A DNA stretch of 64,000 nt from Mediterraneibacter glycyrrhizinilyticus (GTDB taxonomy: Bacteria; Bacillota; Clostridia; Lachnospirales; Lachnospiraceae), in the NCBI RefSeq assembly GCF_015560805.1, contig NZ_JADMSO010000002.1, positions 186,001-250,000 of the forward strand. Direction: 5' to 3'. The notes under the pieces were generated by a model, which saw nothing but the letters and a program-made list of their open reading frames with translations, ran no database searches and was not told where the DNA came from. This document shows positions 1-64,000 of this stretch, one piece after another. The position numbers were made by a program, and so were the translations under genes. Position 1 is the stretch's first letter. Each line of letters starts with the position of its first letter.

Positions 1-1
1 G

Positions 2-1315
2 ATTGAAAAAGGCACAAAGAAACGGAAAAAGAAACGAGTGTTGATCCTGACACTCGTTTTCAATTTTGGGATTCTCGGAATTTTAAAATATGCCGGTTTC
101 TTTGTGGAAAATATCAATCTGGTCTTTCATACAGGTTTTTCATTTCAAACGGTTTTATTGCCGCTTGGAATCTCATTTTATACATTTCAGTCAATGGGAT
201 ATCTGCTGGATGTATACTGGGGAAAATGCAAAGCAGAGAAAAATGTATTTCGTTTTGCATTGTTTGTATCCTTTTTTCCACAGCTTTTGCAAGGTCCGAT
301 CGGTCGGTACGATCGCCTGGTTGAACAGTTGTACCGGACGCATTCGTTTTCTATGGAACGGATCGGATTCGGAGCGCAGAGGATCTTGTGGGGGTATTTT
401 AAAAAGCTGGTATTGGCGGACCGTGCCGGTGTGGTCGTCAATCAGGTCTTTCAGAATTATACAGACTATATGGGAATCACTGTCATGGTAGCAGTCCTTT
501 GTTATTCGATCCAACTGTATGCAGATTTTTCCGGTGGGATCGATGTGGTGCTTGGAACAGCGGAATTGTTCGGTATTACATTGGATGAAAACTTTAAGCG
601 CCCGTTTTTAGCAGTTTCCATTACGGATTTTTGGCATCGATGGCATATTACGCTCGGAACATGGATGAAAGATTATGTGTTTTATCCGCTTTCTCTTTCC
701 AAAGGAATGAGCCGTTTTGGAAAGTGGAGCAAAAAGCGGTTCGGAAAGAAGACAGGACGTGTGCTTCCGATCTGTGCGGCAAACATCGTCGTATTTCTTG
801 TTGTCGGCATCTGGCATGGCGCTGCGTGGAAATATATCGTTTACGGTTTGTATAATGGCGTGCTTATTGCGCTTGCTAGTCTGTTTGCACCGGTATTTCG
901 GAAAGGATTTGAATGGACACATATCGATCCGAAGTCGTTTGGGTGGAAGATCGTGCGGATCATCCGTACATTTTTCCTCGTGAATATCAGCTGGTATTTC
1001 GATATGGCGCTCAGTTTATCGGCGGCAGTTACGATGATCAAAAATACGGTTCTCGGATTCCGGATTTCTGCATTGTATGACGGGACACTTTTACAGCTTG
1101 GGCTGGATCGTCTGGACTATATCCAGCTTTTGATCGGTGTTGCGGTACTGTTTGCTGTCGGGATCTTGCAGGAGAAAGGCATCCGGATACGGGAACGGAT
1201 CTCGTCCTATCCGCTTTTGATCCGATGGGGGATCTGGATGATACTCCTGTTCTCACTGCCTTTCTTTGGATATATCACAGCGGGGAAAGGAGGGTTTATC
1301 TATGCACAATTCTGA
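2..1315 (+). CDS. MBOAT family O-acyltransferase, copy 1 (5' end outside window)
   Basis: This membrane-bound O-acyltransferase (AlgI/DltB/PatA-type) would move acyl groups across the membrane onto an extracellular polymer. The reading frame is open from base 2, so the N-terminus lies upstream; compared with copy 2 (3383-4915) about 75 residues are missing. The visible part has many hydrophobic segments, the family block DFWHRWHITLGTWMKDYVFY and the expected catalytic histidine in VGIWHGAAWKYIVYG. It ends in GFIYAQF, exactly as copy 2 does. Its stop overlaps the start of the next gene, an SGNH-like partner, which is the usual MBOAT arrangement. The family call is firm; the acyl group and the acceptor cannot be read from the sequence. 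Confidence 0.9.
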   Translation: MEKGTKKRKKKRVLILTLVFNFGILGILKYAGFFVENINLVFHTGFSFQTVLLPLGISFYTFQSMGYLLDVYWGKCKAEKNVFRFALFVSFFPQLLQGPIGRYDRLVEQLYRTHSFSMERIGFGAQRILWGYFKKLVLADRAGVVVNQVFQNYTDYMGITVMVAVLCYSIQLYADFSGGIDVVLGTAELFGITLDENFKRPFLAVSITDFWHRWHITLGTWMKDYVFYPLSLSKGMSRFGKWSKKRFGKKTGRVLPICAANIVVFLVVGIWHGAAWKYIVYGLYNGVLIALASLFAPVFRKGFEWTHIDPKSFGWKIVRIIRTFFLVNISWYFDMALSLSAAVTMIKNTVLGFRISALYDGTLLQLGLDRLDYIQLLIGVAVLFAVGILQEKGIRIRERISSYPLLIRWGIWMILLFSLPFFGYITAGKGGFIYAQF

Positions 1316-2330
1316 TTTTGAGACAGATGTTAAGAAAATGTGTGCCACCGGAAAGAGGAAGCAATGGAAGAGAATTCTGTATGCAGGCTTGTTTCTTCTT
1401 TGCGTAGTTTTATTGAATGAAGCGGTTGGATTTGCGCTGCTTCCGGTAACGTATGCGCGGATGAACCTGCATAATCTGGAACAGGGCGGATATGATGATC
1501 TGTTTATCGGAACGTCCCGCGGAGCGAATAATATCAATCCGGCTGTTGTGGATGAGGTTACCGGACGGAAGAGTACGAACCTTTGCATGGGGAACGTTTA
1601 TCCATTGGATGATCTTTACCTGATCCGGGAGGCATGCAGGATCGACCCGCCGAAGCGTGTGATCTATGAATTGGATCCGAGTTATTATACGGTGGAAGAA
1701 TTTCAGGGAATGGCAGATCCGTTTGTTCTCCATGAGATGTCCTTTTCGTCAGTGAAAGTCCGCTATGCGGCGGATAAATATCTGGACGACGATTTTCGGA
1801 TTCTGTTGCATCAATGGATGTTCTACCGGAATCATCTTTCTCAGGCACCTGAAATTATGAAAATGAAATTATCGGAGGCATATCGGAATTATGATCCGGC
1901 GCTTGTCAGCGATGCGCAGACGATTTATCGCGGAGAGGGATTTCTGGCGCGCCAGCGTCCGGAAGAAGAAACGGTCAGAGCGGAAAGCTGGCTGAATTGG
2001 AATGAGGAAGCGGTCAAAAAAGACAGGGAAGAGGATCTGATCGAGATGATCCGATATTGTAAAGAACAGGATATTGAGTTTGTGGCAGTGATCCTTCCGG
2101 CGCCGGAAGAGACGAGGACCGCCAACCCCGAAGGATATGAAGCGTCCGGGCAGTATTATGAGGAACTGCTGAAAAAGCAGGGGGTTCCTCTGATCGATTT
2201 CAATGAGAATGGAGCGTTTACGGCAGATTTGGAAAAGTATTATGATATGGAGGGGCATATGTACGAGGATGGAGCAAATGAATTCAGCCGGATCCTCGGC
2301 GAATATCTGAGTTTATCCCGGAATATGTGA
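1302..2330 (+). CDS. SGNH/DltD-like membrane-anchored acyltransfer partner, copy 1
   Basis: This is a 342-residue protein with one N-terminal membrane anchor (about residues 24-48) and an extracytoplasmic domain. GTSRG (Ser72) resembles SGNH block I, and DMEGH near the C-terminus (Asp315, His319) resembles the terminal Asp-x-x-His block. The start at ATG 1302 is chosen because GGAAAGGAGGG lies just upstream; this overlaps the MBOAT gene by 14 bp and suggests translational coupling. In known systems (DltB/DltD, AlgI/AlgJ or AlgX) such partners complete O-acylation outside the membrane, and that role is inferred here. It is clearly paralogous to the protein at 4935-6032. The overall fold is inferred from motifs only. 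Confidence 0.72.
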   Translation: MHNSDFETDVKKMCATGKRKQWKRILYAGLFLLCVVLLNEAVGFALLPVTYARMNLHNLEQGGYDDLFIGTSRGANNINPAVVDEVTGRKSTNLCMGNVYPLDDLYLIREACRIDPPKRVIYELDPSYYTVEEFQGMADPFVLHEMSFSSVKVRYAADKYLDDDFRILLHQWMFYRNHLSQAPEIMKMKLSEAYRNYDPALVSDAQTIYRGEGFLARQRPEEETVRAESWLNWNEEAVKKDREEDLIEMIRYCKEQDIEFVAVILPAPEETRTANPEGYEASGQYYEELLKKQGVPLIDFNENGAFTADLEKYYDMEGHMYEDGANEFSRILGEYLSLSRNM

Positions 2331-2337
2331 GAAGCAC

Positions 2338-2366
2338 TTGACCGGTCAGGGGGCATCCCTTATAAT
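2338..2366 (+). promoter_or_regulatory. Promoter of the stalk lipoprotein gene
   Basis: TTGACC (2338-2343) and TATAAT (2361-2366) are separated by 17 bp and lie 55 bp before the lipoprotein start. This near-consensus sigma-A type promoter begins inside the short gap after the SGNH gene, so the lipoprotein can be transcribed separately from the first MBOAT operon. Confidence 0.8.
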
Positions 2367-2420
2367 AGAAGCGTTGAAAAGCGAAAACTGAAGGATGTTT
2401 GAAACAAAGGAGTAGCAAAG

Positions 2421-3263
2421 ATGAGAAAGAAGATACTGATTTTCGGAGCGTGCTGTCTGCTTGCAGTGGGATCCCTTTCAGGCTGTGGGGATAAAGCGGA
2501 TGATACAAAGAACGCGAAGACCGAATCAACAGAGAAGACAGACAAAAAGCAGACTGATAAAAAAGCAGATGCGAAAAAGGAAGAACTGAAAACGATCGGA
2601 ACAAAAGCAGAGGGAGAATCTGTGATTTCCGTGACGCTGAAGAACAGTACCGGAAAAGATATCACCGGGATCGCGCTGAAAGCGGGGAATCTGCCGGAGT
2701 ACGGTGCGGGGCTGATGACAGAGGGCGACGTATTTAAGAACGGAGAAAGCCGGATCCTTTATTATGATACAGCAGCGGATACAGCTGCGGGAGGAGACGC
2801 TGCGTCTTACGAAGTCCAGGTTTATTTTGCAGATCAGAGTCATCTGGCGCTTCATACGGTCAACTTTGGAAGTTTTAAAGAGAGCGAACTTTGTCTGGAA
2901 GAAGAGGTTGTCTTTTTGAAATATGAAGATACAACGACAAAGAAAGTCGTGAGTACAAAAGATGCAGAGATTTCCGTAAAAGAAGCGCAGGCGGCGGCAC
3001 AGGCGCAGGCAGAAGCAGAAGCACAGGCAGCGGCAGAAGCGCAGGCACAGGCGGCGGCAGAAGCAGCAGCGCAGGCGCAGGCAGAAGCAGAAGCACAGGC
3101 GGCAGCGGAAGCAGCGGCGGCAGCACAGGCGCAGGCAGAAGCGGAAGCATGGGCACAGCAACAGCAGTGGACAGATCCTGCTCCGGCACCAGCTCCAGAA
3201 CCGGCTCCGGCTCCACAGCCAGGCGGTGGCGGCGGATGTCTGAATGACGGACTGGTACAGTAG
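2421..3263 (+). CDS. Lipoprotein with Ala/Gln/Glu-rich stalk and Pro-Ala tail
   Basis: This 280-residue protein starts with a type II signal peptide; the lipobox LSGC puts the lipidated cysteine at position 22. A Lys/Thr/Asp-rich linker follows, then a globular domain of about 110 residues with the pattern of a small beta domain. Residues about 188-245 are almost only Ala, Gln and Glu, as expected of a long single helix. The C-terminus is Pro-Ala alternation, five glycines and a short end with a lone cysteine (GCLNDGLVQ). I recognise no enzymatic family. Its place between two MBOAT/SGNH pairs suggests a wall-spanning role in the same pathway, but this is inference. It has its own promoter and an AAGGAG ribosome site. 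Confidence 0.85.
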   Translation: MRKKILIFGACCLLAVGSLSGCGDKADDTKNAKTESTEKTDKKQTDKKADAKKEELKTIGTKAEGESVISVTLKNSTGKDITGIALKAGNLPEYGAGLMTEGDVFKNGESRILYYDTAADTAAGGDAASYEVQVYFADQSHLALHTVNFGSFKESELCLEEEVVFLKYEDTTTKKVVSTKDAEISVKEAQAAAQAQAEAEAQAAAEAQAQAAAEAAAQAQAEAEAQAAAEAAAAAQAQAEAEAWAQQQQWTDPAPAPAPEPAPAPQPGGGGGCLNDGLVQ

Positions 3264-3294
3264 AGACTTGAATTGACAGACTGGATGAAAAAGC

Positions 3295-3365
3295 TTGAGG
3301 GCGTTTCAGAAGTAAGCTGAGATATGGATTTTCCGGCGGCAGACTTTTGAGACACCCTCAATTTT
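3295..3365 (+). terminator. Long 19-bp-stem hairpin between lipoprotein and second MBOAT gene
   Basis: An inverted repeat of 19 bp (3295-3313 against 3343-3361, four wobble or mismatch positions) is followed by ATTTTA. It probably ends lipoprotein transcription or attenuates reading into the next operon. The right arm contains GGGTGTCTCAAAAG in reverse orientation, a pattern often seen at insertion-sequence ends, so a decayed mobile-element end is an alternative. Confidence 0.55.
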
Positions 3366-3382
3366 ACATAGGAGAAACGAAC

Positions 3383-4915
3383 ATGTCTTTGACATCAAAT
3401 CTATTTATTTTATTTGTTTTTATAACGGTTGTTTTATATTATATTCTGCCGCATAAGATCCAATGGCTTGTGCTTCTTGTGGCAAGTTATGTTTATTATA
3501 TTTATTCGGGACCGCGCTATGTGTACTTTATCTTATTTTCCACGTTGTGCAGTTATCTGTGCGGACGGCTGATCGAAAAATTTGCGGAAAATAAGGACGA
3601 GAATGGGAAAACAGGAAATAAAAAACTGCAGAAAGCGATTTTAATCTGCGGTCTGATCCTGAATTTCGGGATGCTCGGGATTATAAAATACACGAATTTT
3701 GTTGTAGAAAATCTGAACGCACTGTTTCATATGGAACTGCGCGGGATCGAGATCCTTCTCCCGCTTGGAATTTCATTTTACACATTTCAGACGGCAGGGT
3801 ATCTGCTTGATGTATACTGGAAACGAGTAAAGGCAGAGAAGAATGTGTTCAGGTACGCGTTGTTTGTATCGTTCTTTCCGCAGATCCTGCAGGGACCGAT
3901 CGGACGGTTCGGTCGGCTGGCAAACCAGCTTTACGCGGAACATTCTTTTTCGGGAAAGCGGATCTTACATGGATGTGAACGGATCCTGTGGGGCTTTTTT
4001 AAGAAAATGGTTCTGGCAGACTGGGCGGCAGTCTTTGTGGATGCCATTTTCGGAGCGCCGGATCAGTACAGCGGACTTGCAATTTTCGGGGTGCTGTTCT
4101 ACACGATCCAGCTTTATGCGGATTTCTCAGGTGGAATGGATGTTGTGATCGGTGTGGCATCCCTGTTCGGCGTTGAGATGGACGAGAACTTCAAACGCCC
4201 GTTTTTCGCAGTGTCGATTACGGATTTCTGGCATCGGTGGCATATCACGCTGGGAACATGGATGAAAGATTATGTATTTTATCCGATCTCTCTTTCCGGC
4301 TGGATGGGCGCATTTGGCAAACTGATGAAAAAGATCTTCGGGCGGAAAAAGGGAAGAGTGATCCCGATCTGTCTGGCGAATCTGATCGTATTCTTTGTGG
4401 TCGGGGTCTGGCATGGCGCAGAATGGCGTTATATTGTTTACGGAATTTACAATGGACTGATCATCGCGTTCAGCGGTCTAATGGCGGATACATACCGGAC
4501 GTGGAAAAAGAAGCTGCATATCAATGACAAAGCGGTATGGTATCATATTTTCTGCGTTGTGAGAACTTTTTTGCTTGTAAATATCAGCTGGTTCTTTGAC
4601 CGTGCGGAAAGTGTTGGGGATGCGTTTCGGATGATGGGATATGCCGTCACACAATTTGATCCGTCGCAGCTTCTTACGATCACAACCGGGGCGGGAGGTA
4701 CCGTTCAGACCATTACGGTATTGTGCATTCTCGGAGCGGGATGCCTTGTACTCTTTGTAGTAGGACTCCTCCAGGAGCGCGGTATTTCGATCCGGGAACG
4801 GATCGCGGCATGGCCGCCGGCGTTCCATTTTGCAATTTATCTTGGGCTGCTTCTTGCAGTAGGATTTTTGGGCTCGACTGCTTCCGTGCGCGGATTCATT
4901 TACGCCCAGTTCTAG
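3383..4915 (+). CDS. MBOAT family O-acyltransferase, copy 2 (complete)
   Basis: This is a 510-residue polytopic membrane protein of the AlgI/DltB type. It shows the block DFWHRWHITLGTWMKDYVFY, the expected catalytic histidine in VGVWHGAEWRYIVYG, and the C-terminus GFIYAQF. ATG 3383 is the start because AGGAGA sits 7 bp before it; the open frame extends upstream without a ribosome site. It is highly similar along its length to copy 1 (2-1315), so the two MBOAT/SGNH pairs came from duplication. A 19-bp gap with AAAGGAGGA leads to its SGNH-like partner. The likely role is acyl transfer to an exported polymer; the target is unknown. Confidence 0.93.
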   Translation: MSLTSNLFILFVFITVVLYYILPHKIQWLVLLVASYVYYIYSGPRYVYFILFSTLCSYLCGRLIEKFAENKDENGKTGNKKLQKAILICGLILNFGMLGIIKYTNFVVENLNALFHMELRGIEILLPLGISFYTFQTAGYLLDVYWKRVKAEKNVFRYALFVSFFPQILQGPIGRFGRLANQLYAEHSFSGKRILHGCERILWGFFKKMVLADWAAVFVDAIFGAPDQYSGLAIFGVLFYTIQLYADFSGGMDVVIGVASLFGVEMDENFKRPFFAVSITDFWHRWHITLGTWMKDYVFYPISLSGWMGAFGKLMKKIFGRKKGRVIPICLANLIVFFVVGVWHGAEWRYIVYGIYNGLIIAFSGLMADTYRTWKKKLHINDKAVWYHIFCVVRTFLLVNISWFFDRAESVGDAFRMMGYAVTQFDPSQLLTITTGAGGTVQTITVLCILGAGCLVLFVVGLLQERGISIRERIAAWPPAFHFAIYLGLLLAVGFLGSTASVRGFIYAQF

Positions 4916-4934
4916 GAAAGGAGGAGCAGACAAT

Positions 4935-6032
4935 ATGGAAAATAATATCGAAAATACGATGGAAAACGATAAGAACGGGAAAAGGAAACCTGTGAAAAGA
5001 AATGTGAAAAGAAAAAAAGTTTTGAGAAAAAAGCGCACCAAGGGAATGCGCTGCCTGATCAGCGGCGGAAAACTGGTCGGGGGAATCGCGACGGTCCTGC
5101 TTGTACTGTTCGGACTGGATTATCTGTTGTATCCGTGCACCTTTATGAGAAATGATATTCATACGGTAACGACGGAAGCACATCAGGATATATTTTTGGG
5201 AACCTCTCACGGAAAGATCAACATTGATCCGGACGTTGTGTCGGAAGAGACCGGACGAAGCGCCCATAATCTGTGTGTGGGCGGCGAATATGCGGTCGAT
5301 GCGTATTATCTGACGAAACTGATGATCGAGACGGAAAAGCCGGAGCGTATCATTTACGAAGTGGATCCCGGATATTTTGTGACGGAAAAAGAAGTCGGGA
5401 ATAACTACTTGCTGTTTTATCATGAGTTTCCGCTCTCCAGAGCGAAACTGGAGTATTTTCAGGCAACGATGATGGAATGTGATTTCCGTACGGCGATCTT
5501 CCCGTGGTATGAATACATTTTCAAATATGATCTGGAAAAAGTGTGGGAGACCGTGTATCAGAAATGGATGCATAACTATGATGTTTCTTTCCTGAAAGGA
5601 AGCAAGCAGGAATATCATGAGAGCGGATTCATTGAACGTTATCCGGTGGATACGACGCAGCTTTCGATGGAAAACGAGGCTTTGAAGCTTTTCACCAGAG
5701 ACAGTGTGAAGCAGCAGAATATGGAATATCTGGAGCGGCTGATCGATCTCTGCCGGGAAAATGATATTGAATTTGTGGCGGTATCGACACCGGTTCCGGC
5801 ATCGACTCTCGTTGCATACGAGGCAAATTATCAGGATGCATGGAATTATTTTGCGGAATTTTTTGAGAAAAAGGATGTCAGATACCTGAATTTCAACCGG
5901 GAATATTTTGCGGATTTTTCGCATGAGATCACGAACTTCACGGATTACGACGGACATATGAACGGAGATGCGGCGCGTGAGTATTCGCGTGTGCTCGGCG
6001 AGGTGTTGGATGCGATCCCGTCGATGGAATAG
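4935..6032 (+). CDS. SGNH/DltD-like membrane-anchored acyltransfer partner, copy 2
   Basis: This 365-residue protein has a strongly basic cytoplasmic leader of about 40 residues (Lys/Arg runs), one membrane anchor at about 45-67, and an extracytoplasmic domain. GTSHG (Ser91) and DYDGH near the end (Asp339, His341) fit the first and last SGNH blocks. The stretch after the nucleophile motif aligns by eye with copy 1 (for example NLCxG and IIYEVDPGYF against VIYELDPSYY). The start ATG 4935 follows AAAGGAGGA. It is presumably the extracytoplasmic partner of the MBOAT just upstream. Its charged leader, absent from copy 1, is the main difference between the two. Confidence 0.75.
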   Translation: MENNIENTMENDKNGKRKPVKRNVKRKKVLRKKRTKGMRCLISGGKLVGGIATVLLVLFGLDYLLYPCTFMRNDIHTVTTEAHQDIFLGTSHGKINIDPDVVSEETGRSAHNLCVGGEYAVDAYYLTKLMIETEKPERIIYEVDPGYFVTEKEVGNNYLLFYHEFPLSRAKLEYFQATMMECDFRTAIFPWYEYIFKYDLEKVWETVYQKWMHNYDVSFLKGSKQEYHESGFIERYPVDTTQLSMENEALKLFTRDSVKQQNMEYLERLIDLCRENDIEFVAVSTPVPASTLVAYEANYQDAWNYFAEFFEKKDVRYLNFNREYFADFSHEITNFTDYDGHMNGDAAREYSRVLGEVLDAIPSME

Positions 6033-6047
6033 AACACGGAATAGAAC

Positions 6048-6076
6048 TTGTCAAAAATTGTAGCAGGGAGTATACT
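6048..6076 (+). promoter_or_regulatory. Promoter of the transglutaminase-like repeat protein gene
   Basis: TTGTCA (6048-6053) and TATACT (6071-6076) are spaced by 17 bp, 37 bp before the ATG at 6114. The gene therefore appears to be its own transcription unit. Confidence 0.8.
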
Positions 6077-6113
6077 GATAAGTGATAAATTTGAAAGAAC
6101 ATGAGGTGGAAGC

Positions 6114-7499
6114 ATGAAAAAGAAAATGGCACTATTTCTGATCTTGTCAATGTGCATGCTGGGAACGGCGACCGTTCATGCGACAGAATCTGCGGATGGA
6201 AGTCAGACGGAGAACCAGAGTGACTCGCAGGATGCCGGAACGGAAAATCAGAAATCCGGATGGCAGGTTGAAGACGGCGGCTGGTACTATTATGCGGATG
6301 GGCAGAGGGCAACCGGATGGCTCTATCTTCCGGATGGAACTTATTATCTGGATGAGAGCACCGGAGCGATGCAGACCGGCTGGCTGAATGACGATGGAAC
6401 CTGGTATTATTTGCAGGAGAGCGGACGGCGTGCTTATGGCTGGATCAATCTTGACGCGTGGTACTATCTGGACTGGAATACCGGAGTGATGTTGACCGGG
6501 GAACAAGAGATCGACGGACAGACCTATTATCTGGACGCATCCGGCCGGATGTGCGAGGATAACTGGGTTCAGAGAGAAGACGGCTGGTATTACTATGGTC
6601 CGGGCGGAATGAAAAGTTATGGATGGCTTTTACGCTGGGATGGCTGGTATTATCTGGATACGGAGACCGGGCGGATGATGAACGGCGCACAGGAGATCGG
6701 CGGACAGGAGTACCGATTCAACGCAAGCGGACATATGTATGAGAATCAGTGGATCCAGGAAGACGGAAACTGGTATTTTTACAATGTCGGCGGTGCGAAA
6801 GCAAAGAACGGCTGGACATTGGACGGACAGACATGGTATTACATGGACGCAGAGGGAGTGATGCAGACCGGATGGCTGAATCTGAACGGAACCTGGTATT
6901 ATCTTCATTCCAATGGTGCGATGGCTTCCGCAACCTGGCTGCAGCTCGGTGGGGAATGGTATTATGTGACCGGGTCCGGCAATATGGTGACCGGTTGGAA
7001 CCAGATTAACGGAATGTGGTATTACATGTATGAGAATGGCGTGATGGCACATGATACAGTGATCGACGGATATGAGCTGGATTCTTCCGGTGCATGGAAT
7101 GCAGGTCTTGCTGCAGCCAATGCGGCAGCGCAGGGGGTGATCGCACTGGCAGGAAATGATCTTTACAGTTGCTATCGCTGGATCGTAGATAATTGTACTT
7201 ATCAGTCATTCTATGAAGAGACGCCTGCCGGATATACATGGCAGGAATGGCGTGCAGTCCAGATGTTCAATAACCGTTATGGCGACTGCCACAGCTTTGC
7301 GGCATTGTTCGGATATACGGCAAGAGCGCTTGGATATGACGCACGGATCATCTCGGGATATACAACATCTGTATCCGGCAAATGGGTGGATCATGGCTGG
7401 GTAGAGATCAACGGAGCGATTTATGATCCGGATCTGGAATATGAATTAGGATATAACTGCTTTGGACAATCTCCATTTTCTTACAAATATTATTTATAA
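6114..7499 (+). CDS. Secreted transglutaminase-like protein with choline-binding-type repeats
   Basis: This is a 461-residue exported protein. A signal peptide (about 1-23, ending VHA) leads into roughly a dozen aromatic/glycine repeats of the CW_binding type (about residues 47-325; units such as GTWYYLHSNGAMASATW). The C-terminal 110 residues form a transglutaminase-like domain with Cys392 in YGDCHSF, His427 in VDHGW and Asp438 in YDPD. The repeats should hold it on phosphocholine or another glycan ligand; the catalytic triad suggests a protease, cross-linking or amidase-like reaction on wall components. The nearby choline genes favour choline as ligand. An AGGTGG ribosome site precedes the ATG. 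Substrate unknown. Confidence 0.9.
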   Translation: MKKKMALFLILSMCMLGTATVHATESADGSQTENQSDSQDAGTENQKSGWQVEDGGWYYYADGQRATGWLYLPDGTYYLDESTGAMQTGWLNDDGTWYYLQESGRRAYGWINLDAWYYLDWNTGVMLTGEQEIDGQTYYLDASGRMCEDNWVQREDGWYYYGPGGMKSYGWLLRWDGWYYLDTETGRMMNGAQEIGGQEYRFNASGHMYENQWIQEDGNWYFYNVGGAKAKNGWTLDGQTWYYMDAEGVMQTGWLNLNGTWYYLHSNGAMASATWLQLGGEWYYVTGSGNMVTGWNQINGMWYYMYENGVMAHDTVIDGYELDSSGAWNAGLAAANAAAQGVIALAGNDLYSCYRWIVDNCTYQSFYEETPAGYTWQEWRAVQMFNNRYGDCHSFAALFGYTARALGYDARIISGYTTSVSGKWVDHGWVEINGAIYDPDLEYELGYNCFGQSPFSYKYYL

Positions 7500-7521
7500 G
7501 ATAAAAAAGGCGGAATGAGAA

Positions 7522-7557
7522 AAACGGGAAATCACTTGAAATCGTGATTTCCCGTTT
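7522..7557. terminator. Bidirectional terminator between convergent genes
   Basis: A perfect 14-bp inverted repeat (7522-7535 with 7544-7557, 8-base loop) lies between the converging genes ending at 7499 (+) and 7573 (-). A-rich sequence on the left gives a T-run for the minus strand. Confidence 0.8.
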
Positions 7558-7572
7558 CGCTTGTCAGGATCT

Positions 7573-8400
7573 TTACTGGATCCATGCGCCGGTATGGTCA
7601 AATGTATAGAGTGTGCCATCGATATTGTAAGTTCCGTTTGTATACAGGTAAGCGTTGGTCGGATCCAAGTAATACCAGGAATAGAAAGTTTCATCCCAGA
7701 TCCAGCCAAGATCCGCAGCGCCGGTTCCTGTAAAGTGATACCAGAATCCGGTATCGGTGTACGTCCATCCGGTTGCCATGCGCCCGGAGCCGTCAAAGTA
7801 GAAAATATATCCGTCGATCTCGTACAGGCCGCGGAGCATTTTGTTGTGGGATAAATAATACCAGGCATTGGAAGCATCGTCCCAGAGCCAGCCGTTGTAA
7901 GCGGTGCCGTCTGCATTGAAGAAACACCAGTCGCCGACTGTTGCCTGGGCGGATTCACTGTACCATGTTTCATAATACCATCCGGTTACCATCTGCCCGC
8001 TTGGAGTAAAGGCGTAACGTGTTCCGTTGATGTAGCGTACTCCGTCGCTGTACATATATCCATATTGTGGATCCAGGTAGTACCAGGCATTGGATGCCTT
8101 GTCCCAGAACCATCCGGTCTGCATTGCGCCGGAGTCTTTAAAATAGAACCAGTAATCGGAGAGGAAATGCCATCCGGTCACCATGTAGCCGTTTGCATCA
8201 AATGCATAAGCGGTTCCATCTACTTCATAAAGTCCGTTTTTGGGGTAGGTTCCGTCCGTACATTGGAACCACCATCCGTTCGGGGAATTGACCCAGTCTC
8301 CGCGTTTTCCGGAATCTGCTGCGGAAGCTGTCATAGACAGTCCGAATAAGAGACCCGTCAAAAGCAGGATCGGAAGTAAAGCCTTTAAAGATTTTTTCAT
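7573..8400 (-). CDS. Secreted repeat-only wall-binding protein, copy A
   Basis: This 275-residue minus-strand protein has a signal peptide (about 1-28; MKKSLKALLPILLLTGLLFG, then ending SAADS). The rest is aromatic/glycine repeats of the choline-binding type, with units such as NGWLWDDASNAWYYL. No catalytic domain is visible. It begins and ends almost identically to copy B (signal LLPxLLLTGLLFGLSMTASA; C-terminus SFDHTGAWIQ/TFDHTGAWIQ), so the two are paralogues. A GGAGGG ribosome site and a consensus promoter lie upstream. It may coat the wall, bridge polymer chains or compete for ligand; none of this can be decided from sequence. Confidence 0.88.
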   Translation of the reverse strand: MKKSLKALLPILLLTGLLFGLSMTASAADSGKRGDWVNSPNGWWFQCTDGTYPKNGLYEVDGTAYAFDANGYMVTGWHFLSDYWFYFKDSGAMQTGWFWDKASNAWYYLDPQYGYMYSDGVRYINGTRYAFTPSGQMVTGWYYETWYSESAQATVGDWCFFNADGTAYNGWLWDDASNAWYYLSHNKMLRGLYEIDGYIFYFDGSGRMATGWTYTDTGFWYHFTGTGAADLGWIWDETFYSWYYLDPTNAYLYTNGTYNIDGTLYTFDHTGAWIQ

Positions 8401-8442
8401 AAAATAGTCCCTCCTTTTCGTAAAAAACAGTTATTATATACC

Positions 8443-8471
8443 ATTATAGATGATAATCAGAAAATAAACAA
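8443..8471 (-). promoter_or_regulatory. Promoter of repeat protein copy A
   Basis: Read on the minus strand, TTGTTT (8471-8466) and TATAAT (8448-8443) are spaced by 17 bp, about 43 bp before the start codon. Confidence 0.75.
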
Positions 8472-8490
8472 TGAAGAATCAGAAAAAAGA

Positions 8491-8522
8491 TAAAAAGAAA
8501 GAGGACAAGATCTGCCCTCTTT
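8491..8522 (-). terminator. Terminator after repeat protein copy B
   Basis: A 7-bp stem AAAGAGG/CCTCTTT (8498-8504 with 8516-8522) is followed on the minus strand by a T-rich run, just past the end of the gene at 8559. Confidence 0.6.
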
Positions 8523-8558
8523 TGTATGTGTTGTATGAAATTAAGAAATTTCTGATTA

Positions 8559-9602
8559 TTACTGAATCCATGCGCCTGTATGATCGAAAGAGTATTCTAC
8601 GCCGTCGATCATATATGTTCCGTTAGAGTACATATTTCCATATTCGCCGAAGTAATAACATTTTCCGTCGATCCATTTCCAACTGTTCGTCAGAACTGCG
8701 CCGTTTCCATCTGTATAAGTCCAGAAGCCATATTCGCTGTCACCGATCCAGATCCATCCCTCTTGATTTACAAGATATCCATATCCGTCAAATGCGTAGA
8801 TATATCCGTCCGGTGCGGTGTAAGTGGTATTGTTGATCATGTAGCCATTATCGATGTAGTACCAGTGATTGTTTTCCCAGAGCCATCCGTTATATCCGGT
8901 ACCGTCGGCATTTGCAAGTAACCAAGTTCCGCCTTCGCCTTCGTAAGTTACCCAATACCATCCGCCATATACAAGATGTCCGGCAGCGTCGAATATCCAT
9001 GCGGTTTCATCGCCTGTTTCTTCATAGATACCCGGAGAAAAAGCAGTATTATTTACCATATAACTATCTGCGATGTAATACCACTGACCGCCGTCTAACA
9101 GCCATCCGTCATATTTAGTACCATTCTGATTACGGTACTGCCAGCTGCCTTCCCATTCATCTGTTGGATCGTAGTCATAGTAGTACCAGCCGCTTACCAT
9201 AGATCCGTCCGGTCTGAGGAGATAACTGGTCTCGTCGATCCAAAAGTAACCGTCATAGTACATAAATCCATATTCCGGATCCATGTAGTACCATGCACCG
9301 TCCCATACCCAGCCTTTCTGCATTGCGCCGGAGTTCAGATCAAAATAGTAGTAGTTATCGTATTCATCCTGCCACCATCCGGTCACCATGTATCCCCACT
9401 GATCGAAAGCATATTCTACACCGTCGATTTCGTAGAGACCATTGGACGGATACCAGTCATCTGTACACTGGAACCACCATCGGTCACCGTTCTGAACCCA
9501 GTAACCTTCTTTGGAGTCTTCTGCGGAAGCTGTCATGGAAAGTCCAAACAGTAGTCCGGTCAGAAGCAGTACCGGTAATAGAGCCTTAAAATGTTTTTTC
9601 AT
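8559..9602 (-). CDS. Secreted repeat-only wall-binding protein, copy B
   Basis: This 347-residue protein has a signal peptide (MKKHFKALLPVLLLTGLLFG, ending SAEDS) and then only aromatic/glycine wall-binding repeats, with units such as GAWYYMDPEYGFMYYDG and YDGWLLDGGQWYYI. It is richer in Trp, Tyr and Asp than copy A and some units are longer. The start at 9602 is set by GGAGGG directly upstream; the frame continues 16 codons further without a signal peptide. It is a paralogue of copy A in tandem, each with its own promoter and terminator. The ligand is probably the phosphocholine made by the adjoining operon (inference). No enzymatic domain is seen. Confidence 0.88.
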   Translation of the reverse strand: MKKHFKALLPVLLLTGLLFGLSMTASAEDSKEGYWVQNGDRWWFQCTDDWYPSNGLYEIDGVEYAFDQWGYMVTGWWQDEYDNYYYFDLNSGAMQKGWVWDGAWYYMDPEYGFMYYDGYFWIDETSYLLRPDGSMVSGWYYYDYDPTDEWEGSWQYRNQNGTKYDGWLLDGGQWYYIADSYMVNNTAFSPGIYEETGDETAWIFDAAGHLVYGGWYWVTYEGEGGTWLLANADGTGYNGWLWENNHWYYIDNGYMINNTTYTAPDGYIYAFDGYGYLVNQEGWIWIGDSEYGFWTYTDGNGAVLTNSWKWIDGKCYYFGEYGNMYSNGTYMIDGVEYSFDHTGAWIQ

Positions 9603-9638
9603 AAAAGTTCCCTCCTTTTCATAGGCTTTATCACCATT

Positions 9639-9667
9639 ATTATAGGACAAGTTTCATATATAGACAA
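9639..9667 (-). promoter_or_regulatory. Promoter of repeat protein copy B
   Basis: On the minus strand TTGTCT (9667-9662) and TATAAT (9644-9639) have a 17-bp spacer. It fires away from the choline operon, whose own promoter starts 51 bp to the right. Confidence 0.78.
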
Positions 9668-9717
9668 TAAAGAAGATGAAAAAAATAGGAAAAACTTCTA
9701 AAAATAGGATAAAATAC

Positions 9718-9746
9718 TTGCATTTTTGTAAAGAAACATGTAATAT
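9718..9746 (+). promoter_or_regulatory. Promoter of the choline operon
   Basis: TTGCAT (9718-9723) and TAATAT (9741-9746) are separated by 17 bp, 40 bp before the first gene of the choline operon. The divergent layout with 9639-9667 would allow shared control, but I see no clear operator palindrome. Confidence 0.65.
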
Positions 9747-9786
9747 CAATAGCAGGTTGTTCGTGAAAATAGAGAGGAGAGATTAC

Positions 9787-11532
9787 ATGAACATTCAAGA
9801 ATATGAATTGATGAACATCCTTGCGGATGAACGATATAAAAACCAAAGAGAACTGTCTGAAAAAACAGGATACTCTTTGGGAAAAATCAACAGTGCGCTG
9901 AAAACACTGGTTGAGACCGGATATCTGGATGGGCAGATGGGACTGACAAAAAAAGCCGGGAATGAGATGGAGGAAAAACGTCCGAAAAATGCAGTGATCC
10001 TGGCGGCGGGATTTGGAATGCGGATGGTCCCGATCAACGTGGAAGTTCCGAAAGGGATTTTGGAAGTCCATGGTGAACCTCTGATCGAACGTCTGATCCG
10101 ACAGCTTTTGGAAGCCGGTGTAAAGGAGATTGATATTGTCGTCGGCTTTATGAAAGAGCAGTATGAATATTTGATCGATAAATATGGAGTACACCTTGTG
10201 TTCAATAAAGATTACGCAGTGAAAAACAATCTGTATTCTTTAAAACAGGTTCTTCACAAGATCGGAAATACTTATATCATCCCGTGCGACGTATGGTGCA
10301 GGGAAAATCCATTTTCAGATCGGGAATGGTATTCCTGGTATATGGTAGGGGAAGAAAAGAGTGAGGAAAGTATTTTCCGGGTGAACCGGAAAAAGGAGCT
10401 TGTTCTGACAAAAGGGGAAGAAGCCGGAAACCGCATGATCGGGATCGCATATATTCTGAAAGAAGATGCGGGACATCTTAAGGAGCAGGCGGAAAAACTG
10501 TTTGGAAAGCGGGAGTACCGCCAGTCATTCTGGGAGGATGCTCTTGTGTGGGACGGGAAGATGCACTTACGGCCGAGAGAAGTGAAAGGAGACCTTGTTC
10601 ATGAGATCAACACACTGGAAGAACTTCGGGAACTGGATCATCATTCCAGTCAGTTGAATTCCGACATACTCTCACTGATCGGAGAGGTGCTGGACTGCAG
10701 GACAGAAGAGATCGTGGAGATCCGTGCATTGAAGAAAGGGATGACGAACCGGTCGTTTCAGTTTACCTGTCGGAGAAAACGCTATATTGCCCGTATTCCG
10801 GGGGAGGGAACCGGAAAAATGATCAACCGCAAGCAGGAATATGACGTCTATCAGGCGCTGAAAGGAAAAGAGATCGCAGATCCGGTGAGATACATTTCTC
10901 CTGAAAACGGATATAAGATCACGGAATTTGTGGACGCGAGAACCTGTGATCCGGATTCCGATGAAGATGTATCGCGTGCGATGAAATATCTGCGCGCGTT
11001 CCACGACTGCAGGCTGAAAGTCGATCATTCATTTGATCTGTTCGAGCAGATGGAGTATTATGAATCTCTTTGGAACGGTGAGAAATCCGTATTCAAAGAT
11101 TATCAGAAAGTCAAAGAGCAGATCTATGAATTGAAAGCGTATATTGACCGGCAGCCGAAAGAGATCGCGTTGACACACATTGACGCAAATCATGATAATT
11201 TTTTGTTTGCGGGAGAGAAAACATATCTGATCGACTGGGAATATGCGGGGATGCAGGATATCCATGTAGACGTAGCGATGTTCGCGATCTATGCGATGTA
11301 TGACCGGGAACGGATCGACTGGCTGATCGATCGTTATTTTGAGGGGGCGTGCCCGGAGAAAGTCCGTACGAAGATTTACTGTTATATTGCGGTCTGCGGA
11401 TTGTTGTGGAGCAACTGGTGTGAATATAAGCGTATGATGGGCGTGGAATTCGGAGAATATTCTCTGAGGCAGTATCGCTATGCGAAAGAATTTTACCGGC
11501 TTGCAAAGGAGAGAATGGAAGATGCAGAATGA
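9787..11532 (+). CDS. Winged-helix / LicC-like cytidylyltransferase / LicA-like choline kinase fusion
   Basis: This 581-residue protein holds three modules. Residues 1-60 are a winged helix-turn-helix of MarR type (RELSEKTGYSLGKINSALKTL is the helix-turn-helix). Residues 67-285 are a nucleotidyltransferase like LicC (AVILAAGFGMRMVPIN, PKGILEV, and the NNLYS motif). Residues 290-580 are a choline/ethanolamine-type kinase with the HxDxxxxN motif (His464, Asp466, Asn471) and LIDWEYAG (Asp483). Together they could turn choline into CDP-choline. ATG 9787 is chosen because GAGAGGAGAG precedes it. Its stop overlaps the next gene. The wing may act as a sensor or just as a dimerisation module; ethanolamine as substrate is possible. 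Confidence 0.9.
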   Translation: MNIQEYELMNILADERYKNQRELSEKTGYSLGKINSALKTLVETGYLDGQMGLTKKAGNEMEEKRPKNAVILAAGFGMRMVPINVEVPKGILEVHGEPLIERLIRQLLEAGVKEIDIVVGFMKEQYEYLIDKYGVHLVFNKDYAVKNNLYSLKQVLHKIGNTYIIPCDVWCRENPFSDREWYSWYMVGEEKSEESIFRVNRKKELVLTKGEEAGNRMIGIAYILKEDAGHLKEQAEKLFGKREYRQSFWEDALVWDGKMHLRPREVKGDLVHEINTLEELRELDHHSSQLNSDILSLIGEVLDCRTEEIVEIRALKKGMTNRSFQFTCRRKRYIARIPGEGTGKMINRKQEYDVYQALKGKEIADPVRYISPENGYKITEFVDARTCDPDSDEDVSRAMKYLRAFHDCRLKVDHSFDLFEQMEYYESLWNGEKSVFKDYQKVKEQIYELKAYIDRQPKEIALTHIDANHDNFLFAGEKTYLIDWEYAGMQDIHVDVAMFAIYAMYDRERIDWLIDRYFEGACPEKVRTKIYCYIAVCGLLWSNWCEYKRMMGVEFGEYSLRQYRYAKEFYRLAKERMEDAE

Positions 11533-12409
11533 TAAAAAATATAAAGTGGACAATGCGGTGATCATGGCGGCGGGAATGTCTACGCGGTTGGCGCCGCTCT
11601 CATACGAGACGCCGAAAGCGCTCTTGAATGTACACGGCGAGGTTCTGATCGAGCGGCAGATCCGGCAGCTTCGGGAAGCCGGGATTGAGGAAATTTTCGT
11701 CGTGACCGGGTACAAAAAAGAATGTTTTTCTTATTTGGAAGAAAAGTTTAAGGTGACGTTGGTTGAAAATCCATATTATGAAACAAGAAACAATCATTCC
11801 AGTTTGTATGTCGTTCGGGAACATTTGAAGAATACTTATATTTGCTGCGGCGACAATTATTTTCCGGAAAATGTCTTTCGGTCAGAGGAAGAAGATTCCT
11901 ACTATGCGACGGTTTTTGAAGCGGGAGAGACCGATGAGTGGTGCGTCTTTGCCGATGAGAACGGACGGATCCGGGAAGTGGAGATCGGCGGATGTGATCA
12001 GTGGGTCATGAAAGGACATGCATTTCTTGCGGAACCGTTCACCGCGAAACTTTGTGCTTATCTGGAAGAAGCGATGCGGAAAGAAGCTTCGGAAAATCTG
12101 TTCTGGGAAGATCTGTTTATCCTCCACAGGCAAGAGCTGGTCTTGTATCAGAAGAAGTTTGAAGATCAGAAAATCTGTGAATTTGACAGCTTGGAAGAAC
12201 TTCGGGCGTTTGATCCGAAGTACCTGGATCAGACGGGATCTGCGATTATGGAGAATCTGGCGGATATCTTACAATGTACGGAGGGAGAGATCCGGCAGAT
12301 TTATCCGCTCAAACAAGGAAATCAGGTCGTGGGGATCGAATTTGATTGCCGTGGCGTGAAATATCGATACGAATATGCGAAAAAACAGATCGGGAGGTAT
12401 GAAAAATGA
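11522..12409 (+). CDS. licC: LicC-like cholinephosphate cytidylyltransferase with a kinase N-lobe remnant
   Basis: This 295-residue enzyme would make CDP-choline from phosphocholine and CTP. The N-terminal 235 residues are a nucleotidyltransferase with AVIMAAGMSTRLAPLS, PKALLNVHGE and the LicC-typical RNNHSSLYVV. The last 55 residues (QCTEGEIRQIYPLKQGNQVV and on) match the start of the kinase module of the preceding protein (DCRTEEIVEIRALKKGMTNR), but the catalytic lobe is absent. It therefore looks like a duplicate of the fusion that lost both its winged helix and its kinase core. ATG 11522 lies inside the end of the previous gene, and the 3' end overlaps the transporter gene. Confidence 0.88.
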   Translation: MQNDKKYKVDNAVIMAAGMSTRLAPLSYETPKALLNVHGEVLIERQIRQLREAGIEEIFVVTGYKKECFSYLEEKFKVTLVENPYYETRNNHSSLYVVREHLKNTYICCGDNYFPENVFRSEEEDSYYATVFEAGETDEWCVFADENGRIREVEIGGCDQWVMKGHAFLAEPFTAKLCAYLEEAMRKEASENLFWEDLFILHRQELVLYQKKFEDQKICEFDSLEELRAFDPKYLDQTGSAIMENLADILQCTEGEIRQIYPLKQGNQVVGIEFDCRGVKYRYEYAKKQIGRYEK

Positions 12410-13944
12410 AACCGGAAAAACTGGAAAAGGGACTGATGAAAAAGCTGGATCTTGTGACGATGACCGTACCGCTGATCGGGATCGTTGTACTTTGTGCGTT
12501 GTTTATGATCCTACCGGAGCAGTCCACGAATGTGCTTGGAAAGATCCGGGGATTTTTGGGAGACGATCTGGGAATTTATTATGTGTTGATCGCAGCGGGA
12601 GCCTTGATCTGCAGTATGTATATGGCATTTTCCCGTTACGGGAAAATCAGGCTTGGAAATGTGGAAAAACCGGAATATTCCGATTACAAGTGGGGAGCGA
12701 TGATCTTTACGTCTACAATGGCGGCAGATATCTTGTTTTATTCGTTATGTGAATGGGCGTTGTATGCGAATGAACCGCAGATTGAAGCGATGGGCGGGAT
12801 CCAGAAATGGGCGTCAACGTATCCGTTGTTTCACTGGGGACCGACTGCATGGAGTTTTTACATTGTACTTGCAGTCGCGTTTGGATTTATGCTTCATGTC
12901 AGAGGCAGGGAAAAACAAAAATTTTCGGAAGCCTGCCGCCCGCTGCTCGGCAATCGTGTTGACGGCTGGCTTGGAAAAGCGATCGATCTGATCGCGGTGC
13001 TGGCGCTTTTGGCTGGAACGGCAACGACATTTTCCATGGCAACGCCGCTGTTGTCCGCGGCGCTCGGCGAGGTATTTCATATACCGGCAGGCGTGACGCT
13101 TACGATCATGATCCTGCTGTTGATCGCAGTCGTGTATACGTTGACGGTATGGTTTGGAATGAAAGGGGTTGCGCGTCTAGCAACCGGATGTACTTATCTT
13201 TTCTTTGCACTGCTTGTCTATTTTCTTGTGGGCGGCGGAGAGATGCGGTATATTCTGGAAACCGGAGTGTCTTCGATCGGGAATCTGGCACAGAATTTTA
13301 TCGGCATGAGTACATGGACGGATCCGCTCCGTGAAAATTCTTTCGTACAGAACTGGACGATCTTCTACTGGGCTTATTGGATGGCGTGGTGTGTGGCAAA
13401 TCCGTTTTTTATCGGAAAAATCAGCAAAGGTCGGACGATCCGCAATACGGTACTCGGCGGATATGGCTGGGGATTGGCAGGAACATTTACGTCCTTTATC
13501 GTGCTCGGAAATTATGGATTGTCACAGCAGATGAAAGGAACGATTGACATAGCAGGCGAGATCGCCGCGGGAGGGGATGTTTCCGCTGCGATTTTGGAAA
13601 TTTTCCATACGCTGCCGCTGCCGGAGCTGGGACTTTTGATCCTTGTTGTGACGATGGTCGCTTTCTATGCGACAACGTTTGACGCGCTGACGATGGTTGT
13701 TTCTTCTTATTCTTATAAGAAGCTGGATGTGGATCAGGAACCGGATAAACGTGTGCGTACATTCTGGTCTGTTTTGTTCATTCTGTTCCCGATCGCATTG
13801 ATCTTTTCCGAAAATTCGATCAGCAGTCTGCAGTCGGTTGCGATCATCGCAGCATTTCCGATCGGTTTGATCGTCATTGCGATCGTTGCAAGCTTCTTCA
13901 AGGATGCGCGGAAATATCTGGAAAGTGGATCGGAGAAAAAATGA
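12406..13944 (+). CDS. BCCT family choline/betaine transporter
   Basis: This 512-residue, about 12-segment transporter belongs to the betaine/choline/carnitine family. Conserved stretches include the Trp-rich FYWAYWMAWCVANPFFIGKISKGRT block, written here in part as WAYWMAWCVANPF, and the FHWGPTAW motif. It starts with an ATGA overlap on the cytidylyltransferase stop, so it is the third gene of the choline operon and probably brings in choline for it. In pneumococcus that job is done by LicB, an unrelated permease, so this is a functional replacement. Osmoprotectant uptake is an alternative role, made less likely by the operon. Confidence 0.93.
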   Translation: MKPEKLEKGLMKKLDLVTMTVPLIGIVVLCALFMILPEQSTNVLGKIRGFLGDDLGIYYVLIAAGALICSMYMAFSRYGKIRLGNVEKPEYSDYKWGAMIFTSTMAADILFYSLCEWALYANEPQIEAMGGIQKWASTYPLFHWGPTAWSFYIVLAVAFGFMLHVRGREKQKFSEACRPLLGNRVDGWLGKAIDLIAVLALLAGTATTFSMATPLLSAALGEVFHIPAGVTLTIMILLLIAVVYTLTVWFGMKGVARLATGCTYLFFALLVYFLVGGGEMRYILETGVSSIGNLAQNFIGMSTWTDPLRENSFVQNWTIFYWAYWMAWCVANPFFIGKISKGRTIRNTVLGGYGWGLAGTFTSFIVLGNYGLSQQMKGTIDIAGEIAAGGDVSAAILEIFHTLPLPELGLLILVVTMVAFYATTFDALTMVVSSYSYKKLDVDQEPDKRVRTFWSVLFILFPIALIFSENSISSLQSVAIIAAFPIGLIVIAIVASFFKDARKYLESGSEKK

Positions 13945-13973
13945 TTGAAAACGACAAAGGGATTCGTTATAAT
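13945..13973 (+). promoter_or_regulatory. Promoter of the GH25 muramidase gene
   Basis: TTGAAA (13945-13950) begins directly after the transporter stop and TATAAT (13968-13973) follows after exactly 17 bp. The start codon is 92 bp downstream, leaving a leader of roughly 85 bases. Confidence 0.82.
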
Positions 13974-14064
13974 ACATAGGAATCTAAAAACAGGAATTGT
14001 TGTTTGGCGGGGAGCGCTTTCAGACGACAATTTCGGTACGAATGAACAAGAGAGGAGAGAACGA

Positions 14065-15726
14065 ATGATCAAAAAAGGGACCCTTTTTTCGGGAATCATC
14101 GGAGGCTTGTGCCTTGGCATGGCAGTGGCGTCTGCTTCACTGCTTCCGGTACATGCAGCGGAAGAGGAAGATCATACTGCCGGTGTTTCGATGGGCAAAG
14201 AAGCCGATGAGGAAATCAGCACTTATGCGCGGGCGCGTGTGGAAGCTGGATGGAAGCAGGATGCAAAGGGCTGGTGGTATCAGGATGAAGACGGAGGCTG
14301 GGCACAGAGAGCCTGGCGGCAGATTGACGGAAAATGGTATTATTTTGCCAGTGACGGTTATTGGAGAGAAGATGCCGATGCACATGAGAATACGTTGAAA
14401 GGTATCGACGTTTCCGAGTGGCAGGTGGATATTGACTGGAATGCGGTGAAGCAGGATGGTTATGATTTTGCAATCATCCGCGGTGGTTACAGTTATACCG
14501 ATCCGAAGACCGGAAAGTATGAGCATGTTGTGGACAAGTATTTCGAGCAGAATATGGCAGGAGCCAATGCGGCGGGGATTCCGGTCGGTGTGTACATATA
14601 CAGTAAAGCGACGAATGAAGCACAGGCTGTGGAAGACGCGAAGTTTTTGATCGAAGAATCGACGGGCTACCTTGTATCTTACCCGCTTGTGATCGACATG
14701 GAAGATTCTTCTCAGGTGAATCTTGGGAAAACCGCGCTTGGAAAGATCGCGAAAGCGTTCAGTGACGAAGTGAAGTCGGCAGGGTATACGCCGATGATCT
14801 ACACAAATGAAAACTGGTATAAAAATGTGGTGGACATGTCCTATGTCAGCGATGTGGAACATTGGGTTGCGGCTTACGGTATCGAACCGGATGACAGCAT
14901 CCCGCGCGGGATCTGGCAGTGCAGCAGTACCGGTCGTGTGAAAGGGATCGACGGAAACGTTGATATTAACTTCGGTTACAAAGATTACACAACGATCGTG
15001 ACGCCTCGGACAGAACCGGCAGCAGGTTATGGAAAACCGGAAGTTGGCGGAGAGTGGAGACTTGATGGCGGCGGCTGGTGGTATCATTGCTATGACGGAA
15101 CATATCCGAAAAATGAATGGAAAGAGATCAATGGTCAAACTTACCGGTTTGATGGAAACGGATATATGCTGACCGGTTGGCAGTATATTGAGAACGAATG
15201 GTATTACATGAACAGCTCCGGCGCCCGTCTGAGCGGATGCTGGCTGGAATTGGGCGGCATCTGGTATTATCTGAAAGAGGACGGCAAGATGGCAGTCGGC
15301 TGGCAGCTTGTCGGAAATACATGGTATTACATGTATCCGTCGGGAATGATGGCGACAGGTTGGCAGTTTATCGGGGATTCATGGTTCTATCTGTATCCGT
15401 CGGGAGCCATGGCAAGCGGCTGGTTCCTGGACGGAAATACATGGTATTATCTGGATCCGGGCGGATGGATGAGAACCGGCTGGGTATTGGTTGGCGACAG
15501 CTGGTATTACATGTATCCGTCAGGAATGATGGCGACCGGCTGGGTATTGGTCGGAGATACATGGTATTATCTGACACCGGGTAACGGAGCGATGGCGACA
15601 GGCTGGCTCCTGCTTGGAGACACCTGGTATTATCTGACACCGGGGAACGGTGCGATGGTCACGGGAACACAGGTGATCGACGGTGTGGAATATACATTTT
15701 TCAGTGACGGAAGATGTGACTGGTAA
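14065..15726 (+). CDS. Secreted GH25 muramidase (lysozyme) with choline-binding-type repeats
   Basis: This 553-residue exported wall hydrolase has a signal peptide (1-31), two wall-binding repeats (about 62-100), a GH25 domain (about 112-305) and about nine more repeats (320-545). In the GH25 domain GIDVSEWQ gives Asp115 and VIDMEDS gives Asp211 and Glu213, the expected acidic residues. Repeats such as DTWYYLTPGNGAMATGWLLL are nearly identical at DNA level from 15300 to 15660. The layout is that of phage and pneumococcal choline-binding lysozymes such as Cpl-1 and LytC. ATG 14065 follows GAGAGGAGAG. It probably remodels phosphocholine-bearing wall; repeats on both sides of the catalytic domain are less usual. 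Confidence 0.95.
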   Translation: MIKKGTLFSGIIGGLCLGMAVASASLLPVHAAEEEDHTAGVSMGKEADEEISTYARARVEAGWKQDAKGWWYQDEDGGWAQRAWRQIDGKWYYFASDGYWREDADAHENTLKGIDVSEWQVDIDWNAVKQDGYDFAIIRGGYSYTDPKTGKYEHVVDKYFEQNMAGANAAGIPVGVYIYSKATNEAQAVEDAKFLIEESTGYLVSYPLVIDMEDSSQVNLGKTALGKIAKAFSDEVKSAGYTPMIYTNENWYKNVVDMSYVSDVEHWVAAYGIEPDDSIPRGIWQCSSTGRVKGIDGNVDINFGYKDYTTIVTPRTEPAAGYGKPEVGGEWRLDGGGWWYHCYDGTYPKNEWKEINGQTYRFDGNGYMLTGWQYIENEWYYMNSSGARLSGCWLELGGIWYYLKEDGKMAVGWQLVGNTWYYMYPSGMMATGWQFIGDSWFYLYPSGAMASGWFLDGNTWYYLDPGGWMRTGWVLVGDSWYYMYPSGMMATGWVLVGDTWYYLTPGNGAMATGWLLLGDTWYYLTPGNGAMVTGTQVIDGVEYTFFSDGRCDW

Positions 15727-15735
15727 ATAAAAGAG

Positions 15736-15795
15736 AAAGACTTTTCAGACTGGATCTTGAGAAAAGAAGGTTCCGGATGAAGAGTCTTTTTGTTT
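15736..15795 (+). terminator. Terminator after the GH25 gene
   Basis: An imperfect inverted repeat starting AAAGACTTTTCAG (15736) pairs with the segment ending GAGTCTTT (15790) and runs into a T-rich tail. It ends just downstream of the GH25 stop. Confidence 0.65.
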
Positions 15796-15825
15796 TATCG
15801 CATGGGAAATCTTTTTCATGATTAC

Positions 15826-15854
15826 TTTACAGGATGGCAGGATTGCGGTATACT
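15826..15854 (+). promoter_or_regulatory. Promoter of the flippase-LicD operon
   Basis: TTTACA (15826-15831) and TATACT (15849-15854) have a 17-bp spacer and lie 59 bp before the flippase start. Confidence 0.7.
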
Positions 15855-15912
15855 AGCCGGAGATGTCGGTTGCAGTATGCCGGCATAGGAAAAAAGAAAA
15901 AGGATCGACAGT

Positions 15913-17181
15913 ATGAAATCGATAAAAGAACAGCCGGGCGAACGCTCGATTTATATATGGAATATTTGCGGAAGTATTGTGAATGCATTGTTTTCTGTTG
16001 TTGCATTGATGATCGTGACCCGTTTCTTGGATGACCGCGAGGCAGACATTTTCAGCATTGCCTGGACGATCAGTCAGCTGATGGCAACCGTAGGAACGTT
16101 TCAGATCCGTGTCTATCAGGCGACGGACGTGCAGGGGACGTTTTTGTTCCGGCACTATCTGATCTTCCGTATCGTAACGGTGGCGGCAATGATCGTAAGC
16201 AGCGCCGCGTATATCGTAGTCCGCGGTTATACAGGGGAAAAGGCGCTGGTCGTGCTTGTTGTCTGCCTGTTCCGTGCAGTGGATTCTCTGGCGGATGTGT
16301 ATGAGGGATGGTTTCAGCAGAAAGAACGCCTGGATCTGTCCGGGAAAGCGCTGACTTATCGGGTGATCCTTGCGGCGGCAGGATTTGCATGCGGATTGAT
16401 CTTTACGAAAAATCTGCTGGTTTCCTGTGCGATCCTGTTTGGCGTTTATCTGTTTTGCTTTGTTATCTACGATCTCCGGTATCATATGGCAGTGGAACGA
16501 TTTCGGGATGTGCCGGACGGGCGTGACCGGAGCGGCTGGTTTGGAAACATGTTCCGGGAGGGACTTCCATTATTTATCAATGCGTTTTTGATCATGTCGA
16601 TCTTGAATGAGCCGAAGATGGTGATCGATACGGCGATCGCCAATGGAGAGATGAGTGCGGGGATCCAGACGGTGTTCAATATTTTGTTTATGCCGGCATC
16701 GGTTCTGAATCTGGCATATATCGTGTTCCGTCCGATGATCACGCAGATGGCGATCGTATGGAACCGAGGGGAAAAACGTCGTTTTTTGAAAATTTTGGGA
16801 AAGATCATCGGGTATCTGCTTGCGATCAGCATTGTATTGATGATCGGAAGCGCACTGCTCGGAATCCCGGTTCTGTCTATTGTCTATGCGGTGGATCTGT
16901 CAGCTTATAAAAGTGAACTTCTGGTGATCATGGTGGGCGGCTGTGTCTATACGTTTGCGGCGGTACTGGATAATGCGCTTGTTGTACTGCGCAGACAGTA
17001 TGTGCTTGTGATCGCTTATGCGCTGACATGGATCTATATCATGCTGACAGCCGCATGGCTGGTAGGAGAATGGGCTGTGATGGGCGCATCCCTTGCCTAT
17101 TGTACGGCAATGGCAGTTTATCTGCTTTTAACGGCAGTGTTGTTTGTGAGCAGTTATCGGAGAAAGTCAGGTGAAGTATGA
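15913..17181 (+). CDS. Polysaccharide / teichoic-acid flippase (Wzx/TacF-like)
   Basis: This 422-residue protein has about 12 hydrophobic segments and the general pattern of the MOP flippase superfamily, with an N-terminal WNICGSIVNALFSVVALMIV. Its role would be to turn a lipid-linked repeat unit to the outer face. It overlaps the LicD gene by 4 bp (ATGA). In pneumococcus TacF works together with choline decoration, so the gene order flippase-LicD next to licC suggests a TacF-like job. That assignment rests on context; the sequence alone supports only a polysaccharide flippase. Confidence 0.8.
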   Translation: MKSIKEQPGERSIYIWNICGSIVNALFSVVALMIVTRFLDDREADIFSIAWTISQLMATVGTFQIRVYQATDVQGTFLFRHYLIFRIVTVAAMIVSSAAYIVVRGYTGEKALVVLVVCLFRAVDSLADVYEGWFQQKERLDLSGKALTYRVILAAAGFACGLIFTKNLLVSCAILFGVYLFCFVIYDLRYHMAVERFRDVPDGRDRSGWFGNMFREGLPLFINAFLIMSILNEPKMVIDTAIANGEMSAGIQTVFNILFMPASVLNLAYIVFRPMITQMAIVWNRGEKRRFLKILGKIIGYLLAISIVLMIGSALLGIPVLSIVYAVDLSAYKSELLVIMVGGCVYTFAAVLDNALVVLRRQYVLVIAYALTWIYIMLTAAWLVGEWAVMGASLAYCTAMAVYLLLTAVLFVSSYRRKSGEV

Positions 17182-18059
17182 AAAAATATACAGTGAACAA
17201 ACCGTATGAAAAAGAAGTGCTGGACAAGCTGCATCGTGTGCAGGTTGAGATCCTGCGTGACTTTGACGCGGTATGTGAAAAACATCAGCTGCATTATTTT
17301 GCAGTGTACGGCACTGCGATCGGGGCAGTGCGGCACGGCGGATTTATTCCGTGGGATGACGATGTGGATGTGGCGATGCTCAGAGAAGACTACGAAAAGT
17401 TTTTGCAGATCTTTCCGGAGGAGATGGCAGAACGGTATCAGCTGATGACCCCGGAGCTGGATGGAGATTATACATGTACCGTGACGCATCTGCAGCGGAA
17501 ACATACGAAATTTATTTCAGAGGTGACGGAAAATCTTCCCTATGAACAGTGTATCGATCTGGATATCTTTCCGTTGGATGAGGTGGCGGAAGAAGCGCGT
17601 GCACAGAAGAAGCAGGGAAGAATGGCGGTATTCTGGGGGCGGATGTTGTTCCTGTGCGGTTCCGGACAGCCGGTGATCGCAGCGGACGGTCTTGTCGGAA
17701 ACCTGATGGCGGCAGCCTGTGCCTGCGTGCATGCCGTGCTGAAATTATTCCGTGTTTCACCGAGAAGTCTGTATCGGAAATTTGTACGGACGGCGACCTG
17801 CTATAACGGAGGCGGCGGAGAATATGTGACGTCCTTTGAATATAACGGCTGTCTGAAAGACAAAATAAAAAAGAAAGATCTGTTTCCGCTTGAGAAAGTT
17901 CCGTTTGAAGATATGGAACTGTATATTCCGGCAAACAATCATGAATTTCTGACACATGTGTACGGCGACTATATGAAACTGCCTCCGGAAAATGAGCGTG
18001 TGAACCATATGCCGAAAGTGATCCAGTTTGAGGGAGAGGCGCCGATCTACAACCAATAA
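17178..18059 (+). CDS. licD: LicD family phosphocholine transferase
   Basis: This 293-residue protein of the LicD (nucleotidyltransferase-fold) family would move phosphocholine from CDP-choline to a sugar on the growing polymer. The signature is YGTAIGAVRHGGFIPWDDDV (residues 44-63) with the metal-binding acidic cluster Asp60, Asp61, Asp62 and Asp64. Its position behind a flippase and near two licC-like genes makes phosphocholine more likely than another phospho-alcohol. An alternative is transfer of phosphoribitol or phosphoglycerol, which some LicD/fukutin relatives perform. A second, partial LicD gene lies at the right window edge. Confidence 0.9.
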   Translation: MKKYTVNKPYEKEVLDKLHRVQVEILRDFDAVCEKHQLHYFAVYGTAIGAVRHGGFIPWDDDVDVAMLREDYEKFLQIFPEEMAERYQLMTPELDGDYTCTVTHLQRKHTKFISEVTENLPYEQCIDLDIFPLDEVAEEARAQKKQGRMAVFWGRMLFLCGSGQPVIAADGLVGNLMAAACACVHAVLKLFRVSPRSLYRKFVRTATCYNGGGGEYVTSFEYNGCLKDKIKKKDLFPLEKVPFEDMELYIPANNHEFLTHVYGDYMKLPPENERVNHMPKVIQFEGEAPIYNQ

Positions 18060-18088
18060 ACGGCAGAAAACAACAGGAGAAGAAGGAA

Positions 18089-19264
18089 ATGAAACGACGA
18101 TACTGTATTTTTGCGGCGCAGTATTTTCCGCATCTTGGCGGTGTAGAGCGCTATACATACAATCTTGCGAAAAAGCTGACCGAGGCGGGGGATGAGGTGA
18201 CGGTAGTGACTTCGAATGTACAGCGGATCGCGTCGTACGAGAAGATGGAGGGAATCACGGTATACCGGATGCCGTGCATCAACTTGTTGGACGGACGTTA
18301 TCCGGTCTTGAAATTTAACGGTGATTTTCGCAAGATCCACCATATTTTACGGGAGAAGAATTTTGATTTCGTGATCGTGAACACGCGGTTTTACATTCAT
18401 TCCCTGTATGGGCAGTGGTTTGCATGGAGCAAAAAGATCCCGGTCATCACGATCGATCATGGAAGCAGCCATCTTTCCGTGAACAATAAGATGTGGGATG
18501 CCATCGGCGGTGTTTATGAGCATATGATCACAAAAGTGGGACAGTTATTCTGCAAAGATTATTATGGGGTTTCAAAAGCCTGTGTGGAATGGCTTTGGCA
18601 TTTCCATATCAAGGCGAGAGGGGTTCTTTATAATTCGGTGGATCTGGAGGAAATTGAACGTCTCTTAACGGCAGGAGAGAGAACATACCGCAGTCGGTTT
18701 CAGATTCCGGAAGATGCGACGGTGATCACATTTACCGGAAGATTGTTACCGGAAAAAGGAATCCCGCAGCTTTTGGATGCGATGGACATCCTTGCGAAAG
18801 AGAACCCGAACCTATATCTTTGGGTCGCAGGGGACGGAGATTTGGAGGAACTGGTGAATGCGCGGCAGAACGAGCATGTGATCCCGCTTGGCAGACTTCC
18901 GTTTGAGGAGATCATCACCATGCTTTCGGAAAGCGATATTTTCTGCCTGCCGTCATTCTCCGAGGGCTTTTCCACTTCCATTTTGGAAGCGATCGCATGC
19001 CGCTGTTATGTGGTGACGACAAAACGCGGCGGTGCAAAAGAGACGTTCCCGACGGATGACTATGGAATGGTGATCGAGGACAACGAGACGACGAGGCTGA
19101 CCGACGCGCTGCGCAGGGCGGTTTCGATGGGGGAAGCGCGGGATGCGGCGGCGGAGCTGTCATATGAACGGCTGAAAGCACATTATACATGGGATATCGT
19201 ATCTGCACAGGTGAGACAGCTTTGTCAGGAAAAAACAACAGGAAAACCGAGGAAAAACAGTTGA
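18089..19264 (+). CDS. Glycosyltransferase family 4
   Basis: This 391-residue retaining glycosyltransferase has a GT-B fold. The N-terminal half begins with FAAQYFPHLGGVERYTYNLA; the C-terminal half carries FTGRLLPEKGIPQLLDAM and the EX7E-type block PSFSEGFSTSILEAIACRCY. It should act in the cytoplasm to add a sugar to the lipid-linked unit flipped by the product of 15913-17181. A GGAGAAGAAGG ribosome site precedes the ATG. Its stop overlaps the next gene start by 4 bases (TTGA). Donor and acceptor cannot be predicted. Confidence 0.9.
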   Translation: MKRRYCIFAAQYFPHLGGVERYTYNLAKKLTEAGDEVTVVTSNVQRIASYEKMEGITVYRMPCINLLDGRYPVLKFNGDFRKIHHILREKNFDFVIVNTRFYIHSLYGQWFAWSKKIPVITIDHGSSHLSVNNKMWDAIGGVYEHMITKVGQLFCKDYYGVSKACVEWLWHFHIKARGVLYNSVDLEEIERLLTAGERTYRSRFQIPEDATVITFTGRLLPEKGIPQLLDAMDILAKENPNLYLWVAGDGDLEELVNARQNEHVIPLGRLPFEEIITMLSESDIFCLPSFSEGFSTSILEAIACRCYVVTTKRGGAKETFPTDDYGMVIEDNETTRLTDALRRAVSMGEARDAAAELSYERLKAHYTWDIVSAQVRQLCQEKTTGKPRKNS

Positions 19265-19950
19265 AGAAGTTAATTATCATACCAGCATACAATGAAGAAG
19301 CAAATATCGTAAAAACAGTGGAGTCCATCGAGAGGGATGCGGTTGGATTTGATTATATTGTTATTAACGACTGTTCCACAGACCGGACGAAAGAAATTTG
19401 TGAGGAGCATGGATTTCATTATGTGGATCTCCCGATCAATCTGGGGATCGGAGGAGCTGTCCAGACCGGCTATAAATATGCATGGGAGAACGGGTATGAC
19501 ATGGCAGTGCAGGTGGATGGCGACGGGCAGCACGATCCGGAATTTCTGGAATTGATGGCAGAATATCTGGAAATCCATCAGGTCGATATGGTCATTGGCT
19601 CCCGATTTATCGAGAAACAGGGATTTCAGTCATCCGGGATGCGCCGGGTGGGGATCCGGTTCTTTTCCGGGCTGATACGGCTGATGACCGGAAAGACGAT
19701 CACCGATCCGACTTCCGGACTGCGTATGGCGGGACGGAATGTGATCGAATTATTTTCAAAGGATTATCCAAGGGATTATCCGGAACCGGAAAGTGTTGTG
19801 GCGATCCTCCGGAAAGGTCTGAAAGTAGCGGAGGTGCCGGTGATCATGCGGGAACGCGAGGGCGGTGTTTCCTCGATTTCCATGAAGAAATCAGTGTATT
19901 ATATGGTCAAAGTGACGTTGGCGATCTTGATCGAACGGATTCGTCGATAA
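19261..19950 (+). CDS. Glycosyltransferase family 2, dolichol/polyprenyl-phosphate sugar synthase-like
   Basis: This 229-residue GT-A enzyme begins KKLIIIPAYNEEANIVKTVE and has the metal-binding motif QVDGDGQHDP, typical of polyprenyl-phosphate mannose or glucose synthases. The TTG start at 19261 overlaps the previous stop, with a GAGG-type site just upstream; the open frame reaches further up but without homology. It is followed by a small DUF2304 membrane protein, a pairing often seen for such enzymes. It probably makes a polyprenyl-phosphate-linked sugar used outside the membrane, or modifies the unit directly. Confidence 0.85.
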   Translation: MKKLIIIPAYNEEANIVKTVESIERDAVGFDYIVINDCSTDRTKEICEEHGFHYVDLPINLGIGGAVQTGYKYAWENGYDMAVQVDGDGQHDPEFLELMAEYLEIHQVDMVIGSRFIEKQGFQSSGMRRVGIRFFSGLIRLMTGKTITDPTSGLRMAGRNVIELFSKDYPRDYPEPESVVAILRKGLKVAEVPVIMREREGGVSSISMKKSVYYMVKVTLAILIERIRR

Positions 19951-19965
19951 GGAAAGGATGGGAAG

Positions 19966-20379
19966 ATGGATATTAAAATTCAGATCATCGTAGCTGCAGG
20001 CGTTTTGTTAGGGCTGGCTGCTATTATCAATATGATTCGAAAAAAAAGTCTGGAACTGCAGTATGCGCTTGCCTGGCTGTTTGTCGGAGGAGGGATTCTT
20101 GTATTGGACTGTTTTCCGCAGATCCTGACATGGCTTGCCCATGAAGCCGGGGTTGCAAGTCCGGTCAATATGCTGTTTTTCCTTGGATTTTGCTTCTCTC
20201 TGGTGATCATTTTCACATTGACGGTGACGGTATCCCGGATGTCGACTCAGATCAAAGAACTGACACAGGCACAGGCGCTTCAGAAAGAAAGCAGGGAACG
20301 AAAAGAAGACGCAGGAATGAAGAACAACGTCAAGAACAAAGCCAAGAATGACGCAGATGTGAAGAACAGCGTGCAATAG
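19966..20379 (+). CDS. DUF2304 small membrane protein
   Basis: This 137-residue protein has three hydrophobic segments (about 5-22, 33-52 and 67-88) followed by a basic, charged tail of about 40 residues with Lys/Asn/Asp repeats. The arrangement and LQYALAWLFVGGGILVL fit the DUF2304 family, whose members usually sit next to polyprenyl-phosphate glycosyltransferases. It follows the GT2 gene by 15 bp with GGAAAGGATGGG as the ribosome site. A role in supporting or anchoring that enzyme, or in moving the lipid-linked sugar, is inferred. Confidence 0.75.
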   Translation: MDIKIQIIVAAGVLLGLAAIINMIRKKSLELQYALAWLFVGGGILVLDCFPQILTWLAHEAGVASPVNMLFFLGFCFSLVIIFTLTVTVSRMSTQIKELTQAQALQKESRERKEDAGMKNNVKNKAKNDADVKNSVQ

Positions 20380-20408
20380 TTGATTTTAAGCCGTAGAAAT
20401 GGTATAAT
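20380..20408 (+). promoter_or_regulatory. Promoter of the rhamnose/ABC export operon
   Basis: TTGATT (20380-20385) and TATAAT (20403-20408) are separated by 17 bp, 32 bp before the rfbB start. It begins right after the DUF2304 stop and separates the choline-linked operon from the rhamnan operon. Confidence 0.82.
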
Positions 20409-20440
20409 AGAAAATAATATGCAATGGAGGAAGTGCAATT

Positions 20441-21517
20441 ATGAGAACTTATTTGGTAACAGGAGGAGCCGGATTTATCGGTTCAAATTACATTCATTAC
20501 ATGTTCCGGAAATATGACAACGAGATCCGCATCATCAATGTGGACAAGCTGACTTATGCCGGAAATCTTGAGAATCTGAAAGACATCGAAGATCGTGAGA
20601 ATTATACATTTGTAAAAGCGGACATCTGCGACTCTGAGGCGATCAACCGGATCTTTGACGAGAATGACATCGACCGTGTTGTACATTTTGCGGCGGAAAG
20701 CCATGTGGATCGAAGCATCCGCAATCCGGAAGTATTCGTAAAGACGAACGTACTTGGTACTCTGGTGATGCTCAATGCAGCGAAAGCAGCATGGGAACTT
20801 CCGGACGGAACATTCAAGCCGGACAAGAAGTTTTTACATGTGTCCACAGATGAAGTGTACGGATCTTTGGAGAACGAGGATGAATTCTTCTATGAGACGA
20901 CTCCGTATGATCCGCACAGCCCGTATTCCGCAAGCAAAGCATCTTCGGATATGCTTGTGAAATCTTACATGGATACTTATAAGTTCCCGGCAAATATTAC
21001 GAACTGCAGCAACAACTACGGTCCGTACCAGTTCCCGGAAAAGCTGATCCCGCTGATCATCAACAATGCGCTGCAGGGCAAGAAGCTTCCGGTATACGGA
21101 GACGGAAAAAATGTGCGCGACTGGCTCTATGTAGAAGATCACGCAAAGGGAATCGATATGGTTCAGGAAAAAGGCAGACTGTTTGAGACTTACAATATCG
21201 GCGGTCACAATGAGAAGCAGAACATCCAGATCATCCATATCATTCTGGATACACTGCAGGAGATGCTTCCGGAGGGAGATCCGAGAAAAGAACTGGTGAG
21301 CGAAGATCTGATCACTTATGTCGAGGACAGAAAAGGACACGACAGACGTTATGCGATCGCACCGGACAAGATCAAAGAAGAGGTCGGCTGGTATCCGGAG
21401 ACGAAATTTGAGGATGGAATCCGTCTGACGATCAAATGGTTCTTTGAAAATGAGGAATGGATGAAGAATGTTACAAGCGGTGATTACCAGAAGTATTACG
21501 AAGAGATGTACAAATAA
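20441..21517 (+). CDS. rfbB: dTDP-glucose 4,6-dehydratase
   Basis: This 358-residue short-chain dehydrogenase converts dTDP-glucose to dTDP-4-keto-6-deoxyglucose, the second step of dTDP-rhamnose synthesis. The NAD-binding motif GGAGFIGSNY is at the N-terminus, followed by STDEVYGSL and the catalytic YSASKAS (YxxxK). Its length and motifs are typical of RfbB/RmlB. It heads the rhamnan operon behind a consensus promoter with a TGGAGG ribosome site. The usual rfb gene order is changed: rfbB comes first, then rfbA and rfbC, while rfbD lies 5 kb away behind the exporter and the large glycosyltransferase. Confidence 0.97.
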   Translation: MRTYLVTGGAGFIGSNYIHYMFRKYDNEIRIINVDKLTYAGNLENLKDIEDRENYTFVKADICDSEAINRIFDENDIDRVVHFAAESHVDRSIRNPEVFVKTNVLGTLVMLNAAKAAWELPDGTFKPDKKFLHVSTDEVYGSLENEDEFFYETTPYDPHSPYSASKASSDMLVKSYMDTYKFPANITNCSNNYGPYQFPEKLIPLIINNALQGKKLPVYGDGKNVRDWLYVEDHAKGIDMVQEKGRLFETYNIGGHNEKQNIQIIHIILDTLQEMLPEGDPRKELVSEDLITYVEDRKGHDRRYAIAPDKIKEEVGWYPETKFEDGIRLTIKWFFENEEWMKNVTSGDYQKYYEEMYK

Positions 21518-21531
21518 ACGGTCATAAAAAT

Positions 21532-21555
21532 CAGCAGTATCCTTGGATACTGCTG
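21532..21555 (+). terminator. Intercistronic hairpin between rfbB and rfbA
   Basis: CAGCAGTATCC and GGATACTGCTG form a perfect 11-bp stem, followed only by GTTTG. It looks like a weak terminator or an RNA-stabilising hairpin. Confidence 0.5.
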
Positions 21556-21641
21556 GTTTGCGTTGCTGTATATGTGTAAAGAATGGCAAAAAGGCTGTTT
21601 CCGAGCAGATATACACGACAGAAAAACTGGAGGACGAACAA

Positions 21642-22520
21642 ATGAAAGGTATTATTTTGGCGGGCGGTTCCGGAACGAGACTGTACCCGCTGACACAGGT
21701 TACAAGTAAACAGCTGCTTCCGATCTATGACAAACCGATGATCTATTATCCGCTCAGTATTCTGATGGAGGCGGGGATCCGTGAGATCCTGATCATCTCA
21801 ACTCCGGAAGATACGCCGCGATTTGAGGAACTGTTAAAAGACGGAAGTCAGTTCGGCGTTCATCTGGAATACAAAGTACAGCCGTCACCGGACGGACTGG
21901 CGCAGGCATTTTTACTTGGAGAAGAGTTTATCGCAGGAGACAGCTGCGCGATGATCTTGGGCGATAATATTTTCCACGGACATGGTCTGAGAAAACGTCT
22001 GAAAGCCGCTGCGGCGAAAGAAGACGGCGCGACCGTGTTCGGTTATTATGTAGATGATCCGGAACGATTCGGCGTGGTAGAATTTGATGCGGACGGAAAG
22101 GCAGTTTCTCTGGAGGAGAAACCGGAACATCCGAAGTCAAACTATGCGGTGACAGGATTGTATTTCTATGATAGTCATGTTGTAGAGTACGCGAAACAGA
22201 TCAAACCGAGTCCGCGCGGAGAGCTGGAGATCACCGATCTGAACCGGATCTATCTGGAAAAGGGAAATCTGGATGTGACGCTTCTCGGACAAGGATTTAC
22301 ATGGCTTGATACAGGAACACATGAGTCCCTGGTTGATGCGACGAATTTTGTCAAGACTGTGGAGACTCATCAGAACCGTAAGATCGCCTGCCTCGAAGAG
22401 ATCGCGTTCAACAATGGCTGGATCGACAATGAGAAGATGGGCGAAGCATGTGAACTGTACCAGAAGAATCAGTACGGACGTTACTTAAAAGATGTCATGG
22501 ACGGCAAATATATCGAATAA
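21642..22520 (+). CDS. rfbA: Glucose-1-phosphate thymidylyltransferase
   Basis: This 292-residue enzyme joins glucose-1-phosphate and dTTP, the first step to dTDP-rhamnose. The N-terminus [18 protein letters not shown] carries the nucleotide-binding signature; [21 protein letters not shown] and [20 protein letters not shown] are typical of RfbA/RmlA. ATG 21642 is fixed by CTGGAGGAC upstream, although the frame is open for 33 more codons. It sits between two intercistronic hairpins, so transcript levels may fall off along the operon. Confidence 0.97.
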
Positions 22521-22531
22521 ATATAAACGGT

Positions 22532-22557
22532 GCAGGTCTTGTACAGACATGACCTGC
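22532..22557 (+). terminator. Intercistronic hairpin between rfbA and rfbC
   Basis: GCAGGTCTTGT and ACATGACCTGC pair over 10 of 11 positions with a 4-base loop. No long T-run follows, so attenuation or RNA processing is more likely than full termination. Confidence 0.5.
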
Positions 22558-22629
22558 ATCATTCTTGCTGTATGGATCCGGAGAGAGAAATTGGGATGCA
22601 CGGCAAAAAAGAGAGAAAGAGGTTGCAGA

Positions 22630-23190
22630 ATGGGAAAAATTACAGTAGAAACTTGCGAAATCGAAGGATTAAAAGTGATCACCCCGGCGGTTTTCGGAGA
22701 CGAAAGAGGGTATTTCATGGAAACTTACAATTACAATGATTACAAAGAAGCCGGGATCGATATGGAGTTTGTGCAGGACAACCAGTCCAGTTCTAAAAAA
22801 GGCGTGCTGAGAGGACTGCATTTCCAGATCAACTATCCGCAGGACAAACTGGTCCGGGTTGTGAGCGGAGAGGTGTATGACGTTGCAGTAGATTTAAGAG
22901 AGGGCTCTCCGACATACGGACAATGGCATGGAGTTCTGCTTTCTGCGGAAAATAAAAAGCAGTTCTTTATTCCGAAGAATTTTGCACATGGTTTTGTCGT
23001 ATTGTCAGAGTCCGCGGAATTCGCATATAAATGTACGGATTTCTATCATCCGAACGACGAGGGCGGTCTGGCATGGAATGACCCGGAGATCGGAGTAGAC
23101 TGGCCGATGCCGGAGGGGATGACAGAGAAAGACCTGATCATTTCAGAAAAGGATCAGCATTGGGGCGGCATTCGCGAGTATAGAAAGTAG
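22630..23190 (+). CDS. rfbC: dTDP-4-dehydrorhamnose 3,5-epimerase
   Basis: This 186-residue cupin enzyme performs the third step of dTDP-rhamnose synthesis. It contains FVQDNQSSSKKGVLRGLHFQ with the catalytic histidine in RGLHFQ, VRVVSGEVYDVAVDLR, and FAHGFVVLSESAEFAYKCTD. ATG 22630 is chosen because AGAAAGAGG lies upstream and the protein then starts at the normal place for the family. The exporter permease gene follows after 17 bp. Confidence 0.95.
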   Translation: MGKITVETCEIEGLKVITPAVFGDERGYFMETYNYNDYKEAGIDMEFVQDNQSSSKKGVLRGLHFQINYPQDKLVRVVSGEVYDVAVDLREGSPTYGQWHGVLLSAENKKQFFIPKNFAHGFVVLSESAEFAYKCTDFYHPNDEGGLAWNDPEIGVDWPMPEGMTEKDLIISEKDQHWGGIREYRK

Positions 23191-23207
23191 GATTACGGAG
23201 GAGAAAC

Positions 23208-23984
23208 GTGTCAAGTTATATAAGGAACTTTGTGAAATTTCAGCCGCTTCTTTCGGAGCTGGTTGCGAGAGACATCAAGATCAAATACCGGCGGTCTGTT
23301 CTGGGCGTCCTTTGGACGCTCCTAAATCCGCTCTGCATGATGATCATTCTTTCCATCGTATTTTCCAGTATTTTTAAATTTGATGTGGAAAATTTTCCGT
23401 TGTATGTATTGAGCGGTCAGGTGATCTTTAACTTTTTCAATGATTCGACGACCAGTTCTATGTCGGCGATCATCAGCAGCGCTTCTTTGATCAAGAAAGT
23501 GTATGTGCCGAAGTACTTGTTCGTGCTTTCCAGGGTGATGTCCAGTTTTATCAATCTGATGGCATCCTTTACGGCGCTGCTGCTTGTGATGGTAGCGACG
23601 AGAGCGGAGTTGCACTGGACGGTATTTTTGTCTGTGATCCCGCTTGCGATGGTCGTATTGTTTTCTTTTGGTGTGGGAATGTTCCTGGCGGCGATCACGG
23701 TACGTTTTCGGGATGTGATCCATCTGTATTCCGTGTTTACAACAGGGCTTCTTTACCTGACGCCGGTTATTTACCCGATGGCAGCGCTGCCGGATGTTGT
23801 GAAGACGATCGTCATGATCAATCCGCTCACCAATTATCTGCTGATGTTTCGGGATGTGATGTTCAACAATACACTGCCATCCGTATTTTCCGTATTACTC
23901 GGAATTGCCGAGGCGGCGCTGGCATTGGCGCTTGGTCTGTATGTGTTCTATAAGAACCAGGATGAATTTATTTTGAATCTGTAA
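23208..23984 (+). CDS. Polysaccharide ABC exporter, permease subunit (Wzm/TagG-like)
   Basis: This 258-residue ABC-2 type permease has about six membrane segments and the family start ELVARDIKIKYRRSVLGVLW, an amphipathic interface helix. With the ATPase encoded next it would export a complete polymer built on the cytoplasmic side. It uses a GTG start with GGAGGAGAAAC upstream. Its place inside the dTDP-rhamnose operon suggests a rhamnose polymer as cargo, as for the rhamnan exporters of streptococci and related firmicutes. Teichoic acid export is the other option. Confidence 0.93.
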   Translation: MSSYIRNFVKFQPLLSELVARDIKIKYRRSVLGVLWTLLNPLCMMIILSIVFSSIFKFDVENFPLYVLSGQVIFNFFNDSTTSSMSAIISSASLIKKVYVPKYLFVLSRVMSSFINLMASFTALLLVMVATRAELHWTVFLSVIPLAMVVLFSFGVGMFLAAITVRFRDVIHLYSVFTTGLLYLTPVIYPMAALPDVVKTIVMINPLTNYLLMFRDVMFNNTLPSVFSVLLGIAEAALALALGLYVFYKNQDEFILNL

Positions 23985-24023
23985 AAAGAAAACTGATGAA
24001 ATAGTAGGAGCGGTAAGCAGAAT

Positions 24024-24758
24024 ATGGAAAGAAATCCGATTGTAACTGTGGATAATGTATCGATGAAATTCAACCTTTCATCAGAAAAATTTGACAGTTT
24101 TAAAGAATATGTGATCAAAAGCATCAAGCGGCAAGTGTCTTATGATGCGTTTATGGCGCTGCAGGGCGTTTCGTTTGAAGTGATGCGCGGCGATTCGGTC
24201 GGGCTGGTCGGTCTGAACGGCAGCGGAAAAAGTACGATGCTGAAAGTGATCGCAGGCGTTTTAAAACCGACGGAGGGGAAAGTTGCGGTCAATGGGACGA
24301 TCGCGCCTCTGATCGAGCTTGGCGCGGGATTCGATATGGATCTGACAGCCCGGGAAAATGTATTTTTGAACGGCGCGCTGCTTGGATATAACCGTGCGCG
24401 GATGGAAGAGCAGTATCCGGATATTGTGGAATTTTCAGAACTGGCGGAGTTTATGGATGTTCCGGTCAAGAATTTTTCTTCGGGAATGGTTTCCAGACTT
24501 GCGTTTGCGATCGCAACGATCGGTACGCCGGACATCCTGATCGTTGATGAAGTCCTTTCGGTAGGAGATTTTCATTTTCAGGAAAAATGTGAGGCGCGGA
24601 TCCAGAACATGCGGGATCATGGGACAACGATCCTTTTTGTATCCCATAGTCTTGAGCAGGTCAAGAAAATCTGCAATAAGATGGCGTGGCTGGAAAAGGG
24701 ACACCTGAAGATGTTTGGAAACACAGAAGATATCTGTGATATTTACGCGCAGTCTTAA
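24024..24758 (+). CDS. Polysaccharide ABC exporter, ATPase subunit (Wzt/TagH-like)
   Basis: This 244-residue ATP-binding protein has Walker A GLNGSGKST (residues 63-71), signature NFSSGMVSRLAFAIAT and Walker B ILIVDEVLSVGD, with the H-loop in LFVSHSLEQV. It powers the permease encoded just upstream. It ends soon after the nucleotide-binding domain and has no C-terminal carbohydrate-binding domain of the kind found in some Wzt proteins, so chain end recognition is unlikely to reside here. The next gene starts 16 bp downstream. Confidence 0.95.
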   Translation: MERNPIVTVDNVSMKFNLSSEKFDSFKEYVIKSIKRQVSYDAFMALQGVSFEVMRGDSVGLVGLNGSGKSTMLKVIAGVLKPTEGKVAVNGTIAPLIELGAGFDMDLTARENVFLNGALLGYNRARMEEQYPDIVEFSELAEFMDVPVKNFSSGMVSRLAFAIATIGTPDILIVDEVLSVGDFHFQEKCEARIQNMRDHGTTILFVSHSLEQVKKICNKMAWLEKGHLKMFGNTEDICDIYAQS

Positions 24759-24774
24759 TGAGGATTAACAGTAT

Positions 24775-25374
24775 ATGAAGAAGAAAATCAGTAGTGCAGT
24801 CTTGATCGCTGCGATTTTGGTAGGTGCGTTTTTATATGCGCATGTAGATAAAAATATATATTTGTACGACAGAAGTCTGGAAAGTGAAGATTTTATCAAT
24901 ACCGGTATTTTGGAAGAGGGTGAAACGTTGGAGCAGACGTTTACGATGAAAGATGAGGCGATCGACGGGATCAATCTGAAGATTTCATCTGTGGGGAATG
25001 CGGAGGACGTAACACTTTTGGGGACTTTGAAAGATGCAGGATCCAACGAAAAAGTTTCTGAATTTTCTGTTGCCGGATCAGAGATCAAGAATAACAAGAT
25101 CAATAAATTAAAAGTTCCGAGAGTGGAAGATACAAAAGGAAAAGAATACACGCTTGTATTGGCGTGCGAGGGGAGCGACGAGCAGAACGGACTGAGTTTT
25201 TATGTGACTCAGGGAAATGTCGGAAAACTGACTGTGAAAGGGAATGATACGAACGGCGTACTTGTAAGCCGGATGCTCTGTCACAGATTTGATGTGGAGA
25301 CATTTATCGTACTGCTTGGATTTGTGGCATTTGTTTATGTATTTATGAGAACATTATACAAACTGTTTAAATAG
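24775..25374 (+). CDS. Bitopic membrane protein with extracytoplasmic beta domain, function unknown
   Basis: This 199-residue protein has hydrophobic segments at both ends (about 7-22 and 170-192) and about 145 residues between them that should face outward. That middle part alternates hydrophobic and polar residues (LEQTFTMKDEAIDGINLKIS; TLVLACEGSDEQNGLSFYVT) and looks like a jelly-roll or sandwich fold. I do not recognise the family. Lying between the exporter ATPase and the large glycosyltransferase, it may help with export or outer-face modification of the rhamnan (inference). Confidence 0.7.
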   Translation: MKKKISSAVLIAAILVGAFLYAHVDKNIYLYDRSLESEDFINTGILEEGETLEQTFTMKDEAIDGINLKISSVGNAEDVTLLGTLKDAGSNEKVSEFSVAGSEIKNNKINKLKVPRVEDTKGKEYTLVLACEGSDEQNGLSFYVTQGNVGKLTVKGNDTNGVLVSRMLCHRFDVETFIVLLGFVAFVYVFMRTLYKLFK

Positions 25375-25405
25375 CGGGAGTATCAATAAAAGGAGTAGAA
25401 ATTGA

Positions 25406-27853
25406 ATGAAAAATAAATTCATAGCGACGACGTATCGCTTCCATACAAAAGACAAGAACAAATTTCTTGTGATCGGATGGTTTCGGGAGAATACGATCGG
25501 CAATAATGAGCTGAGAGTCTGCCTGGATAAAAAGAAGATCCATTTTACAATGGAAGAGAAAGACTTTGTAGGCGGCGCCGTAAAAGCGCTGGATGGTCTG
25601 AAAGTGACCAAACAGTATTTTTTGTGGATCGATCTTCCGAAAGGATGGGAAGCGTGCAGAAATCTGCAGGTCATGAATTTTTATGAGGGAGAGGGCGGAC
25701 CGGCGTTGGAGATCTCGACGAAACGATTACAGCATCTTCAGGGTAAGATGGCGAAATATATTGACGGCGGCAATCTCTTAAGTACCGGATTCCGTGTTTC
25801 CGGCTGGTATATTGACGACGGAACCGTGGAGCTTGGATTGTTTGATAAATCCGGCAAAAAATATGATGCCGAGATCAAGCGAAAACGGCGCAGTGACGTT
25901 CAGAAATTATATCCGGAAAACAGTGCGGATGAGATCGTTGGATTTGAGGCGGTGAATAAGGGGGATGCTCCGAAGAAAGTGATCGTGCATCTGGAATCTT
26001 CGACGAAAAAGGCGGATTTTCCGATCACGCTTGTGTATTCTCCACTGGAAAAAGGTGCCGAACTTTTCGATAAATATTACCGAAAGGCGAGAGCATACTA
26101 TCAGCAGTTTGGATTTAAGGAAACGGTGAAACGTAGTATTGAGAAGATCACGGTTCAGGATTCGATCAATTATAAAGCATGGATCCGGAGGAATGCGCCG
26201 ACAGCAAAAATGCTGCAGGCACAGCGTGAAGCACATTTTCAGTATGCGCCAAAGATTTCGATCGTCGTGCCGCTTTACAAGACGCCGGAGAATTATCTGC
26301 GGGAGTTTGTACAGTCCGTGCAGGCGCAGACGTATAAGAATTGGGAGTTGTGTTTTTCCGATGGGAGCGGAAAAGATTCTCCGATAGAGGGCGTTCTGAA
26401 TGAACTTACTCACAAAGAACCGCGGATCCGTGTCGTATATACGGGAGAACAGCTTCAGATCTCGGAAAATACGAACGAAGCGCTGAAGATCGCAGCCGGA
26501 GATTTTATTGCTTTCTCTGATCATGACGATCTGCTGGCGCCGGATGCGCTGTATGAATGTGTGAAAGCATTGAACGAGGATCGGTCGATCGAACTTTTGT
26601 ATACAGATGAAGATAAAGTGGATATGAAAGGCAAAGAGTTCTTTATGCCGCATTTCAAACCGGATTTTAACATCGATCTGCTTCGCTGCAACAATTATAT
26701 TTGTCATTTATTTGTTGTAAAACGGGAAATCTTAGAGCAGGTTGGAATGCTCAATCCGAAGTTTGACGGGGCACAGGATTATGATTTTGTTCTCCGATGT
26801 GTGGAAAAATCGGAACACATCCATCATATCCCGAAGATTTTGTATCACTGGCGCGCGCATAAAGATTCTACGGCGGAGAATCCGGAAAGTAAGGAATATG
26901 CGTTTATCGCCGGCGGACGTGCCGTGCAGGCTCATTACGCCCGTGTGGGGATCGATGCGGAAGTGATGCAGACGGAATATAAAGGAATTTACCGATCCAA
27001 ATACCATCTCCACGGTGAACCGTTGATCTCGATCATCATTCCGAACAAGGATCATACAGAAGATCTGGAGAAGTGTATTTCTTCGATTGAAAATAAAGCG
27101 ACTTACAAAAATGTAGAGTACATTGTTGTGGAGAACAACAGTGAAAAGGAAGAAACGTTTGCTTATTACAAGGAATTGGAGAAAAAGAATCCAAAAGCAA
27201 AAGTTGTGTTTTGGGATGGAACCGGATTTAATTATCCGGCGATCAATAATTTCGGCGTTGAAAAAGCGGGCGGAGAATATCTGCTGTTCTTGAATAATGA
27301 TACGGAGATCGTCAATGAGGACTGTCTGGAAGAATTACTCGGCTATTGTATGCGGGAAGATGTCGGGGCGGTTGGCGCCCGGCTTTACTATGAGGACGGC
27401 AGTATCCAGCATGCGGGCGTGATCGTCGGACTGGGCGGCGTTGCCGGACATGCGTTTACGGATTTTCCACACGAATCTCCGGGATATTTCGGACGGATCG
27501 TGATGGCGCAGGATTACAGCGCAGTGACGGCAGCATGTATGATGATGCGAAAAAACGTATATGAGGAAGTCGGCGGATTCGATCCGCAGTGGGCGGTTGC
27601 ATTTAACGATGTGGATCTCTGCCTGAAAATTCGAAAGGCGGGTTATTTGATCGTCTATAATCCGTATGCGGAACTGATGCATTATGAATCAAAATCCAGA
27701 GGATATGAGGATAATGAAGAGAAAGTGGAACGGTTCAATTCCGAGATTGACAACTTTATGCGGGTATGGAAAGAATTTCTCGATCAGGGAGATCCGTATT
27801 ACAGCCCGAACCTGACTCTGGACAAGAATGATTTCAGTCTGCGTGTGAAATAA
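25406..27853 (+). CDS. Two-domain GT2 glycosyltransferase (rhamnosyltransferase-like)
   Basis: This 815-residue protein begins with about 280 residues without recognisable enzyme motifs and with a beta-rich pattern, followed by two GT2 domains. The first (about 287-530) has KISIVVPLYKTPENYL and LYTDEDKVD; the second (about 541-780) has ISIIIPNKDHTEDLEKC and LLFLNNDTEI plus AVAFNDVDLCLKI. Tandem GT2 enzymes of this type build alternating or dual-linkage rhamnans in other bacteria. Its operon also makes dTDP-rhamnose and an ABC exporter, so it is the probable polymerising enzyme. The two linkages cannot be told from sequence. Confidence 0.9.
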   Translation: MKNKFIATTYRFHTKDKNKFLVIGWFRENTIGNNELRVCLDKKKIHFTMEEKDFVGGAVKALDGLKVTKQYFLWIDLPKGWEACRNLQVMNFYEGEGGPALEISTKRLQHLQGKMAKYIDGGNLLSTGFRVSGWYIDDGTVELGLFDKSGKKYDAEIKRKRRSDVQKLYPENSADEIVGFEAVNKGDAPKKVIVHLESSTKKADFPITLVYSPLEKGAELFDKYYRKARAYYQQFGFKETVKRSIEKITVQDSINYKAWIRRNAPTAKMLQAQREAHFQYAPKISIVVPLYKTPENYLREFVQSVQAQTYKNWELCFSDGSGKDSPIEGVLNELTHKEPRIRVVYTGEQLQISENTNEALKIAAGDFIAFSDHDDLLAPDALYECVKALNEDRSIELLYTDEDKVDMKGKEFFMPHFKPDFNIDLLRCNNYICHLFVVKREILEQVGMLNPKFDGAQDYDFVLRCVEKSEHIHHIPKILYHWRAHKDSTAENPESKEYAFIAGGRAVQAHYARVGIDAEVMQTEYKGIYRSKYHLHGEPLISIIIPNKDHTEDLEKCISSIENKATYKNVEYIVVENNSEKEETFAYYKELEKKNPKAKVVFWDGTGFNYPAINNFGVEKAGGEYLLFLNNDTEIVNEDCLEELLGYCMREDVGAVGARLYYEDGSIQHAGVIVGLGGVAGHAFTDFPHESPGYFGRIVMAQDYSAVTAACMMMRKNVYEEVGGFDPQWAVAFNDVDLCLKIRKAGYLIVYNPYAELMHYESKSRGYEDNEEKVERFNSEIDNFMRVWKEFLDQGDPYYSPNLTLDKNDFSLRVK

Positions 27854-27964
27854 GTATCGTGAAAATCATGCGTTTTGGTGCGGAAATTATCCACTTCTAT
27901 GTGGAAAGTGGTGTTTCGGGATGTGGAAAACACAGGGGAAAGCAAGAAATAAGGAGGATAACTC

Positions 27965-28807
27965 ATGAGAATCTTAGTGACAGGTGTAAAAGGACAGCTT
28001 GGTCATGACGTGATGAACGAGCTGGCAAAGCGCGGACATACAGGAATCGGTGTGGATGTGGAAGAAATGGACATTACCGATGCAAAAAAAGTAAATGAAG
28101 TGATCCGGGCATCCGAGGTGGAAGCAGTGATCCACTGCGCAGCGTATACCGCTGTGGATGCTGCGGAAGATCAGGTGGAGCTTTGCCGTAAGATCAATGC
28201 GGAGGGAACCGAGAATATTGCAAAGGTTTGTAAAGAACTGGATATTAAGATGATGTACATCAGTACGGATTATGTGTTTGACGGTGAGGGAACCCGTCCG
28301 TGGGAGCCGGACGATGAGCGTCATCCGTTGAATGTTTACGGATTGACCAAATATGAGGGTGAACTTGCAGTTGAAAAGTATCTGGATAAATTCTTTACGA
28401 TCCGGATCGCCTGGGTATTTGGTGTAAACGGAAAGAACTTTATCAAGACAATGTTGAAGCTTTCCGAGACACATGACGAGTTGAATGTGGTTGATGATCA
28501 GATCGGTTCTCCGACATATACGTATGATCTGGCTGTATTATTGGTAGATATGATCGAAACCGAAAAATATGGTAGATATCACGCGACGAATGAGGGACTT
28601 TGCAGCTGGTATGAATTTGCCTGCGAGATCTTCCGTCAGGCAGGACGGGATGTGAAAGTGAATCCGGTGAGCAGCGACGAATTCCCGACAAAAGCAAAAC
28701 GTCCGCATAACAGCCGGATGGATAAAAGCAAGCTGACGGAGAATGGATTTACACCGCTTCCGGCATGGCAGGATGCGCTGAAACGGTATTTGGAGATTAT
28801 ATTGTAA
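27965..28807 (+). CDS. rfbD: dTDP-4-dehydrorhamnose reductase
   Basis: This 280-residue reductase completes dTDP-L-rhamnose. It has the NADPH-binding start MRILVTGVKGQLGHDV, the STDYVFDGEG motif and the catalytic YGLTKYEGE (YxxxK). AAGGAGGATAAC is its ribosome site. It closes the operon about 5 kb after rfbC, separated by the exporter genes, an unknown membrane protein and the glycosyltransferase. The 111-bp gap before it contains a small CCACTT/AGTGG hairpin but no strong promoter. Confidence 0.96.
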   Translation: MRILVTGVKGQLGHDVMNELAKRGHTGIGVDVEEMDITDAKKVNEVIRASEVEAVIHCAAYTAVDAAEDQVELCRKINAEGTENIAKVCKELDIKMMYISTDYVFDGEGTRPWEPDDERHPLNVYGLTKYEGELAVEKYLDKFFTIRIAWVFGVNGKNFIKTMLKLSETHDELNVVDDQIGSPTYTYDLAVLLVDMIETEKYGRYHATNEGLCSWYEFACEIFRQAGRDVKVNPVSSDEFPTKAKRPHNSRMDKSKLTENGFTPLPAWQDALKRYLEIIL

Positions 28808-28901
28808 ATCACCGGAAGTGCCAAAAGGCACATTCCGGGATTGTAAGCAGTCGCCAAGATCTCGGGCAAGCCCGGACTTTGGCTCGTTGCCTATACAAAA
28901 A

Positions 28902-28947
28902 GATAGCAGTCTGGTCGTTTGAATTGTGTGACCGGACTGCTATTTTT
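28902..28947 (+). terminator. Rho-independent terminator of the rhamnan operon
   Basis: A 15-bp stem (28902-28916 with 28930-28944, one wobble pair and one end mismatch) is preceded by A5 and followed by T5. This is the best terminator in the window. Confidence 0.88.
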
Positions 28948-29227
28948 ATGATGTGTACAACATTGAGAGAGGACTTCGGAACTATTTTATTTTGCTCCTT
29001 TTATTTTGATAAAGATATGCTATACTATTTTTAAAGCATTATTTTCTTGAATACATGACGGTATATTTCAAGTCATTGTTTCTATATGCAATCTCAATTC
29101 TGGAAGATTGTAGATCTAAATCCAATTCTGGTTTTTCGGAAAATTCATGCTTTTCATCATTTATCAGGCAGGAGTTTCCGAAAAAATGGGGATCTCCTGA
29201 TACAACAGAAAAAGGAATCAATCGGTG

Positions 29228-29338
29228 ATGGATGTGATCGTTCGTGCAAATCCAGAACCATTTCGAGAGGAGGCAGAGGATATGTGTGAAGCATTGATGG
29301 AGTTGATGAAAGATAAGTTTGAAGAATTTGGTTTGTAG
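29228..29338 (+). pseudogene. Possible remnant of a PD-(D/E)XK (Rpn-type) transposase
   Basis: A 36-codon open frame (MDVIVRANPEPFREEAEDMC through EEFGL) resembles the region just after the nuclease core of Rpn/PD-(D/E)XK family transposases, which in Clostridia often contains a phrase such as MCEALxELM. The nuclease part itself is not present upstream in any frame I could read. A GAGGAGG-like sequence is inside it rather than before it. I treat it as a decayed tail; it could also be a chance open frame. Confidence 0.35.
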
Positions 29339-29374
29339 GATTATGTGATAGATTTTATTAATAAAAGAGAATAA

Positions 29375-29464
29375 AAAACGTCCTGTTGGAAAGAAAGGTT
29401 ATGATACCGGAGAATCAAAGTTTGATTACCGGTAATATTACCAGACTTCTGGCAGGACGTTTTT
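29375..29464. terminator. Structured bidirectional terminator with nested stems
   Basis: An 11-bp perfect outer stem (29375-29385 with 29453-29463) encloses a second hairpin: TACCGG/CCGGTA (29405-29410 with 29429-29434) around AATCAAA/TTTGATT. Runs of A on the left and T on the right give a T-tract on either strand. It ends the minus-strand operon that stops at 29472. Confidence 0.7.
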
Positions 29465-29471
29465 AATGAGA

Positions 29472-31445
29472 TTAGATATTAAATGGTACCAATACGCAGT
29501 CATAGATCGTTTTAAATTCAATGCATGCGATCACTGCGAAGACGGCAAGGTCGTATTTTCGTTCGTTCCACAATGTACGAAGCTTCACTGGAAGAAACAT
29601 ACTGAACAATGGGAAGAGCAGCGGCAGATAATATCGTCCCTGCACTCCGGCGATCGTGGTTCTTCCGACTTCCGTAAAATCCAGATACAGAGCGGACCAG
29701 ATCATTCCGGCGATCGCGAGAAGCAGGAACGTCAGTACGCCTTTTTCCTTTATGTTCATATGGCGATTCGAAAGTCCGGCAGTATCGGTCAGGATCAAAA
29801 CGATCATCAGGATCATGATCAGGTGCACGCAGGGCGAAGTTGCCAGATGACCTAAAAAAGCAAGGCTGTCCGGTCCGAGTGTAAAACATACAATTGTAGA
29901 AGAGAAGTTTTCAAACCATACTCCAAGGTAAGAAATCGGCTGAGACAGGACGAGTGCAAGCTGTGCAGCCCGGTTTGTATCACCGCCGCGTACATCGCCG
30001 GTTGCAGGCGGTGCAATAAAGCTTGGCAGGATAAAAGTTCCGATCAAAAGCAGGACGGAACCGATCACTGCAAGACGGCAGAGCGTCCGCTGTTTTTTAT
30101 TTTTATATTTATCTTTGGGAATCAAAAGTCCCATCAGTACAAGCGGAATGTAGATCGCTTTGGCAAGAGATGCCACTGCGATCGACACAACAAAGAAGAC
30201 GAAATTCTTTGTCTCGAGCGGTTTCTTCCGATCCAGCAATTCGGCGAGCAGGTATGCAAAACCAAACGTGATTCCTGCGATGATCATGGCATCGTAAGAA
30301 TAGGTGCTTGCAAGAAAGATCGGCGTAGGCATTAAACCGATCGCTGCCATCAGTCGTTTCCCGATCGGCAGTTTTTTGATAGCAAAGTACATGATCACCG
30401 CATAAGCCAGCAAATTGCACCACCGCCCCAGCATATAGACATAGCCAAAGTTTAAATGAAGCAGTTGACCGGCTTTGATCCCCAATGCCTGAGGAATATA
30501 ATGCAGATTGTAGAAATTGGTAAGGTTTGGTTTATTGGATATTTCGATCGCTTCCGGGCTGCGATAATCTGCAAGTGTATCGAGAGAACCAAACAATTCG
30601 ACTTTTTCTTCTTTCGACTGAGGCAGATTATAAGGCCAGTTCGTGAGACTGACGGCGGTATATTCATGCAATGTCGGTGTTAATTTTGCGGTACGGGTGA
30701 TCGGCAGTGTGTATGCACGGTTAAAATGGATTTCTTCATCCCAGCCGACTTTGCTGATCGGAAGTACGGAAACAAAAACGGTACCGATCACAAGTGTAAA
30801 GACGAGAAAGCGGCTTTCGACTTTTTTTGCCCAGGCAGATCGCGAAAAAAATAAAAACGCGATCAAAGCATACAACGCCAGGAAAAAGAAGAATCGTTCT
30901 TTGGAAAATTGGAACTCATTTTTAATTCCGGCATTGGTAATTTTGAGTCCGTCCAATCCCTCCGGTACGCGAATCGTGATCTCGTCGGCTTCTTTATGCA
31001 GGTTGATGGTGGAGGTATGGATCAGATTTGGATTCTGGTCGGTATATTCCACGATTTCTTCTGTGCCGAATACATTATAGCTATGTACGGAGATTTGAAA
31101 ATCCGCCAGTTTATCCGCCGCTTCGCGTTCAAACGAAAAATAAAATTTTCCGACATACTGTTTATCGAAACAGAATGTGACGCTGCTTTTCTCTGCGCCG
31201 CAGACAATGCTGTCCCCATCCGGTTCACATCCTTTGTGTGAAGCGGAGGTGACAGGAAGCGGCGTGTTGTAGGAATCTCTGAGCGCGGGAATCTGAAATG
31301 CAAGTTCACTTAAAAATGCAAGGAACAAAACCGGGATTACGATCAATATGATGCGCAGCAGTGAACGCTTCCGGTCGCCGTGCATGTGGTCGGTCTGTCC
31401 GGCTGATTTTTTTGGATTTTTGGATTTTGTTACAGATAAGTTCAT
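29472..31445 (-). CDS. DUF2142 polytopic membrane protein
   Basis: This 657-residue protein has one N-terminal membrane segment, an extracytoplasmic beta-rich domain (about 55-180), and then about ten membrane segments. The stretch KVGWDEEIHFNRAY is the conserved acidic loop of DUF2142, a family related to GT-C type membrane glycosyltransferases and found in surface-glycan loci. It would use a polyprenyl-phosphate sugar outside the membrane; this is inferred from the fold class. It is co-transcribed behind the GT2 gene at 31464-32444 with an 18-bp gap. Confidence 0.85.
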   Translation of the reverse strand: MNLSVTKSKNPKKSAGQTDHMHGDRKRSLLRIILIVIPVLFLAFLSELAFQIPALRDSYNTPLPVTSASHKGCEPDGDSIVCGAEKSSVTFCFDKQYVGKFYFSFEREAADKLADFQISVHSYNVFGTEEIVEYTDQNPNLIHTSTINLHKEADEITIRVPEGLDGLKITNAGIKNEFQFSKERFFFFLALYALIAFLFFSRSAWAKKVESRFLVFTLVIGTVFVSVLPISKVGWDEEIHFNRAYTLPITRTAKLTPTLHEYTAVSLTNWPYNLPQSKEEKVELFGSLDTLADYRSPEAIEISNKPNLTNFYNLHYIPQALGIKAGQLLHLNFGYVYMLGRWCNLLAYAVIMYFAIKKLPIGKRLMAAIGLMPTPIFLASTYSYDAMIIAGITFGFAYLLAELLDRKKPLETKNFVFFVVSIAVASLAKAIYIPLVLMGLLIPKDKYKNKKQRTLCRLAVIGSVLLLIGTFILPSFIAPPATGDVRGGDTNRAAQLALVLSQPISYLGVWFENFSSTIVCFTLGPDSLAFLGHLATSPCVHLIMILMIVLILTDTAGLSNRHMNIKEKGVLTFLLLAIAGMIWSALYLDFTEVGRTTIAGVQGRYYLPLLFPLFSMFLPVKLRTLWNERKYDLAVFAVIACIEFKTIYDCVLVPFNI

Positions 31446-31463
31446 AGTTGTGTCTCCAGTCGC

Positions 31464-32444
31464 TTATTTATGGAACAGTTTTCTTTGAAACCAATCTCCC
31501 GCATAGCGGAAAGTGTGGCAAAAAAGATCTGCTTCTATTTTTATATAAGAAGAAAGGTGCCGCATTTGAAACGGTACTTTTTTGCAGGAACGGATCGTTG
31601 AGAGTCCCTCCCGGATCCCGTCGGCGTAGTCTTTTCCGAATCCTTTTTTGCAGAAAAACAGGTATTTAACCGCATACCCGGCAAAAAGCGGAAGAAAATT
31701 AACGACCAGCTGAATGAACGGCATATTTTTATAATTCAGCCATATGCTGTTTCTGGCGGATAATTTTACTTTAAAGCTGTTATACTTGGAACCGCTTGTC
31801 CCGCTTCCGACATGATAGACGAGAGCGTCCGGACAGTACATATTTTTGAAACCGTAGATCCGTGCGCGATAGCCGATATCGATGTCTTCCAGATAGGCGA
31901 AATGGGATTCGTCAAAATATCCGATACGGCGGAATGCGCTTTTTCGATAGATTGCGGCTCCGGCACAGGCGGTAAAGATCTCGTCGGCTTCCGTATAATT
32001 GGAAATTGGCCGCCCGGTTCCGCGGCAGATGCCCCAGCCGACCAGCGTATAAAGATCCCCGGCGCTGTCGATGAGATCCGGGTGATACATCTGGATCATC
32101 TTACTGCTGACCGAAAAAATATCCGGTGATCGTTCAATGGCATGGAGAAGCGCCTCTGTAAAATGTGGATCCACAGTCGTATCATTATTTAAAAGGATGA
32201 CATATGGAGTCTGCGCGTGCCGTATGCCGGCGTTGACTGCGGCGCTGAAGCCATAATTCTGATCCAAATGCAGAACCTCGATCTCCGGAAAATGCTCTTT
32301 CATGAAATCCAGACTTCCATCGGAAGAAGCATTGTCTACAACTAATGTATGAAAATCCTGCATTGTCTGCTTTTTAAGAGAATCCAGGCAGGGTTTCAGG
32401 AAATGTTTTCCGTTATAATTCGGAATGATAACCGTTACTTTCAT
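31464..32444 (-). CDS. Glycosyltransferase family 2 (rhamnosyltransferase WbbL-like)
   Basis: This 326-residue GT-A enzyme starts MKVTVIIPNYNGKHFLKPCL and has VVDNASSDGS, the NYGFSAAVNAGI block and the LLNNDTTVDP metal-binding motif. The pattern is that of WbbL-type rhamnosyltransferases. One or two weak C-terminal hydrophobic stretches suggest membrane association. It is the first gene of a two-gene minus-strand operon, pointing away from the WbaP-like gene. Rhamnose as donor fits the nearby dTDP-rhamnose genes but is not proven by sequence. Confidence 0.9.
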   Translation of the reverse strand: MKVTVIIPNYNGKHFLKPCLDSLKKQTMQDFHTLVVDNASSDGSLDFMKEHFPEIEVLHLDQNYGFSAAVNAGIRHAQTPYVILLNNDTTVDPHFTEALLHAIERSPDIFSVSSKMIQMYHPDLIDSAGDLYTLVGWGICRGTGRPISNYTEADEIFTACAGAAIYRKSAFRRIGYFDESHFAYLEDIDIGYRARIYGFKNMYCPDALVYHVGSGTSGSKYNSFKVKLSARNSIWLNYKNMPFIQLVVNFLPLFAGYAVKYLFFCKKGFGKDYADGIREGLSTIRSCKKVPFQMRHLSSYIKIEADLFCHTFRYAGDWFQRKLFHK

Positions 32445-32479
32445 TCTGATACCTCGTTTATTTTAATGATTTCTGTTGT

Positions 32480-32508
32480 ATTATAGCAAATTTCCTGTCA
32501 GGTTGCCA
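32480..32508 (-). promoter_or_regulatory. Probable promoter of the minus-strand GT2-DUF2142 operon
   Basis: On the minus strand TATAAT (32485-32480) is clear, with a weak TGGCAA (32508-32503) 17 bp upstream. It lies 36 bp before the GT2 start, which has a GAGG ribosome site. Confidence 0.5.
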
Positions 32509-32581
32509 GAAAGAAAACAGAAAATATTTTACAAAAGTGTTACAAAATGGAAAACAGAATGTGTAAAATTAGTGATTTTCC

Positions 32582-32610
32582 TTGTCCTTTCCTGTAAAAT
32601 ATAGTATTAT
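32582..32610 (+). promoter_or_regulatory. Promoter of the WbaP-like operon with a structured leader
   Basis: TTGTCC (32582-32587) and TATTAT (32605-32610) are 17 bp apart. The leader of about 95 bases that follows holds two small inverted repeats, CAGCGTA/TATGCTG (32624-32648) and CGGCGC/GCGCCG (about 32659-32681), which may affect translation. Confidence 0.6.
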
Positions 32611-32712
32611 ATTACAGATAACGTCAGCGTACTAAGCGTTGTATGCTGATGTTGCCGGCGGCGCCGGATCTCATAGCGCCGATGAATGGATAGAAAAGGA
32701 AGCTTGATATTT

Positions 32713-34116
32713 ATGATAAAAGAAAATCAAAAACTGCTGAATTGGATGCAGGTATTGCTGGATGCGGCAGTGATTGTTGTTTCTTATATATTTGCGTGGT
32801 ATATCCGTTTCCGAAGCGGGTTGTTTGCGTTGGACGAGTGGTATCTCAGCCGGCAGTCCTATATGAAACTGCTGTATGTGATCGTTCCGGTTTTTCTGAT
32901 CTTATATTATGCATTCCGTCTGTATGTTCCGAAGCGGATCATGGGACGGCGTCTGGAGGCATGGCGCGTGCTGCAGGCGAATGTGATCGGATTGATGGGA
33001 TTGATCCTGATCTTATATGTGCTCAGAATGGGCGATATTTCCCGTACGATGTTGTTTGTGTTCGGATGCAGCAATGTATTTTTTGAAGTTGTTGAGCGAA
33101 ATGTGATCCGGTTGATCCTGCGCAGGATCCGGAGACAGGGATATAATCAGAAACATATGATCCTTGTCGGATACAGCAGGGCGGCAGAACAGTATATTGA
33201 CCGGATCAAAGCGAATCCCGGCTGGGGATATTCGGTGCGTGGGATCTTAGATGACAACAAGCCGATCGGTACGGAATATAAGGGCGTGAAAGTGATCGGG
33301 GTGATCGAAGATCTCAATCAGATCCTGCCTGCAAATAAACTGGATGAGATCGCGGTGACATTGGGATTGGGAGAATACGCGAAGCTGGAGCACATCGTTG
33401 CAATGTGTGAAAAATCCGGCGTGCATACGAAGTTTATCCCGGATTACAACAACATCATTCCGACAAAACCATATACGGAAGACATTCAGGGGCTTCCGGT
33501 CATCAATATCCGCAGAGTTCCGCTGAACAATCTGTTGAACCGGTTTGTGAAACGCAGTGTGGATTTGTTCGGCGCAGTTGTGGCGCTGATTTTGTTTTCA
33601 CCGGTCATGCTGATCACGGCGATCGTGATCAAGGTGACGTCTCCGGGGCCGCTGATCTTTAAACAGGAACGGATCGGATTGAAGAACAAGCCATTCTATA
33701 TGTACAAGTTCCGATCCATGGTTGTACAGGAAGATACGGATGAGAAAAAAGAGTGGACAACGAAGAACGATCCTCGGGTTACGCCGGTAGGCAGATTTAT
33801 CCGTCGGACAAGTATCGATGAACTGCCGCAGTTGTTCAATGTTTTGATGGGAACTATGAGCCTGGTCGGTCCAAGACCGGAGCGTCCGCAGTTCGTAGAC
33901 AAATTCAAAGAAGAGATCCCGCGTTATATGATCAAACATCAGGTGCGCCCGGGACTCACCGGATGGGCGCAGGTCAACGGATACCGCGGAGATACTTCCA
34001 TTCGGAAGCGGATCGAGTACGATCTTTATTACATTGAGAACTGGACGATCGGATTCGATTTTAAGATCATTCTTCTGACATTTTTTAAAGGATTTATCAA
34101 TAAGAATGCATACTAA
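32713..34116 (+). CDS. Polyprenyl-phosphate hexose-1-phosphate transferase (WbaP/WcaJ-like)
   Basis: This 467-residue protein starts polymer synthesis by loading a sugar phosphate on undecaprenyl phosphate. Four N-terminal membrane segments and a CoA-binding-like domain with [15 protein letters not shown] come first. The catalytic C-terminal domain follows a re-entrant helix and has [26 protein letters not shown] with the Asp-Glu dyad, and GPRPERP. ATG 32713 (AAGGAAG upstream) is preferred; ATG 32686, nine codons earlier, has no ribosome site. It is the first of three initiating transferases in the window. Glucose or galactose phosphate is the usual substrate. Confidence 0.93.
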
Positions 34117-34126
34117 AGGATCAATG

Positions 34127-35524
34127 ATGAAGACAAAAAAAGTAGATTATCTTTCATATATTATATGCTATGCACTTTGTGTGGTCTTGTCAAAAGCCGG
34201 ATATTCGTATCCGGCTGGAGTTGTTTTGATGGGGGAAGCTTTGTTTTTGTATGTGCTCAGTGTGAAGCGAAGCGGTGTCCTTACGGATCTGCGGGGACTG
34301 TTTTCGGCGTCCTGGATCGGGGGCGAGGGGCTTGCCTGTCTACAGTTGAGCAGACTGCAGCAGGACTGGGAAAATACAACATGGCTTTGCTTCTTTTTTG
34401 GATATCTTTTCTTTATGGCAGGATATGATCTGTTGGAGCAAAGATTTGCAGACGGAAATGGTGCAAATGGAAAGGGAAAGCAACAACAACTGCCGCATGC
34501 AGAAAAAACGGACTGGAAGCGGGATCAGGGAAAAAGCCGGCGCATTTTGATCTGCATCGGAGCGTTGATGTTCGGATCTATTGCCTGTTTTCTTCTGGAA
34601 GCGGCAGTAGTCGGTTTCATCCCGCTGTTTTCTCCGGAACCGCATGCGTACTCTTATTTTCATGTATCGGGGGTTCACTATTTTACGATCAGCTGTATTT
34701 TGATCCCTGCGCTCTCCGTACTGTATTTTCGATTGGTGGAAAAATGGAATCCGGCGGGACTTATACTTCTTATTTGCGGAAATGTGACGGCGGTCGGAAT
34801 TCCGATCCTGTGTGTGTCCAGATTTCAGCTTTTGTTTGCGGTTGGATTTGCTGCAGTCGTTTATCTGATGGTCTACCGCCATGTTACATGGAAGATGATC
34901 GTGACGGGGATCGTGATCCTGATTCCGGTCTATGTACTTCTGACGGTGGCGAGAAGACATGACGTAACTTATCTAAACAGTATTTTTGAGATGAAGTACA
35001 GTGAAATGCCGATTTTTGTGACGCAGCCGTATATGTATGTGGTCAACAATTATGAAAATTTTAACTGCATGGTCGCGCAGCTTCCGGAATTTACACATGG
35101 TTTGAAAATGCTGTTCCCGGTGTTTGCACTGACCGGATTAAAATTTGTTTTTCCGCAGTTAGTTGCATTTCCGCTTTATACGACAAAACCGGAGTTGACG
35201 ACACTGACGATCTTTTACGATGCGTATTATGATTTCGGGACGGCAGGAGTCGTGCTCTTTGCGCTGGTACTTGGCGGCGGTGCATTTCTCTTGACGCGCT
35301 GGACGAAAAAAAGTGAAAACCCACTCGTATATTTATTCTATGGACAGATTGCGATCTATCTGGGGCTTTCCTTTTTTACAACATGGTTCAGCAATCCGAC
35401 AACATGGTTCTGGCTGGCGCTCACGATGATGATGTATGCGGGGATTTCATGGCGCAAAAAGACAGATGGAAAAAAGTTGAAAAGAATAAGGCGAGGAAGT
35501 AGTAATGAGAAAGAATCAGATTGA
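34127..35524 (+). CDS. Oligosaccharide repeat-unit polymerase (Wzy-like)
   Basis: This 465-residue membrane protein has about 11 hydrophobic segments and a long outward loop with YMYVVNNYENFNCM, which resembles oligosaccharide repeat-unit polymerases of the EpsG/Wzy class. Sequence conservation in this class is low, so the call depends on topology and on the neighbours (initiating transferase before, glycosyltransferase after). ATG 34127 has AAAGGA six bases upstream; two in-frame ATGs lie just before it. A Lys/Arg/Asp-rich cytoplasmic loop of about 50 residues after the third segment is unusual. Confidence 0.75.
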   Translation: MKTKKVDYLSYIICYALCVVLSKAGYSYPAGVVLMGEALFLYVLSVKRSGVLTDLRGLFSASWIGGEGLACLQLSRLQQDWENTTWLCFFFGYLFFMAGYDLLEQRFADGNGANGKGKQQQLPHAEKTDWKRDQGKSRRILICIGALMFGSIACFLLEAAVVGFIPLFSPEPHAYSYFHVSGVHYFTISCILIPALSVLYFRLVEKWNPAGLILLICGNVTAVGIPILCVSRFQLLFAVGFAAVVYLMVYRHVTWKMIVTGIVILIPVYVLLTVARRHDVTYLNSIFEMKYSEMPIFVTQPYMYVVNNYENFNCMVAQLPEFTHGLKMLFPVFALTGLKFVFPQLVAFPLYTTKPELTTLTIFYDAYYDFGTAGVVLFALVLGGGAFLLTRWTKKSENPLVYLFYGQIAIYLGLSFFTTWFSNPTTWFWLALTMMMYAGISWRKKTDGKKLKRIRRGSSNEKESD

Positions 35525-36431
35525 TGTTATTATCCCGACATACCGTCCGGATGAGCGGGTTGTACTGCTCGTGCGAAGACTGCTGAAACAAAGCCGCAGA
35601 CCGGATCATATTTATCTGGTCAATACAGTCAGCGAAAGTTTTCCGAAAGAATTGACGGAATTTACGGATGAGGTGATCGTGACCCACATCCGTCCGGAAC
35701 AGTTTGACCACGGCGGGACACGGCACGAAGCGGCAATGCGCTCAAAGGCAGAGTTCCTATTATATATGACACAGGACGCGGTTCCGGTGGGGGAAGATCT
35801 GATCGAGACGTTATACCGCTGCTTCGAGGATGAAAAAGTAGGCGCGGCATATGCTCGGCAGCTGCCGGCGCCGGACTGCCATTTGATCGAACGATATACG
35901 AGGTCGTTTAACTATCCGCCTGAAAGCTGTGTGAAATCGGCGGAAGATCTGCCCAAAATGGGGATCAAGACGTATTTTTGTTCCGATGTATGTGCGATGT
36001 ACCGGCGTCCGATTTACGAGTCTCTCGGCGGATTTGAGGAGAAAATGATCTTCAATGAAGATATGGTGATGGCGGCGAAGATCATACAAAGCGGTTATAA
36101 AGTCGCATATGCCGCAGAGGCAAAGGTGATACACTCGCACAATTACAGCTGTATGCAGCAATTTAAGAGAAATTTTGATCTGGCGGTTTCCCAGACGGAT
36201 TTTCCGCAGATCTTTGAAGAAGTAAAGTCGGAAAATGAGGGGATCCGTCTCGTAAAAGAAACGGCAAGATATCTGATCCGGATCAAAAAACCGTGGCTGA
36301 TCTTTTCACTTGTCACAAAGAGCGGGTTCAAATTTCTTGGATACCGGCTGGGAAAACAGTATAAGAAACTGCCTGGCCAGGTCATACGGAGATGTACGAT
36401 GAACCGCCGTTATTGGGAGAATAACAGTTGA
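35505..36431 (+). CDS. Glycosyltransferase family 2 (rhamnosyltransferase-like)
   Basis: This 308-residue GT-A enzyme begins IDVIIPTYRPDERVVLLVRR and has HGGTRHEAAMRSKAEFLLYM and TQDAVP in place of the common DxD, then IFNEDMVMAAKIIQSGYKV. The HGGTRHEA block is typical of rhamnosyltransferase-like GT2 proteins in Clostridia and streptococci. It overlaps the polymerase gene by 20 bp, with GCGAGGAAG as ribosome site. It completes a short operon of initiating transferase, polymerase and one transferase; no flippase gene is next to it. Confidence 0.88.
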   Translation: MRKNQIDVIIPTYRPDERVVLLVRRLLKQSRRPDHIYLVNTVSESFPKELTEFTDEVIVTHIRPEQFDHGGTRHEAAMRSKAEFLLYMTQDAVPVGEDLIETLYRCFEDEKVGAAYARQLPAPDCHLIERYTRSFNYPPESCVKSAEDLPKMGIKTYFCSDVCAMYRRPIYESLGGFEEKMIFNEDMVMAAKIIQSGYKVAYAAEAKVIHSHNYSCMQQFKRNFDLAVSQTDFPQIFEEVKSENEGIRLVKETARYLIRIKKPWLIFSLVTKSGFKFLGYRLGKQYKKLPGQVIRRCTMNRRYWENNS

Positions 36432-36456
36432 TGTTTTCGGAAAAATCATGTATGAT
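36428..36456 (+). promoter_or_regulatory. Promoter of the LCP gene
   Basis: TTGATG (36428-36433) overlaps the previous stop codon and TATGAT (36451-36456) follows after 17 bp, 40 bp before the LCP start. Confidence 0.7.
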
Positions 36457-36496
36457 GAAGTGTAAAAGTTTTTACGGACGAAAGAAAGGATAAGTC

Positions 36497-38086
36497 ATGG
36501 CGAAGAGAGAACCAGCAAGTCCAGAGAATAGAAGAGCGCCGGAGCATGCAAAAAGACGGAAAAAAAGTCAGCAGGATGCCGGACGGCGTCAGGAGGACGG
36601 AAAAAGAAGAGTCAGGGAAGACCAATCGTCAAAACGAGCGCAGAACCGCGCGCGGATGGAGGAGGAAGCCCGGCTGGAGAGAATGAGAGCACAGAACCGG
36701 AAAGGGAAAGGCGGGGAAGCTGTCCGCGGCGGGAGCAAGAAGCGGCGGAAGCGAAAACGAAAGAATTCGATCGGAAAGAAGATATTGCTCGGTGTATTGA
36801 TCGTGCTGCTTCTCCTTGTGCTGGCGGCGATCGGCGTACTTGCCAGCAAGATGAGCAAATTGAAGACGGAAGAATTGAATCCGGATAAACTGAGTATTTC
36901 CGATGAACTGACTTATGATGAGACCGGTTATCTGAACGTTGCATTGTTTGGTCTGGATACCCGTGAAAAAGACGAGGAGATGGGAACGCGGAGCGATACG
37001 ATCATGATCGCAAGCCTGAACCGGGAGACAAAAGAGATCCGGATGGCTTCGATTTACAGAGATACATTGCTTCAGCAGGATGACGGTACTTATAATAAAG
37101 CGAATGTAGCCTATTCTTTTGGAGAAGAAGAGGAAGCGGTCGCGATGTTGAACCGTAATTTTGACTTGAACATCCAGCATTATGTGACGGTAGACTTTTC
37201 CGCATTGGTCGACGTGATCGATGCATTGGGAGGAATACCGATCGATGTCAAGGAAGAGGAGATCCCGTATATCAACGGATATGCGTGTGAGATCATTGAG
37301 AATACAGGCGTGGATACCTGGGCGGTGACGGAACCGGGACTCCAGAATCTGACAGGCGTACAGGCGACGGCATATGCCCGGATCCGTGCGATCGGAGACG
37401 ACTATCAGCGTGCGGCAAGACAGCGCGAAGTGCTGACACAGATCGCAGTGAAAGCACAGCAGGCAAGTCTTTCTACGTTGAATAAGATCATTGACCGGGT
37501 ATTCCCGAAAGTCAAGACGAATTTTAAACTGACAGAGATCCTCGCGTATGCAAAGGATGTAAAGAAATACAAACTGGCAGAATCCACCGGATTCCCGACG
37601 GAAGACGGAAGAGATACGATGGATTACGGGGATGCGGGGAATGTCGTAGTTCCGGTCACGCTTTTGAGCAATGCGACCGCGTTACATGAATATCTGTTTG
37701 GCGACGAAGAAGAGTATGTTCCGTCATCCAAGGTGAAAGAAATCAGCGATGAGATCGCTTATTTGAGCGGATACAGTTATCTCTCGGGGGATGATGGATC
37801 CGGATATAACGATTATTCCGGAAATACCGACAGCTCGGGATACAGCGACTACTCGGGAGGCGGCACCGATACATGGAGCGGAGACGCTTCGGGAACGGGA
37901 ACCTGGGATGGAAGCACTTCGGGAGGCGGAACCGATACATGGAGCGGAGACACTTCGGGAACGGGAACCTGGGATGGAAGCACTTCGGGAGGCGGAACCG
38001 ATACATGGAGCGGGGACACTTCGGGAGACGGAACATGGACGGGAGATACCTCCGGAACCGGCGATGGAACCGGGGTATATTACTAG
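36497..38086 (+). CDS. LytR-CpsA-Psr (LCP) wall-polymer ligase with repeat tail
   Basis: This 529-residue protein attaches lipid-linked glycopolymers to peptidoglycan or a wall protein. A cytoplasmic leader of about 92 basic residues is followed by one membrane segment (94-117) and the LCP domain (about 145-345). That domain has FGLDTR, RSDTIMIASLN, ASIYRDTLL, YNKANVAYSF, DVIDALGGIPIDV and ARIRAIGDDYQRAARQREVL, which covers the pyrophosphate-binding arginines and acidic residues. The last 100 residues are Gly/Ser/Thr/Asp-rich, with a 22-residue unit (GGGTDTWSGDTSGTGTWDGS) repeated three times. The long tail is not part of the usual family. Confidence 0.94.
   Translation: MAKREPASPENRRAPEHAKRRKKSQQDAGRRQEDGKRRVREDQSSKRAQNRARMEEEARLERMRAQNRKGKGGEAVRGGSKKRRKRKRKNSIGKKILLGVLIVLLLLVLAAIGVLASKMSKLKTEELNPDKLSISDELTYDETGYLNVALFGLDTREKDEEMGTRSDTIMIASLNRETKEIRMASIYRDTLLQQDDGTYNKANVAYSFGEEEEAVAMLNRNFDLNIQHYVTVDFSALVDVIDALGGIPIDVKEEEIPYINGYACEIIENTGVDTWAVTEPGLQNLTGVQATAYARIRAIGDDYQRAARQREVLTQIAVKAQQASLSTLNKIIDRVFPKVKTNFKLTEILAYAKDVKKYKLAESTGFPTEDGRDTMDYGDAGNVVVPVTLLSNATALHEYLFGDEEEYVPSSKVKEISDEIAYLSGYSYLSGDDGSGYNDYSGNTDSSGYSDYSGGGTDTWSGDASGTGTWDGSTSGGGTDTWSGDTSGTGTWDGSTSGGGTDTWSGDTSGDGTWTGDTSGTGDGTGVYY
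37853..38060 (+). repeat. 66-bp in-frame tandem repeat in the LCP gene
   Basis: A 66-bp unit starting TCGGGAGGCGG occurs at 37853, 37919 and 37985, the third copy shortened and diverged. The first two differ at only a few bases. Each unit codes for 22 residues, so copy-number change would lengthen or shorten the tail without frameshift. Confidence 0.9.
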
Positions 38087-38119
38087 GCGGCTGAAACAAA
38101 AAGAGAAGAGGTTGTGCAA

Positions 38120-39643
38120 ATGAACAAGAAATTAAGAAAATGGATCATGGCAGCGGCGGTCACATGTTTTGCAATGATCTCACCGATGATCGTGAGTCAT
38201 GCGGCAGACGGTATCCTGCACTTTTCGGATCCGACAGGAAAAGTAGGAGAGAATATTACGGTAACCGGAAAGATCGAGGCGAATGGCAGCCCGATCGGGG
38301 ATGGTCAGGCGACGGTCACTTACGATCCTGCAAAATTGGAGTTTGTCAGCGGGACGAATGCAGAGGGCGGAGACGGAACGGTCACTCTTTTTGCGGCGGG
38401 AACCGGAACAGAGACGGAACTTCAATATGAAATGGTATTCAAAGCGCTTGCGGAGGGAAGTACAACACTCGACGTATCGGCGGCGACTGCATATATGTTT
38501 GACAACAGTACATTGAACCTGCAGCTTGGAAGCTCGACCGTTACGATCGAACCGGGCGATGGAACAGCAGCCTCCGGAACGGAAAGCAGTGGGGAGACAG
38601 ACAAGGAACTGGGAGAGGCAAATATCGAAGTTGCCGGTACGATGTATGCGGTTTATGAGAATTTTACAGATGCGCTGATCCCGGATGGATTTACCCGATC
38701 GACGATTACTTATAATGGAGAGGAACACAGCGCTGTTGTACAGGACAATTCCGGAAAATCCTTTGTTTTCCTTGTGACAGGGGAAAACGATCCGATCATG
38801 GCATTGTATGATGAGAAGAACAGTAAGTTTGTTGCAGCGGAGCAGGTGATCATGGGAGATGAGTTTTATCTGCTGATCCTCGGAGAGGGAGACGGAAGTT
38901 CTCTCCCGGAACAGTTTGCGGAGACGACTCTGGAATTAAACGGAACGATCTTCCCGGCATGGCAGAATATGGAAGCAACGGATTATTACCTCGTGAATGC
39001 ACTGAGCAGCAACGGCAACGAGGGCTTCTATGAATATGATTCCATGGAGGGGACTTACCAACGCTATGTTGTTTCCGAGAAAAAAACAGAGGAAAAGAAA
39101 GCGGGAAGTGGGCTGATCGCTAAAGCCCAGGATTTTGTGGAAAAGTATTTTATGATCGTGGCAGCCGCGACAGCGGCCGTGATCCTGCTTCTTCTGATCG
39201 TTATCATCATACTTTCTGTGAAGCTGGGACACAGCAATGCGGAACTGGATGCAATGTATGATGATTTTGATGAGGAAGATGATCTGCCGAAAGTAAAGAA
39301 AAATTCCAGAAAACAGTTTGTCAGACAAGACGATGACGAGGATGACGATTATCTGGAAGATGATTTTGAAGATGATGATTACGATGACGATGCGTATGAT
39401 GATGACGATGCATATGACGATGAAACGTATGATGAAGATGATGAACTGTATGATGACGACGACTTTACGGACGATGACTATGACGACTACGAAGATGATG
39501 ATTATGATGACGATGGTTACGACGAAGAGTATGAAGACGATGACTATGATGACTACGACGATTACGATGATTACGACGTAGAAGAAGACCGTGGAAATTC
39601 AAAAAAGAACAAGGATTACGGAATTGATTTCATAGACATCTGA
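38120..39643 (+). CDS. Membrane protein with cohesin-like ectodomain and poly-aspartate cytoplasmic tail
   Basis: This 507-residue protein has a signal peptide (1-29), a cohesin-like beta domain (about 32-150; GKVGENITVTGKIEANGSPI and VTYDPAKLEFVSG), a second outer region (about 165-335), one membrane segment (about 344-368) and a cytoplasmic tail. From about residue 403 to 490 the tail is mostly Asp, Glu and Tyr, and it ends GIDFIDI after a basic patch. ATG 38120 has AAGAGG at good distance. It lies 33 bp behind the LCP gene and probably works with it. I do not recognise a named family; binding of wall glycan outside and of a basic partner or metal inside is only a guess. Confidence 0.8.
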   Translation: MNKKLRKWIMAAAVTCFAMISPMIVSHAADGILHFSDPTGKVGENITVTGKIEANGSPIGDGQATVTYDPAKLEFVSGTNAEGGDGTVTLFAAGTGTETELQYEMVFKALAEGSTTLDVSAATAYMFDNSTLNLQLGSSTVTIEPGDGTAASGTESSGETDKELGEANIEVAGTMYAVYENFTDALIPDGFTRSTITYNGEEHSAVVQDNSGKSFVFLVTGENDPIMALYDEKNSKFVAAEQVIMGDEFYLLILGEGDGSSLPEQFAETTLELNGTIFPAWQNMEATDYYLVNALSSNGNEGFYEYDSMEGTYQRYVVSEKKTEEKKAGSGLIAKAQDFVEKYFMIVAAATAAVILLLLIVIIILSVKLGHSNAELDAMYDDFDEEDDLPKVKKNSRKQFVRQDDDEDDDYLEDDFEDDDYDDDAYDDDDAYDDETYDEDDELYDDDDFTDDDYDDYEDDDYDDDGYDEEYEDDDYDDYDDYDDYDVEEDRGNSKKNKDYGIDFIDI

Positions 39644-39658
39644 CAGAAGCTGTGAGGA

Positions 39659-39690
39659 GGGCAGCACTGCGGAGGCGGTGCTGCCCTTTT
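39659..39690 (+). terminator. Terminator before glmS
   Basis: GGGCAGCACTGC pairs with GCGGTGCTGCCC (one G-U pair, 4-base loop) followed by TTTT, 16 bp after the poly-aspartate protein gene. Confidence 0.85.
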
Positions 39691-39773
39691 CGAATTTATG
39701 GAGGCATGAAACAGAGCGGTGCATCGCATACGGAACTGTTTTACATGACAGAAAGAAAAGGGAGGAACAGATT

Positions 39774-41600
39774 ATGTGTGGAATTGTAGGTTATATCGGA
39801 AAGCAGCAGGCAGCGCCAATCTTGCTGGATGGTCTGGAAAAACTGGAATACCGGGGATATGATTCGGCAGGGATCGCAGTATATGACGGGGAACAGATCG
39901 GTATGAAAAAAGCAAAGGGCAGACTGAAAGTGTTGAGTGAGTTGACGCATGGGGGAGAAACGCTTCCGGGAACGATCGGGATCGGGCATACACGCTGGGC
40001 AACACACGGAGAACCGTCCGATGTGAACGCGCATCCGCATTTTAATAAAGAGCAGAGTATCGTTGTGGTACATAACGGGATCATTGAGAATTATTTGAAA
40101 CTGAAAAAGAAGCTGCAGGCAAAGGGGTATGAATTTGTATCCGATACAGATACCGAAGTGATCGCCCATTTGCTGGATTACTATTATAAAGGAAATCCGC
40201 TTCAGGCGATCACAAAGATCATGCACCGGATGGAGGGATCCTATGCCCTTGGTATTCTGTTTCAGGATCATCCGGATCAGCTTTATGCCGTGCGAAAGGA
40301 CAGTCCCCTGATCATCGGTCATACAGAGGGGGGATGTATTATCGCATCCGATGTACCGGCAGTCCTGAAATACACAAGAGATGTTTATTTCATTGAAAAT
40401 GAAGAGATCGTCTGCATGACAGCAGATACCATGGAATTTTATAATGTGGATGAGGAGCCGATCGAGAAAAACCCGACCCATATTGACTGGGATGTAGATG
40501 CGGCGGAAAAGGGCGGGTATGAACATTTCATGCTGAAAGAAATGTATGAGCAGCCGAAAGCGATCGCGGATACATTTTCACCGAGGATCCGTGGTCAGGA
40601 GATCGTGATCGAGGAATTAGATATGTCGGAGGAGGAAATCCGGGCGGTGAAGAAAATCATGATCGTTGCCTGCGGCTCCGCTTATCACGCGGGAGTTACT
40701 GCGAAATATGTGATCGAGGGAATGGCAAGGATCCCGGTAGAGGTGGATCTTGCGTCGGAATTCCGTTACCGGGATCCACTGATCGACCGGGACACGCTTT
40801 TGATCGTGATCAGTCAGTCCGGGGAGACTGCAGATACGCTTGCAGCGCTTCGGGAGGCAAAAGAAAAAGGTTCAAAAGTGCTTGGTATCGTGAATGTGGT
40901 CGGAAGTTCGATCGCCCGGGAGGCAGATACCGTGATGTATACATGGGCAGGACCGGAGATCGCCGTCGCAACGACAAAAGCATATTCCAGCCAGCTGATC
41001 GCATTGTATCTTCTTGCGATGAAATTTGCGGAGGTGCGCAGTGTGATCGGAAAGGAAGAACTGCATGGTTATATCGAAGATCTGAAGAAACTGCCGGATC
41101 AGGTAGAGATGCTTTTGAATAATAAAAACCGGATTCAGAAATTTGCGAACCGTTATCTTGCGGCGAAAGACGTGTTTTTTATCGGCAGAGGGATCGATTA
41201 TGCGATCTCTCTGGAGGGTTCATTGAAACTGAAAGAAATTTCTTATATCCATTCGGAAGCCTATGCGGCCGGAGAACTGAAACATGGAACGATCTCCCTG
41301 ATCGAGGAGGGGACGCTTGTGGCGGCAGTGCTGACACAGGAAGACCTGTACAAGAAAATGATCAGCAATATGGTGGAGGTGCGTACCCGCGGGGCATTTG
41401 TGCTGGCAGTGACGAATGAGGGAAACCGCGAGGTGGAACGGGCGGCGGATTATGTGATCTATATACCGCAGACAAACCGCTATTTTACAAACTCTCTTGC
41501 GATCATTCCGCTGCAGCTGTTCGGATATTATATTTCTGTGGGACGTGGATGCGATGTGGACAAACCGCGGAATCTCGCGAAATCAGTGACAGTGGAATAA
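39774..41600 (+). CDS. glmS: Glutamine-fructose-6-phosphate aminotransferase (isomerizing)
   Basis: This 608-residue enzyme makes glucosamine-6-phosphate from fructose-6-phosphate and glutamine, the first committed step to UDP-GlcNAc. Cys2 (MCGIVGYIGK) is the glutaminase nucleophile exposed after Met removal, which fixes ATG 39774; GGGAGG lies upstream. The two SIS domains contain CGSAYHAG, SQSGETADT and the C-terminal KSVTVE typical of GlmS. It is normally a housekeeping gene; here it sits within the glycan locus and may boost UDP-HexNAc supply. I see no glmS ribozyme core in the 80-base leader, but I could not fold it. Confidence 0.97.
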   Translation: MCGIVGYIGKQQAAPILLDGLEKLEYRGYDSAGIAVYDGEQIGMKKAKGRLKVLSELTHGGETLPGTIGIGHTRWATHGEPSDVNAHPHFNKEQSIVVVHNGIIENYLKLKKKLQAKGYEFVSDTDTEVIAHLLDYYYKGNPLQAITKIMHRMEGSYALGILFQDHPDQLYAVRKDSPLIIGHTEGGCIIASDVPAVLKYTRDVYFIENEEIVCMTADTMEFYNVDEEPIEKNPTHIDWDVDAAEKGGYEHFMLKEMYEQPKAIADTFSPRIRGQEIVIEELDMSEEEIRAVKKIMIVACGSAYHAGVTAKYVIEGMARIPVEVDLASEFRYRDPLIDRDTLLIVISQSGETADTLAALREAKEKGSKVLGIVNVVGSSIAREADTVMYTWAGPEIAVATTKAYSSQLIALYLLAMKFAEVRSVIGKEELHGYIEDLKKLPDQVEMLLNNKNRIQKFANRYLAAKDVFFIGRGIDYAISLEGSLKLKEISYIHSEAYAAGELKHGTISLIEEGTLVAAVLTQEDLYKKMISNMVEVRTRGAFVLAVTNEGNREVERAADYVIYIPQTNRYFTNSLAIIPLQLFGYYISVGRGCDVDKPRNLAKSVTVE

Positions 41601-41737
41601 GACGAACGGCAAGAAGAACTGCTTTTGCCGGTGATTCATGCAGAACAAAATCTGTTAAAACATTGAACACAATTTTATCACAAAGACAGGTTATGATAAC
41701 ATCATAAAATGAAGCACAAGAGAAAGAGGGATGCCTT

Positions 41738-43066
41738 ATGGAAAATCAATACAGTTATTATAACCCGGACGATCATCAGCAGAATGGTCAGAATGAATAT
41801 CAGAATCAAGGCGGTAATCAGGGATGGTCTCACGGTCATGAGCCGCGGGAGCCAAAAGAAAAAAAGAAAATGCCAAGAGCGGTAGCGGTTGTAGGATTGG
41901 CATTGCTGTTCGGAGTCGTATCGAGTGCCGTATTTCTGACGTCGAATCTGGTCGGAAGCAAAGTGCTGGGGCTTGAAAAAAATACAGAGAGTAAGGAAAC
42001 GGCATCGAAAGTCAGCGGAACGACATTGACAAAGTCGTCCAGCGTTGTGACATCCGACGTTTCCGGTGTTGTGGAAAATGTGATGCCGTCGGTTGTATCC
42101 ATTACCAATCTGAGCGTACAGGAAGTGCAGAATTTCTTCGGCGGCGTTTCCCAGCAGGAGAGTGAGAGCGCGGGATCCGGAATCATCATTTCCCAGACAG
42201 ATGAGGAACTTCTGATCGTGACAAACTATCATGTGATCGCGGGAAGCGAGACACTGACTGTGACATTCGATGATGAGACGAGTCTGGAAGCCAACATCAA
42301 GGGAACCGATTCCGAGCATGATCTCGCGGTGATCGCAGTACCGCTTGATACGATCTCTTCGGATACGATGGAAGCGATCGCAGTGGCGACATTGGGAGAT
42401 TCTACAAAATTACAGATTGGGGAACCGGCAATCGTGATCGGAAATGCACTCGGATACGGTCAGTCCGTCACAACCGGTGTGATCAGCGCCCTAAATCGAC
42501 AGAACAGCGGGACAGATGCACAGACCGGAGAAGAAGTGACAAGCGATATCAAGCTGATCCAGACAGATGCGGCGATCAACCCGGGCAACAGCGGCGGCGC
42601 GCTGGTCAATGCAAACGGAGAAGTTGTCGGCATCAATTCCTCCAAGATCGCAGGCACGACGGTGGAAGGAATGGGTTATGCGATCCCAATCAGTGATGTG
42701 ATGGATATTCTGGATAATCTGATGAGTCAGAAGACGAAAGCGAAAGTGCCGGAAGAGAAAAAAGGATACCTTGGGATCACCGGATTTGACGTGACTGCTC
42801 AGAATGCAGAGCAGTTCGGCATGCCGACCGGCGTCTATATCGATGAAGTGACAAGAGGCGGCGGGGCAGATGACGCGGGATTGACTAAGGGAAATGTGAT
42901 CACTGCCATCAACGGCACAAGAGTAGAGTCTATGGATGCTTTAAAGAGTGAACTGGAATATTATGCGGCAGGCGAGACCGTTTCCGTGACGGTCAGCATC
43001 CCGGAGAATAACGGGGAATACAGCGAGAAGACCGTGGATGTGACGCTTGGAAAAGCAGCAAAATAA
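41738..43066 (+). CDS. HtrA/DegP-like membrane-anchored serine protease with PDZ domain
   Basis: This 442-residue surface quality-control protease has a Gln/Asn-rich cytoplasmic leader, one membrane segment (about 47-69), a trypsin-like domain with His165 (NYHVIAG), Asp195 (EHDLAVI) and Ser285 (NPGNSGGAL), and one PDZ domain (about 340-435; GGADDAGLTKGNVITAING). It would degrade or refold misfolded exported proteins, a plausible need in a region so rich in secreted proteins. It appears monocistronic: about 137 bp separate it from glmS and a terminator follows. Confidence 0.95.
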   Translation: MENQYSYYNPDDHQQNGQNEYQNQGGNQGWSHGHEPREPKEKKKMPRAVAVVGLALLFGVVSSAVFLTSNLVGSKVLGLEKNTESKETASKVSGTTLTKSSSVVTSDVSGVVENVMPSVVSITNLSVQEVQNFFGGVSQQESESAGSGIIISQTDEELLIVTNYHVIAGSETLTVTFDDETSLEANIKGTDSEHDLAVIAVPLDTISSDTMEAIAVATLGDSTKLQIGEPAIVIGNALGYGQSVTTGVISALNRQNSGTDAQTGEEVTSDIKLIQTDAAINPGNSGGALVNANGEVVGINSSKIAGTTVEGMGYAIPISDVMDILDNLMSQKTKAKVPEEKKGYLGITGFDVTAQNAEQFGMPTGVYIDEVTRGGGADDAGLTKGNVITAINGTRVESMDALKSELEYYAAGETVSVTVSIPENNGEYSEKTVDVTLGKAAK

Positions 43067-43090
43067 ATATAAATCAGAACGTGTGAAAAT

Positions 43091-43127
43091 GGGAAAGAGA
43101 TCCGTCAGAGGTTTCTTTCCCGTTTTT
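43091..43127 (+). terminator. Terminator after the HtrA gene
   Basis: GGGAAAGAGA pairs with TTTCTTTCCC (one mismatch) and is followed by GTTTTT. Confidence 0.8.
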
Positions 43128-43156
43128 CATGCACATTTTTCATAAAAAAACCGAAC

Positions 43157-43185
43157 TATACATATTTCCGGAATTGTGCTATACT
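43157..43185 (+). promoter_or_regulatory. Promoter of the UDP-galactopyranose mutase gene
   Basis: TATACA (43157-43162) and TATACT (43180-43185) are 17 bp apart, 32 bp before the start codon. The -35 box is weak. Confidence 0.55.
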
Positions 43186-43217
43186 GATTCCGATTAAATA
43201 CATAGGAGGGTTTTAAC

Positions 43218-44318
43218 ATGAAATATGATTATCTGATCGTAGGAGCAGGTTTATATGGCGCGGTGATGGCACACGAACTGACGAAGAAAGGGAAACGTTG
43301 TCTTGTGATCGACAAACGCAGCCATATTGCCGGAAATATCTACTGTGAAGATATAGAGGGGATCCATGTGCACAAATACGGCGCACATATTTTCCATACA
43401 TCCAATAAAAAAATATGGGAGTACATGAACCAGTTCGCGGAGTTTAACAATTATATCAACTCTCCGGTCGCGGTTTATAAAGACGAGCTGTACAATCTCC
43501 CGTTTAATATGAATACATTCAGTAAGATGTGGGGAATCAAAACACCTGCGGAGGCGAAAGCGATGATCGAAAAACAGGTGAAAGAGACCGGCATCATAGA
43601 ACCGAAGAACTTAGAAGAACAGGGGCTTTCTCTTGTGGGAAAAGATGTGTTTGAAAAACTGGTAAAAGGATATACTGAAAAACAGTGGGGAAGATCCTGC
43701 AGCGAACTGCCGGCATTTATCATCCGCCGTCTTCCGGTGCGTTTTACCTACGACAATAATTATTTCAATGACCGTTATCAGGGAATCCCGATCGGCGGTT
43801 ATACAAAGATCGTGGAAAAAATGCTAGAGGGAGCGGACGTACAGACGGATGCGGATTATTTTGAATTCCGAAAATCAAATCCGGATATTGCGGATACGAC
43901 GATCTTTACCGGTATGATCGATGAATATTTTGATTATCAGCTGGGGGCTCTGGAATATCGTTCCGTTCGGTTTGAAACAGAAGTGCTGGATACTGACAAC
44001 TATCAGGGCAATGCGGTCGTAAATTACACGGAGAGAGAAGTGCCGTATACCCGGATCATCGAACATAAGCATTTTGAATTCGGCACACAGGAGAAGACCG
44101 TGATATCGAGAGAGTATTCTTCCGAGTGGAAAGTGGGAATGGAACCGTATTATCCGGTCAATGATGAAAAGAACGGTAAATTGTTTGCCGCCTATAAAGA
44201 ACTTGCGGAGAAAGAGGAACATGTGATCTTCGGCGGTCGTCTCGGAAATTATCAGTATTATGATATGGATAAGGTGGTTGAGGCAGCGCTTCTGAAACTC
44301 GAAGAGATGGGCGTGTGA
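43218..44318 (+). CDS. glf: UDP-galactopyranose mutase
   Basis: This 366-residue flavoenzyme turns UDP-galactopyranose into UDP-galactofuranose. The FAD-binding start DYLIVGAGLYGAVMAHEL, the RSHIAGNIYCED block, HKYGAHIFHT, and FTGMIDEYFDYQLGALEYRS are all typical of Glf. It implies that at least one polymer contains galactofuranose, though no obvious galactofuranosyltransferase is adjacent. It has its own promoter and a TAGGAGGG ribosome site. It stands alone between HtrA and the second LCP gene, outside the main clusters. Confidence 0.97.
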   Translation: MKYDYLIVGAGLYGAVMAHELTKKGKRCLVIDKRSHIAGNIYCEDIEGIHVHKYGAHIFHTSNKKIWEYMNQFAEFNNYINSPVAVYKDELYNLPFNMNTFSKMWGIKTPAEAKAMIEKQVKETGIIEPKNLEEQGLSLVGKDVFEKLVKGYTEKQWGRSCSELPAFIIRRLPVRFTYDNNYFNDRYQGIPIGGYTKIVEKMLEGADVQTDADYFEFRKSNPDIADTTIFTGMIDEYFDYQLGALEYRSVRFETEVLDTDNYQGNAVVNYTEREVPYTRIIEHKHFEFGTQEKTVISREYSSEWKVGMEPYYPVNDEKNGKLFAAYKELAEKEEHVIFGGRLGNYQYYDMDKVVEAALLKLEEMGV

Positions 44319-44384
44319 AAGCGGTGGGCAAGTGTTTCGAAATTGGGACAGACGGGATATTGTGACGGAAATGTTTCGGAATTG

Positions 44385-44413
44385 TTGCGAAAAAACACGA
44401 AAAATGATATGAT
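44385..44413 (+). promoter_or_regulatory. Promoter of the second LCP gene and probably the large right-hand cluster
   Basis: TTGCGA (44385-44390) and TATGAT (44408-44413) have a 17-bp spacer, 59 bp before the LCP start. No clear promoter was found in the next gene junctions, so it may drive many genes. Confidence 0.65.
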
Positions 44414-44472
44414 AACCGAATGTGAGTAACTGGTTCTGAGAACAGACAGGAAAAGTTTGGAAGGAAGAAACA

Positions 44473-46257
44473 ATGGCAGAAAAACGAAAGAATGTACGAA
44501 ATACAAGACCGGCAGGAAGCGGGGAACGTACGAGAAAGACGGGGAATGGCGGAAGTCCGAAGAGCAGGAGCAGTGCAAAGCAGAGCGGCGCAAGACAAGG
44601 CGGAGCAAAGAGCGCCGGAAGTACGAAGCAGCCGACAAGAAGCGCGCAGGATAAAAGGGCGCAGGCACAGCGGAAGCGGAGAATGGAAGAGCAGAGACAG
44701 CGGGTGGCATATGAGAATCCGGCAAAATCTGTGATCGGAAGCGGAAAAAAGAACGGCTATCCCGGGAATAAAAAGGGACATGGAAAGCGGGATAATCAGA
44801 TCAGCTGGATGATCGGCGTTGTGCTCGGCGTGATCCAGGCAGTGGCATCGGTTGTGTTTATGATCGCGTTGTTTGTGCTGGATATGCTGCCGGTCAAATA
44901 TCTGGCGATCATAGCGGGACTTTTGCTGATCGCATTGCTGATCGTATTTACGAGTCAGCTTTTGTCCAAAAAGAAAGGGATTGCCGGAAAGATTTTCAGT
45001 GTACTGATGTCGGTGATCCTGGCAGTTGGATCTTTCTATATTTTCAAGGCAAACGGAACGGTCAGCGAGATTTCCGGAAGCGGTACGAAAGTGGATAAGG
45101 TTGTGGTAGCCGTATTGGCAGACGATCCGGCAGAGTCGATCCAGGACGCAAAAGATTACAGCTTTGGCGTGCAGTATGCGCTGAAAGGTGAGGAGATTCA
45201 GGAGACGGTCGGCGCGATCAATGAGGAACTGGGAAGTGCGATCGCGGAGACGGAGTACCGCAGTGTGCAGGAACAGGCAACCGCGCTGCACAACGGAGAC
45301 GTGCAGGCGATCATTTACAATGAAGCTTATAACGGGATCTTAAGTGAAGAGTTCGGTGATTTCGGCAACAGCATCAAAGTGATCTATTCTCATTCCATTG
45401 AGACAAAAGTGGAGAATAATGCTGCCGAGCAGGTAGAAGTAAAAGACGATACGTTTACCGTATATATCAGCGGTATCGACGTATACGGCGCGATCGAGAC
45501 AAACAGCCGGAGTGATGTAAATATTATGGCAGTCGTCAATCCGACGTCCCATCAGATATTGCTCGTCACGACGCCGCGCGACTACTATGTGGAGATTCCG
45601 GGAATCTCCGGAGGAGAACTGGACAAGCTGACTCATGCGGGCATCTATGGCGTAGATGCATCGATGGCGACATTGGGACAGCTTTATGATACGACGATCG
45701 ATTTTTATGCCCGTGTAAACTTCACATCCCTTGTGGAGATGGTGGATGCGCTGGGCGGTGTGGATGTGTATTCCGAGCAGGCGTTCACAACGAGTGAAGA
45801 TACCGGACTGGTCATGAACGTCGTGCAGGGAGAGAACCATTTCAACGGGCAGCAGGCACTTGCGTTCTCAAGAGAACGTATGAATGTGGACGGCGGTGAC
45901 TTCCAGAGAGGAAAGAACCAGCAGGCAGTGATCACTGCGATGATCAAAAAGGCAGTTTCCCCTGCGATCCTTGTGGGAGCAAACGGTATTCTGAACAGTG
46001 TGAGCGGCAATGTGGACACAAACATGTCTCAGGATCAGATCCAGACATTGATCAAGACACAGTTGAGCGACGGAGGCGCATGGAATATCAAATCCGTTGC
46101 GGCAGAGGGAACCGGAGACCAGCAGTATTGCTTCTCTTCACCGGGATCACTTCTGTATGTAACGCAGCCGGATCCGAATTCGGTTGCATCCATTAAGGCA
46201 ATGATCGATTCCGTAGAGAACGGAGAAGTATTTACGGATTCGGAAGTTGTACAGTAA
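44473..46257 (+). CDS. LytR-CpsA-Psr ligase with three membrane segments (CpsA-like)
   Basis: This 594-residue protein has a basic, disordered leader (about 1-108), three membrane segments (about 110-195), an accessory domain (about 205-330; VVAVLADDPAESIQDAKDYS) and the LCP domain (about 345-560). In the latter, VNIMAVVNPTSHQILLVTTP, RDYYVEIP, VDALGGVDVYSE and LAFSRERMNVDGGDFQRGKN carry the conserved Arg and Asp residues. Three membrane segments with an accessory domain are typical of capsule-type CpsA, unlike the single-pass LCP at 36497. It precedes the 4,6-dehydratase by 18 bp and likely attaches the polymer of that cluster. Confidence 0.93.
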   Translation: MAEKRKNVRNTRPAGSGERTRKTGNGGSPKSRSSAKQSGARQGGAKSAGSTKQPTRSAQDKRAQAQRKRRMEEQRQRVAYENPAKSVIGSGKKNGYPGNKKGHGKRDNQISWMIGVVLGVIQAVASVVFMIALFVLDMLPVKYLAIIAGLLLIALLIVFTSQLLSKKKGIAGKIFSVLMSVILAVGSFYIFKANGTVSEISGSGTKVDKVVVAVLADDPAESIQDAKDYSFGVQYALKGEEIQETVGAINEELGSAIAETEYRSVQEQATALHNGDVQAIIYNEAYNGILSEEFGDFGNSIKVIYSHSIETKVENNAAEQVEVKDDTFTVYISGIDVYGAIETNSRSDVNIMAVVNPTSHQILLVTTPRDYYVEIPGISGGELDKLTHAGIYGVDASMATLGQLYDTTIDFYARVNFTSLVEMVDALGGVDVYSEQAFTTSEDTGLVMNVVQGENHFNGQQALAFSRERMNVDGGDFQRGKNQQAVITAMIKKAVSPAILVGANGILNSVSGNVDTNMSQDQIQTLIKTQLSDGGAWNIKSVAAEGTGDQQYCFSSPGSLLYVTQPDPNSVASIKAMIDSVENGEVFTDSEVVQ

Positions 46258-46275
46258 TGATACATGGAGAAACAA

Positions 46276-48336
46276 ATGGAAAAGAAAACAGCAGAAAAAG
46301 AAGAAAAAAAGCAAAGAAAGCAGGGAAAGCAGAGTTTAAAAGAAAGGGTTGAGTCATTTCCGCAGCATAAGGTCTTATTGATCGTATTGGATATCATTTT
46401 TATCAATCTAAGTTCTTTTTTGGCACTGTGGCTTCGCTTTAATATGAAGATCAGCGATATTGAATTGTGGTATGTAGATTCTATTGTTTCGGCGGCGCTT
46501 GTCAACACCGTCGGAACTGTCCTGATCTTTGCAGTCCTGAAATTGTATTCCAGTCTCTGGCGGTTTGCCAGTATCAAAGAACTGGTATATGTGATCGAGG
46601 GATGTATCGCATCGATCCTTTTGAATATCTTTTTCTACTTTTTTACTTATAAGCCGATTTTCAGAAGTTACTTTTTGCTTTACGGAGCATCGCTGTTTCT
46701 TCTAACCTGTGTGAGCCGGTTTTCATATCGGCTTGTACGGCTTTTATACCGAAGCAATATTCATGGGCGACATGTCCGGAATACGATGATCATCGGTGCA
46801 GGAGAGGCCTGTAATGTGGTCATGAAAGAACTGGAACTGAGCACGGAACTGGATGCGAGGATCTGCTGTGTCATCGACGATGATGTGAAAAAGCAGGGAA
46901 CTTATATCCACGGTGTGAAAGTCGTAGGCGGAAGAGACAAGATTCTGGAATATGCAGAACGGTATGCGATCAACGAGATCATCGTGGCGATTCCGAGCGC
47001 CAGCAAGGTGGAGCAGAGAAAGATCCTTGCGATCTGCCAGCAGGTGCAGGGCTGTGAACTGAAGATCCTCCCGGGTGTGTATCAGTTGGTCAACGGCGAG
47101 GTCAGTGTCTCCAAGCTTCGGAATGTGGAGATCGAAGATCTGCTCGGAAGAGATCCGATCCAGATCACGACGGAAAAGATCGGGCGTTATGTATCGGATA
47201 AAGTGGTGCTTGTGACCGGAGGCGGCGGAAGTATCGGAAGCGAGCTTTGCCGTCAGATCGCTGCAAACGGCGTGCGCCAGCTGATCATTTTCGATATTTA
47301 TGAGAATAATGCTTATGATATCCAGCAGGAACTGAAACGGACATATCCGAATCTGGATCTGGTCGTTCTGATCGGTTCGGTGCGCAACGGGCGGAAAGTC
47401 AACAGTGTGTTTGAGAAATATCGTCCGGACATCGTGTACCATGCGGCGGCGCATAAGCACGTTCCGCTGATGGAAGACAGTCCGAATGAGGCGATCAAAA
47501 ATAATGTGTTCGGGACTTATAAAGTTGCTTTGGCAGCAGATCGTTATAAGACGAGCAAATTCGTGTTGATCTCTACTGACAAAGCGGTCAATCCGACGAA
47601 TATCATGGGGGCGTCCAAGCGGATGTGCGAGATGATCATCCAGGTATTTAACAACCGCTCCAAAACCGAATATGTGGCGGTACGTTTTGGAAACGTACTG
47701 GGAAGTAACGGAAGCGTGATCCCGTTGTTCCGCAAACAGATCGAGGAGGGCGGTCCGGTCACTGTCACCCATCCGGATATTATCCGGTATTTTATGACGA
47801 TACCGGAAGCGGTTTCCCTTGTTTTACAGGCGGGAGCAAGCGCAAAGGGCGGAGAGATCTTCGTGCTGGATATGGGAAAACCGGTCAAGATCGCCGACCT
47901 TGCGCGCAATATGATCCGATTGTCGGGGCTGAAAGAGGGCGTGGACATCGAGATCAAATATACCGGACTGCGACCGGGAGAGAAGCTTTATGAGGAACTT
48001 CTGATGGAAGAAGAGGGACTGAAAGGAACAGAGAACGAGCTGATCCATATCGGACGTCCATTGGAATTTCAAGAAGAAGAATTTTTAAAGGATCTGGAAG
48101 AACTGTATCAGGAGGCGTATGCCGAGACCGATCAGATGAAACGGATCGTCAAGAAGATCGTGCCGACTTATCATCTGCGCGAGGCAGATATCATCCGGGA
48201 TCAGAAGATCCAGTCCGGATGGAAAAAAGATTTTCAGGATACAAGGACGAATCTTCCGACCGCTTTTTTGAACAGAGGAGTTGCAGATATGGATGTGGCT
48301 CATTACGAAGAACAGATGGGAAAAGAGGAGAATTGA
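46276..48336 (+). CDS. UDP-GlcNAc 4,6-dehydratase, membrane type (PglF/CapD-like)
   Basis: This 686-residue protein has four N-terminal membrane segments (about 30-160), a Rossmann-like domain with TMIIGAGEACNVV, and a C-terminal short-chain dehydrogenase domain with VLVTGGGGSIGSELCRQIA, STDKAVNPTNIMGASKR and RFGNVLGSNGSVIPLF. Such enzymes make UDP-4-keto-6-deoxy-GlcNAc. The aminotransferase gene is next, so the pathway leads to a 4-amino-4,6-dideoxy-N-acetylhexosamine nucleotide. ATG 46276 follows GGAGA by 5 bases; an ATG four codons earlier has no site. A 5-epimerase-type outcome cannot be excluded. Confidence 0.93.
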   Translation: MEKKTAEKEEKKQRKQGKQSLKERVESFPQHKVLLIVLDIIFINLSSFLALWLRFNMKISDIELWYVDSIVSAALVNTVGTVLIFAVLKLYSSLWRFASIKELVYVIEGCIASILLNIFFYFFTYKPIFRSYFLLYGASLFLLTCVSRFSYRLVRLLYRSNIHGRHVRNTMIIGAGEACNVVMKELELSTELDARICCVIDDDVKKQGTYIHGVKVVGGRDKILEYAERYAINEIIVAIPSASKVEQRKILAICQQVQGCELKILPGVYQLVNGEVSVSKLRNVEIEDLLGRDPIQITTEKIGRYVSDKVVLVTGGGGSIGSELCRQIAANGVRQLIIFDIYENNAYDIQQELKRTYPNLDLVVLIGSVRNGRKVNSVFEKYRPDIVYHAAAHKHVPLMEDSPNEAIKNNVFGTYKVALAADRYKTSKFVLISTDKAVNPTNIMGASKRMCEMIIQVFNNRSKTEYVAVRFGNVLGSNGSVIPLFRKQIEEGGPVTVTHPDIIRYFMTIPEAVSLVLQAGASAKGGEIFVLDMGKPVKIADLARNMIRLSGLKEGVDIEIKYTGLRPGEKLYEELLMEEEGLKGTENELIHIGRPLEFQEEEFLKDLEELYQEAYAETDQMKRIVKKIVPTYHLREADIIRDQKIQSGWKKDFQDTRTNLPTAFLNRGVADMDVAHYEEQMGKEEN

Positions 48337-48339
48337 TCA

Positions 48340-49542
48340 ATGAACGTGCAGTTTTCACCGCCGGATATTACGGAAGAGGAGATACAAAGTGTCGCGGAAG
48401 TGTTACGTAGCGGATGGATCACGACCGGTCCGAAAACAAAGGAATTTGAACGGCGGATCGCAGAGTATTGCAGAACTAGTAAGGCAGTCTGTTTGAATTC
48501 GGCGACCGCCTGTCTGGAGATGACGCTCCGTGTGATGGGGATCGGAGAGGGAGACGAGGTGATCACGACCGCATACACTTATACGGCTACATGCAGCTGT
48601 ATCTGTCATACCGGCGCAACGCCGGTACTTGTCGATACGCTTCCGGGATCGTTCGAGATGGATCCGGAACAGGCGGCGGCGGCAGTGACGGAACGGACAA
48701 AAGCGATCATCTGCGTGGATCTTGCGGGGCTCCCGTACAGCTTTTATGACCGGATCTTTCAGATCACGGAAGAAAAGAAAGCGTTGTTTCGTCCTGCCAA
48801 TGAACGGCAGCGGGCGCTTGGCAGAGTGGTTGTAATGGCAGACGCGGCGCATGCGTTCGGCGCATCTGCAAATGGAATGATGTGCGGACAGATTGCGGAT
48901 TTCACCTGTTTTTCGTTCCATGCGGTGAAGAATCTGACGACTGCGGAGGGCGGAGCCGTTACCTGGGCAGACCGGGTGGAAAAGTCGGGGATCGACGGGG
49001 AAGAACTGTACCGTGAATATATGCTGCTTTCCCTGCATGGACAATCCAAAGACGCACTGGCAAAGACAAAAGCCGGAGCATGGGAATATGATATTGCAGC
49101 GCCGCTTTATAAATGTAATATGACAGACATTATGGCGGCGATCGGACTTGTGCAGTTGAAGCGTTATCCGGAACTTTTAAAACGCAGACGTGAGATCATT
49201 GAAGCGTACGACCGGGCATTTCAAGATTTACCGGTGATGCTCTTAGATCATTATACCGAGCACAGCACATCCAGCGGACATTTATATCTCGTGCGCCTGA
49301 ACGGAAAAAGCCGGGAAGAATGTAATGAGGTCATTGAAAAACTGGCTGCAAAAGGAATCGCCTCGAATGTGCATTATAAACCGCTTCCGATGCTGACAGC
49401 GTATAAAAATCTCGGGTTTCGGATCGAAGACTACCCGAACGCCTATCGTCAGTTTGAGAATGAGATCACACTTCCGCTTCACACAAAACTGACGGATGAA
49501 GAAATTGTATATGTAACGGAGGCATTTCGGAATGTATTTTAA
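48340..49542 (+). CDS. DegT/DnrJ/EryC1-family sugar aminotransferase (PglE-like)
   Basis: This 400-residue PLP enzyme should add the 4-amino group to the keto sugar made by the preceding dehydratase. Asp168 (ADAAHAFG) and Lys197 (FSFHAVKNLT) are the cofactor-binding and Schiff-base residues. SGWITTGPKTKEFE and LNSATACLEM fit the family. It starts 3 bp after the dehydratase stop and overlaps the next gene by 11 bp. No PglD-like acetyltransferase is beside it, so the amine may stay free, giving a zwitterionic AATGal- or AATGlc-type sugar (inference). Confidence 0.94.
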   Translation: MNVQFSPPDITEEEIQSVAEVLRSGWITTGPKTKEFERRIAEYCRTSKAVCLNSATACLEMTLRVMGIGEGDEVITTAYTYTATCSCICHTGATPVLVDTLPGSFEMDPEQAAAAVTERTKAIICVDLAGLPYSFYDRIFQITEEKKALFRPANERQRALGRVVVMADAAHAFGASANGMMCGQIADFTCFSFHAVKNLTTAEGGAVTWADRVEKSGIDGEELYREYMLLSLHGQSKDALAKTKAGAWEYDIAAPLYKCNMTDIMAAIGLVQLKRYPELLKRRREIIEAYDRAFQDLPVMLLDHYTEHSTSSGHLYLVRLNGKSREECNEVIEKLAAKGIASNVHYKPLPMLTAYKNLGFRIEDYPNAYRQFENEITLPLHTKLTDEEIVYVTEAFRNVF

Positions 49543-50233
49543 GAAATGGAATGAGCTTCCCGAAACGATGCGGCGTGATGCGGTGAGACCGTATTACGAG
49601 GCATTGGAAAAACGAAAAGCCGGGATCATAGTCAAACGGTGGATCGATCTGATCCTTGCGCTGGGGTTAAGTCTGGTACTTTCTCCGGTGATGCTGATTC
49701 TCGCACTTTGTATCAAATTAGACAGCAGAGGTCCCGTTTTCTTTCGGCAGGAACGGGTTACGCGATATGGGAAACTATATCGCATTTTCAAATTTCGGAC
49801 GATGGTGAACGATGCGGACAAAAAAGGACCGGCGATCACGAAATCCGGAGATGCGCGGATCACACGGATGGGACGGCTTCTCAGAAAATGCAGACTGGAC
49901 GAATTGCCGCAGCTTTTTAATGTGATCGCCGGAGACATGAGTTTTGTCGGGACAAGACCGGAAGTGAAAAAATATGTAGATGAATATACGGAAGAAATGT
50001 ATGCGACGCTTCTTCTCCCGGCAGGAATTACTTCGAGGACGAGTATTGCGTACAAAGATGAAGATGAAGTCATGGAATCTTATCTTACGAAGACCGGAAA
50101 AAGTGTGGACGAAGTTTATGTCGAATATGTCCTGCCGGAAAAGATGCGCTGGAATCTGTGTTATCTGAAAGAATTCAGTGTGTTCGGAGATTTTAAGCTC
50201 ATGATCGATACCGTGCTTGCCGTATTAAAATGA
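49532..50233 (+). CDS. Small initiating sugar-phosphate transferase (PglC-like)
   Basis: This 233-residue monotopic phosphoglycosyltransferase has one re-entrant helix (about 36-58), then [40 protein letters not shown] with the Asp-Glu dyad, and VGTRPEV. In related pathways PglC loads the di-N-acetylbacillosamine or AATGal phosphate onto undecaprenyl phosphate; here it follows the dehydratase and aminotransferase directly, so the 4-amino sugar is the likely first sugar. The long N-terminal extension of WbaP types is absent. It is the second of three initiating enzymes. Confidence 0.93.
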   Translation: MYFKKWNELPETMRRDAVRPYYEALEKRKAGIIVKRWIDLILALGLSLVLSPVMLILALCIKLDSRGPVFFRQERVTRYGKLYRIFKFRTMVNDADKKGPAITKSGDARITRMGRLLRKCRLDELPQLFNVIAGDMSFVGTRPEVKKYVDEYTEEMYATLLLPAGITSRTSIAYKDEDEVMESYLTKTGKSVDEVYVEYVLPEKMRWNLCYLKEFSVFGDFKLMIDTVLAVLK

Positions 50234-50249
50234 TGTTGGGAGAAAAAAG

Positions 50250-51470
50250 ATGAAGAAAATCGCAGTAATCACAATGGGAGTTCGTCTGAACCAGGAAAAA
50301 GGATACACAAGATTCCGCTATATTTGTGAATTTCTTGCAGACGCAGGGTATGAAGTCGATCTGATCACGACGACATTCCAGCATTGGGAGAAAGAACAGA
50401 GAGATCTGGAAAAGATCAAAGCGGATGACTATAAATTTGGTTTGAAATTTATTTATGAGCCGGGTTATAAGAAGAATATTGACCTGCAAAGAATACGCAG
50501 TCATCGGATCGCAGCGAAAAACCTGACGGCGCTTCTGGAAAAAGAGGGAGACTATGATCTGCTTTATGCGGAGATCCCTCCGAATGATGTGGCGCTTGCC
50601 GCCGCACGCTATGCGGAAAAGAAAGGGATTCCGTTTGTCGTGGATGTGAACGACCTCTGGCCGGAGGCCATGCGGATGGTGCTGGATATCCCGGTCGTCA
50701 GTTCCGTGCTGTTCTATCCGCTTCAGCGGGACGCGGAGAAAGTGTATGGTCTGACATCCGGTGTGATCGGAACGTCGGATGAATACCGCGATCGCCCATT
50801 CTTGCATCAGAAACGGGAGATTCCGAGGGAGACCGTCTATGTGGGCAATGATCTTGCAGATTTTGATAACGGTGCGGAAGAATATATGGCGCAGGTCAAC
50901 AAAGCGGAAGACGAGTTCTGGGTGACCTATGCCGGGACGATCGGGACAAGCTACGACATCCGTACGATGGTGCTTGCTGCGGGAGAATTGGAAAAACGCG
51001 GAAGATCCGATATCCGTTTCAAGATCCTTGGCGGAGGACCTCTGAAAGCAGAACTGGAAGAGCTGGCAAATATGAAACAGATCTATTCCGTGGAGTTTGT
51101 CGGTTATGCGCCGTATGGAAAGATGGCGGCTTATCTGAAAAAGTCAGACATCCTTGTCAATTCATTTGTGAAAAAAGCGCCGCAGAGTATCGTGACGAAG
51201 ATCGGCGATTATCTGGCTGCCGGAAAAGCGATGATCAATACTTGCATGAGTCCGGAATTCCGCGGAAAAGTGGAGAAAGACGGATTTGGCGTCAATATCA
51301 TCCCGGAAGACGTGATCGTGCTTGCGGATATGATCGAAGATATGTATGAGAATAAAGAGAAACGGCTTGAGATGGGAGTAAAAGCCCGTCAGATCGCGGA
51401 GAATGAGTTTGACCGGAAGAAATCTTACCGGAAGATCGAGCGGATGATCGCCGGACTCTTGGAGAAATAA
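50250..51470 (+). CDS. Glycosyltransferase family 4
   Basis: This 406-residue GT-B enzyme has an N-terminal acceptor domain (KKIAVITMGVRLNQEKGYTR and FVVDVNDLWPEAM) and a donor domain with FWVTYAGTIGTSYDI and RFKILGGGPLKAEL. The usual EX7E block is weakly conserved (NSFVKKAPQSIVTKIGDYLA), as in some WbuB/PglA-like members. It follows the PglC-like enzyme by 16 bp and is a good candidate for adding the second sugar. A GGAG ribosome site is present. Confidence 0.88.
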   Translation: MKKIAVITMGVRLNQEKGYTRFRYICEFLADAGYEVDLITTTFQHWEKEQRDLEKIKADDYKFGLKFIYEPGYKKNIDLQRIRSHRIAAKNLTALLEKEGDYDLLYAEIPPNDVALAAARYAEKKGIPFVVDVNDLWPEAMRMVLDIPVVSSVLFYPLQRDAEKVYGLTSGVIGTSDEYRDRPFLHQKREIPRETVYVGNDLADFDNGAEEYMAQVNKAEDEFWVTYAGTIGTSYDIRTMVLAAGELEKRGRSDIRFKILGGGPLKAELEELANMKQIYSVEFVGYAPYGKMAAYLKKSDILVNSFVKKAPQSIVTKIGDYLAAGKAMINTCMSPEFRGKVEKDGFGVNIIPEDVIVLADMIEDMYENKEKRLEMGVKARQIAENEFDRKKSYRKIERMIAGLLEK

Positions 51471-51487
51471 AAGGAGAAATCAGCAAT

Positions 51488-52561
51488 ATGACCAGAAAAC
51501 CTTATTTTAGCATCGTGATGCCCGCTTACGGCGTGGAAGCCTATATCGAACAGGCGATCCGCAGCATTCAGGCGCAGACGGAAAGTGACTGGGAGATCAT
51601 TGTTGTGGACGACTGTGCGAAAGACCGAAGCGGTGAGATCGCAGACCGGGAAGCCCAAAAAGACGAGCGGATCCGGGTGCTCCATCTGGAAGAAAATGTA
51701 GGGCTGAGTAAGGCACGCAATGCGGGAATGAAAGAAGCCTGCGGATCTTACATCTGGTTTATGGATCCGGATGACACCGTGGATAAGGATGTTCTGGAAC
51801 AGGTGAGGAGGTCTCTGGAAAAAAATCCGGCCGAAGTCGTGATGTTTGGACTGGTAGAAGAGTATTACAACGGAAAAGGCGCACTTTCTTATACCCATGA
51901 GATCTGCCCGGAAGAGAAATTCTGCACAGGCAAAGAAGAGCTGAGAAAAGAAGTACTTTCATTAGAACAGCAGACGTTGTACGGATATACATGGAATAAG
52001 ATTTACAGTCTGGATTATATGCGGAAATTAAATTTAAAGTTTGAGACGGTCACATTGATCGAAGATATTGTGTTTAACGTTCAATATTTCATGGATATTG
52101 AGCGGCTGAATATTCTCGGGATCGCTCCGTACCATTATGCCAAACGGTTGGAGGAAAATCTGACGAATAAATTCGTGCCGGATTATTTTGCGTTGCACAA
52201 ACGTCGGATCGAAATGATCTACGATCAGCATGTGTACTGGAATCTTTGTACAAAAGAAGTCAAACAGGTGCTGGGCGGTCTGTATGGACGGTATATCTTG
52301 TCCGCACTGGAGAGAAACTGCGACAAAAGGTCGGGGATGGATCATCAGCAGCGATATATGTTCTGCCGCGCATTGTTCTGTCAGGGATTGTTTGAAGATC
52401 TGATCCCGGTGGCCAAGGCTGATGAGAGCAGGACGCTTAAGATCGCGCTTCGTCTGTTAAAGTGGAAACGGACGATGCTCTGTCTCTTGATGGGACGGGG
52501 GATTTATATTGTCCGGCACGGATTTCCGATTTTATATTCCAAGGTGAAATCCGGCAGATGA
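51488..52561 (+). CDS. Glycosyltransferase family 2
   Basis: This 357-residue GT-A enzyme starts KPYFSIVMPAYGVEAYIEQA and has VVDDCAKDRSGEIAD, LSKARNAGMKEACGSYIWFM and the DPDDTVD metal-binding motif. The C-terminal half is less conserved and ends with a Trp/Arg-rich, hydrophobic stretch that may touch the membrane. It lies 17 bp after the GT4 gene with AAGGAGAAA as ribosome site. It probably adds the next sugar of the repeat unit; donor unknown. Confidence 0.9.
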   Translation: MTRKPYFSIVMPAYGVEAYIEQAIRSIQAQTESDWEIIVVDDCAKDRSGEIADREAQKDERIRVLHLEENVGLSKARNAGMKEACGSYIWFMDPDDTVDKDVLEQVRRSLEKNPAEVVMFGLVEEYYNGKGALSYTHEICPEEKFCTGKEELRKEVLSLEQQTLYGYTWNKIYSLDYMRKLNLKFETVTLIEDIVFNVQYFMDIERLNILGIAPYHYAKRLEENLTNKFVPDYFALHKRRIEMIYDQHVYWNLCTKEVKQVLGGLYGRYILSALERNCDKRSGMDHQQRYMFCRALFCQGLFEDLIPVAKADESRTLKIALRLLKWKRTMLCLLMGRGIYIVRHGFPILYSKVKSGR

Positions 52562-52593
52562 TCAGGGGGAGATCAAAGAAAAGGATAAGAGTT

Positions 52594-53997
52594 ATGACAG
52601 AACCAAAAATGAAGAAACTGATTTTTTACTTTAAACTATATGACCTGCTTTATGTGCTGCTTGCATTCAATGCGTTTGTCAATGGATCGGCGGTGATGGA
52701 AATCGCCACGTTGATCCTGGTCCTGTTCGGGGCTGTGACGGCTGTCTGCATGGCGGCACAGTTTCATGTATATCGGAAAATGCCGAATATCTGGATCATC
52801 GCGGCTTTTCTGGTCAGTTACCTGATCAGCTCGGGACTGACCCGGCAGTATGGCGTGACAGACAATCTGAAAGAAATGCTCTGGCTTGGCATTTCAATGA
52901 TCGTGATCTATGGCTCCTCCTACATGTATGAACCGGACGAGATGAAACAGGAATTTCGCATATTGGCGTGGGTGTGGGTGGCATATTGTACGATCGCAAA
53001 TCTGGTCAGCCTGTCCATGGTCGTATGGGGAAGAGGGTATAAGATCGGATCCGGAGCGACAGCAAAAGTGGTCGGTTTGAAATGGGGAAGACTCTGGGGG
53101 ATCTACGACGATCCGAATCACGGCGGCACGATCGCGGTCGCTGCGATTCTGCTAACAATTTACCTGATCGTGACTGCAAAAAAAAGATGGCAGAAAGGGA
53201 TCTGTCTGCTTACGATCGTGATCCAGTTTGTCTATCTTGTATTGTCGGATTCCCGGACCGGGATCGTATCGCTGACGGCAGGTATCTTTTTCTGGGGGCT
53301 TTTCCGTCAGTTTCAGAAACAACGAGAGAAAGACCGGGTATTTCGGATCCGAAAAATCGGATTTCCATTGCTCATTGCGATTTTGACGGCGGTTCTGGCA
53401 TTGGGCGCGGCAGAAGCAGGCGGAGTTGTCTTTGAAAAAATGGACGCCCGGCTTGTGGCGGTCCTGCCGAAAAAAGCGGTCACACCGGAGTACGAAAAAG
53501 ATACGCGCAAGACGGAACTGGAGAATGACGCGAGCAACGGACGGCTGGACATTTGGAAGAGCGGTCTGGAGATCACAAAGACTTCCCCTGTTTTCGGCGT
53601 CAGCTTCCGTAATATGACGGCGTACGCAGAAGAAATTCTTCCGGAGACATATCTGGTTGATAATGCGATCCATGCAAAATATGACTCGATGCACAATTCG
53701 GTGTTGGATATCCTTGTCAGTCAGGGAATCGTTGGGATCGTTATTTTTCTGATCCTGGCAGGGAATACACTTTGGATTTTGGCAAAACGGATCCGGGATG
53801 TAAAAGCAGAGGATTGGACGTTTCTATCCGGATGTTTTGCGGTGATCGCGGCGATGGGAGGCGGGAGTCTGTTTATTTCCATGGTGTTTTATCTGAACGG
53901 ACCTCAGACATATATTTTCTGGCTGTGTTTTGGATATATGATGACGCTGCTCGTGCCGTATAAGGATGAGTCGTGTGAAAAGTCCGATGTTTTGTAG
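52594..53997 (+). CDS. O-antigen ligase/polymerase family membrane protein (Wzy_C)
   Basis: This 467-residue protein has about 11 membrane segments. The outward loop contains ASNGRLDIWKSGLEITKTSP and MHNSVLDILVSQGIVGIVIF, and before it LVLSDSRTGIVSLTAG; these are the conserved blocks of the WaaL/Wzy_C family. It probably polymerises repeat units outside the membrane. ATG 52594 follows AAAGGATAAG; the long open frame upstream overlaps the GT2 gene and is not coding. A second candidate polymerase lies at 59089-60318, so the cluster may make two polymers or one may be a ligase. Confidence 0.88.
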   Translation: MTEPKMKKLIFYFKLYDLLYVLLAFNAFVNGSAVMEIATLILVLFGAVTAVCMAAQFHVYRKMPNIWIIAAFLVSYLISSGLTRQYGVTDNLKEMLWLGISMIVIYGSSYMYEPDEMKQEFRILAWVWVAYCTIANLVSLSMVVWGRGYKIGSGATAKVVGLKWGRLWGIYDDPNHGGTIAVAAILLTIYLIVTAKKRWQKGICLLTIVIQFVYLVLSDSRTGIVSLTAGIFFWGLFRQFQKQREKDRVFRIRKIGFPLLIAILTAVLALGAAEAGGVVFEKMDARLVAVLPKKAVTPEYEKDTRKTELENDASNGRLDIWKSGLEITKTSPVFGVSFRNMTAYAEEILPETYLVDNAIHAKYDSMHNSVLDILVSQGIVGIVIFLILAGNTLWILAKRIRDVKAEDWTFLSGCFAVIAAMGGGSLFISMVFYLNGPQTYIFWLCFGYMMTLLVPYKDESCEKSDVL

Positions 53998-54012
53998 GAG
54001 GAGAAGAGGCGG

Positions 54013-55134
54013 ATGACGGAGATACAGAAAAAGAAAATGCTACTTGGATTTATTATGGACGGAACGTCCGGCGGTGTGGACAATTACATTCTGCATTTTC
54101 TCGATGCGGTAAAAGAAGAGGGACTGCAGATCGACCTTTTGACCAATGAAGCAGATCCGGAGTTGAAAGAACGTCTGTTGAGAGAATATGGTTCTCATTT
54201 ATATGAAATTGCAAATCTGCATCATCCGGTCAGACAATTCCAGCAGGTGCGGGAATTGATCCGACGAGAACAGTACGGGATGGTCTATCTGAACATCTCC
54301 ACTTCTATGGACTGCATTGCGGCTCTGGCAGCCTGGTCGATGCATGTTCCGCGAAGAATGCTGCACAGCCATTCCGGCGGTAACGACTGCGAGAGCGCCG
54401 CGAAACGAGCCGTGTTTGACACGTTACAAAAGATCTGCCGGACGTTCCTGTACCGCGCCGGAACAGAATTTTATGCCTGCTCTAAGAAAGCGGGATATTG
54501 GATGTATCCGAAAAAAGTGGTGGAATCCGGTAAATTTCATGTGATCTGCAATGCAGTTGATCAGAGACGATTTTCATATCATCCGGAAATCCGGGAAGAG
54601 ATCCGAAAAGAATTGGGGATCGAAGATGCTTTTGTGATCGGACATGCAGGGAATTTCTGCTATCAAAAAAATCATGAGTTTTTGATCCGGGTTTTTGAAG
54701 AGATTTACAGGAAAAATCAAAAAGCAGTGCTCCTTTTGGTCGGTCGGGGAATCCGCATGGAACAGATCCGGCGGCAGATAAAAGAAGCCGGACTGGAAAA
54801 GGCAGTTCATTTTCTTGGGTGGAGACCGGATGTGGAGCGGATCTTTCAGGCGATGGACGTATTTGTGCTTCCCTCTCATTTCGAGGGACTTCCGACTGTG
54901 GGGGTGGAAGCGCAGTGTACCGGACTTCCCTGCGTATTGAGTGATACGATCACAGCGGAAACGAAAATCACGGAAAATTGTATGTTTCTCCCGGCAAAGG
55001 AGGCACCGTCGGAGTGGGCAGACGCGATTTTGCAGATGACAGGAAAAGAGAGAAGTAGCGCCGTATTTTTAAAAGAAGCAAAAAACTATACGCTGGAAGC
55101 GCAGAAACAGATGCTGACAGATTTGGTAAAATGA
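54013..55134 (+). CDS. Glycosyltransferase family 4 (EpsF-like), copy 1
   Basis: This 373-residue GT-B enzyme starts LLGFIMDGTSGGVDNYILHF; HSHSGGNDCESAAKRAVFDT and AFVIGHAGNFCYQKNHEFLI are typical of EpsF-like GT4 proteins. The C-terminal block LPSHFEGLPTVGVEAQCTGL contains the EX7E glutamates. It shares many positions with the product of 62647-63738 (for example VIGHVGSFNEVKNQEFVVEV), so the two are paralogues. A strong GGAGGAGAAGAGG site precedes it. Sugar specificity unknown. Confidence 0.91.
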   Translation: MTEIQKKKMLLGFIMDGTSGGVDNYILHFLDAVKEEGLQIDLLTNEADPELKERLLREYGSHLYEIANLHHPVRQFQQVRELIRREQYGMVYLNISTSMDCIAALAAWSMHVPRRMLHSHSGGNDCESAAKRAVFDTLQKICRTFLYRAGTEFYACSKKAGYWMYPKKVVESGKFHVICNAVDQRRFSYHPEIREEIRKELGIEDAFVIGHAGNFCYQKNHEFLIRVFEEIYRKNQKAVLLLVGRGIRMEQIRRQIKEAGLEKAVHFLGWRPDVERIFQAMDVFVLPSHFEGLPTVGVEAQCTGLPCVLSDTITAETKITENCMFLPAKEAPSEWADAILQMTGKERSSAVFLKEAKNYTLEAQKQMLTDLVK

Positions 55135-55183
55135 GATGATTGAAAAGGATTTCTGAAAATAATTTCTGAAAATGGAGGTTCTC

Positions 55184-56218
55184 ATGGAAAAACTACTGAC
55201 GGTTGTCGTGCCGTCTTATAATGTGGAAAAATATCTGGAAGAAACGTTGGAGTCGTTTGTGATCCCGGAGATCATGGATGATCTGGAAGTGCTGATCGTC
55301 AATGACGGGTCAAAAGACCGCACACCGGAGATCGGGGCTGCGTATGAGAAGCGTTATCCGCAGACATTCCGTCTGATCTCGAAAGAAAACGGCGGACATG
55401 GTTCGACGATCAACCGGGGGATCGAGGAAGCGAAAGGGACGTACTTTAAAGTAGTGGACGGAGATGACTGGGTGGACCGCGGAGGATTCACGGAATTGCT
55501 CCATCGCCTGAAAACAAGCGGCGCCGACTACGTTGTGACTGATTATTATAAAGTCAATGATGGAACAAAAGAGAAGAAACTGGAAACATTTCCGTATCTG
55601 AAAGCGCATCCGAAGTGCAGATTTGAGGTGGTTGTCGGGAACACCGATATTTTGATGCACGCGCTGGTGATCCGGACGGCGATCCTGAAAGAGAACGGGA
55701 TCAGGCTGGATGAGCACTGCTTTTATGTGGACAATGAATACATCACATTTCCGGTACCATTTGTGGAGACGGTGGAATATTATGAGATTCCGGTGTATAT
55801 GTACCGCCTTGCCCAGGCGACACAGAGCGTCAGCATGCAGGGATTCCAGAAACATCTCCCGGATCATGTAAAAGTGACGATGCGGCTTGTACAGTTCGCG
55901 GCGAAGTACAGTGAAATGTCAGAGGAAAACAAGGAGACTTCTCCGGCACAGAAAAAAAAGGCGGAATATCTCAACAATCGGGCGGCTGTGATGGTCGGAG
56001 ATCAGGCGGGGATTTTTGCAAGTTTTCCGGGGGGCAATGAAGAAATTCGCCGCCAGTTCCTCGCATTTGATGCAGAAGTAAAGAAAACAAGTGAAGAAAT
56101 ATACAGGCTTTCCGGAGAAAAAAGCCATATGCTGGCGGCGCTTCGGAAACGGAATTTTAAAGGATACCGTTTTTGGACATGGGTAAGCCGGGTAAGAGCA
56201 AAGGTGAGAAAAGTATGA
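55184..56218 (+). CDS. Glycosyltransferase family 2
   Basis: This 344-residue GT-A enzyme starts KLLTVVVPSYNVEKYLEETL and has LIVNDGSKDRTPEI, NGGHGSTINRGIEEAKGTYF and the VVDGDDWVD motif. GGHGSTINRG is found in a distinct subgroup of GT2 enzymes in Firmicutes surface loci. ATG 55184 is preferred because GGAGG ends five bases before it; another ATG lies four codons upstream. Its last codons overlap the flippase gene (ATGA). Confidence 0.91.
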   Translation: MEKLLTVVVPSYNVEKYLEETLESFVIPEIMDDLEVLIVNDGSKDRTPEIGAAYEKRYPQTFRLISKENGGHGSTINRGIEEAKGTYFKVVDGDDWVDRGGFTELLHRLKTSGADYVVTDYYKVNDGTKEKKLETFPYLKAHPKCRFEVVVGNTDILMHALVIRTAILKENGIRLDEHCFYVDNEYITFPVPFVETVEYYEIPVYMYRLAQATQSVSMQGFQKHLPDHVKVTMRLVQFAAKYSEMSEENKETSPAQKKKAEYLNNRAAVMVGDQAGIFASFPGGNEEIRRQFLAFDAEVKKTSEEIYRLSGEKSHMLAALRKRNFKGYRFWTWVSRVRAKVRKV

Positions 56219-57669
56219 AGACACATTCCGTAAAATTTAACTTTATTATGAATGCGATCCTGACGGTATCGTCGGTATTGTTTCCGCTGATCACATTTCC
56301 TTATATCTCCCGTGTGCTTCTCGTGGCGGGCAATGGAAAGGTGGCCTTTGCGACGTCGGTCGTTTCCTATTTTACGATGTTTGCATCGCTTGGACTGCCG
56401 ACCTACGGCGTGCGCGCCTGTGCAAAAGTGCGGGATGACAAGGAAAAATTGTCCCAGACTGTACAGGAGCTCTTGATCATCAGCGGGATCACTACCGCGA
56501 TCACGTACATTGTGTTTTTTGTGAGTTTATTTGTGATACCGGAGTTTGCGGCAGAGAGAAAACTGCTGATGGTAACGGCGCTCAGCATTGGTCTGACTTC
56601 CATCGGTGTACAATGGCTTTATAATGCACTGGAACAGTATTCTTACATCACAACGTGTGCACTTGTGTTTAAAGTGATCGGAATGGCGTTGATGTTCGTT
56701 CTGATCCGCAAGCCGGAAGATTATGTGTTGTATGGATTTGTCTATGTGGTCGGAAGTTTCGGCTCTTATGTGATGAACTTCCTGCGTCTGCGCAAATTTG
56801 TTTCATTTAAGAAAACAGGAAGTTATAATTTACGGCAGCATATCAAGCCGACACTTCGGTTTTTCCTTTTGTCGGCAGCGACCAGTGTCTATCTGAATCT
56901 TGATGTTGTGATGCTGCAGTTTATGAAAGGCGACATCGAGGTCGGATATTACAATGCGGGGATCAAGGTGAAGACCGTACTGGTGACCTGCGTCACATCT
57001 CTCGGAACCGTCATGCTCCCGCGTTTGTCCTACTATGTACAGCAGGAAGCGGAAGAGGCATTCCGGAAACTGGTGGCAAAGGCATTAAGCTTTGTGCTGA
57101 TCGTGGCGACGGCGGTTTCTATTTATTTTACACTGTATGCAAAAGAATCCATCCTGCTTCTGGCGGGAAAAGACTTCCTGCCGGCTGTCGGACCGATGGT
57201 GATCCTGATGCCGACGGTACTTTTGATCGGATTGTCAAATATTACCGGCATCCAGATCCTGACGCCGCGGGGAGAGGAGATCAAAGTTGTGTATTCGGTG
57301 ACGGCGGGAGCAGTACTGGACTTTGTGTTCAATCTGATCCTGATCCCGAAATTCGGTGCGGACGGCGCGGCATTTTCCACCTTGATGGCAGAGGTGCTTG
57401 TGCTGGCGATCCAGGGATTTGGTCTGCACAAAGAACTGAAAGGGATCGTAAAAGAGATCCAGGTATGGAAGATCATCCTTGGACTTGCCGGGGCGACGGC
57501 AGCAGGATATTTTGCCGGAGCGCTTACCAATCTTGGCATTTTCTTTACATTATGTGTGTCGGCCCTTTTCTTTTTCGGCACATATGGTATAATTTTACTG
57601 ATGTTGCGGGAAACATTCGTAACAAGTACATTGGAGTCGTGTCTGAGGCTCGTGAAGAAGAGAGGGTAA
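56215..57669 (+). CDS. Repeat-unit flippase (Wzx-like)
   Basis: This 484-residue protein has about 14 membrane segments and the Wzx/MOP start FNFIMNAILTVSSVLFPLITF with PYISRVLL and ASLGLPTYGVRACAK. It would flip the undecaprenyl-linked unit made by the preceding glycosyltransferases. ATG 56215 is fixed by the ATGA overlap and AAAGGTGAG upstream. It is a clear Wzx, more typical than the flippase at 15913-17181 and without close similarity to it, so the two likely serve different polymers. Confidence 0.94.
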   Translation: MKTHSVKFNFIMNAILTVSSVLFPLITFPYISRVLLVAGNGKVAFATSVVSYFTMFASLGLPTYGVRACAKVRDDKEKLSQTVQELLIISGITTAITYIVFFVSLFVIPEFAAERKLLMVTALSIGLTSIGVQWLYNALEQYSYITTCALVFKVIGMALMFVLIRKPEDYVLYGFVYVVGSFGSYVMNFLRLRKFVSFKKTGSYNLRQHIKPTLRFFLLSAATSVYLNLDVVMLQFMKGDIEVGYYNAGIKVKTVLVTCVTSLGTVMLPRLSYYVQQEAEEAFRKLVAKALSFVLIVATAVSIYFTLYAKESILLLAGKDFLPAVGPMVILMPTVLLIGLSNITGIQILTPRGEEIKVVYSVTAGAVLDFVFNLILIPKFGADGAAFSTLMAEVLVLAIQGFGLHKELKGIVKEIQVWKIILGLAGATAAGYFAGALTNLGIFFTLCVSALFFFGTYGIILLMLRETFVTSTLESCLRLVKKRG

Positions 57670-57672
57670 ATC

Positions 57673-59085
57673 ATGTACCAAAAAGAGAAAAATCCTTGGC
57701 TGAAACACTTGGATTTTATGCTGTTGGATGTAGTCTGTTTACAGCTTGCTTATGTCATGTCTTATATCATCCGGTATGGAATGTATATTCCATATACGGA
57801 TAAAAATTATAGAAATCTCGGGATCATCATCATGCTTGTGCAGATCTGTCTGACATTCTTTCTGGAGAATTATAAAGACATTTTGCGCAGAAGCCCGTTT
57901 GAAGAAATGAAAATGACGGCAGTTTTTGTGACATCGGAAGTGCTGGCAGTTTTTTGCTATCTGTTTGTGACCCAGACTTCCCGCATTTTTTCAAGAGCCG
58001 TTTTATTACAGTTCTGGGTGCTCGGGATCGTAGTGATCTACTTTGCGCGGCTTATGAGAAAACGTACGATCCACAGAAAAATGGAAGACCATCGCTATCT
58101 GCAGTCGATGATACTGATCACTCCGGAGAAGTATGCACAGGAGATGATCTCCGGTCTGACGGCAGAAAGATATTCCGGATATTATGTGAAAGGGATCATC
58201 CTGCCGGATCAGGAGAGCAAAGAAAAGACGATCTGCGATATTCCTGTCGTAGCCGATCGGGAGTCGATGTTCGACTATCTGAGGGAGAACGTTGTGGACG
58301 AGGTATTTTTATACTTTCCGGATGCATCTGCCATGCGCGAGCAGATCGTGGAAGCATGCAATGAGATGGGAATCACCTGCCATCTGCGGATCGGGGAGCG
58401 GAAAAAGAGTTCCCACCGCGCGATCATTGAGAATGTCGGCGATTATATGGTGATCACATCCAGTATCAGTTTCGCGGATCCGAGACAACTGATGCTCAAA
58501 CGAGGAATGGATATTTTAGGCGGTATCGTCGGGATCATCCTGACAGCGCTGATCACGGTGATCTTTGCGCCGATCATTTATATCCAGAGTCCGGGACCGA
58601 TCTTCTTTTCTCAGGAACGGGTAGGAAGAAACGGACGAAAATTTAAGATTTATAAGTTCCGTTCCATGTATCCGGATGCGGAGGAACGGAAAAAAGAACT
58701 GATGGCGCAGAATAAGATGCAGGGGCTGATGTTCAAGATGGACAACGACCCCCGGATCATTCCAATCGGGCATTTTATGCGGAAAACTTCTCTCGATGAA
58801 TTTCCGCAGTTCTTCAATGTGCTGAAAGGGGACATGAGTCTGGTAGGGACGAGACCGCCGACAGTCGATGAATATGAACAGTATGAACAGCACCACAAAG
58901 CGCGTCTTGCCGCCAAACCGGGACTGACCGGTATGTGGCAGGTGAGCGGACGCAGCGACATCGTGGATTTTGAAGAAGTTGTGGAGCTGGATAAAAAATA
59001 TATTACGGGATGGAACATCGGATTGGATTTCAAGATCTTGTTCCAGACGGTTAAAATCGTAATCACAGGGAAAGGATCGGTATAA
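57673..59085 (+). CDS. Exopolysaccharide polyprenyl glycosylphosphotransferase (WbaP/CpsE-like)
   Basis: This 470-residue initiating transferase has four or five N-terminal membrane segments, a central domain (YYVKGIILPDQESKEKTICD) and the catalytic domain with QERVGRNGRKFKIYKFRSMY, KTSLDEFPQFFNVLKGDMSL with the Asp-Glu dyad, VGTRPPTVDEY and PGLTGMWQVSGRSDI. It starts 3 bp after the flippase stop. It is the third initiating enzyme, in the same operon as the PglC-like one, so this operon probably starts two different repeat units. Confidence 0.94.
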   Translation: MYQKEKNPWLKHLDFMLLDVVCLQLAYVMSYIIRYGMYIPYTDKNYRNLGIIIMLVQICLTFFLENYKDILRRSPFEEMKMTAVFVTSEVLAVFCYLFVTQTSRIFSRAVLLQFWVLGIVVIYFARLMRKRTIHRKMEDHRYLQSMILITPEKYAQEMISGLTAERYSGYYVKGIILPDQESKEKTICDIPVVADRESMFDYLRENVVDEVFLYFPDASAMREQIVEACNEMGITCHLRIGERKKSSHRAIIENVGDYMVITSSISFADPRQLMLKRGMDILGGIVGIILTALITVIFAPIIYIQSPGPIFFSQERVGRNGRKFKIYKFRSMYPDAEERKKELMAQNKMQGLMFKMDNDPRIIPIGHFMRKTSLDEFPQFFNVLKGDMSLVGTRPPTVDEYEQYEQHHKARLAAKPGLTGMWQVSGRSDIVDFEEVVELDKKYITGWNIGLDFKILFQTVKIVITGKGSV

Positions 59086-59088
59086 TCT

Positions 59089-60318
59089 ATGGGAGGAACG
59101 ACGGAGATCTTTGGATACCGGATATCAAAAGAAAAGATCAAAAGCATTGCAGATTTTCTTTATCTGACGGTATTCGCACTTCTTCTTGGCTATTATTTTC
59201 TGGTGACGACAACGTTTCCGATCGAATGGAGAGAGAACTTTCCGGCATATCTGCGTGTGCTTTTGATCGTAGTGATCCTGATCAAGCTGACTTATGTGGA
59301 AATCTATGATCTGAAAGAAGTTTTGTTTGCGGCGCTTATCAGTCTGTGTTTTCTGGCAGTCTGGATCCGTACGTCGGATCCCCTTGTATTAAATACGTTA
59401 TTGCTGATCCTCGGGAGCAAAGGAACTTCGTTTGAGAAGATATTGAAAGTCTATGTGGCAGTGACAGCCGGACTTTTGGCGATCACGATGGCAGCGGCGC
59501 TTTTGGGATTCACAGAAAATCTGGTGTATATCCAGGAGGGAAGAAGTCCGCGTATTGCGTTCGGAATCTGTTATCCGACGGATTTTTCCGCCCATGTGCT
59601 TTATAGTCTGCTTGCCTATGGGTATCTGCGCAGAGAGCGTATTCACTATGTGGAGCTTGCGCTGATGGCAGGCGCAGGCGTATTTGTCTATGTGTTCTGT
59701 GATGCCCGGGTGAACACAGTCTGCATCCTCGTTGCGACAGGGGCGTTTCTGTACAATAAGATCCGGCACAAAAGAGCCGAAAAGCAGGGAAAGATATATG
59801 TGATGAACCGGATCTGGTCGTGGCTTCTGGCGATGTCCACGGTGATCTGCGCGTTGTTTATGACGTTGATGACGGTTTTCTATTCTTCCGAAAATCCGTT
59901 GACGGCATTTCTGAACCGTTTGATCAATTTCCGGCTTTCTTACGGAAAAAAGGGTGTGGATCTGTTTGGATTTTCATTGTTGGGTCAGTATATCCCGATG
60001 ATCGGAAACGGGGGATCCGTAAAAGAATCGGAAATGTATTTCTTTCTGGATTGTTCTTATATGAATCTGGCGCTGCAGTTTGGAATTGTCCTGCTTGGCA
60101 TTATTTTGATCATCTGCAGTGTGATCGGTTTTTCCGCGATCCAAAAGAAAAACTGGGTACTGCTCTGGATCCTTGCGGTTGTGGCGGTGCAGTGTATGAT
60201 CGAGCATCATATGATGGATATTTCTTATAATCCGTTTTTGTGGGCGGTCTTTGCAGATATGACGGTGAAAGCAGGAAAAAGATTGGATTGGAAAAAGAAA
60301 AGGAAACAGACAGTATGA
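59089..60318 (+). CDS. Polytopic membrane protein, candidate polymerase (Wzy-like)
   Basis: This 409-residue protein has about ten membrane segments and a long loop before the last ones (FRLSYGKKGVDLFGFSLLGQ, then GNGGSVKESEMYFFLDCSYM). The order of segments and the loop fit repeat-unit polymerases, which have little sequence conservation. It is 3 bp behind the initiating transferase and overlaps the next gene by ATGA. No strong ribosome site is visible, so translation may be coupled. I do not recognise a named family with certainty. Confidence 0.65.
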   Translation: MGGTTEIFGYRISKEKIKSIADFLYLTVFALLLGYYFLVTTTFPIEWRENFPAYLRVLLIVVILIKLTYVEIYDLKEVLFAALISLCFLAVWIRTSDPLVLNTLLLILGSKGTSFEKILKVYVAVTAGLLAITMAAALLGFTENLVYIQEGRSPRIAFGICYPTDFSAHVLYSLLAYGYLRRERIHYVELALMAGAGVFVYVFCDARVNTVCILVATGAFLYNKIRHKRAEKQGKIYVMNRIWSWLLAMSTVICALFMTLMTVFYSSENPLTAFLNRLINFRLSYGKKGVDLFGFSLLGQYIPMIGNGGSVKESEMYFFLDCSYMNLALQFGIVLLGIILIICSVIGFSAIQKKNWVLLWILAVVAVQCMIEHHMMDISYNPFLWAVFADMTVKAGKRLDWKKKRKQTV

Positions 60319-61688
60319 AAAAAATCGGAAAATTCTTGAAAGAAAATCCGGTCGTATGCGGTGTGGCAGGATCTTTTCTTGTTGTTGGGATCATGGCGGC
60401 ATATCAGTTCGTGGAATCGCATACGACCGTGGATCCGAAATATATCACGCAGGAACTTGCACAGGCTGAGACACAGGCTGTGATAAATGATCCGAAAGTT
60501 GTGGCGGGTTATCTTGTGGAAGCTGTGAAAGAGCAGGATCTGGATAAGGCATTGCGGGGAATGGCGATTGATGAGAGTATTTTGAATATATCTCTTGCGA
60601 ATTTGATCAATGAGGCAGGAGAATTCTATACGGAAATGGAAATCGCTCCGTCCGGAAGTTACAGTAATTATAATGAACTGGCAGCGGCAGAGCTTGCTGG
60701 GGAGTATACGGCGAATCTGGAAAATCTGACGGCGCAGTTGAAAGAAGCGGGAGAATTTCAGGTGGAAGAAATCTGTTATGTCGATCCGAAACAACAACTG
60801 GAACCGGAGAAATTAAGCGGCAATAGTAAGATACTGGAAAATTGGGGCGGCGACTGCCTAACAGAGTTGATGGTATGGATTTCCTGTGAGGAAGAGGACT
60901 ATCTGCTCGGACTTACGATGGCGCATTATGGAGATTCATGGAAAGTCCTGACACTTGGATCTGCATTGACGGACACGACGGCAGAAGCTCCGATGCGGAA
61001 AACGACAGAGGAAGAATTCGCGGCGCTGAAAGGTACGATGAAAGAAAAAGATTATAAAAAACAGTTGCAGAAGAAAAATCTGGACAGCACATTATTTGAG
61101 GATACAGGACTGACGGATGAGGACATCGAGGAAATGCGTCTTCCGGCAAACTATTTTGTCTTGAATCCATTGAGAGAAGATACAGCAGAATCAACGATTG
61201 AAGCATTTGTGAGGAGTATTCAGAAAGTAGATATGGGACGTGCGCTTGCGTATTGCATGGATGAAAGCCCGGAAGAATTAGAACATACGAATGTAGAAGT
61301 TCTTCAGAAACAGGAAGAAATCGCGGAGATGGTAAAGCGATTTTGTTACGGCTTTTTAGGAGATGATTACAATGAGGAGGAAGCTTCTTTGCAGATCATT
61401 GGAAAATCCGGCAGGAAGATCGTGCAGGAATTAGATCCGAAGTATTTTATGTATTTTGATCTGACGGAATCTGTGCTGCTCCAGGATGATGGAAAAGAGC
61501 AGCAGTATGCGGTATTGTTCTGGTATGCGGGAGAAACGTATGTGGTCGGCATGACTCTGGAAGAGGGCGGCGGAGGATGGTATATCCGGTCACTGTCATC
61601 GGAAGATCTGGGAACAGAGCCAGGGGAAATACGACTGGTATCGGAAGAAAAGCTGAAAGAACTGGAAAAAAGGGAGATTGAAAAATAA
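60315..61688 (+). CDS. Membrane-anchored extracytoplasmic protein with duplicated domain, function unknown
   Basis: This 457-residue protein has one N-terminal anchor (about 17-36) and an acidic outer part. It looks like two related domains: the first ends YLLGLTMAHYGDSWKVLTLG, the second YVVGMTLEEGGGGWYIRSLS, and both begin with an EAVKEQDLDKAL-like helix. The pattern recalls NTF2-like or lipoprotein DUF folds, but I cannot name it. ATG 60315 is set by the ATGA overlap with the candidate polymerase, which suggests coupled expression and a role in polymerisation, export or chain-length control. This is inference. Confidence 0.75.
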   Translation: MKKIGKFLKENPVVCGVAGSFLVVGIMAAYQFVESHTTVDPKYITQELAQAETQAVINDPKVVAGYLVEAVKEQDLDKALRGMAIDESILNISLANLINEAGEFYTEMEIAPSGSYSNYNELAAAELAGEYTANLENLTAQLKEAGEFQVEEICYVDPKQQLEPEKLSGNSKILENWGGDCLTELMVWISCEEEDYLLGLTMAHYGDSWKVLTLGSALTDTTAEAPMRKTTEEEFAALKGTMKEKDYKKQLQKKNLDSTLFEDTGLTDEDIEEMRLPANYFVLNPLREDTAESTIEAFVRSIQKVDMGRALAYCMDESPEELEHTNVEVLQKQEEIAEMVKRFCYGFLGDDYNEEEASLQIIGKSGRKIVQELDPKYFMYFDLTESVLLQDDGKEQQYAVLFWYAGETYVVGMTLEEGGGGWYIRSLSSEDLGTEPGEIRLVSEEKLKELEKREIEK

Positions 61689-61690
61689 TT

Positions 61691-62140
61691 ATGAAAGTAT
61701 GTTTGGTTGGTTCATCGGGCGGACATCTGACCCATTTGTATATGCTGAAGCCGTTCTGGCAGGATAAGGAACGGTTCTGGGTGACGTTTAATAAGGAGGA
61801 TGCGAACAGCATTCTGGAGGGAGAGCAGGTTTATCATTGCTATTACCCGACGAACCGGAGCCTGAAAGCATTGTTGATCAATACAAGACTTGCCTGGAAA
61901 GTATTGAGAAAAGAACGCCCGGACGTAATTGTCTCCTCCGGGGCGGCGGTCGCAGTTCCGTTTTTTTATCTCGGAAAATTGTTTGGGATGAAGACAATCT
62001 ATATCGAAGTGTTTGACCGGATCGATAAACCGACCATGACAGGCAAAATGGTATATCCGGTGACCGACCGTTTCATCGTGCAGTGGGAAGAGATGAAACA
62101 GGTGTACAAAAAAGCGATCAATTTGGGAAGTATTTTCTAA
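61691..62140 (+). CDS. Alg14-like glycosyltransferase subunit (PssD/Cps14F-like)
   Basis: This 149-residue protein starts KVCLVGSSGGHLTHLYMLKP and has DVIVSSGAAVAVPFFYLGK and YIEVFDRIDKPTMTGKMVYP, typical of the membrane-docking acceptor half of a split GT28 enzyme. It works with the Alg13-like half encoded 12 bp downstream, as in pneumococcal Cps14F/Cps14G and rhizobial PssD/PssE. In Cps14 the pair adds beta-1,4-galactose; the donor here is not known. Confidence 0.93.
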   Translation: MKVCLVGSSGGHLTHLYMLKPFWQDKERFWVTFNKEDANSILEGEQVYHCYYPTNRSLKALLINTRLAWKVLRKERPDVIVSSGAAVAVPFFYLGKLFGMKTIYIEVFDRIDKPTMTGKMVYPVTDRFIVQWEEMKQVYKKAINLGSIF

Positions 62141-62152
62141 GGGGAGACTGAT

Positions 62153-62650
62153 ATGATATTTGTGACAGTAGGAACACATGAACAGCCGTTTGACCGGCTG
62201 CTTACGGAAATCGACCGATTAAAAGAAAACGGGACCATTCAGGAACCGGTCATGATACAATCCGGCTTTTCTACATATGAGCCAAAGTATTGTGAATGGA
62301 AAAAACTGATCCCTTATGCGGAGATGATAAAAAATGTCAAGGAAGCGCGGATCGTGATCACGCATGGCGGACCGGCAAGCTTTATGATGGCGCTTCAGGA
62401 AGAAAAGATTCCGATCGTTGTTCCGCGCCGCGCAGAATTTGACGAGCATGTCAATGATCATCAGGCGGAGTTTGCGGCGGCAGTGGCGAAACGGTACGGA
62501 AATATCATCCCGGTCATGGACATTGCGGAGTTAGAAACGATCGTTTCCGATTATGATCAGATCGTATCGAAAATGTCATCGAAAGTGACCAGTAATAATG
62601 CAAAATTCAATGAAGCATTTGAAAAGATTGTAGAGGAAGTAGTGAAATGA
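62153..62650 (+). CDS. Alg13-like glycosyltransferase subunit (PssE/Cps14G-like)
   Basis: This 165-residue catalytic half of a split GT28 enzyme begins MIFVTVGTHEQPFDRLLTEI and has VITHGGPASFMMALQEEKIP and VPRRAEFDEHVNDHQAEFA, the nucleotide-sugar binding blocks. It pairs with the Alg14-like protein just upstream. Its stop overlaps the next GT4 gene by 4 bp. The order Alg14-Alg13 is the same as in cps14F-cps14G. Confidence 0.94.
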   Translation: MIFVTVGTHEQPFDRLLTEIDRLKENGTIQEPVMIQSGFSTYEPKYCEWKKLIPYAEMIKNVKEARIVITHGGPASFMMALQEEKIPIVVPRRAEFDEHVNDHQAEFAAAVAKRYGNIIPVMDIAELETIVSDYDQIVSKMSSKVTSNNAKFNEAFEKIVEEVVK

Positions 62651-63738
62651 AACTATTATGGATCACAACGGTTGAGATCAATTACAATGGAATTTCAGAC
62701 TGTATGTATCAATATTTGCAGGCGATGGATAAAAGTGGGATGGAGATTGATATTCTTGCGGTAAAACCATCCAATCCGGAATATGAAAAGCGTTTTCTCG
62801 ATCTTGGATGCCGGGTATTTCATTTGGACTGCCGGAATTCCAATCCGCCGCTTTATACGATCCGGCTTGCAAAACTGATACGGAAGCAGCAGTATGATCT
62901 CGTGCATGTTCACGGCAACAGTGCGACAATGACGTTTGACCTTCTCGGTGCGAAACTAGGGGGATGTAACGTGCGGATCGCGCACAGCCACAATACAAGC
63001 TGCACCCATGTGACAGAGGACAAGATACTGCGCCCTCTGTTTTATCATCTTGTGACGGAACGTTATGCCTGTGGAAAAGCGGCTGGCGAGTGGCTTTACA
63101 AAGAGCGCCCGTTTTCGGTGATCCCGAATGGGCGGGATTTAAAACGGCTGACATATTTACCGGAGATCCGGGAGCGGTTCCGCAGACAGTGGAAGATGGA
63201 AGACGCTTTTGTGATCGGTCATGTGGGCAGCTTTAATGAAGTGAAAAATCAGGAATTTGTTGTGGAAGTATTTCAAAAATTTTCCGAAAAAAATCCGAAA
63301 GCACGCCTTGTGCTGATGGGAGACGGAGAGCGGATGGACGCTGTAAAAGCACAGTGTCAGGAACTTCACATTGCCGATCGGGTATTGTTTCTCGGAAATG
63401 TACCGAATGTGGCGGAACTTTTAAATGCAATGGATCTGATGCTGCTTCCAAGCAGACATGAGGGACTTCCGCTTGTTGTGATGGAATGGCAGGCAGCCGG
63501 ACTGCCGAGTGTGCTGTCTGATGTGATCACGAGAGAGTGTAAACTGTGCGACCTGGTACAGTATCTGCCGTTGGAGGCAGGAGCAGAAGAATGGACCAAA
63601 GCGATTGCAGATATGCCGATCCCGGATCGGGAAAAAGCTTGCAGGATGGGACAGACGGCATTAAAAGCAGCAGGATATGATCTGGAGGAAAATGCGGCGC
63701 ATTTAAAAGAAATGTATCAAGACCTGATCCGGTCTTAA
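62647..63738 (+). CDS. Glycosyltransferase family 4 (EpsF-like), copy 2
   Basis: This 363-residue GT-B enzyme has HVHGNSATMTFDLLGAKLGG, RIAHSHNTSCTHVTEDKILR and VIGHVGSFNEVKNQEFVVEV, with the EX7E block LPSRHEGLPLVVMEWQAAGL. It is a paralogue of the enzyme encoded at 54013-55134. It overlaps the Alg13-like gene by 4 bp and stands before a LicD gene. Such EpsF-like proteins often add Gal or GalNAc; here the acceptor of a phosphocholine group could be the sugar it adds (speculative). Confidence 0.92.
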   Translation: MKLLWITTVEINYNGISDCMYQYLQAMDKSGMEIDILAVKPSNPEYEKRFLDLGCRVFHLDCRNSNPPLYTIRLAKLIRKQQYDLVHVHGNSATMTFDLLGAKLGGCNVRIAHSHNTSCTHVTEDKILRPLFYHLVTERYACGKAAGEWLYKERPFSVIPNGRDLKRLTYLPEIRERFRRQWKMEDAFVIGHVGSFNEVKNQEFVVEVFQKFSEKNPKARLVLMGDGERMDAVKAQCQELHIADRVLFLGNVPNVAELLNAMDLMLLPSRHEGLPLVVMEWQAAGLPSVLSDVITRECKLCDLVQYLPLEAGAEEWTKAIADMPIPDREKACRMGQTALKAAGYDLEENAAHLKEMYQDLIRS

Positions 63739-63795
63739 AAAACAGAAAACACAACGTGTATGCTGGATGTGAAAAAATGGGAGAGGATACAAAGG

Positions 63796-64000
63796 ATGGC
63801 AAATGAACTGACAAGACAGCTTCAATTGAGAGAGCTGGAGATCTTAATAGAGTTGGATCGTGTGTGCAAAGAAGAAAATCTGACTTATTTTCTGGAGGGG
63901 GGAACGCTGCTCGGCGCGCTTCGGCACGGTGGTTTTATTCCGTGGGATGACGATATCGACGTGCTGATGCCAAGAGAAGATTATAATCGATTGATCGACG
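63796..64000 (+). CDS. LicD family protein, second copy (3' end outside window)
   Basis: The frame starts at ATG 63796 and is open to the window end, giving 68 residues. LEGGTLLGALRHGGFIPWDD followed by DIDVLMPREDY is the LicD signature with its acidic metal-binding cluster. It differs clearly from the LicD at 17178-18059 (FLEGGTLLGALRHGG against FAVYGTAIGAVRHGG). GAGAGG lies nine bases upstream; an earlier in-frame ATG at 63760 lacks a site. It would add phosphocholine or another phospho-alcohol to the polymer of the right-hand cluster. Confidence 0.88.
   Translation, partial: MANELTRQLQLRELEILIELDRVCKEENLTYFLEGGTLLGALRHGGFIPWDDDIDVLMPREDYNRLID

Follow-up and report, generated by a model that had tools for sequence, protein, structure and literature searches.

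A predicted regulator-enzyme fusion, LicCA, and a conserved promoter element in a putative phosphocholine-decoration locus of Mediterraneibacter glycyrrhizinilyticus and its relatives

The apparent choline kinase encoded in the window (the entire 64,000-nucleotide stretch of M. glycyrrhizinilyticus DNA that was analysed) is, from its sequence, a fusion of a winged helix-turn-helix (HTH) domain, a nucleotidyltransferase and a kinase (LicCA), and its HTH probably turns the LicCA gene on or off, and in relatives the gene of the choline importer too, via a conserved DNA element. The surrounding locus (Table 1) quite probably makes and uses a phosphocholine coat, with choline import and activation controlled by LicCA itself. 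The open-licence literature searched yielded no account of an HTH-LicC-LicA fusion, nor any of choline decoration in Lachnospiraceae.

Table 1. Predicted features of the phosphocholine-decoration locus
Feature	Position	Strand	Basis
Secreted choline-binding-repeat protein with C-terminal transglutaminase-like domain	6114..7499	+	Pfam: Choline_bind_3 (7 stretches), Choline_bind_1, Transglut_core
Secreted repeat-only choline-binding-type protein	7573..8400	-	Pfam; signal-like N-terminus by eye
Secreted repeat-only choline-binding-type protein	8559..9602	-	Pfam; signal-like N-terminus by eye; ATG at 9602, longest ORF to 9650
Possible LicCA operon promoter, TTGCAT-17-TAATAT	9718..9746	+	By eye; absent from promoter scan list
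Conserved operator-like element GTTCGTGAAAA, after the -10 box and ahead of the ribosome-binding site	9759..9769	+	Kept across type II loci
LicCA: winged HTH, divergent nucleotidyltransferase (NT*) and choline kinase	9787..11532	+	Pfam, PDB sequences, alignments, structure model
LicC2: canonical CTP:phosphocholine cytidylyltransferase, ending in a stump that resembles the kinase N-terminus (by eye)	11522..12409	+	1jyk match, E 7.5e-42; LicC residues kept
BCCT transporter, predicted choline importer	12406..13944	+	Pfam, 432 bits; PDB matches; operator common with LicCA in relatives
Secreted GH25 lysozyme with choline-binding repeats	14065..15726	+	Pfam: GH25, 7 Choline_bind_1 stretches
MOP-superfamily flippase candidate, TacF/Wzx-like role	15913..17181	+	Structure model and Foldseek
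LicD-family phosphocholine transferase candidate	17178..18059	+	PF04991, 151.6 bits
GT4 glycosyltransferase	18089..19264	+	Pfam
GT2 glycosyltransferase	19240..19950	+	Pfam
DUF2304 membrane protein	19966..20379	+	Pfam

The gene set given for 6114-20379 in a preliminary description of this DNA (kinase and cytidylyltransferase domains, BCCT, LicD, flippase, glycosyltransferases and four secreted repeat proteins) is real, except that there is just one choline kinase, LicC2 having a nucleotidyltransferase match and no kinase match, and that the DNA-binding domain in the same chain as the kinase had been missed. The LicCA frame, open from 9676, matches the Pfam models HTH_24, NTP_transf_3 and Choline_kinase/APH. 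The flippase candidate had no Pfam match, and no MOP flippase turned up when PDB sequences were searched, but its structure model (pLDDT 86.8) matches MOP-fold structures such as WzxE, MurJ and MATE in Foldseek. A promoter scan placed candidate promoters ahead of the GH25 gene (13945-13973) and the flippase gene (15826-15854). DUF2304 proteins often accompany GT2 enzymes.

In the proposed pathway, BCCT would bring in choline, the kinase part of LicCA would convert it to phosphocholine, and LicC2 would convert phosphocholine to CDP-choline; the neighbouring glycosyltransferases would build a lipid-linked glycan, to which LicD would add phosphocholine before export by the MOP flippase, and the repeat proteins, the lysozyme among them, would dock on the resulting coat. 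The winged HTH may bind the promoter element (GTTCAYRAAAA in the window, TGTTCA-N24-TGAAC in single-copy relatives) and thereby repress or tune its own operon and the BCCT gene.

Of 11 choline-binding or catalytic residues of LicA that were compared, 9 are retained in the kinase part of LicCA (Thr29, Asp176, Asn181, Asp194, Glu196, Tyr197, Trp251, Trp254 and Tyr268; PDB alignment read by eye against the available part of PMC4364537), with Glu213 replaced by Tyr and Val178 by Asn. The companion LicC retains Glu-Trp and Asp in all 36 sequences aligned. LicC2 is closer to LicC (1jyk, E 7.5e-42) than to 6pd1 (E 1.9e-7), which we take to be a 2-aminoethylphosphonate cytidylyltransferase of the PntC type, and so is LicCA (E 3e-32 vs. 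1.1e-8). Decoration with 2-aminoethylphosphonate was rejected on these similarities, and because no phosphonate gene was seen by eye among the listed ORFs of the window (beyond 27900, those of at least 230 aa). For the BCCT protein, similarity to PDB sequences did not separate choline from other substrates.

Two types of fusion were distinguished: type II (n = 39, the window and 38 relatives), with a fused nucleotidyltransferase lacking Trp136 of LicC and a separate LicC in the genome, and type I (n = 18), which are single-copy HTH-nucleotidyltransferase-kinase fusions. Trp136 is kept in 0 of 39 type II domains (38 aligned, L046 read by eye) and the acid is Asn in 38 of them; the separate LicC is adjacent in 35 loci, on the same chain in 1 and elsewhere in 3. 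All 18 type I fusions keep the Trp and an acid. The type II domain, NT*, is most likely a nucleotide- or CDP-choline-sensing or coupling domain that was kept but changed after the separate LicC took over catalysis. It may be proposed tentatively, at somewhat less than even chances, that HTH-NT*-LicA is a metabolic switch, in which NT*, relieved of catalysis by a separate LicC, would be a strongly constrained CTP/CDP-choline sensor, and choline flux would set import and surface phosphocholine.

Of the 39 type II loci, 38 have the element GTTCAYRAAAA at the LicCA promoter (0.69 expected), and 17 of the 18 type I loci have TGTTCA-N24-TGAAC at the fusion promoter (0.057 expected; N24 in 16, N25 in 1). 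Both patterns were defined after the sequences were seen; L061 has just one half-site. A single element stands ahead of both LicCA and BCCT in the window, where the one other GTTCAYRAAAA match (41150) lies inside ORF 39678-41600, the type I form has no match, and neither form precedes the four genes of choline-binding-type proteins. A wider regulon in this genome was rejected: the relaxed element TGTTCRYRAAAA occurs 15 times (the reversed pattern 7 times), and among these 15 the LicCA site alone has the order promoter, element, ribosome-binding site, while three (L104, L105, L106) are close to gene starts but differently arranged and the remainder are inside or antisense to open frames. Also rejected were a coding N-terminal extension, since the 30 nt preceding the ATG (the element usually lying 28 nt from it) contain an in-frame stop in 12 of 38 loci, and a known RNA, since Rfam gave no match at the gathering score within 5900-20500.

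A scan of the 18 type I genomes for the operator gave 44 strand hits (4 for the reversed pattern) and 37 distinct sites: 14 at LicCA, 13 before BCCT genes and 10 elsewhere. Counting an N25 site in G072, the operator stands ahead of 14 of 16 type I BCCT genes (0.007 expected, as calculated over the 15 parsed genes), and none of these adjoins the fusion; the BCCT gene of G178 has no operator. Unlike the two element patterns, this test was not post hoc. Of the 10 sites elsewhere, that at G046:6331610 stands upstream of a methyltransferase-like gene and one or two related, GC-rich ones (G111) are intergenic, while the rest looked coding or unassigned; no choline-binding-type protein gene was seen at any of the 37. 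LicCA is best read as a NadR-like trigger enzyme that would control choline import and activation, presumably by binding DNA.

That the element is instead the site of another, unlinked transcription factor, the fused HTH serving some other purpose such as protein contacts, seems unlikely: the element is found together with the fused HTH in both types, including Streptococcus L032 and Granulicatella L036, it is absent both from L039, which has no HTH, and from the divergent L085, which has no HTH_24 match, and all 22 HTH sequences aligned (15 type II, 7 type I) have Q20, R21, G32 and N35, even though L047 keeps the element with no HTH_24 match at 0.001. Alternatively, NT* may be no sensor but an active nucleotidyltransferase acting on another phosphate, which is doubtful yet a serious possibility given its strongly conserved motifs (LAAGxGMRMVPIN, PCD[IV]WC, EIN[TS]) and the ability of Asp plus Asn to hold metal in GlmU-type enzymes; against it, NT* occurs in the 39 genomes only where a separate LicC exists, and among relatives of the window proteins no second substrate gene besides BCCT was seen as a fixed neighbour.

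As to the chemistry of the coat, the Pfam kinase model spans choline and ethanolamine, and other CDP-linked groups may be substrates of LicD-type transferases. Another amino-alcohol head group such as phosphoethanolamine is nevertheless very improbable, as the LicC Trp and the aromatic quaternary-amine pocket of LicA are kept, the operator is common to the BCCT carrier, and the repeats are of the Trp type of choline repeats (pocket and repeat type as given in the parts of the sources available). Of the 28 repeats parsed in the four window proteins, 22 have Trp at the second aromatic position (8/10 in that at 6114, 3/5 in each repeat-only protein, 8/8 in the GH25 protein), as do 419 of 796 repeats in Lic-positive vs. 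9 of 104 in Lic-negative samples, repeats not being independent; type I samples have it in only 128 of 315. In 13 of the 18 type I loci a repeat-protein ORF starts on the LicCA strand no more than 301 nt further downstream, a rate biased by the choice of several loci in which such adjacency had been seen. It is thus rather improbable that the repeat proteins bind glucan and are near lic genes incidentally, despite the glucan binders in this repeat family (PMC4929436, in the part available), a below-cut-off match of the 6114 protein to the NCBIfam glucan-binding repeat model (98 bits against 147.7), and a LicCA-positive genome of the same genus, G254, with Trp-type in only 2 of 24 repeats. Among PDB sequences, the GH25 repeats match not only choline-binding proteins but also, for example, toxins and glucosyltransferases.

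LicCA relatives occur in 51 of 250 sampled genera of Lachnospiraceae, some as kinase-only matches. Repeat-rich genomes make up 35 of the 51 with a LicCA relative vs. 32 of the 199 others (p about 1e-12 without phylogenetic correction; the repeat counts are at-least values among the matches listed); a LicCA or LicC2 match also occurs in 29 genomes that are not repeat-rich, and 23 repeat-rich genomes have no Lic match, a point in favour of glucan binding. The writer, importer and reader functions first proposed agree with the catalytic residues, the Trp-type repeats and this co-occurrence, and phosphocholine decoration, predicted from kept substrate residues, choline-type Trp and the association of writers with repeat-rich genomes, is a well-supported reading. 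Within the genus LicCA is found in 2 of 12 species, and outside the family in one Streptococcus and one Granulicatella; this patchy spread fits transfer of the LicCA group. The idea that synthesis, export and reader genes travel together as one unit fails, because CW-repeat matches lie on five further contigs of the window genome (C3, C11, C22, C23, C26) and it is mainly the kinase-LicC-BCCT group that is conserved: in 38 related loci where the same gene set was sought, BCCT is present in 29 and a similar repeat protein in 16 (within the stretch fetched, some contigs being short), with flippase and LicD as well only in L022 and, more loosely, L038.

NadR joins an HTH to NMN adenylyltransferase and ribosylnicotinamide kinase, and is both regulator and enzyme. 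LicCA has the same order of HTH, nucleotidyltransferase and kinase, and predicted control of its own substrate's transporter, but its domain families and pathway differ, with choline in place of nicotinamide, and it is known here from sequence. Treponema licCA, a LicC-LicA fusion with a role in phosphatidylcholine synthesis (not found in the open-licence literature searched), likewise combines a cytidylyltransferase with a choline kinase in a single chain; the present locus differs in its HTH, operator, separate LicC and predicted surface use. With pneumococcal lic1/lic2 (LicA, LicC, LicD, TacF) and the choline-binding proteins, the locus has in common LicA, LicC and LicD functions, a flippase that is here a MOP-fold candidate, two-Trp choline-binding repeats and a GH25 lysozyme among the readers; unlike that system, it has LicA fused to HTH and nucleotidyltransferase, a BCCT importer, four repeat proteins within the locus and predicted self-regulation through an operator. 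The earlier contrast with pneumococcal genes spread over several loci was overstated for the lic genes, which form one operon region of two transcription units (PMC4364537, in the part available).

In LicCA, an enzyme domain seems to have taken on a different role once another gene had assumed its original task. The fusion and its element also offer a tangible and inexpensive way of approaching the question of when such commensals would put choline on their surface. In the host, C-reactive protein and natural antibody recognise phosphocholine, which is best known from airway pathogens. If LicCA is indeed a metabolic switch, gut Lachnospiraceae and their relatives would gauge choline flux and set import and surface phosphocholine by it.

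The window genome is 3.0 Mb in 28 contigs, and the window forms part of contig C21. Searches of Pfam, NCBIfam and the PDB, together with structural models, bore out the gene list of the preliminary description, which had reported choline kinase and cytidylyltransferase modules, a BCCT transporter, a LicD, a flippase, two glycosyltransferases and four secreted repeat proteins; the last have signal-like N-termini and choline-binding repeats. A winged HTH, a nucleotidyltransferase domain (NT*) and a choline kinase lie on one chain, LicCA, whose AlphaFold model (pLDDT 89.2) is consistent with the three domains. The kinase retains 9 of the 11 LicA choline or catalytic residues compared by eye in a PDB-match alignment (residues from the excerpted text of PMC4364537). 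LicC2, a LicC separate from the fused chain, matches pneumococcal LicC (1jyk, E 7.5e-42) and is followed by genes for BCCT, a GH25 choline-binding-repeat protein (GH25-CBP), the flippase, LicD, GT4, GT2 and DUF2304. The LicCA, LicC2 and BCCT ORFs overlap end to end, which suggests a single operon; the GH25 and flippase genes have separate candidate promoters, in a scan that yields about as many from shuffled sequence, so that the predicted phosphocholine locus probably comprises several transcription units.

The MBOAT acyltransferases just upstream are each paired with a partner that has no Pfam match and is DltD/AlgJ-like by eye, and a related pair adjoins the lic cassette of Dorea phocaeensis (L012; L-numbers denote fetched loci or stretches of relatives, G-numbers genomes). 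Possibly the window pairs O-acylate the same polymer. The sole other LicD match of the genome lies about 46 kb downstream, within a polysaccharide cluster.

Positions of features in and around the predicted phosphocholine locus
Feature	Position	Strand	Remark
LicCA	window 9787-11532	+	fusion
LicC2	window 11522-12409	+	separate cytidylyltransferase
Two MBOAT/partner pairs	window 38-6032
Lipoprotein-like ORF	window 2421-3263		long Ala-Gln-Glu repeat, Pro-rich tail; no Pfam match
Second LicD site, in polysaccharide cluster	window 63739-64000		runs on beyond window end
Second LicD match	G000:C21 249865-250548		G000, window genome
Further TGTTCA-N24-TGAAC (L168)	G046:C1:6331610		promoter-like position, before a methyltransferase-like gene

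There are two fusion architectures: type I, a single HTH-LicC-LicA, and type II, HTH-NT*-LicA. The 18 type I loci fetched comprise 16 of 17 strong matches (38-42% identity; G244 left out) and the weaker G119 and G217, several having been picked because repeat matches, among those listed, adjoined the gene. At the functional positions of LicC, which we take to be Asp107, Trp136 and an acid at 218, all 18 type I loci retain Glu-Trp, with Glu (17) or Asp (1) at the acid position. Among the 39 type II loci (the window and 38 relatives; NT* motifs MRMVPIN, PCD[IV]WC and EIN[TS]), none has Trp136 and 38 have Asn in place of the acid, L027 having Asp; L039 has no HTH. A canonical LicC is present in all 39 type II genomes: adjacent in 35, in the same 873-residue chain in one (L046) and elsewhere in the genome in three (L019, L021, L027), that of L019 with Tyr in place of Trp. 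Most simply, catalysis passed to the separate LicC, and NT* changed under a new constraint. A more distant fusion pair (L085, L086) was excluded from both types. At some type II loci (L015, L034, L037, L042 and L043) LicC2 is followed by a third ORF that resembles kinases and may be the partner half of another LicC-LicA pair.

Two upstream patterns were defined post hoc from the sequences. In type II, 38 of the 39 loci carry GTTCAYRAAAA before the LicCA start codon, versus 0.69 expected by order-1 resampling (window variant GTTCGTGAAAA; at -28 in 30 loci, starts as annotated). In type I, TGTTCA after the -10 box is paired with an inverted TGAAC at N24 in 16 of the 18 loci and at N25 in one, versus 0.057 expected by chance; L061 has a half-site alone. 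Other upstream conservation in type II is mainly in the -10 region, ribosome-site region and start; L039, lacking the HTH, is the sole type II locus without the element. A follow-up scan of the 18 whole type I genomes with ATGTTCA-N24-TGAAC, a genuine test as opposed to a post hoc fit, gave 44 strand matches versus 4 for the reversed control pattern, and the 37 distinct sites fall at LicCA (14), directly before a BCCT gene (13) or elsewhere (10). At 1e-40 the 18 genomes yielded one BCCT gene each in 16 and none in G132 and G185. The operator is present at 14 of these 16 genes, including the N25 site of G072, in which the start codon of BCCT and the second half-site overlap; BCCT directly follows LicCA in G131, and no site was seen at the G178 gene among the 16 examined. 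None of the 14 operator-bearing genes adjoins LicCA, eight being on another contig and six on the same one, at distances that range from roughly 4 kb (G016) up to 5 Mb. The operator common to both genes links BCCT with choline activation, and the fused HTH is the natural candidate for its regulator; we infer both that this HTH binds the element and the direction of its control of LicCA and BCCT.

Of the 18 type I loci, 13 have a repeat-protein ORF that opens at most 301 nt downstream of LicCA on the same strand, where writer and reader might share a transcript; the choice of loci biases this count. In the window as scanned, neither element form precedes the CBP genes, GH25-CBP coming after BCCT with its own promoter candidate. 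The 38 type II relatives (Blautia, Dorea, Faecalicatena, Mediterraneibacter, Ruminococcus, Fusicatenibacter, Oscillospiraceae, one Streptococcus, one Granulicatella and others) include several on short contigs, so that neighbourhood counts are lower bounds: BCCT lies in the fetched stretch of at least 29 (25 of these also with a separate LicC2), and a protein similar to the window repeat proteins in at least 16. The gene set that had been proposed to travel as a unit has a full-cassette likeness in L022 and a looser one in L038, and was not matched in the remainder of the 38 stretches.

Co-occurrence was assessed across the family with a single genome for each genus, 250 in all with the window genome counted, with LicCA relatives accepted at E up to 1e-60 (some matches kinase-only) and repeat-rich genomes defined by at least 10 PF19127 matches among the matches listed. 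LicCA relatives occur in 51 genomes and at least 67 are repeat-rich; 35 have both, 16 LicCA only, 32 repeat-richness only and 167 neither (Fisher p 1e-12, phylogeny ignored; repeats among the matches listed). Beyond 1e-100, 31 of 34 LicCA genomes are repeat-rich among the matches listed (exceptions G192, G098 and G047). With either LicCA or LicC2 as the marker, 29 genomes that carry it fall short of the repeat-rich threshold and 23 repeat-rich genomes lack it, again among the matches listed. Within the window's genus both are patchy, LicCA being found in 2 of 12 species and repeats in 3 of 12.

According to the excerpted text of PMC4929436, the first two aromatics of choline-binding repeats, usually Trp, stack on choline, and glucan binders and clostridial toxins belong to the same repeat family. 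Counting non-independent repeats, in proteins with at least four parsed, Trp occupies the second position in 22 of 28 across the four window proteins and in 419 of 796 in all Lic-positive samples, those with a LicCA or LicC2 match (type II loci 236/386, type I 128/315, other window-genome proteins 26/40, further Lic-positive 27/31, G254 2/24). The figure is 9 of 104 in Lic-negative repeat-rich samples, a small set in which 10 of 23 such genera, among the matches listed, gave 8 proteins, and which also includes 7 proteins of G257, searched for LicCA only. G254, Lic-positive and of the window's genus, is a counterexample to Trp-type repeats. It shares secreted repeat proteins (L153-L159) with G257, another species of that genus, in which Val/Lys and other residues replace the choline Trp; LicCA is present in only one of the two species, and these proteins perhaps have a different ligand.

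LicCA has the domain order of NadR, which is HTH, nucleotidyltransferase, kinase. No earlier description of an HTH-LicC-LicA fusion with its element was found in the mostly open-access literature searched. Judged by its sequence, the window locus would work like the pneumococcal lic/TacF/CBP system, agreeing with it in the features tested other than the flippase, a MOP-fold protein that is a candidate for the TacF role.
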